In this document: positions 1 to 20,186 of the stretch, piece after piece | How positions within the stretch are numbered: position 1 is the first letter of the stretch | Layout: each line of letters begins with the position of its first letter | Source: a virus | Direction: 5' to 3' (one strand) | Virus record (IMG/VR): IMGVR_UViG_3300021492_000046 | Location: 1 to 20,186 of that record | Length of the DNA: 20,186 bases | Position numbers and translations under genes: made by a program | The notes under the pieces: model-generated | Databases searched by the model: none | What the model was told of the DNA's origin: nothing | Seen by the model: the letters and a program-made list of their open reading frames with translations, nothing else

Positions 1-1
1 G

Positions 2-538
2 CCTCTTAGGTGGATGCTTGATATAGAAAGAAACCATGGTATTGCTGCTGCAAGAAATAAAATAGTTCAGTCTTTTCTTAAGACAACCTATACGCATCTT
101 ATGCTCCTCGACTCAGACGTGATTTTGTACGAGGATACGGTAACTCGAATGCTCGAAATAGACGAAGATGTGGTAGTTGCAAACGTACCGCAAAAGCCCG
201 ACGGAGGTGTTCCATGTGTAGAGCATTCAGAGTTACCATATAGAAGGGGCAAACAAATATCCGTAAATGGTGCCCAACCAGTGAAGCAATTCATGCTCTG
301 TGGTCTTGGATGTATTCTCGTGAAGCGGGAAGTCTTCGAACAAATGGACTTTCCTTATTTCCGATATGCTTCACAAGAGTTCGATACTCTTCCTGATTGG
401 TATAGAGTATCGGAGGACTATTTCTTCTTTGTACGTTTAGAAGAGCTTGGTATAAAGCCAGTTTATCTTCCTAAAGCAAAAACTAAGCATATTACGAGTG
501 CTGCGCTTGAGTGCGGAAAGGGGTTGGTGCTTGTATGA
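2..538 (+). CDS. GT-A fold glycosyltransferase, 5'-truncated
   Basis: The reading frame is open from the first bases of the window (P-L-R-W before the first ATG at 14), so the true start lies upstream. What remains is the second half of a GT-A (GT2-like) domain: a N-H-G-I-A-A-A-R-N segment, then L-M-L-L-D-S-D, whose D-S-D matches the metal/nucleotide-sugar-binding DXD motif. Near the C-terminus comes S-E-D-Y-F-F, the usual acceptor-site ED motif, followed by a late His (T-K-H-I). Such enzymes move a sugar from a nucleotide donor to an acceptor; the acceptor cannot be read from sequence. The stop codon overlaps the start of the next glycosyltransferase gene by four bases (ATGA), so the two are probably translated together. 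Family call is firm; substrate unknown. Confidence 0.82.
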   Translation, partial: PLRWMLDIERNHGIAAARNKIVQSFLKTTYTHLMLLDSDVILYEDTVTRMLEIDEDVVVANVPQKPDGGVPCVEHSELPYRRGKQISVNGAQPVKQFMLCGLGCILVKREVFEQMDFPYFRYASQEFDTLPDWYRVSEDYFFFVRLEELGIKPVYLPKAKTKHITSAALECGKGLVLV

Positions 539-1671
539 AAGTAGGAGTCATAACTTCGGTTTTCTTTCCTCTTATAGACAATGCTTACAAGTTCTATGGA
601 GGAATGGAAATCAGAACTTTGTCCTTGATTGAATATCTAAGCCAGAGAGGGCATGATGTACATGTCTTTGCGACCAAGGATTCTTCTCTTCACATAAAGA
701 ATGTGACTCTTCATACCGGAAATTACCCTATTTGGGACGGCAAACGTTTATCGTCCTACGATACAGAAAAAGATATCATAGTGAGCAATTTGGACATCAT
801 AAAGAGTTGTGATGCAGTTATTGAGGATAATCATTTTCATTATTACAATTATCTCGCTTCGAAGAAAGGCTTCAAACAAAATGTAGCAATGTCTTGGGAC
901 TTCTATCCGAATAATCTCAAGGTCTTACCTCCTACACCAAGAAATGTACTTTGTGTATCGAAGTGGTTACGCAATGAGATTAGGGATAAGTTCGCTCATG
1001 CTGGACACAAAATTTATTACGCTTATTCAGGACTAAACTTGGATTACTATAAGCCTTTTAATAATCACCCCTCCTTTGATGGACCAATTTTGTTCCTCAA
1101 TAGATTTTCTCACATCAAAGGAGGGCATATATTCCTTCAGTTGGCAAAAGATATGCCTGACGAGGAATTCCTAATGATGGGTGACGTTCTCTTTACACAA
1201 GAAGGTACTTACGCGTGGAAACTCAAACAAATAGCAGACGATATGCCTAATGTAAAACTCATATTCAATGCTTCATGGGAAGAAAAGATTAATGCGTTGC
1301 AGACGTGTAAATTTCTTGTTCATCCGTGCATAGTCCCAGAGCCTCTTGGACTCGACTGTCTTGAGGCACAATATCTCGGCAAATATGTCATAGGATTTGC
1401 GATGGGTGGACTCCTTGAAACAGTTAAGGAAGGCAAAACAGGAAGCTTAGTCTTTCCTGAAAGAAATTCAGAGATAAATTACAAGAAGTTGAAAGAGAGA
1501 GTCGAAATTTTTACATCAAAGGAACCGAATCCCAAAGTCTGTATTAGGAATGTCGAAGAAAATTTTAATTTCAAGAAGTTTTCAGCCCCTGTTTATGAAG
1601 CAATATTGATGGGCAAAAGCGAAGATGAAATCCACGAATTAGAACGTAAACAAAATGCTGTCGTGATATGA
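535..1671 (+). CDS. GT4-family (GT-B fold) glycosyltransferase
   Basis: A 378-residue protein with the two-Rossmann GT-B layout. The N-terminal part has a G-G-M-E-I-R-T-L loop and a following 'L..RGH.V.V.A' strand-helix pattern typical of GT4 enzymes. The middle has C-V-S-K-W-L and a Y-S-G-L-N segment at the domain junction. The C-terminal part has an F-L-N-R-F-S-H-I-K-G-G donor-domain opening and the GT4 E-x7-E motif (E269 and E277 in E-P-L-G-L-D-C-L-E). A GTG in the same frame at 511 would add eight residues. I chose ATG 535 because it overlaps the upstream stop as ATGA, has AAGGGG upstream, and starts directly on the first beta strand (M-K-V-G-V-I-T). It probably works with the neighbouring GT-A enzyme on virion or host-surface glycans (inference). 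Confidence 0.88.
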   Translation: MKVGVITSVFFPLIDNAYKFYGGMEIRTLSLIEYLSQRGHDVHVFATKDSSLHIKNVTLHTGNYPIWDGKRLSSYDTEKDIIVSNLDIIKSCDAVIEDNHFHYYNYLASKKGFKQNVAMSWDFYPNNLKVLPPTPRNVLCVSKWLRNEIRDKFAHAGHKIYYAYSGLNLDYYKPFNNHPSFDGPILFLNRFSHIKGGHIFLQLAKDMPDEEFLMMGDVLFTQEGTYAWKLKQIADDMPNVKLIFNASWEEKINALQTCKFLVHPCIVPEPLGLDCLEAQYLGKYVIGFAMGGLLETVKEGKTGSLVFPERNSEINYKKLKERVEIFTSKEPNPKVCIRNVEENFNFKKFSAPVYEAILMGKSEDEIHELERKQNAVVI

Positions 1672-2165
1672 AGGATACGACCCCGATTCTTGTTAAGAGC
1701 ACAACAAAGCAGAAACTTTCGGAGGCAAAAGAGATCCTTCGAAAGACTTGGGATGACTTCCTTGTTTACCTTCTTGAGTTTTATATTTCCCACGCAGATG
1801 AGGACGACAGGGAGTTAGACAAGGCTGATGTGATGCGCTATTGCATCTCTTCTCCTGACACGAGTTCACTCGAGTTCCATAGAGATCAGCTTACGAAGAT
1901 TCTTACCGATTTAGAACACACGTACGCAACAACCGGCGATCCAAAAGACAAAGCGACAATTGCTGAGAAGATTGCTCGTATTAATGCCTCTCTTAAAGAC
2001 ATTTCAAAAACTGATGAAAGTAGTCGAGTACTTGAAGAGATAGCTCAAATAAAAAAGAACAGATTAAAAATCTTAAAGAATATAGCTCCAACAAAAACTG
2101 TAAAACGAAATGAAGATAAAGAAGAGATATCGGAAACTGAGAGTGAACAAGAAGCAAATAATTAA
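1668..2165 (+). CDS. Small RHH-like/coiled-coil protein, candidate small terminase subunit
   Basis: 165 residues, charged, with no sure family match. Residues about 7-40 read like a ribbon-helix-helix DNA-binding unit: a short strand (I-L-V-K-S-T) followed by T-K-Q-K-L-S-E-A-K and then W-D-D-F-L-V-Y-L-L-E-F-Y. Residues about 60-145 are rich in Leu, Ile, Lys and Glu and look helical to coiled-coil. The last 20 residues are acidic and polar. The start ATG overlaps the upstream TGA. The gene lies directly before the large terminase gene and overlaps its start by up to 56 bases. In tailed viruses this slot usually holds the small terminase subunit, a DNA-binding oligomer that recognises the packaging site. 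That role is inferred from position and the putative DNA-binding start only. Confidence 0.5.
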   Translation: MKDTTPILVKSTTKQKLSEAKEILRKTWDDFLVYLLEFYISHADEDDRELDKADVMRYCISSPDTSSLEFHRDQLTKILTDLEHTYATTGDPKDKATIAEKIARINASLKDISKTDESSRVLEEIAQIKKNRLKILKNIAPTKTVKRNEDKEEISETESEQEANN

Positions 2166-4761
2166 GGTCATTTGTGATTATTGTGGAAAGGAATACGAGG
2201 TCACTGAGCAAGTTTACTATGCTAAGATGCGACAGGGCTTTAGATACTTCTTCTGTTCGGAGCAGTGTTTGGCTCGTGCTCGTGCAGAATACTTATGGAA
2301 CCGTAAAGCGCCAGTTAACATTCCTGATGAGCTTAAAGAAGAGCCTGAAGTTGAAGTATCTCTTATACCGGGGGATATGCAAGGCTTTTGTTACTACTGT
2401 CATCGACGAATCCCAAAGTCAGCAATATTCTGTGAGGAACATGCAACCAAAGAACATCTTGCAATATTTGAAGCAACTCAGGAATTACCAGTTCACCCAA
2501 GAGGTTGGTGGTCCTACGAAATAATTAAGGATTGGCTTTCTGGTTACAAGAAGATTCTTCTAAAAGCTCCGTCTGGAACGGGTAAGAGCGTTCTTGAGGA
2601 CATTATGGCGTATTTGAATTTGACACTTTTTGATAATTCCTTCACTCTCATAGGTTCAATTTCAATGCCAATAGCTGTACAGCACATAGATAGGATTCGT
2701 AGTTGGGTTGCGATGTCACCTTTCAGAAACCTCATAGTGTATGACAGTAAAGAACAGATAAAACTCAAAAACGGCTCAAGAGTCTTAGCAATAGCACAGA
2801 ACGAGAAAACACGAGGTGGTTATCATCCAGATTTGATTCTCTTAGATGAGTTGGCACGAATCCGTCCTTCCTCATATTACGGTTTGTTTTATCAGATGGG
2901 CAAAACGAAAGGAGCGACTGAAATAGGGGTTTCAACTCCGTTCCTCAGCTGCTATGATGATCAAACAGAGGTGCTCACAGAAAATGGATTTAAGTTGTTC
3001 AAAGATGTAGATTTGAACGAAAAAGTTGCTACTATGAATTTGGATACCGAACAGTTAGAATTTCAGTATCCATTAGAAAAGCAAGTATATGATTATGATG
3101 GCTATTTAATCAGTCTAAATACTAAGGGAATAAATTTAAATGTTACGCCCAATCACAGAATATACTACATCGGTCAATGGGCGTTCCGAAACAAGAAAAA
3201 AAGTTATAAATCATGTCGAGCTGATCAGCTCCTTCCCGAGTATTGTATCCATATTCCCAAAGTGCCATTACCAACTGAAGGTAAGGATGTGCCCTATCTA
3301 AGAGTTCAAAAAAATGTTATGGAATTGAGGAATGGACACGGGGCATTTAAGAAAGTCGATAAAGCGTTTGATCTGCCTATGGATTTATGGCTTGAGTTCT
3401 TAGGATACTTTTTAAGCGAAGGTTCTGTCGAGAAAAAGGGAAGAATTAAAATATCCCAGAAAAAATTTAAAGATAGGATGTTCAAGTGTTGTAAACAAAT
3501 AGCTACTTATTTTCACAGAAAGGGAGAAGAGGGGCAAGATTATTTTCGTATTCAGAGTCCTCAATTATATAAGTTGCTGAAAGGGGAAAAACGCATCCCG
3601 GATTATGTGTTTGGTTTGTCCCTAAGACAGCGAAAAATTTTCTTGGACGCGTTTTCGCTTGGTGATGGAAGTCAACAAAGTCGCAAATACAATGAATATA
3701 TGCTTTTTCTGAACTATCCCAAGGAGAAGGCTTTGGGGGACGATTTGCAACGACTGCTTATTACTATGGGCATACCCACAATTGCTCGTGTGAAAAAAGG
3801 TAATGGGAGTTGTTTAGTGATTTCTGGAAACTCCAAACGGTACGCGGATTTAAGGAAAAGAGAAGAAGGAAAAGATATTTCACGAAAATATTATAAAGGA
3901 AAAGTCTATTGTTGTACTGTTCCTAATCACACTCTGATTGTGAGAAGGAAAGGAAAAGTTTCAATTTCAGGAAACTCAGGACCTTTTCTCAAGCTTTGGT
4001 ATTCAGGGACAGCACGAAATTACGCGGTAAAACTTGAAGACTGTTGGTTTATCACTGAAGAAATGATAAGGGATGCTCAAAAAGACATGTCTCCCTCCTT
4101 TTTTGATCAGGTATTTAAAGCTGAATTTGTAGCAACCTCTAATAGAGTGATTCCAGATGAGCAACTCCTTAACGCTATTACGGATACAAGATCGAAATAT
4201 ACAGGAGAAACAATAATGGGTCTCGACTTTGGACGCAAGCGAGATCATACAGCATTGGTAGTTCTTAATGATAAGGGTCATGTCATATACACCGAAATTT
4301 TGCCTCTCAAGACAACTTGGCGAGAACAATATGCCATAATACGCGATAGAACAAAAAAATTTAATCCCACCACGATATATGCGGATCAGACATCGATTGG
4401 TGATCCCATACTGGAGGAACTTTCGGACCTTCCGATTGAGCCTGTCCTAATGTCTAACGATAAATTAAAAAAGAAGATTATTGACAATTTGGTTTTGTGT
4501 TTTGCTTATAATTCGATTCACATACCTAAAGATGAACAAAAGTTGATTGATCAGCTTTCAGCTTTTGTATATTTAGACGACAACTTAAGTAAGTGTGGTC
4601 CCGAAGGAGGAGCACATGACGACCTTGTGGATGCGTTGGCTCTCGCCTCCTTGGGACTCGAACGACATATTGATGAGGAAGAAAATACGGACAGTTGGGG
4701 AGCGATTGGTGGAGAACAGTCGCTTGATGTGGAGGAAAGTCCTTGGACAATTGTATGGTGA
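2110..4761 (+). CDS. terL: Terminase large subunit with N-terminal zinc fingers, intein-interrupted
   Basis: DNA-packaging motor ATPase and nuclease. The 883-residue precursor would give 541 residues after removal of an intein (residues 281-622). N-terminal zinc fingers: C22, C25, C49, C53 and C94, C97, C108, H111. ATPase: Walker A A-P-S-G-T-G-K-S at 153-160 and Walker B D-L-I-L-L-D-E at 241-247. The coupling motif V-S-T-P is followed three residues later by the intein. RNase H-like nuclease: D706 in G-L-D-F-G, D759 in Y-A-D-Q, and D837/D838/D841 in A-H-D-D-L-V-D. ATG 2110 gives a 56-base overlap with the upstream gene. GTG 2143 is an alternative that keeps both zinc fingers and shortens the overlap. 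The tandem N-terminal zinc fingers are not part of the usual core terminase. Family call is very firm. Confidence 0.96.
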   Translation: MKIKKRYRKLRVNKKQIIKVICDYCGKEYEVTEQVYYAKMRQGFRYFFCSEQCLARARAEYLWNRKAPVNIPDELKEEPEVEVSLIPGDMQGFCYYCHRRIPKSAIFCEEHATKEHLAIFEATQELPVHPRGWWSYEIIKDWLSGYKKILLKAPSGTGKSVLEDIMAYLNLTLFDNSFTLIGSISMPIAVQHIDRIRSWVAMSPFRNLIVYDSKEQIKLKNGSRVLAIAQNEKTRGGYHPDLILLDELARIRPSSYYGLFYQMGKTKGATEIGVSTPFLSCYDDQTEVLTENGFKLFKDVDLNEKVATMNLDTEQLEFQYPLEKQVYDYDGYLISLNTKGINLNVTPNHRIYYIGQWAFRNKKKSYKSCRADQLLPEYCIHIPKVPLPTEGKDVPYLRVQKNVMELRNGHGAFKKVDKAFDLPMDLWLEFLGYFLSEGSVEKKGRIKISQKKFKDRMFKCCKQIATYFHRKGEEGQDYFRIQSPQLYKLLKGEKRIPDYVFGLSLRQRKIFLDAFSLGDGSQQSRKYNEYMLFLNYPKEKALGDDLQRLLITMGIPTIARVKKGNGSCLVISGNSKRYADLRKREEGKDISRKYYKGKVYCCTVPNHTLIVRRKGKVSISGNSGPFLKLWYSGTARNYAVKLEDCWFITEEMIRDAQKDMSPSFFDQVFKAEFVATSNRVIPDEQLLNAITDTRSKYTGETIMGLDFGRKRDHTALVVLNDKGHVIYTEILPLKTTWREQYAIIRDRTKKFNPTTIYADQTSIGDPILEELSDLPIEPVLMSNDKLKKKIIDNLVLCFAYNSIHIPKDEQKLIDQLSAFVYLDDNLSKCGPEGGAHDDLVDALALASLGLERHIDEEENTDSWGAIGGEQSLDVEESPWTIVW
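2950..3975 (+). other. Intein with LAGLIDADG endonuclease domain, in terminase
   Basis: An in-frame 342-residue protein-splicing element (residues 281-622 of the precursor). It starts at C281 after F-L-S and ends at G621-N622 before S623. Block A is C-Y-D-D-Q-T-E-V-L-T-E-N-G-F. The block B T-x-x-H is T-P-N-H. The end reads V-S-I-S-G-N, then Ser as the +1 nucleophile. Two LAGLIDADG-type helices are present: L-G-Y-F-L-S-E-G (431-438) and L-D-A-F-S-L-G-D-G (512-520), both with acidic residues, so the homing endonuclease could be active. The residue before the terminal Asn is Gly instead of the usual His, a known tolerated variant. The joined host sequence would be S-T-P-F-L-S/S-G-P-F-L, right beside the ATPase coupling motif. 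Confidence 0.95.
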
Positions 4762-5755
4762 TCGGGATACAGATCCTTGGAAAGTAGGTGCTCCGAGTGG
4801 TGAAGACGAAAGTGATGAGTCTTCCAGAACTTTTAAGACTACACACGCGTTAGAGGTGGGTGGACCATCTCAAGAAGACTGGGAATTATATTTGACAAGT
4901 CCTCCCGCATTTGCAGCAGTTGAAGCTGTCACCTTTGCTGTTCTTTCTGCTGGTTTTGAAATTCATGGTGAGAGTGAGCAAATTAGGGAAAGATATACAC
5001 GGCGCTTTGATAAAGTATTTCCAAAGCTTTATTCTGTTATGCGAGACGCTTTAGTGTTTGGCGACAGTTATTCGAGGATCCTCTTCGGGAGGGACAACCA
5101 TTTTACTGATATTGAAGTTTTATTTCCGCTCAATGTAGTAACTCAGAATGGTAATTACTTTGTGCGAGAAGGCGGGAAGCTTGTCCGTGTAAAGAATATT
5201 TGGCACTTTCAAGCTATGGCTCGTACGGACTCATCTTTTGGCATATCTATGATAGGTGTAGCAAGACAACCTCTTAAATGGAAGAAGGAAATTGACGAGA
5301 GTGTCCACGAGGGTATTATCAGACACGGTTTTGCGAAATATCATATTCAATGCCTTCCTGACAGACGAGGACTTTATCCCGATGAAAATAAACTCAAAGA
5401 ATTAGAGAGACAATTTAGAAAGATTCACGTTGGTCACGAGTTTGTTTCGACAGACAAGGTTAAAATTGATCCAATTGACACTTCTGGATTTCCAGCTCTC
5501 TTAGACTATCTGCAATATTACACAAGTCTCGCTGCAACCGGCTTAATGGTTCCGGCTGAGACACTTGGGCAGGGTATAGCAACTTCACAATATGCAACTG
5601 CTAAGGTAAGGATGGAATTCTTCCTCAAGAATACTATTCCTTATTTCCAAAGAGTCCTTGAATGTTCTGTTAATGATAATCTCATGGGAGAACGAGCTGA
5701 GGGAGCTATATTTAAATTAAATGAACCAAAAGAGATCTCATATAAGACAGGATGA
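4727..5755 (+). CDS. Portal protein
   Basis: About 342 residues from ATG 4727. The frame is open further upstream, but those codons lie over the terminase nuclease domain. ATG 4727 has GGTGGAG about 12 bases upstream and leaves a 35-base overlap with the terminase. The protein has the layout of tailed-virus portals: an acidic N-terminal tail, an S-P-P-A-F-A-A-V-E-A helix, a 'D.L.FGDSY.RI' segment (D-A-L-V-F-G-D-S-Y-S-R-I), an M-A-R-T-D-S-S-F-G-I-S region, and a C-terminal Q-Y-A-T-A-K-V helix. The portal forms the dodecameric ring at one capsid vertex through which the terminase pumps DNA. Its place between terminase and prohead protease is the standard order. At 342 residues it is on the short side for the family. 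Confidence 0.85.
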   Translation: MWRKVLGQLYGDRDTDPWKVGAPSGEDESDESSRTFKTTHALEVGGPSQEDWELYLTSPPAFAAVEAVTFAVLSAGFEIHGESEQIRERYTRRFDKVFPKLYSVMRDALVFGDSYSRILFGRDNHFTDIEVLFPLNVVTQNGNYFVREGGKLVRVKNIWHFQAMARTDSSFGISMIGVARQPLKWKKEIDESVHEGIIRHGFAKYHIQCLPDRRGLYPDENKLKELERQFRKIHVGHEFVSTDKVKIDPIDTSGFPALLDYLQYYTSLAATGLMVPAETLGQGIATSQYATAKVRMEFFLKNTIPYFQRVLECSVNDNLMGERAEGAIFKLNEPKEISYKTG

Positions 5756-6183
5756 TTCACGATACATATTTTCCTTTAGGACGAGAGAAGAAGGACATAT
5801 TTCACGATAGGATTTTAGTAGAGAGTGGGGATATGTTATATGACTCCACATCCCAAGGTGTTCCTATCTTCATTCCCCCTAATGTTCTGAAAAATGCTCG
5901 TATTCCTAAAAAGTTACCATTTCAGATTTTTCACAATGGAAAGGAAGTTGGGGAGGTTAAGAATATTCGATGGGATGGTAGAGCACTTAGAGGAGATATT
6001 CATGTTTATCCCCAACATAATGAGGAGGTAGTTAGAGAGCTTTTGAGGGGAAATCATGGTTTGTCTGTGCGCTTCTCTTCTATTGATGAGGATTATAAAA
6101 CCTATACATTGATTAAAGACTTGACGTTGGAGCATTTAGCTCTTGTTCCAGCTCCAGCGTCACCATCTGCAAGAATAGTGTAA
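5752..6183 (+). CDS. Prohead (capsid maturation) serine protease, compact form
   Basis: 143 residues starting with an ATGA overlap on the portal stop. The pattern fits HK97-type prohead proteases: H61 in I-F-H-N-G-K-E-V-G-E-V occupies the place of the family's 'HD....G.V' catalytic His, and S105 in H-G-L-S-V-R-F that of the 'G.S.GF' catalytic Ser. The end, T-L-E-H-L-A-L-V-P-A-P-A-S-P-S-A, matches the family's 'L.EVSLVPVPANP.A'. These enzymes cut scaffold and capsid N-termini inside the assembled prohead and then themselves. It is shorter than most relatives (often near 200 residues), with almost no sequence after the core. I see no separate scaffold gene before the capsid gene. Confidence 0.8.
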   Translation: MIHDTYFPLGREKKDIFHDRILVESGDMLYDSTSQGVPIFIPPNVLKNARIPKKLPFQIFHNGKEVGEVKNIRWDGRALRGDIHVYPQHNEEVVRELLRGNHGLSVRFSSIDEDYKTYTLIKDLTLEHLALVPAPASPSARIV

Positions 6184-6200
6184 AATTCTACGAAAGAGTT

Positions 6201-6206
6201 AAGGAG
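6201..6206 (+). promoter_or_regulatory. Strong ribosome binding site of the capsid gene
   Basis: AAGGAG lies seven bases before ATG 6214, inside a purine-rich leader. It is the best Shine-Dalgarno match in the window, as expected for the most abundant virion protein. The 30 bases between protease stop and capsid start hold nothing else I can recognise. Confidence 0.8.
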
Positions 6207-6213
6207 AAAAGAA

Positions 6214-7068
6214 ATGGGTGAATTAGCTGATAGGTTAAAAGAATATGTCGCTAAGGTGCAGTCACACGAACTCAGCGCGTCTGAGGACTTACGACGACTG
6301 ACACAGAAAGCCTACTATAACGCTGTCATAGCTGGAGCTAAACGAAGAGAATTCATGAGGAAGATACTACCTGTTGTTAAAACAGGTTCACATAGAGTGA
6401 GGGTGTTTACATCTGACGCAAATGGATATGCTTCAAAGGGAGCTTATAAAGGAGAACCTCCTGTTTTTCATCCCAAATACACAAGTATTGATGCTGTTAC
6501 CGAAAAAGCTTGGACTCTACCACTCGCTCCTAAAGAGTTAGTTGAAGATGCGGAGTTTGATCTAATAGAGAACGAAGTTTCTTTGGCTGGTATGCGATTA
6601 GAAAATACATTAAATCAGGATGCTATTTCCACGTTGATAGACAATGCTGAGCATAGCACGACATGTAATGGTGGTGATCCATTATCAAGTGTAGGGGATG
6701 CTTTTGCTTATGTTGCAGATTCTCAATTCTCACCGACTCACATGATTGCGACTCCCAAATTTCTTGTTTATGTACTTGAACAATTACAGACCCCATTTAT
6801 GAGTAACAAGAAACAGGGTGGTTTTCTTGATATATCTTTTCTATCGGTCACTTCAAATGGGGATAAGAATTGGGGATGGACAAATGCCGGGGATGTCGGA
6901 GCAGTAGTCTTAGATGCTGAAATGGCAGCGTTAATTCTTATGAAGGAGGATATAACCGTGAAGAAGTATTCTGATCCTCTTAATGATTTACGTGGTGCAA
7001 TAGTAGAAATGAAATACAAAGTTGTAGTAAGAAAACCTAAAGCTATTTGTATAATTAAACATGATTAG
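6214..7068 (+). CDS. Major capsid protein, HK97-fold type
   Basis: 284 residues, in the normal place after the prohead protease. The first 45 or so residues are charged and helical (a possible delta-like scaffold or N-arm). These are followed by a strand-rich core with features of HK97-type capsids: an early R-K-I-L-P-V-V segment with R-V-R-V-F, an E-K-A-W-T-L-P-L-A-P-K-E-L-V-E-D stretch equivalent to the 'K.A....S.ELLEDS' region before the spine helix, then a spine-helix-like segment (N-E-V-S-L-A-G-M-R-L-E-N). The C-terminal A-domain-like part contains G-D-V-G-A-V-V-L-D and ends in the basic strand M-K-Y-K-V-V-V-R-K-P-K-A. The fold is inferred from pattern and context; no cross-linking residues can be assigned. 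It is on the small side for the family. Confidence 0.85.
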   Translation: MGELADRLKEYVAKVQSHELSASEDLRRLTQKAYYNAVIAGAKRREFMRKILPVVKTGSHRVRVFTSDANGYASKGAYKGEPPVFHPKYTSIDAVTEKAWTLPLAPKELVEDAEFDLIENEVSLAGMRLENTLNQDAISTLIDNAEHSTTCNGGDPLSSVGDAFAYVADSQFSPTHMIATPKFLVYVLEQLQTPFMSNKKQGGFLDISFLSVTSNGDKNWGWTNAGDVGAVVLDAEMAALILMKEDITVKKYSDPLNDLRGAIVEMKYKVVVRKPKAICIIKHD

Positions 7069-7077
7069 GAGAAGAAA

Positions 7078-7755
7078 ATGCGAGCGATTGCTCTTTTAGT
7101 GACTCTTTTAGTGTTGTGTCTCGTTCCGCTTTCTCAAGCAGCCCTTTCCAGTGTGGTTACGCTTAATGCCACGGACGCGTCAGGGATTGATCATGAGTTG
7201 TATTACATTGATTTCAGAGAAGACTTGGATGAAGGGGTAATTTATAACTCACAGAGTACTGCTGATCGTGGAACCGTTTTATTCAAACAAGAGGCTATGA
7301 GTGCTGGAAATACTATGATGGTAGCCACAAATTATACCTATTTTGAAGGAAGTGCTTTAATATCAGGTGCATCTTTAGTAGAGAATATGGGTGGAGTCAA
7401 TGCTCACAATGCCAATTACACATTAGGTGTGGTAGGTCTAAAGGGAACTTCCACTTCCAAATTAGCTGTGGCTTCTGCTTCGAGTGTCTCTCCCTACGAT
7501 GTGCAGTATCAGTACAGCGTTTCGGGAGCAAATGGAGGCGCAGGGATTGGTGCTGCTGAGGTGAGTAATACAGGTAAGACCTATGCAAAAACAACAATAA
7601 GAGGTGCAAAACAATTTTCATTGTCTGGTGAGTTGAGTTGGTCAGTACCAAAACCTGCTGGAGGAATGGAAGTGCCAAGTACGGACATATCACATTTGTG
7701 TGTATGGGCTCAGGAGAGTCCTGCCTATCCCATCTTTCCAGGAATAGGAGCGTGA
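7078..7755 (+). CDS. Signal-peptide-bearing protein of unknown function, next to the capsid gene
   Basis: 225 residues. The first 21 form a textbook signal peptide: M-R start, a run of Leu/Val/Ala, then P-L-S-Q-A followed by A-L-S-S, with likely cleavage after A21. The rest is rich in Ser, Ala, Gly, Asn and Thr with alternating polar and hydrophobic residues, suggesting a beta-rich fold. It holds several N-x-T sequons (N-A-T, N-Y-T twice). No further membrane segment or catalytic motif is visible. AGGAG at 7067-7071 overlaps the capsid stop codon and sets the start. Its place after the capsid gene would normally suggest a decoration or head-completion protein, but a cleavable signal peptide is odd for a protein assembled in the cytoplasm. 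It may instead be a secreted or surface protein. Confidence 0.65.
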   Translation: MRAIALLVTLLVLCLVPLSQAALSSVVTLNATDASGIDHELYYIDFREDLDEGVIYNSQSTADRGTVLFKQEAMSAGNTMMVATNYTYFEGSALISGASLVENMGGVNAHNANYTLGVVGLKGTSTSKLAVASASSVSPYDVQYQYSVSGANGGAGIGAAEVSNTGKTYAKTTIRGAKQFSLSGELSWSVPKPAGGMEVPSTDISHLCVWAQESPAYPIFPGIGA

Positions 7756-7756
7756 A

Positions 7757-8752
7757 ATGAAAACTCCTCTTTCCTCTATTTTTAATTTTGGAGCGATCCC
7801 CTCTCCTTGGGATAAAAGAGACGTTATATATGCGGCTCTTACTTCAAAGGAAAAGCCAGAGGTATTTAGTCTTAAGGAATACCAAGGACCGGTAGTAGAC
7901 CAAGGTCCTCGACAGATATGCGTTCCTTGTGCGTTGTGTGCAATTGTAGAGTCAAAACAATTTTACAATACTAATTTGTCTGAATGTTACATTTACAAGC
8001 GTCGTTCCCATAAGGGAGATGGCATGGTGCTGAGGAACGCTCTCAAAATTATGCAAAAGGAAGGCACTTGTCAAGAAATGTGTTTTCCGTTGTCTACGTG
8101 TCAAGAACGATGCAGTGAAAGCTCAATTAAAAAGAACGCCCTATCTTATAGGATAGGAGAATACCATAGAGTATTCAATGATATTACCGGTACGATGTAT
8201 ATTCATAAGCTACCAGTATTTGCAGCCGTTCCTGTGTATGATAATTGGTCTTATGATGCTCGTATACCAATGCCCTCTGGTGAATTCTTAGGTTTTCACG
8301 CTATTACGATTGTAGGATATAACCTCACAGAGAAATATTATGAATTCAAAAATTCCTGGGGAACAGAATGGGGGAATGGGGGATACGGGGTGTTGCCTTT
8401 AAACTATCCGATAGCTGAAGCATGGATAGTTGAGCCGAGACTTGGGAATGATTACGATGATTTGCTTCCTGATGACATAACAATTAAAAATACAATATGT
8501 GGCATGTCCATATTTGGGCTTGGTATCGAACTCGAGATTACTGTTCCTTGGGACTGTATTGTAAGACCCAACTTTGGAATATTTCGATTTCCACGTACGC
8601 TTCATAAAGGCACGAATTCAGTGATGTTTAGAGTTCCATTTAAGAAAGGTTCACAACCACTAAGTTTAACCTTTAAGCATAAGAATTCTTATATTAGAAT
8701 GTCTGCTACTCTTTCTAATACCATTCAATTGAGTGAGTGGGAAAGAATTTAA
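7757..8752 (+). CDS. Papain-like (C1-type) cysteine protease
   Basis: 331 residues with all four papain-family active-site elements in order: Q49 (oxyanion hole) in V-V-D-Q-G-P, C55 six residues later (the papain Gln-to-Cys spacing), H181 in G-F-H-A-I-T-I-V-G-Y, and N199 in F-K-N-S-W-G-T-E-W-G-N-G-G-Y-G. Residues 1-40 are not a full propeptide. There is no signal peptide, unlike the gene before it. Cysteines at 55, 58 and about 61, and several near residues 110-120, may form disulfides or a metal site. Residues about 235-331 form a separate beta-rich tail of unknown type. The start is one base after the preceding stop, with AGGAG just before it. It is distinct from the prohead protease. A virion-carried or host-directed protease is possible; the substrate is unknown. 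Confidence 0.88.
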   Translation: MKTPLSSIFNFGAIPSPWDKRDVIYAALTSKEKPEVFSLKEYQGPVVDQGPRQICVPCALCAIVESKQFYNTNLSECYIYKRRSHKGDGMVLRNALKIMQKEGTCQEMCFPLSTCQERCSESSIKKNALSYRIGEYHRVFNDITGTMYIHKLPVFAAVPVYDNWSYDARIPMPSGEFLGFHAITIVGYNLTEKYYEFKNSWGTEWGNGGYGVLPLNYPIAEAWIVEPRLGNDYDDLLPDDITIKNTICGMSIFGLGIELEITVPWDCIVRPNFGIFRFPRTLHKGTNSVMFRVPFKKGSQPLSLTFKHKNSYIRMSATLSNTIQLSEWERI

Positions 8753-8758
8753 ATTAGA

Positions 8759-11700
8759 ATGAGCTTGCGAGTAACATTTCTCGGAGTAAATGCAGAAGCA
8801 AAGGGACATTCCTGTATATTGATTGAGTCTCCTAAAGCGAAAGTTCTTTTAGAGCCCACCCAGCGAGTTAAGGATGTCGATGCTGTTATAATCGCGGATA
8901 TAGACAAAGATGAATATAGCGAATGGAAATATTATGCAGACCAAGGTGTTCCGATATATTCGGTAGCAGCAATAAAGAGATGGGCAGAAGATAACAAGCT
9001 TCGTGAGCACATTCAAGTGATAAGCAACAAGTTCTCAATTAAGGGTCTTCACATGAATTGGCTAACGGCTAATGTTGCTCCTCATGAACCAGCAGGTGGA
9101 GTTAGAATTCCAAGTTATGATGTGGATATAGTGCCTGAACTTCCACCTTATATTCCTCAAGCTTTAATAAAGGCATTCGGATTGCCACCGTCTCATATCA
9201 TTGTTGGTATTGGCTCTTATAAGAAGTCTGATCATAAAATATCATTTGAGGATTTTCTTCTTCAACTTGAGAAAACCAGAAGTGGTAAGGAGAAAGGTCT
9301 TTTGTCCATTACTCTTACAAACTTCAGGAAGGATCTGAAGGAGCATAAAAGTGAAATTCTCAGAAGACTCAAAGAGAAATGGGACGTTCCTATCTTTTGG
9401 GCAGAGAAGGGAATGATTCTTGAGTTCTCACGAAGTGGTCAAGTGGAGAGAATTGACTCTTCAAATGAAATTGAAAAGCTTCATCTCAAAGAATTTCTGT
9501 CCAAAGGAGTTGATTATGACATAAAGCACGTTAAGACAAGGTGGAAAGAGTGTATAGCGGATTTGCGGTATTTGGCTAATAACGCCGTACCTCGCTTGAA
9601 AGCAGGAAAGAAATGGGGTGAATGGACTCTTGACGCGTGCTATAAATATTTTGCCGCTTTGATAGACGCTCTTCGTAGTGTGCATTTTACGCTTGTTCCT
9701 CCTACTCAACCTGAGCTATACAAAATAGAGCATCCCAATAAAGATCCTAAGGAAGCACTTAAGACTTCTTTCTGGCAGACATATTTAAAAGCTAAGAAAT
9801 ACATGAAGTCCAAACCTCCCAAAGACGAGGAGGAATTAAAAGAGTGGAATAAGAAGCGAACGAAAATAATAAGTACGTCTGAAGAAATGAAGAGCCTTAA
9901 AGTCGGATACCTCTCCAAGGCTAAACCATATTTACGATTCTTCCTTCCTACCATTCACGAAGATATTGCGAGTGCTGGATGGGATGAAAAGAAGCTCCTT
10001 ATTGATGTTAAAGCCGATGGTCTGAGGATCACTCTCTGGAAGTCAAGGGGTAAAGGATACGTGTTTGTAGATCCCGAAGAATTGAAACACAAGTCCCCAC
10101 TAATAAACAAATATGTTCCTCAGATAGTGAAAGAAATTGAGGAGCACTTCCCCGATAATACAGCTCTTGATGGGGAACTTTATGCGGCGAGAGGTAATAA
10201 AGCTCTACACAGAACTGTCATAAATGGAATTATAAATACTAAGCTTCCTCCTGAAAGATTCATACCTTATACTTACGCCTTTGCTTTTGACGTCCTTATA
10301 TACAAAGGTAAGGATGTGCGTGATAATCCTCTTGAGGAGAGATTAAAGTTGCTTCGTGCCTTTAAATCCACGTCTCATATCAAAATAGAAAAGGTATCTA
10401 ATGTGGTTGTTCCCGGCTACTCTGGATATGTGGTTAGCGGAAACAATAAGAGTGCGATAGACAAAGCCATTCGCTTGATAGAGACATCAAAGCATAATTT
10501 ACATGAAGGTGTGCAAGAAGGTATAATGGTCAAAACTTTAGATCATCCATACGAAGTTCCGACTAATAAAGGATGGTGTCTAAAGGGTGGCTCTTACATC
10601 CTAACTCCTGATGGGTTCATGAGTATAAATCAACTCAAGTCGGGAATGCAGGTCTTATCATCAGACGGAAAGTTCCATTGCATCAAAAATGTATTCAAGA
10701 GAAAAATAACAGATCGTGATGTAATAGTAGAAATAAATAATCATTATTCACCAAAAGTAAGACTTACAGCGGATCACGAGATCCTTACCAACAGGGGATG
10801 GTCTAAGGCAGAGGAAGTAAAGTCACTCTATTCTCCAATTCTTAATGTTGATATTTTGGAAAATCCCCCAGCAAAGATTGAGCTCGAAATGTATGGATAC
10901 AAAAAGACTATAATTCCAGATGAAAGATTTTATAAATTGATTGGCTTTATTCTCGCTGAAGGTTCTTTGGTGAATGCTTCAAATGAAATCGAAAAGTCTC
11001 TTAGTCACTCTTCTAAATGGTCTGGAATACGAATCTCTAATAATGAAGATATGACTTGGGCAATCGAGATTATCCGAGATATTTTGCATGTGCAACCACA
11101 CAGCTATACGTATGATGGTAAACGCATAGTGGAATTCAAAGATCCTCCATTCGCTCGATGGTTCTATGATACATTTGTATTCAAGCATGGCAGAGAACAC
11201 TATAAACATAAGATACGCTGGAAAACTTTGAGTATTCGACTTCCTTTGTGGTTTGCTAAGATTACAGAGGAACAATGGCGTTCTTTTTTAGAAGGCTATT
11301 GGCTTGGTGATGGAGCAAAAGAGAGAAAATATAGAATCGGAACGTCTTCTTCGTATATGGCTGGCACTCTTTATTTGATTGCTAAACTTCGTGGTTGGGA
11401 CGCAACCGTAAATTGGAAAAAGACATCAAGAGAGCCCTCGTTTCTGATTTATATTTCAAAAACTCCTATTTTTAGATCACTCAAGCCTTCTATCCGAAAG
11501 ATTCCCGTCACTTCTTTTCATAGAGAAAGTGACTACCTTTACGATTTAGAAATCGAAGGGGAAGAATCCTATTCTAACGGAGAAATTGTGTTTCATAACT
11601 CGAAATGTAAGCTATGGCATGAAGTTGATACTGTGGTATTAGATAAAAAGTTGGTAAAAGGACAAACTGATGTGTGGAATTATTATTTAGGTATCGAAAT

Positions 11701-12193
11701 ACCAGCCGGATATGCTAAGATGATGCTTGACGACACTCAGGCGTATAAACGTGTTCGATGTTTGTATAATGGTCATCTTTATAAGAAGAAAGAGTGTCAA
11801 GATTATTTAGACAGACGAGGTGCTCGATTCTTTATGGAATACGGAAAGTCGGATAACACAAAAATTAAGTGTGATGTTGGAGACGTTCTCAGAGTGTCCT
11901 CCGAAGAAGTCCTCTATAATGCAAATGAAACCCATCCAGAATATCCGTATTATACAGGATACATAAATAGGGCGATGGAACCAGTACCAGAAAGAAAGAC
12001 TTCTGATAATTTAGTCGTGTTGCACCGTCTTGCGTTACTTGAGCCTCAGCGAATACCACTGGAGGTTTTAGCGAAGTGGAAAGAAAATATGCCTCCAGAA
12101 ATTAAGAAGTATTGTGAATATATTAGGTCTTTGTCCACCCCGAAACTAATTCAATTTTATAATGCACTGAAGAAGGTTCAAAATGAAGAGTGA
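8759..12193 (+). CDS. ATP-dependent DNA ligase with degenerate metallo-beta-lactamase-like domain, intein-interrupted
   Basis: 1144-residue precursor, 803 after intein removal (607-947). Residues 1-235 follow a metallo-beta-lactamase chain: a V-T-F-L-G opening, a strand I-I-A-D-I-D-K-D-E where H-x-H-x-D-H is expected (here D47, D49, D51, E52), and L-T-N (N188) where L-T-H is expected. A helical region spans about 240-400. The ligase core has the nucleophile motif K418-A-D-G-L-R423, D471-G-E-L, F510-D-V-L, E587-G-I-M-V-K592, and after splicing W606/S-K-C-K (motif V). A C-terminal OB-like region follows. It would seal DNA nicks or breaks through a lysyl-AMP intermediate. The Shine-Dalgarno is weak. 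It overlaps the next gene, a phosphoesterase-like protein, by 11 bases. Ligase call firm; MBL call good from pattern. Confidence 0.93.
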   Translation: MSLRVTFLGVNAEAKGHSCILIESPKAKVLLEPTQRVKDVDAVIIADIDKDEYSEWKYYADQGVPIYSVAAIKRWAEDNKLREHIQVISNKFSIKGLHMNWLTANVAPHEPAGGVRIPSYDVDIVPELPPYIPQALIKAFGLPPSHIIVGIGSYKKSDHKISFEDFLLQLEKTRSGKEKGLLSITLTNFRKDLKEHKSEILRRLKEKWDVPIFWAEKGMILEFSRSGQVERIDSSNEIEKLHLKEFLSKGVDYDIKHVKTRWKECIADLRYLANNAVPRLKAGKKWGEWTLDACYKYFAALIDALRSVHFTLVPPTQPELYKIEHPNKDPKEALKTSFWQTYLKAKKYMKSKPPKDEEELKEWNKKRTKIISTSEEMKSLKVGYLSKAKPYLRFFLPTIHEDIASAGWDEKKLLIDVKADGLRITLWKSRGKGYVFVDPEELKHKSPLINKYVPQIVKEIEEHFPDNTALDGELYAARGNKALHRTVINGIINTKLPPERFIPYTYAFAFDVLIYKGKDVRDNPLEERLKLLRAFKSTSHIKIEKVSNVVVPGYSGYVVSGNNKSAIDKAIRLIETSKHNLHEGVQEGIMVKTLDHPYEVPTNKGWCLKGGSYILTPDGFMSINQLKSGMQVLSSDGKFHCIKNVFKRKITDRDVIVEINNHYSPKVRLTADHEILTNRGWSKAEEVKSLYSPILNVDILENPPAKIELEMYGYKKTIIPDERFYKLIGFILAEGSLVNASNEIEKSLSHSSKWSGIRISNNEDMTWAIEIIRDILHVQPHSYTYDGKRIVEFKDPPFARWFYDTFVFKHGREHYKHKIRWKTLSIRLPLWFAKITEEQWRSFLEGYWLGDGAKERKYRIGTSSSYMAGTLYLIAKLRGWDATVNWKKTSREPSFLIYISKTPIFRSLKPSIRKIPVTSFHRESDYLYDLEIEGEESYSNGEIVFHNSKCKLWHEVDTVVLDKKLVKGQTDVWNYYLGIEIPAGYAKMMLDDTQAYKRVRCLYNGHLYKKKECQDYLDRRGARFFMEYGKSDNTKIKCDVGDVLRVSSEEVLYNANETHPEYPYYTGYINRAMEPVPERKTSDNLVVLHRLALLEPQRIPLEVLAKWKENMPPEIKKYCEYIRSLSTPKLIQFYNALKKVQNEE
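10577..11599 (+). other. Intein with LAGLIDADG endonuclease domain, in DNA ligase
   Basis: A 341-residue in-frame intein (precursor residues 607-947). It begins C607 (C-L-K-G-G-S-Y-I-L-T-P-D-G-F) right after W606 and ends V-F-H946-N947 before S948. Block B is T-A-D-H-E-I-L-T-N-R-G-W. The penultimate His and terminal Asn are canonical. LAGLIDADG helices are L-I-G-F-I-L-A-E-G (727-735) and L-E-G-Y-W-L-G-D-G (844-852), with the acidic catalytic positions kept, so homing activity is plausible. The insertion point splits ligase motif V (W-S-K-C-K after joining), so the ligase cannot be complete until splicing happens. Confidence 0.95.
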
Positions 12194-14228
12194 ACTCACA
12201 AACACTCAGAATGTGAATACTCTACTCGAATTGGTAGAGTCGGAGCTCAATTATAGACACGCGAAAGGATTGCACATTCCAAATAGAGGAATGTATCTAC
12301 CCTCACCACACGCTAAGCTTATCCATGATGGTCACAAGACAGTAATTCTCAAGGATAGGAAATTTAAAATAGTAGGCGTTCCATTCCTTTACTGTGACAA
12401 TAAATATGCTTATGGTGTATTAGAACTTAAAGAAGCAAAAGAAATTAAGATAGAAGGGCAATTTAAGGCTCTCCAGAAATATCATAGAGTAACCAAGAAA
12501 GAGTTTGAAAATTGGAATTGGTCATTTCCCCTTTACGCTTATTATATTAAAGAGGTTCACAATTTTAAGAAGCCTGTAAAGATTAACCTTCCTCAAGGCG
12601 TGCAAAACTTTATTAAGAATCCAGTTCAATATTTGGAAGATAGCGAGTATCCATTTACCGGTAAGCATGAATTATCTCTTCCTTTACAAATAAATTGTCC
12701 TAACTGTGGAAGGTGGATATATGTTCCACATTCTCCAATTCCGTCTGATTGTCCTTATTGTGGTTATCAATTGAGAGGAGTGGAAGAAGAAAAATCACGG
12801 ATGGTTCCTCTTCCAAAAGAAGAATACTCTCGAATAGTTAAGGATTATCCTCTTAAACCTTTACCTAAGAAATATTATAAGGATCAAAGAGGAGGAGTGG
12901 CTTGGTGCTTTGCTTCTCCTCGAACAAAAATCCTCACGGAAGGTGGATGGAAACCTTGGAATAAGATTTATCCGGGCGAGAAAGTCCTGACTCATAAGGG
13001 TAGGTTCATGCGAGTCACACGAAAAGATGTGTTTGAAGGCATTTATGACTGGATTAAGGTTCACCTTCAGTTTGATAACATAAAGGACCTCAAATATGAT
13101 ATTCGAGTAACCGAAAATCATCCCTTCCTCACGACCGAGGGTTGGAAGGAGGCAAAAGACTTAAAGGTTGGCGACAAGATTGTTTCAAAAACACCCAAGC
13201 GTTGTCTTAATTGTCGGGCTCCGATTCCACTCTCATGGAATGCAAAAACAGACTTTATGTTCTGTAGTGATGAATGTGCACGAAACTATGAGTGGACAGA
13301 AGAGAGTTTGCACACTGAGTACATTGATAAACAAATTTATGATAATCCTCTTGCTGATGTCACGGTTACAGTTGTAAAAATAGAAGGGATTAAGATTCCA
13401 AAGAACTCTACCGTATGGACACAAACTCATGCTTGTTCTTTAGAGGTAGAGGAAGACCATTCTTATATGACTCCTTTGGGATTCTCTCACAATTCACAAT
13501 GGCACATAAGAGGCATAAAACCAGAAGATAAGGAAGCGTTTGATAAAGGTGAAATATCCTTCGAGGAAATGATTTTACGTCACAGTCTTCATCAAGACTT
13601 GAGATGGAAATTAAACGGCGTTTCAGTCCTTCCTCAGTGCACAATTACCGAAAGTGATGTGAAGTCCTATGTGAGAGGAATGCTTGGGCAACTTAATCCA
13701 GAACAGAAAGGTCCTGCTAATGTTCAAAAAGTTAAGGTTATTCCCAAAGTAGAGGTCGCTAAACCTACAATGCCTAAGTCTAAAATAAAAGAATTCTTAA
13801 TAGACAAGGAAGGGGCTAAGCTCATTAATAAGATAATAATTCACGAAACTTCTTATTGGATTAGTCCTGGAGAAATAGGATCGCTTCCGTACACTTGGGC
13901 TTATATGGGAACTGTATGGACGGGGAAAGTAGAGACTGGCGTTGAGAGATTTGACATGCATGAGCTTTTCTTTTATCCAGATAAGGATTTGCCTGAGCCA
14001 AATAAAAAATTCTTTGATGGGCGATTCATACTAAGAGCCTTTAGAGGTGAAGCAGCACGAGGGGGCAAAACATGGTGGTTGTGGAAGTCCACTAAAAATC
14101 CTTATCCACAAAACCCTTGGTGTTATTGTGACCAAGGTGAACACGAAGTTCTTCCTCTTGATAAGATAAAGCATTGGGGACATGAAGATTATCCTGAATG
14201 GAAGACAAGAAAGGACGAATGTGAATAA
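12183..14228 (+). CDS. ASCH-like / zinc ribbon / LigD-type phosphoesterase-like protein, intein-interrupted
   Basis: 681-residue precursor, 485 after removal of a mini-intein (242-437). Residues about 30-135 resemble an ASCH/PUA-like domain: S-P-H-A-K-L-I-H-D-G-H-K-T, then Y-G-V-L-E-L-K-E-A-K-E-I, then Y-A-Y-Y-I-K-E-V. A zinc ribbon follows (C172, C175, C190, C193). The spliced part then reads W/S-Q-W-H441-I-R-G, a charged loop, and R-H467-S-L-H470-Q-D472-L-R474. This resembles the H...LHYDLR core of the LigD 3'-phosphoesterase, which trims 3' ends to a ligatable hydroxyl. The later part has S-P-G-E-I-G-S and a W-W-L-W-K-S-T strand. The start overlaps the ligase stop by 11 bases, suggesting coupled translation. 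The phosphoesterase assignment rests on motif pattern and neighbour; a purely DNA-binding role is possible. Confidence 0.7.
   Translation: MKSELTNTQNVNTLLELVESELNYRHAKGLHIPNRGMYLPSPHAKLIHDGHKTVILKDRKFKIVGVPFLYCDNKYAYGVLELKEAKEIKIEGQFKALQKYHRVTKKEFENWNWSFPLYAYYIKEVHNFKKPVKINLPQGVQNFIKNPVQYLEDSEYPFTGKHELSLPLQINCPNCGRWIYVPHSPIPSDCPYCGYQLRGVEEEKSRMVPLPKEEYSRIVKDYPLKPLPKKYYKDQRGGVAWCFASPRTKILTEGGWKPWNKIYPGEKVLTHKGRFMRVTRKDVFEGIYDWIKVHLQFDNIKDLKYDIRVTENHPFLTTEGWKEAKDLKVGDKIVSKTPKRCLNCRAPIPLSWNAKTDFMFCSDECARNYEWTEESLHTEYIDKQIYDNPLADVTVTVVKIEGIKIPKNSTVWTQTHACSLEVEEDHSYMTPLGFSHNSQWHIRGIKPEDKEAFDKGEISFEEMILRHSLHQDLRWKLNGVSVLPQCTITESDVKSYVRGMLGQLNPEQKGPANVQKVKVIPKVEVAKPTMPKSKIKEFLIDKEGAKLINKIIIHETSYWISPGEIGSLPYTWAYMGTVWTGKVETGVERFDMHELFFYPDKDLPEPNKKFFDGRFILRAFRGEAARGGKTWWLWKSTKNPYPQNPWCYCDQGEHEVLPLDKIKHWGHEDYPEWKTRKDECE
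12906..13493 (+). other. Mini-intein carrying a four-cysteine zinc-finger insert
   Basis: A 196-residue in-frame intein (precursor residues 242-437) from C242 (C-F-A-S-P-R-T-K-I-L-T-E-G-G-W), after A-W, to H436-N437 before S438. Block B is T-E-N-H-P-F-L-T-T-E-G-W. The C-terminal block is A-C-S-L-E-V-E-E-D-H-S-Y-M-T-P-L-G-F-S-H-N. No LAGLIDADG motif is present. In the usual endonuclease position lies a short insert with C341-x2-C344-x16-C361-x3-C365, a zinc-finger pattern ending F-C-S-D-E-C. Whether that is the remnant of a different nuclease type or a stand-alone DNA-binding insert cannot be told here. Confidence 0.92.
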
Positions 14229-14259
14229 TTCTTCTTCAACGTCATAATCTTTCTTTAAC

Positions 14260-17200
14260 ATGGGTTGGTTATCCGGTTATGAATATAGGAAGAAAGTAAC
14301 CATTTCCGGTTCGAGTGGAGCCGGAGAAAATTATCAAGTTAAGCTAAGAATTGGTTCATCCTCTGGTGGGGATTTCCACTTGGAAGGACATTGCATAGAT
14401 TTTCCGAATGATATTCGCTTTACAGATGATGATGGTGAAACTCTTTTAGACTACTGGATAGAAGACTCTACTCAAGATCCAATTACGGTTTGGGTGAAAG
14501 TCAAAGATAATCTGGATAACAACGTGGATATTTACTGTTACTACGGCAAAAGTGGTGAGAGTTCTGCAAGTGATGGCAGTGCTACTTTTGAATTTTTCGA
14601 TGATACAGAACAAACAGTAGGAGAAGGTGTTGTAATTACAAGCTGGAGCTTCAATGCAATTGGATACGTGATAGAATGGAAAGCAGAGACTCCATCCTCA
14701 GACGGGTTTGCTGCTTATCTTACGGATGCTAATGGTGATGTCAATGGTGCTAATTTTTACGTTGACGATGGCGGAGACGGTAAAGTTAAAGAATATGATG
14801 GATCTTTTCACACGATAGCAGATAGCTTCACTGAACCTGTGATTTTAGTCACTAAATTGATAAGCACTTCCACTTTAGATTATCAAGTTTATAATCCTGA
14901 CAGAACTTTGGCTGGAGAAATAACAGGAGCAAATTACAGAGGTTCTCCAACCAGAATTGACACCCTTTGGACGGGTTCTTCAAGTAGTAAAAATTGGCAA
15001 ACTCACTTTCATTGGCTATTCATACGCAAATACGCTTCTCCAGAGCCCTCTTTCAGTAACGTAGGAAGTGAGGAGATAGAGCACCTAACTTGTATAGATG
15101 TGGTTAGATCATCGGATACGGCTTTTGGTGGCGGACCCATACAAGGGAGCTGTACTGACATTTTGGACTTCATATCTTTATCGTCTCGTTATTCCCCTTG
15201 GCTTCTGGGATTTGCTTATAGAAGAGCAATTAAGATTTCAGGTTCGAGCGGAGCTGGCACGGGTTATCAAGTTAAACTGAAAATCGGTTCTTCTTCTGGA
15301 GGAGATTTTCATTTGAATGGGCATTGTGATAATTTTCCAAACGATATTCGTTTCACAAAAAATGACGGACTCTCCCTTTTAGACTACTGGATAGAAGATC
15401 CTTCGCAGGATCCTATCACAGTATGGATAAAGATTGAAGACAATTTAAACGAAGATGTAAACATATTTTGCTATTACGGAAGCTCTCTCGCTGAGTCCGA
15501 GAGTGATGGTAATGCCATATTCGAGTTTTTTGAGGACTTTGAGGGTGGAGATGTAGAATACGTTGCTACTCCAAGTAACAAAACCACTGATGGATTTTGG
15601 CATGCTGCACCAAAAGTCACAATAGCCGATAATGGTGATTGGGTGATGTGCTATAACAATGGAGGAGAAACAAACGACACAGAAGTAGGAATCGGGATTA
15701 GCACTGATAACGGAGAGACATGGACAAATAAAGGCTTAATATCAAATAATCCCAATTATTTCTGTGGTCAACCTTTAGTCATAAAATATCCTAATGGTAA
15801 ATTACAGTGTTTTTGGAATCTTCGTGATACTACAAAAGATTATAATACACCAGAAGCTTGGGGAGGCACTGAAGTTAGTACATCAACAGATAATGGTCAA
15901 ACTTGGTCTTCGCCGGAACATGCTCATCCTACTTTGGATGATGATAATATAGTGGCTTGGCAAGCAGTGACGATAGGCAATACTGTTTATTTATCTGCAA
16001 CTGCACATGTTGGAGACCCCATAGTCTTTAAAAATGTGCTTTACAAAACTGAAGATAATGGTGAAACATGGACTAAAGTGAGTGATATTACACCAAGCGG
16101 GTACACAGAAGGCGGGATGGTGCATTTAGGAAATGGAGAATTTGTGGTAGTTAATAGGGATTTTGATAAACAACATACGCTCCAGAGGCGGAGTACCGAT
16201 TATGGCGAGACATGGACAACAGACGGCTACATTAAGACAGACGGTTCATTAGGCTCGTCTCCCGGAGGCAGTGATTTAATTTTGCATCAAGCGAGGATAT
16301 ACAATTTGGGTGATTATATCATAATGTACGCTGCTCGGTATCCCGGTTCTTATCCTCGTGATGTTATGCTATATTTCAGCACAGACGATTGTGCTTCTTG
16401 GAAAGCTGGTGCATCTGAGATTTATCATGGAATAAGTGGTACAGAGGGCGATTACGTTCCTCTTTCTCTGAGTGAGGGAAAGCTTTTAGCTGGTTATGAC
16501 AGGCGATGTGATATTAGTATAGAAAGTGTACTTTCTTTATCTGGTTGGACAGTTACTAATGAGAATGTAGGTGAGTTAAAAGGAGTGAGTTCTCTGGTTA
16601 AACACGGTAATTATGCGGCAAGATGGTATTGCAAAGCTACGGGAGAGGCATACGCGTATAAAACAATACCCGAACTGCGTGATCAAGATAAGATTATTGA
16701 GTTCTGGAGGCGGGGAGGGGGTTATTCGGGAGAAGATGTAACATCTTCAGTGATTGGATTAGATAAAAGTTCAGATATCTACAACGGGATAAAGCTATAT
16801 TACAACGCTGAAACACATGAATTTCAATATTACGATGATGCTTTTCATACCATATTATCAGGGGTAGATGATTCAGTGTGGTACAAGTTTGGAGTTAAGG
16901 TGTTTAGTGATGGTGATGACAGTAAATTTGATCTTTGGATAGACGATGAGAAGAAGGTAACTGGAGGTGGAACGAGAGGAAGTATTAATTCAGTTGTATT
17001 ATTCCAGTTTCAACACAAGACATCAAAGAATGGTTGGGTAAAAGAATATGTGGATGCAATTCGCGTTCGCAAATATGTCGAGCCAGAACCGTCATTTAGT
17101 AGTGCTCAAGATGAAGAAGGACCTGTGTTTACCTGTGGAGACACGCTTGCAAATTCTTCATTATCTGCTATTCAAAGAGAAGTCTTTCCAGTGTGTTCCG

Positions 17201-18399
17201 AATTATTGAGCTCTTCAGACTTTTCCAATTCTCTTCTTTCAACGATCTCTTGTTCTCAAGACTTATTAGGATTGACAGACTCGAATATCGCTTTAGTTAC
17301 TCTTTTGCTCAATGCAATTGACTCAATAGACGTCAGTGATGGTTGCACTCTTACTTTCTCATTTACATCATCTTGTTTGGACGTGTTACACACCATTGAT
17401 AGTGCCTCTTATCCATTGCCAAATGTGGTTAGTTGCTTAGATAGCTTGGGAACTCAAGACTCCATTTCGTCATTCCTCTCGATGTTATGCCAAAGTAAGG
17501 ACAATATTGGAGGAGCGGATGGTGAAACGTCTCAACTTTCAGTTGAACGAGCATTGCTCGATATTCTTGCTTTCCAAGATACTTCCTCCTATCTTGCAGG
17601 TATTATTGCTTCGGCTTCCGATGTTCTTAATGTGCAGGATTTGAATAGTATTCGTTTAACATTCTCTTGTTCAAGTATAGATGTTGTTAAGAACACAGAC
17701 AGCGGGGGAGTCAATGTTACATTCCACTTGGATGGAAATGACATACTCAAAGGAGCAGATTTTGTTTCTGGTAATCTCCAAGTTCTCCTTGACTCTTTAG
17801 CAGTCTTTAAGAGTTCAGATCAAAGTGCTTCTTCTCTATTAGGTTTCATTTTAAGATCAGCCACTGATGTACTTGATGTGTATGATTTGAACTCAGCCAC
17901 GCTTCAGATATCCTCTTCTTCGATAGATATCTTCAGGACAGAAGATAATTCTTCTATTAATATCACGCTTCATTTAAATAGTGCAGATGTCTTTAAGAAT
18001 TCTGATTCAGCGATTCTCAGTTTACAAGCTCTTCTTAGTGCATTAGAAACACTCAAGGCTGGTGATAGTAGTACAGCATCAGTATTTGCCGAGATATTAG
18101 CTTCGGCATCTGATTTGCTTACTACTTCCGATTATAACACGGTTCGTTTAGAGTTCCTTGGATCTGCAATTGACATAGTTGAGTCAGTAGATAACGCTTC
18201 TTCCAATGTTACACTTCATTTGAATAGTTCGGACCTGCTTGGCGGAACGGATAGAGTTACAGCTAAGCTCGAAGCTCTTCTTAGTGCTATATCAAAATTC
18301 AAAAGTTCAGACGAATCTCGAACCTATGAAGTTATATACGGTGTTCCTGTGAAAATATTTAAAGCTCAACACAAAGTCTTGGTATTTAGAGCAGAATAA
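14260..18399 (+). CDS. Giant modular fibre-like protein: two DUF2341 modules, sialidase-like propeller, C-terminal repeat stalk
   Basis: 1379 residues, probably a receptor-binding or glycan-processing virion protein. Order: DUF2341 module 1 (about 1-110; G-Y-E-Y-R-K-K-V-T-I-S and D-Y-W-I-E-D); a lectin/LamG-like beta domain (about 110-272); two spacer repeats (about 277-314); DUF2341 module 2 (about 315-430); a beta-propeller (about 431-757) with Asp boxes at 481, 542, 597, 645 and a degenerate one at 707; a second LamG-like domain (about 760-955); and a roughly 400-residue array of 20-residue repeats. The Asp boxes suggest a sialidase-like fold. I cannot place the sialidase arginine triad, and H-A-A-P stands where the R-I-P motif is often found, so the enzyme activity is unproven. 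ATG 14260 is well placed for DUF2341 but has no Shine-Dalgarno. No signal peptide or anchor. Confidence 0.8.
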   Translation: MGWLSGYEYRKKVTISGSSGAGENYQVKLRIGSSSGGDFHLEGHCIDFPNDIRFTDDDGETLLDYWIEDSTQDPITVWVKVKDNLDNNVDIYCYYGKSGESSASDGSATFEFFDDTEQTVGEGVVITSWSFNAIGYVIEWKAETPSSDGFAAYLTDANGDVNGANFYVDDGGDGKVKEYDGSFHTIADSFTEPVILVTKLISTSTLDYQVYNPDRTLAGEITGANYRGSPTRIDTLWTGSSSSKNWQTHFHWLFIRKYASPEPSFSNVGSEEIEHLTCIDVVRSSDTAFGGGPIQGSCTDILDFISLSSRYSPWLLGFAYRRAIKISGSSGAGTGYQVKLKIGSSSGGDFHLNGHCDNFPNDIRFTKNDGLSLLDYWIEDPSQDPITVWIKIEDNLNEDVNIFCYYGSSLAESESDGNAIFEFFEDFEGGDVEYVATPSNKTTDGFWHAAPKVTIADNGDWVMCYNNGGETNDTEVGIGISTDNGETWTNKGLISNNPNYFCGQPLVIKYPNGKLQCFWNLRDTTKDYNTPEAWGGTEVSTSTDNGQTWSSPEHAHPTLDDDNIVAWQAVTIGNTVYLSATAHVGDPIVFKNVLYKTEDNGETWTKVSDITPSGYTEGGMVHLGNGEFVVVNRDFDKQHTLQRRSTDYGETWTTDGYIKTDGSLGSSPGGSDLILHQARIYNLGDYIIMYAARYPGSYPRDVMLYFSTDDCASWKAGASEIYHGISGTEGDYVPLSLSEGKLLAGYDRRCDISIESVLSLSGWTVTNENVGELKGVSSLVKHGNYAARWYCKATGEAYAYKTIPELRDQDKIIEFWRRGGGYSGEDVTSSVIGLDKSSDIYNGIKLYYNAETHEFQYYDDAFHTILSGVDDSVWYKFGVKVFSDGDDSKFDLWIDDEKKVTGGGTRGSINSVVLFQFQHKTSKNGWVKEYVDAIRVRKYVEPEPSFSSAQDEEGPVFTCGDTLANSSLSAIQREVFPVCSELLSSSDFSNSLLSTISCSQDLLGLTDSNIALVTLLLNAIDSIDVSDGCTLTFSFTSSCLDVLHTIDSASYPLPNVVSCLDSLGTQDSISSFLSMLCQSKDNIGGADGETSQLSVERALLDILAFQDTSSYLAGIIASASDVLNVQDLNSIRLTFSCSSIDVVKNTDSGGVNVTFHLDGNDILKGADFVSGNLQVLLDSLAVFKSSDQSASSLLGFILRSATDVLDVYDLNSATLQISSSSIDIFRTEDNSSINITLHLNSADVFKNSDSAILSLQALLSALETLKAGDSSTASVFAEILASASDLLTTSDYNTVRLEFLGSAIDIVESVDNASSNVTLHLNSSDLLGGTDRVTAKLEALLSAISKFKSSDESRTYEVIYGVPVKIFKAQHKVLVFRAE
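14308..15540 (+). repeat. Tandem duplication of the DUF2341 module within the fibre gene
   Basis: The stretch starting GGTTCGAGTGGAGC at 14308 recurs as GGTTCGAGCGGAGC at 15241, an offset of 933 bases (311 codons), and the match continues through the D-Y-W-I-E-D segment to F-E-F-F. The downstream LamG-like domains also end alike: R-K-Y-A-S-P-E-P-S-F-S-N versus R-K-Y-V-E-P-E-P-S-F-S-S. The unit that was copied was therefore probably DUF2341 plus LamG. The retained nucleotide similarity suggests a fairly recent event. Confidence 0.85.
17128..18318 (+). repeat. Array of about twenty 20-residue repeats with a 246-bp superperiod
   Basis: The C-terminal part of the fibre protein resolves into about twenty units of roughly 20 residues, pattern x-x-D-h-h-x-x-x-D followed by about 11 mixed residues with alternating hydrophobics (h = hydrophobic). 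In the last third the units group in fours. The first member of each group starts at residues 1117, 1199 and 1281, exactly 82 residues (246 bases) apart, and equivalent positions resemble one another more than neighbours do. Two related units also sit between the duplicated modules (about residues 277-314). This looks like a stalk or trimeric beta-structure region; the structure is inferred. Confidence 0.85.
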
Positions 18400-18414
18400 T
18401 TCTAATCTCAAAGA

Positions 18415-18420
18415 TAAGGT
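18415..18420 (+). promoter_or_regulatory. Ribosome binding site of the small structural gene at 18429
   Basis: AAGGTG lies eight bases before ATG 18429. A second AAAGGA at 18422 is too close to the start to be used normally. The 29 bases between the fibre stop and this start contain no other recognisable element. Confidence 0.55.
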
Positions 18421-18428
18421 GAAAGGAT

Positions 18429-18938
18429 ATGAGTGGGAAGATAGGTATTGGTGGCGTATTCGAGATCGAATGCTATGACAAAGATGGTGAATTGAAGTGG
18501 AAAGACGACGCTCACAACATGTGGGTTCAGGAGGGAAGAGATTACATATTGAATGTGATATTTAAGAACGGCACACGTAATGATCCCCTCTACGTTGGTC
18601 TTTTCGAGCAAGATACTCCTTCAGATGACTGGACAATGTCTAACAATGGGACAACGTGGCATGAAAATACAGACTACTCTGAATCAGCTCGACAAGAGTT
18701 TGTGGATGGAGATATAAGCGGTACTACAACTCGACAGCTTGATAACGATGATAACAAAGCTACATTTAGCATAACTGCAAGTGCAACTCTCAAGGGTGCA
18801 TTCTTGACGACAGATAATACTAAGGGTGGAACATCTGGTACATTGCTATGTGCAGCTACCTTCGATGAAGGTGACAGAAGCGTAACGAATGGTGACACGG
18901 TGAAGGTTAAGTATACAGTTGGTTGTCAGGACGCATAA
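18429..18938 (+). CDS. Small phage structural protein (tail/fibre-associated type)
   Basis: 169 residues resembling a widespread group of uncharacterised tailed-phage proteins, often encoded just after fibre or tail genes. Visible group features are: 'GG.FEIECYDKDGELKW' near the start; N-M-W-V-Q-E-G-R-D-Y-I-L-N-V-I-F; the Y-V-G-L-F strand; a W-H-E-N-T-D-Y-S-E-S-A-R-Q-E-F segment; then a beta-rich end with A-F-L-T-T-D and V-K-V-K-Y-T-V. Soluble, beta-rich, no signal peptide. The role is not established for the group that I know of; a virion component is likely from context. Recognised from memory of pattern, not from a search. Confidence 0.65.
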   Translation: MSGKIGIGGVFEIECYDKDGELKWKDDAHNMWVQEGRDYILNVIFKNGTRNDPLYVGLFEQDTPSDDWTMSNNGTTWHENTDYSESARQEFVDGDISGTTTRQLDNDDNKATFSITASATLKGAFLTTDNTKGGTSGTLLCAATFDEGDRSVTNGDTVKVKYTVGCQDA

Positions 18939-18943
18939 GCGAG

Positions 18944-19255
18944 ATGGTCTTAATACCAGATCGCTGTTATAAACAACCAAGCGAGAAGGAATATCTCCAG
19001 ATAGATTTCTCTTCTCGACTTGGAGACAGTGAAAGAATCACAGCTATTAAAGAGTGCAAATGTTATGATGAAGAAGGCAACGATGTTACAAACGATATAA
19101 TAGAAGATCCAGTTAGGGACGATACGTCAGTAAAGTTTTGGTTCAAAGGTGGAGAGTCAGGCAAACGTTACGATTTAACCGTGAAGGTTCAAACCTCCGA
19201 AGCTGCTACTCTCGAAGAAGACTTAATATTGATAGTAGAGGAAATAGGACATTAA
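18944..19255 (+). CDS. Small beta-rich phage structural-type protein
   Basis: 103 residues from ATG 18944, five bases after the previous stop. A TTG at 18923 would add seven residues but would overlap the upstream gene, so ATG is preferred; neither has a strong Shine-Dalgarno. The layout (Y-L-Q-I-D-F-S-S-R-L-G-D-S-E-R-I, then a D-E-E-G-N-D-V-T turn, then F-K-G-G-E-S-G-K-R-Y-D-L-T-V-K-V-Q-T-S) fits an immunoglobulin-like small protein common in tailed-phage structural regions. There it follows the pattern 'dFS..L..GE.I' and 'G..Y.i...v.TS'. Probably a tail, fibre or head-completion accessory; no function is proven. Confidence 0.6.
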   Translation: MVLIPDRCYKQPSEKEYLQIDFSSRLGDSERITAIKECKCYDEEGNDVTNDIIEDPVRDDTSVKFWFKGGESGKRYDLTVKVQTSEAATLEEDLILIVEEIGH

Positions 19256-19256
19256 A

Positions 19257-19481
19257 ATGACCATAAAGATTGGAGAATTTCTATCGACTTACACAGAAAT
19301 TCACTCATTTGTTATGGGAGTATATGCTGGACTCACAGAATGGCGTGGTATAGATTCAAATATCCTAAATAATCCTGATGTTAAGGAAGAACCTCATTAC
19401 TGCTACGGTGGTTACGTCTTAGGCACTTTACTTAGATGGGCTATAATTCTTACCGTGGGCTATAAGTTCTTCTTAGGCTAA
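19257..19481 (+). CDS. Small single-helix membrane protein, unknown
   Basis: 74 residues with AGGA seven bases before the ATG. Residues 1-50 are polar (T-E-I-H-S-F, T-E-W-R-G-I-D-S-N). Residues about 51-73 form one hydrophobic segment (V-L-G-T-L-L-R-W-A-I-I-L-T-V-G-Y) with an Arg near its middle, so it may be a membrane anchor. Holins and spanin-like proteins can look like this, but a single helix at the C-terminus is not enough to say so. I see no adjacent endolysin. It starts one base after the stop of the upstream gene. Confidence 0.6.
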   Translation: MTIKIGEFLSTYTEIHSFVMGVYAGLTEWRGIDSNILNNPDVKEEPHYCYGGYVLGTLLRWAIILTVGYKFFLG

Positions 19482-19503
19482 TATTTCTATTGTTCCTTCT
19501 TTT

Positions 19504-19510
19504 AGGTGGT
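19504..19510 (+). promoter_or_regulatory. Ribosome binding site of the 3'-terminal glycosyltransferase gene
   Basis: AGGTGGT lies five bases before ATG 19516 and supports that start for a gene that runs off the end of the window. Confidence 0.55.
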
Positions 19511-19515
19511 GCAAT

Positions 19516-20186
19516 ATGCAATTTTCAATAATAGTTGCGACAAACCGTGGACCTGAACTCTTAAAATATTTATTTGTCTCTACACATCCTGAGAGTGAGC
19601 TCATAGTAGTTGACTCTCACTATAATGAAAAAACAAAAGACTTTCTCTCTCGTCAAGAGGGGTATGGACAGATAGTCTACGCTCCACCTGAGCATTCACC
19701 CTTTAGGTGGCATAGAGACTTTTCTCAGTCTCTTAATACAGCACTGTGTCTTGCTGAGCATGAATATGTTGTACGTGCAGACGACTACATAGAATTCAAG
19801 GAGGACTTCTTTGACGTTGCTGAGAAGGACGTTAAGAGCTACCCAGAGAAGACTCTTATAATAGGACAGAAAGCACAAGAATATAACAAGGAAGAAAAGT
19901 TCATTGACTACATGTCCCAAAGAGGAATAGGTGGAGAATTTAGATATGTAAACATTGAGAACCCAGCGTTCACATTCTCCTTTGGAGTAGCACCTCTTCA
20001 GTTGTACCTTGACCTCAATGGCTATGATGAAAGGTACGATTCTGGTTGGGGTTTTGAAGACAGAGACTTTCTTCATAGGGCACTAAAGGCTGGTTACGTT
20101 GCAATGCTCGATAAGCTTCTTATGGGATATGGTCATGCTCACAAACCAGCTTGGGAAACAATTTCAATGCCTCACATAATTTATGA
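19516..20186 (+). CDS. GT-A fold glycosyltransferase, 3'-truncated
   Basis: The frame from ATG 19516 stays open to the last base of the window (about 223 codons), so the C-terminus is missing. It starts with M-Q-F-S-I-I-V-A-T-N-R-G, a GT2-type first strand. It continues with S-E-L-I-V-V-D-S, then H-E-Y-V-V-R-A-D-D-Y-I, where A-D-D holds the DXD position. Next come G-Y-D-E-R-Y and G-W-G-F-E-D-R-D-F, matching the 'GWG.ED.D' acceptor motif of galactosyl- and N-acetylgalactosaminyltransferase-like enzymes. A late H-A-H may be the usual metal-ligand His. Sugar and acceptor are unknown. It is a second GT-A gene, distinct from the truncated one at the window's start. Confidence 0.85.
   Translation, partial: MQFSIIVATNRGPELLKYLFVSTHPESELIVVDSHYNEKTKDFLSRQEGYGQIVYAPPEHSPFRWHRDFSQSLNTALCLAEHEYVVRADDYIEFKEDFFDVAEKDVKSYPEKTLIIGQKAQEYNKEEKFIDYMSQRGIGGEFRYVNIENPAFTFSFGVAPLQLYLDLNGYDERYDSGWGFEDRDFLHRALKAGYVAMLDKLLMGYGHAHKPAWETISMPHIIY

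Follow-up and report, generated by a model that had tools for sequence, protein, structure and literature searches.

Why should three genes within about 10.5 kb of one viral DNA each be interrupted by an intein, and do the three inteins act together? The stretch analyzed here (the window) comprises 20,186 bases, which is the length of the virus record IMGVR_UViG_3300021492_000046. A preliminary description proposed that its inteins keep a terminase, a ligase and a phosphoesterase-like protein inactive until splicing and so impose a shared post-translational delay. Judged from the sequences, the insertions very probably reflect serial invasion by independent selfish inteins, which have reached different points in the intein life cycle, and not a timing device.

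Gene block and intein borders

The virus is known from environmental DNA only and is proposed to be tailed and of the HK97 type. In its block of structural and DNA-processing genes the terminase gene TerL is followed by the portal gene, an open reading frame without profile match, the capsid gene, an open reading frame with weak PHROG matches and nothing else, a papain-like protease gene, the ligase gene, the third intein-containing gene and the gene of a long repeat protein. The matches of the portal (PF04860, E 1.6e-8) and the capsid protein (PF05065, E 0.0017) are below the cut-offs. The protease gene (7757–8752; PF00112, E 6e-13) lies within the structural block. The capsid gene (6501–7000) has 66–80% identity and is more divergent than its neighbors in the relatives compared.

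The reading frames are open throughout all three inserts, and each insert is a complete in-frame intein, as first described. Cys at position 1 (codon TGC or TGT), block A, T-x-x-H (TPNH, TADH and TENH), a terminal Asn (AAC or AAT) and Ser at position +1 (TCA or TCG), by which class 1 inteins are recognized, are present in all three. The penultimate residue is His in the ligase intein and in the mini-intein of the third gene, and Gly in the TerL intein. The same Gly-Asn end is found in 59 of the 62 related viral inteins listed (130 matches, of which 80 loci were kept and 18 partial or repeated loci then left out). The division into two LAGLIDADG inteins and one intein without this endonuclease is also borne out: the TerL and ligase inteins each contain two LAGLIDADG motifs with an acidic residue, the third intein none.

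The ligase insert matches PF14890 (Intein_splicing, E 6.3e-5), TIGR01445 (E 0.0027) and Hint_2, with scores below the cut-offs. The insert of the third gene matches PF07591 (PT-HINT, E 3.5e-6) and, below the cut-off, PF14890 (E 4.5e-5). The PT-HINT match is the only one that passes its curated cut-off (27.8 versus 27.7 bits). No HINT match was found in Pfam for the TerL insert, and its LAGLIDADG endonuclease gives a weak match only (PF14528, E 0.0047). In PHROG this insert is matched by profiles of unrelated proteins, named thymidylate synthase and ribonucleotide reductase (E 2.2e-10 and 2.1e-8). The inserts are beyond chance because of these profile matches and, for TerL and the ligase, because relatives lack the inserts exactly at the codon borders. 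With its catalytic residues intact, each of the three inteins is expected to excise itself and to join its flanks.

Distribution of the inteins in relatives

Relatives were collected by scans of IMG/VR and then compared by tblastn, using exteins and inteins separately as queries. All figures are counts of contigs, since fragments of one sample may share one genome. The TerL intein is present in three of 12 contigs (the window, L009 and L010) and missing from nine. The ligase intein is found in the window alone and is lacking in seven of eight contigs. The mini-intein is present in all seven contigs that cover its site (the window, L002, L005, L006, L007, L008 and contig 3300021498_000022). A search for relatives without the inteins, proposed in the preliminary description, was thus successful in IMG/VR, with codon-exact empty alleles of TerL in nine contigs and of the ligase in seven. 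The sole homolog found without the mini-intein is that of L059, which has a similar gene block without any of these inteins; its third protein is 43% identical. The inserts would be ordinary domains if close homologs retained them as such. No homologs of this kind were found, and the codon-exact empty alleles together with L059 rule this reading out.

A fourth intein (344 aa, LAGLIDADG) interrupts the third gene at SPGEVG|SLPYTW (the bar marks the insertion point) in two of seven contigs; the window and four others are without it. The two copies, at 14109–15140 in L008 and at 1793–2824 in L147 (contig 3300021498_000022), are 87% identical.

Library profiles are insensitive to these inteins. 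TIGR01445 matched five of 12 records and PF14890 one of 12, and both missed the inteins in the TerL genes of L009 and L010. Because known inteins were missed, reading frames were scanned with the inteins of the window instead. In frames of at least 100 codons from three long contigs and other relatives, leaving out L059 and contig 3300021498_000022, no intein site beyond the known ones was found. PF14890 does not match the L059 record, which is a weak negative given that this profile misses known inteins.

The TerL intein

The TerL precursor gene (2110–4761, + strand) encodes 883 aa, which would yield an extein of 541 aa once spliced. The TerL genes of intein-less relatives have 541 codons, equal to this extein. 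Both the identification as a terminase (PHROG, E 2.3e-23; PF17289, E 2.3e-5) and the placing of the insertion in the coupling motif (STPFLS|SG) hold. The intein (2950–3975, + strand; 342 aa) contains the LAGLIDADG pair FLGYFLSEGS and FLDAFSLGDGS. L066 has two TerL inteins (2057–3067 and 3218–4228). One of these is at the site occupied in the window and is 57% identical, and the other is inserted 50 extein residues upstream of the shared site. In the distant TerL of L131 an intein occupies the corresponding position, following STP, and the frame begins with an intein-like stretch. The TerL intein of the window also aligns with phage records, one being the Gordonia phage GMA6 terminase (28.5%). 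The GMA6 intein was rejected as a same-site counterpart, being related yet inserted elsewhere. The N-terminal part of TerL (2110–2310) resembles a Cys4 finger, with YHS, TRASH and zf-FCS matches that are all below the cut-offs.

Conversion of genes after endonuclease cutting leaves traces in the sequences that flank an intein. At TerL a co-conversion tract would span positions 2661–4030 (+ strand), with its 5' breakpoint somewhere in 2646–2676 and its 3' breakpoint in 4011–4044. Outside this tract the TerL extein is 96–97% identical to the intein-less L006, L007 and L011 and 86% identical to the intein-bearing L009. Inside the tract the flanks are 96% identical to L009 and 82% identical to the intein-less relatives. 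The intein itself differs from that of L009 by three synonymous and no nonsynonymous changes over 342 codons.

A site was taken as informative where the intein-less L006, L007 and L011 agree with one another and L009 has a different base. Inside the tract 47 of 49 such sites are L009-like (43 of 45 on the 5' side and 4 of 4 on the 3' side). Outside it 147 of 154 agree with the intein-less relatives, six are L009-like and one is neither. This splits into 71 of 73 on the 5' side and 76 of 81 on the 3' side, where the remainder consists of four L009-like sites and one that is neither. Fisher's test gives 1e-36, a value that describes the contrast only, neighboring sites being non-independent. The L009-like flanks amount to ~310–370 bases in total, about 275–300 at the 5' end and 36–68 at the 3' end. 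Both breakpoints lie within stretches without informative sites, 29 and 32 bases long. Unless the assembly is chimeric, the tract would be the trace of homing with co-conversion.

The ligase intein

The second host gene is an ATP-dependent DNA ligase, as first described (precursor gene 8759–12193, + strand; PF01068, E 4.1e-12), and PF01068 is also matched by seven of seven ligase relatives. In the window the match stops at residue 606, the last residue ahead of the intein, and the chain resumes with SKCKLW. The insertion point W|SKCK is confirmed, and the resumed stretch fits motif V. The intein (10577–11599, + strand; 341 aa, site KGW|SKCK) contains the LAGLIDADG pair LIGFILAEGS and FLEGYWLGDGA, the second of which was read by eye as the script pattern had missed it. 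A second copy of this intein was sought and not found.

The nearest relative, L033, is 94–98% identical at 10050–10540, 70% at 10540–10577, in the 37 bases that precede the intein, and 95–100% at 11600–11900. The +1 residue is Ser in the window, Ala in six of seven relatives and Ser in L003. In L004, L006 and L007 the Trp preceding the site is replaced by Ala too. This pattern fits a short converted tract at the ligase intein, the donor of which would lie outside the relatives found. At another intein site, conversion of the +1 residue was needed, according to the available part of that report (PMC10643990).

The long N-terminal region of the ligase (8759–9900) shows a weak metallo-beta-lactamase-type match in one of seven relatives (PF13483, E 0.077).

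The third gene and its mini-intein

The precursor of the third gene (12183–14228, + strand) has an extein of 485 aa with weak zinc-ribbon matches only. Its motifs QWHIRG and HSLHQDLRW recall LigD phosphoesterase. A catalytic family was found neither in Pfam and NCBIfam nor in the PDB, and the LigD 3'-phosphoesterase profiles TIGR02777 and PF13298 match none of five records each (positive controls: matches in three and one of 14 genomes, respectively). The identification as a phosphoesterase is therefore not confirmed. An AlphaFold model of the third protein of L059 is too poor for use (pLDDT 45.7). In L033 the third gene has a one-base frameshift near 8253–8256, close to residue 189, which is either real or an assembly error.

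The mini-intein (12906–13493, + strand) comprises 196 aa without a LAGLIDADG motif. Its dN/dS is 0.029–0.044 at a dS of 0.47–0.82 (six pairs among the window, L032, L006 and L007), and that of the flanking exteins is 0.022–0.116. These values were calculated with our own Nei-Gojobori script; the dS of the intein against L008 is saturated. They mark the mini-intein as old and inherited along with its gene.

Residues 100–124 of the mini-intein (13203–13277, + strand) form a treble-clef-like Cys4 insert, C-x2-C-x16-C-x3-C. The four Cys residues are invariant across six aligned copies. Profile searches with the hand-cut stretch gave weak treble-clef matches, with all Pfam scores below the cut-offs (VATC, E 5e-4, and DUF2116, E 3e-4, in L008; DUF2116, E 0.004, in the window). 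A PHROG named HNH endonuclease matches weakly as well (E 8e-4 and 0.015). The insert may be what is left of an endonuclease, or it may have been acquired later. The pattern C-x2-C...(F/Y)CS-x2-C is present in none of 16 weaker mini-intein relatives (L041–L056). A structure model of the mini-intein is poor (pLDDT 58), and its best Foldseek matches are inteins, with TM-scores of only ~0.15–0.35. A literature search found no report that joins an intein with a treble clef.

Origin of the three inteins

Independent invasion would proceed as follows. Mobility is probable for the inteins of TerL and the ligase: when relatives co-infect, the LAGLIDADG endonucleases would cleave their intein-less alleles, and repair would copy the intein in. 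The TerL intein would be a recent arrival from an L009-like relative that brought 5' and 3' flanking sequence with it. The mini-intein would be an older element, devoid of a LAGLIDADG endonuclease and passed down with its gene. It may have been retained because imprecise loss would break the third gene, although its fixation in all seven contigs could also reflect a useful role. A joint regulatory role would be unneeded.

That the three inteins jointly delay packaging, ligation and the third activity until they are spliced is hardly credible. That the precursors are inactive before splicing is in itself plausible. The three inteins do share a gene block, each interrupts a conserved motif, and conditional splicing has been reported for other inteins (PMC10663303, available in part). 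However, two of the three are optional in relatives, as the counts for TerL and the ligase show, and this leaves the shared delay unsupported. Furthermore, the inteins are only distantly alike (19% identity between those of the ligase and TerL) and nothing in them points to a common switch. The mosaic pattern at the inteins of TerL and the ligase might also stem from chimeric assembly of co-occurring strains. The window does derive from a metagenome assembly, and the TerL breakpoints fall in stretches devoid of informative sites. Such a chimera is nonetheless unlikely, as it would need two joins just enclosing the intein, and the tract departs in places from L009 (flanks of 96% identity, two contrary sites and three differences in the intein). 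The inteins and the empty alleles hold in either case, chimera or conversion.

A narrower regulatory reading concerns the mini-intein alone. In place of the endonuclease, its treble-clef-like insert would sense zinc, redox state or nucleic acid and gate the splicing of the third protein. Besides the fixation of the mini-intein and its invariant Cys residues, this reading draws on the conservation of the insert between the window and L008: segment 94–135 is identical at 33 of 42 residues, the two ends at 33 of 60 and 26 of 46. However, the block-B segment is conserved too (27 of 33), L059 manages without the intein, and the treble-clef matches are weak. Purifying selection by itself does not show regulation, since every intein whose host gene is needed has to remain able to splice. 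Domestication of the mini-intein is thus quite improbable. If true, an uncultured virus would possess a splice switch in the form of a domesticated intein, next to two neighbors that are still selfish. Serial invasion by selfish inteins remains the preferred explanation, and the mini-intein with its zinc-finger-like insert offers a test case for new use following endonuclease loss.

Comparison with known systems

Much of this is already in print, as excerpts of earlier reports indicate: a ligase intein, phages that carry three inteins each, and insertion into the coupling motif of TerL. TerL inteins of mycobacteriophages are described in the ATPase domain at functional motifs. Several of these inteins were seen to splice, and two of them cleaved the partner allele that lacks the intein (PMC5050341, in part). 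Among them TerL6-f is inserted at the putative coupling (C) motif, like the TerL intein of the window; the hosts differ, and the likeness is one of motif. According to part of another report, Cluster J mycobacteriophages likewise comprise intein-bearing and intein-less TerL with exteins that are 97–98% identical, but their terminase intein lies near residue 104 and is described as HNH type (PMC3706429).

Pectobacterium phage CB7 has the same combination of two LAGLIDADG inteins and one without endonuclease, but its interrupted genes encode a helicase and, in two cases, ribonucleotide reductase (PMC7344957, in part). In the excerpt on Delta and Zeta crAss-like phages there are up to three inteins per genome and one TerL with two, but also many introns and recoded stops, unlike the window (PMC7886860). 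An ATP-dependent DNA ligase of haloarchaea contains an intein as well, in a cellular gene (PMC4071816, in part). The intein of a cyanophage deaminase was shown to excise itself (PMC6293099, in part). With three inteins in 10.5 kb, the window may be more densely occupied than these cited cases.

The locus is ordinary in kind, yet the contigs of this uncultured virus group show the turnover of inteins with unusual clarity. Within a single gene block there are alleles without an intein, a probable recent arrival together with its conversion tract, an insertion confined to one contig, where the +1 residue has changed, and an old, fixed mini-intein. This suggests that a virus can become dense in inteins when relatives co-infect and homing recurs, with no regulatory purpose involved.

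Possible host and further features of the window

No tRNA genes were found in the window or in 13 pieces of long contigs. The relative L002 is identical letter for letter to the GenBank contig QMVG01000010.1 (also listed as L062). This contig is filed under the 'Candidatus Micrarchaeota' genome bin B47_Guay15, which is either a hint to the host or a binning error. Guay in the bin name is read as Guaymas Basin. Any habitat or host assigned to the window is putative. In the parts of the literature available on Guaymas Basin viruses with inteins and on archaeal viruses, nothing on this virus group was found. The long protein at the end of the block (14260–18399) has an internal repeat. Positions 15501–17000 are without a DNA match in the relatives compared, and the protein may therefore be a variable adhesin, this function being a guess.

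Follow-up and report, generated by a model that had tools for sequence, protein, structure and literature searches.

A probable surface fibre of an Ekchuahviridae-like archaeal virus with a probable exchange slot for putative glycan-recognizing propeller cassettes on a conserved DUF2341 scaffold

Bacteriophages are well known to exchange receptor-binding domains: their modular receptor-binding proteins and depolymerase tailspikes join a conserved structural part to an exchangeable glycan-directed part that moves horizontally (PMC8262889, PMC10408124). The fibre described here shares this design, but whereas the phage proteins have an N-terminal anchor and a C-terminal specificity module, its C-terminal stalk is the shared part and its N-terminal half is variable; fibres of this type also differ in fitting several propeller types into one slot. 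Among archaeal viruses of hydrothermal vents, ConA2 lectin domains are gained, lost, or replaced among close relatives in Thermococcales viruses (PMC12934983, a preprint), but these viruses are spindle-shaped, their lectins are membrane-anchored, and the words propeller and sialidase do not occur in the text. The tail-fibre adhesins of Hafunaviridae are likewise encoded by a hypervariable gene tied to host range in archaeal tailed viruses, but they are glycine-rich with hypervariable segments and without propeller-cassette exchange (PMC8651126). The endo-mannanase-like VP4 tailspike of SSV19 allows an archaeal virion to degrade host-surface glycans, a role that some versions of our fibre may share; it differs in belonging to a fusellovirus and in using another domain, and the text consulted describes no exchange slot (PMC12042106). 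We found no description of a DUF2341 scaffold with a fixed multi-propeller slot in the literature searched, in which papers on DUF2341 were represented by title and abstract.

The window analyzed here is the whole 20,186-nt stretch of IMG/VR record IMGVR_UViG_3300021492_000046, and it encodes a two-module ORF of 1379 aa (14260..18399, plus strand, as are all fibre features below; ORF call and Pfam). We read this ORF, with a probability of about 0.75, as a surface fibre, probably of the tail, of an Ekchuahviridae-like virus, in which a conserved scaffold would carry exchangeable cassettes with a glycan-recognizing propeller that are swapped by recombination. The capsid protein of the window has only haloarchaeal tailed viruses as database relatives. 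The 20-kb window is a fragment and contains a single capsid gene, and the related virus genome records G001 (81.8 kb), G005 (80,678 bp), and G010 (71,922 bp) encode two divergent capsid proteins each. Ekchuahviridae are marked by two divergent HK97-fold capsid proteins, each accompanied by a maturation protease of its own; given the two capsid genes of these genomes, and a protease next to the second one in G001, the window virus and its relatives appear to match this family, and the hosts, judged at the family level, would be archaea of deep-sea hot sediments. Two Ekchuahviridae, GBV302 (80.6 kb) and GBV301 (71.8 kb), have two capsid genes, as do G005 and G010, and were assigned to ANME-1 through CRISPR spacers (PMC9894754); a preprint also associates the family with Thermococcales viruses (PMC12934983). 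A term search of PMC9894754 returned no mention of an adhesin, a LamG or concanavalin domain, a receptor, or carbohydrate, so the fibre is seemingly not described there. A Micrarchaeota host was considered and rejected: its sole support is a 15,827-base contig (QMVG01000010.1, locus L053) in a Guaymas MAG, apparently the viral contig of locus L011, while other genomes of the phylum lack such a capsid gene and binning contamination is probable.

PF10102 (DUF2341) occurs twice in the ORF (Pfam, E 3e-34 over the two stretches; 67.7 and 61.6 bits against a cut-off of 23.4), and the two copies are 68% identical. In module 1, the DUF2341 scaffold (residues 1–109, 14260..14586) runs straight into a LamG/ConA-like domain that fills slot 1 (residues 110–255, 14587..15024) and is hypervariable among relatives. 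A linker beginning with RKYASPEP (residues 256–311, 15025..15192) leads to module 2, where DUF2341 (residues 312–420, 15193..15519; Pfam) is followed by slot 2, an exchange cassette without DNA match in close relatives (residues 421–936, 15520..17067). This cassette comprises a sialidase-type beta-propeller (residues 431–759, 15550..16536; Pfam, profile search, AlphaFold2, and Foldseek) and a second LamG/ConA-like domain (residues 760–936, 16537..17067; module comparison and Pfam matches of relatives). The segment downstream of each DUF2341 copy terminates in RKYxxPEPSF, and the second boundary, RKYVEPEP, opens a repetitive C-terminal stalk (residues 937–1379, 17068..18396).

The original prediction of a propeller inserted into a duplicated DUF2341–LamG unit is confirmed by Pfam, by profile search, and by a model of moderate confidence. 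Its place was right, but the size given (about 327 residues, 15550–16530) was slightly short: the insert has 329 residues between FEFFEDFEGG and LSGWTV, the point at which the LamG-like part resumes, as had been noted. The join was also said to read FEDFEGG in both modules; module 1 instead has FEFFDDTEQT, although module 1 of relatives (e.g. L005, FEFFDDFEGTSLDSDKWT) does show an uninterrupted DUF2341–LamG join. Between the two modules, the LamG-like parts show homology at only ~25% identity, with an alignment score of 92 that none of 1000 shuffles reached. In the window itself, the module-2 segment matches no Pfam family, and LamG is a putative label taken from its relatives, whose segments individually match Laminin_G_3, GH16, or CBM_4_9.

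Scored with the pattern [ST]xDxGxTW, the insert contains four exact Asp boxes: STDNGETW (residue 481, 15700..15723), STDNGQTW (residue 542, 15883..15906), TEDNGETW (residue 597, 16048..16071), and STDYGETW (residue 645, 16192..16215), against a mean of 0.0025 expected from shuffled inserts. The same scan found no exact box in the remainder of the fibre protein. Of the five boxes initially counted, the last (STDDCASW, residue 707, 16378..16401) is degenerate; spacing across all five is 48–62 residues. The insert alone matches BNR_2 (Pfam, E 1e-14), and a profile of the insert and its counterpart in L009 retrieves the exo-alpha-sialidase 7lbu (E 3e-22). An AlphaFold2 model of the insert alone, from an 8-sequence alignment, is all-beta and of moderate quality (pTM 0.72, mean pLDDT 64), and Foldseek returns sialidases as its best matches in the PDB (E 3e-12), with predicted viral sialidases and tail proteins among the matches in a viral library. 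By contrast, a model of the whole of module 2 is poor (pLDDT 42), a usable model being obtained only from the propeller alone with the wider alignment, and the domain-in-domain geometry is read from the sequence. On these profiles and this model, the insert is predicted to be a sialidase-type beta-propeller.

Aligned to 7lbu, the propeller has Glu617 (16108..16110) where sialidases have their catalytic Glu, and Arg633 (16156..16158) and Arg700 (16357..16359) in place of the second and third arginines of the triad; of the Tyr/Glu nucleophile pair, Glu617 is aligned and Tyr732 sits one column off. The domain therefore shares with GH33 sialidases (7lbu, 1eur) a propeller with Asp boxes, the catalytic Glu, and 2 of 3 Arg positions, but differs from them at the first arginine, which is replaced by Ala449 (15604..15606; RIP to AAP) and is also missing in L009 and several related phage propellers. 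Because of this replacement, canonical sialidase activity of the window propeller is unlikely; it more probably binds a glycan, or cleaves some sugar that is not ordinary sialic acid, than acts as a classical sialidase. The proposed glycan-cleaving or glycan-binding head thus survives as the best functional reading, while its strict sialidase form is doubtful.

An alignment search with DUF2341 recovered 19 viral loci and one with the stalk added more, while direct pattern searches of viral contigs with the window protein or the insert found no relatives. Six loci are close relatives (L005, L006, L007, L008, L009, and L011), the stalks of these and the window fibre being 77–90% identical in amino acids and the flanking DNA 82–95% identical. 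DNA matches to these relatives end at ~14604 and at 15539–15545, and restart at 15013–15028 and 17059–17066—i.e. in both slots similarity is lost at the end of DUF2341 and returns at or just before RKYxxPEP. Compared segment by segment, relatives share DNA identities of 75–81% in the first DUF2341, ~42% in slot 1, 69–84% in the second DUF2341, ~42% in slot 2 (except for L006 and L011, 78%), and 77–89% in the stalk; in these gapped global alignments ~42% DNA or 25% protein identity is about the level of unrelated blocks (L007 against the others). Local searches back real homology for only some slot-2 pairs, namely L006–L011 (79%), L005–L008 (31%), the window and L009 (25%), and L008–L009 (21%), with L005 and L008 linked more weakly to L006 and L011, and only a short match between the window and L008 (32% over 81 columns). 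The stalk tree places L007, L008, and L009 in one group and the window, L005, L006, and L011 in the other, and sialidase-like and BNR_4-like propellers are present in both. In G001 and G005 the second capsid protein is 100% identical over 328 residues, whereas the slot-2 blocks are only 24% identical.

The occupants of slot 2 are diverse. L009 carries a sialidase-like propeller (7e-19 to 1eur), L008 a propeller resembling PL25 ulvan lyase and BT3686 (BNR_4), and L005, L006, and L011 carry PL25/BNR_4-like propellers (BNR_4), as apparently does the partial locus L020. Slot 2 of L007 matches 6n1a (1e-18 over 324 residues), which was deposited as "Carbohydrate-binding protein" and which we take to be a GalNAc deacetylase of Flavonifractor plautii. 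In L010, a more distant fibre whose stalk is of another kind, FG-GAP repeats occupy the slot position. Because the sugar-targeting propellers in this one slot differ so much among close relatives, the head with which the virus recognizes sugars seems to change through swaps of whole domains. Fibre homologues without a propeller were sought and found: these are L012, L013, and L014, module 1 of L005, L006, and L009, and three units in a second gene of G001. The open, propeller-free DUF2341–LamG unit is the default, because direct joins recur in L012–L019, in that second gene, and in the cellular proteins L054 and L055.

One cassette also occurs in a bacterium. A Myxococcota MAG (titled Deltaproteobacteria) encodes a lipoprotein-like ORF in the order DUF2341, propeller, LamG, RKYVSPEP, and its propeller+LamG block matches the L008 block at 57–60% identity across all 560 residues, while its DUF2341 is only ~40% identical to the viral copies. 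The contig appears chromosomal, because the neighbouring genes read from sequence as nitroreductase, metallo-hydrolase, and alanine dehydrogenase. The match extends over the whole block, and the stretch from FEFF to RKY therefore probably travels as one piece; in at least one case it appears to have moved between a bacterium and an archaeal virus, in either direction. We accordingly treat propeller and LamG as one putative cassette and the site as a recurrent exchange slot rather than the scar of a single capture. The anatomy, the propeller type, the varied propellers in one slot, and the cassette shared with a bacterial chromosome are all directly supported. A phage record matched by the insert (MT836487) was discarded: the sialidase-like ORF there stands alone beside a glycosidase-like ORF, on an unverified faecal contig that is probably bacterial DNA.

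L011 has a single module, in which a module-1 DUF2341 is joined to a cassette 79% identical to slot 2 of L006. Recombination between two DUF2341 copies would be the simplest account of the lost module, because the L011 stalk lies within the two-module group. PF00078 and PF00589, taken as marks of a diversity-generating retroelement and a tyrosine recombinase, were unmatched in nine virus records, so homologous recombination in the conserved flanks would be the simplest mechanism of exchange. A profile search likewise found no silent spare sialidase-like cassettes elsewhere in the virus records.

The original prediction had explained the insert by a sialidase-like domain captured after the duplication; the corresponding rival reading is a single capture, between DUF2341 and LamG, of a domain that acts as a sialidase. 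A sialidase-type propeller at an otherwise direct join, and the restriction of propellers to module 2 in two-module fibres, would suit such an event. But close relatives hold unrelated propeller families in the same slot, propeller and LamG are replaced together, one such block sits in a bacterial chromosomal protein, the single-module fibres L010 and L011 have propellers, and the first catalytic arginine is missing; a single capture is thus improbable. Its converse, a propeller ancestral to both modules with module 1 as the shortened copy, draws on L010 and L011, in which a module-1-type DUF2341 is followed by a propeller. The single module of L011 looks derived, however, because of its L006-like cassette and its stalk inside the two-module group, and propellers are absent from the outlying single-module fibres L013 and L014 as well as from L012, L015–L019, and the second gene of G001, which makes an ancestral propeller very improbable.

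Exchange is suggested by mosaics among metagenome contigs, which could also have arisen in other ways. A single ancestral propeller might have changed rapidly within its slot under diversifying selection, with no replacement: the propellers of the window and L009, both sialidase-like, share 25% identity, L005 and L008 share 31%, and part of the propeller diversity could be old divergence because the BNR_2 and BNR_4 profiles cross-match weakly. Yet L007 and L010 match no sialidase profile, the flanks are 75–90% identical with sharp edges, and the L008 cassette is nearer to the bacterial protein than to any viral cassette in the set, so we hold divergence alone to be quite improbable. Assembly chimaeras of mixed, closely related virus populations are the least probable source of the mosaics. 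Every relative is a metagenome contig, and a conserved flank beside a variable block is a classic site of misassembly, but the IMG sample ids of most relatives are different, the DUF2341 flanks diverge by 16–31% in DNA, which is too much for false joins by identity, and the same architecture lies on a bacterial chromosomal contig. A long open frame also spans both junctions in each, the sole stop being an in-frame TAA between modules 1 and 2 in the fibre of the L008 virus (L039, 7931–7933); this could be a nonsense change, a sequencing error, or the sign of a two-part fibre.

Exchange of whole cassettes remains our preferred reading, and for the location on the virion, the receptor role, the recombination mechanism, and the substrate we infer the following arrangement. 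The DUF2341 modules of the N-terminal half and the repetitive C-terminal stalk would form the scaffold, and each exchangeable cassette would sit between a DUF2341 end (FEFFDDF) and RKYxxPEPSF, with slot 1 taking a LamG/ConA-like domain and slot 2 a beta-propeller and, after it, a LamG-like domain. The propeller would be the glycan-recognizing head, some versions of which may also trim or cut host-surface glycans; that of the window would be a sialidase-superfamily propeller without the canonical first arginine. Specificity would shift when recombination in the conserved flanks replaces an entire propeller+LamG cassette. The stalk is the likelier virion-proximal end, because it is the common part and is kept even under a wholly different head, and the heads would then lie on the N-terminal half. 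This other head belongs to L030 (5987–7609, in G010), where a window-type C-terminal stalk follows an N-terminal LamG-type domain with no DUF2341.

Phage proteins contain relatives of the sialidase-like, 6n1a-like, and BNR_4-like cassettes, and several of these are annotated as neuraminidase, minor tail protein, or tail spike. These relatives support a glycan-binding or glycan-processing function, and a receptor-binding or glycan-processing head is the best explanation. The fibre gene lies between the capsid and tape-measure genes, so its product could instead decorate the capsid or form a head fibre, attaching virions to surfaces or particles rather than determining host range. Two observations fit this: the terminase, portal, and capsid genes precede the fibre gene, with the tape measure and tail-tip-like genes of G001 lying ~20 kb beyond it, and the tail-tip-like gene has three DUF2341–LamG units of its own. 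Against it, three of the cassette types have relatives in phage proteins annotated as tail proteins or tailspikes, and the exchange follows the pattern of host-range determinants (PMC8651126); a head fibre is unlikely, although it is the most credible of the alternatives.

We are also somewhat inclined to regard the DUF2341–RKYxxPEP slot as a general platform of head-tailed viruses of hydrothermal-sediment archaea, which would swap whole glycan-active propellers (sialidase-like, ulvan-lyase-like, 6N1A-like, and FG-GAP) from a pool shared with bacterial surface lipoproteins. If so, one recombination event could reset what a virus binds. The recognition of uncultured hosts, e.g. the ANME-1 methane oxidizers, by archaeal tailed viruses becomes accessible to experiment through a fixed slot with different propellers in similar viruses: every cassette is a domain complete in itself, suited to expression and assay against glycans of archaeal surfaces, and its type can be set beside the hosts that CRISPR spacers indicate. 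The findings suggest that archaeal viruses, too, exchange receptor-binding domains, on a different scaffold and with the polarity reversed, and that cassettes pass between these viruses and bacteria.

Several further features were observed in these genomes. The second gene of G001 (L049, 4041–9191) encodes 1716 aa, with three direct DUF2341–LamG units and a tail-tip-like C-terminal part; it lies downstream of the tape measure, in an order similar to that of vir519 (L004), a Methanofastidiosa virus. Glycosyltransferase genes lie close to each window end (511–1671 and 19516–20184), with further ones in G001, and the virus may alter glycans besides recognizing them. The structural region of the window encodes a papain-family cysteine protease (Peptidase_C1, 7757–8752). 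The second capsid gene lies at G001:C1 59835–60818, G005:C1 52541–53524, and G010:C1 58857–59840. The first capsid proteins are only 82–84% identical to the window's although the second ones of G001 and G005 are identical, a pattern that suggests recent exchange of the second capsid module.

Intein-like insertions are also present. The one at 10573–11603 of the window, in a DNA-ligase-like gene (8759–12193), is absent from L005, L008, L009, and L011 despite 86–95% DNA identity elsewhere, and others lie in the terminase large subunit (2110–4761) and in the gene preceding the fibre (12183–14228), which has a second insertion of ~1 kb in L006 (1794–2824). Inteins usually reside in enzymes, and the LAGLIDADG intein of L013 (320–3466), which splits the DUF2341 of a viral fibre at VDIY/CYYSNPSA, is thus unusually placed.
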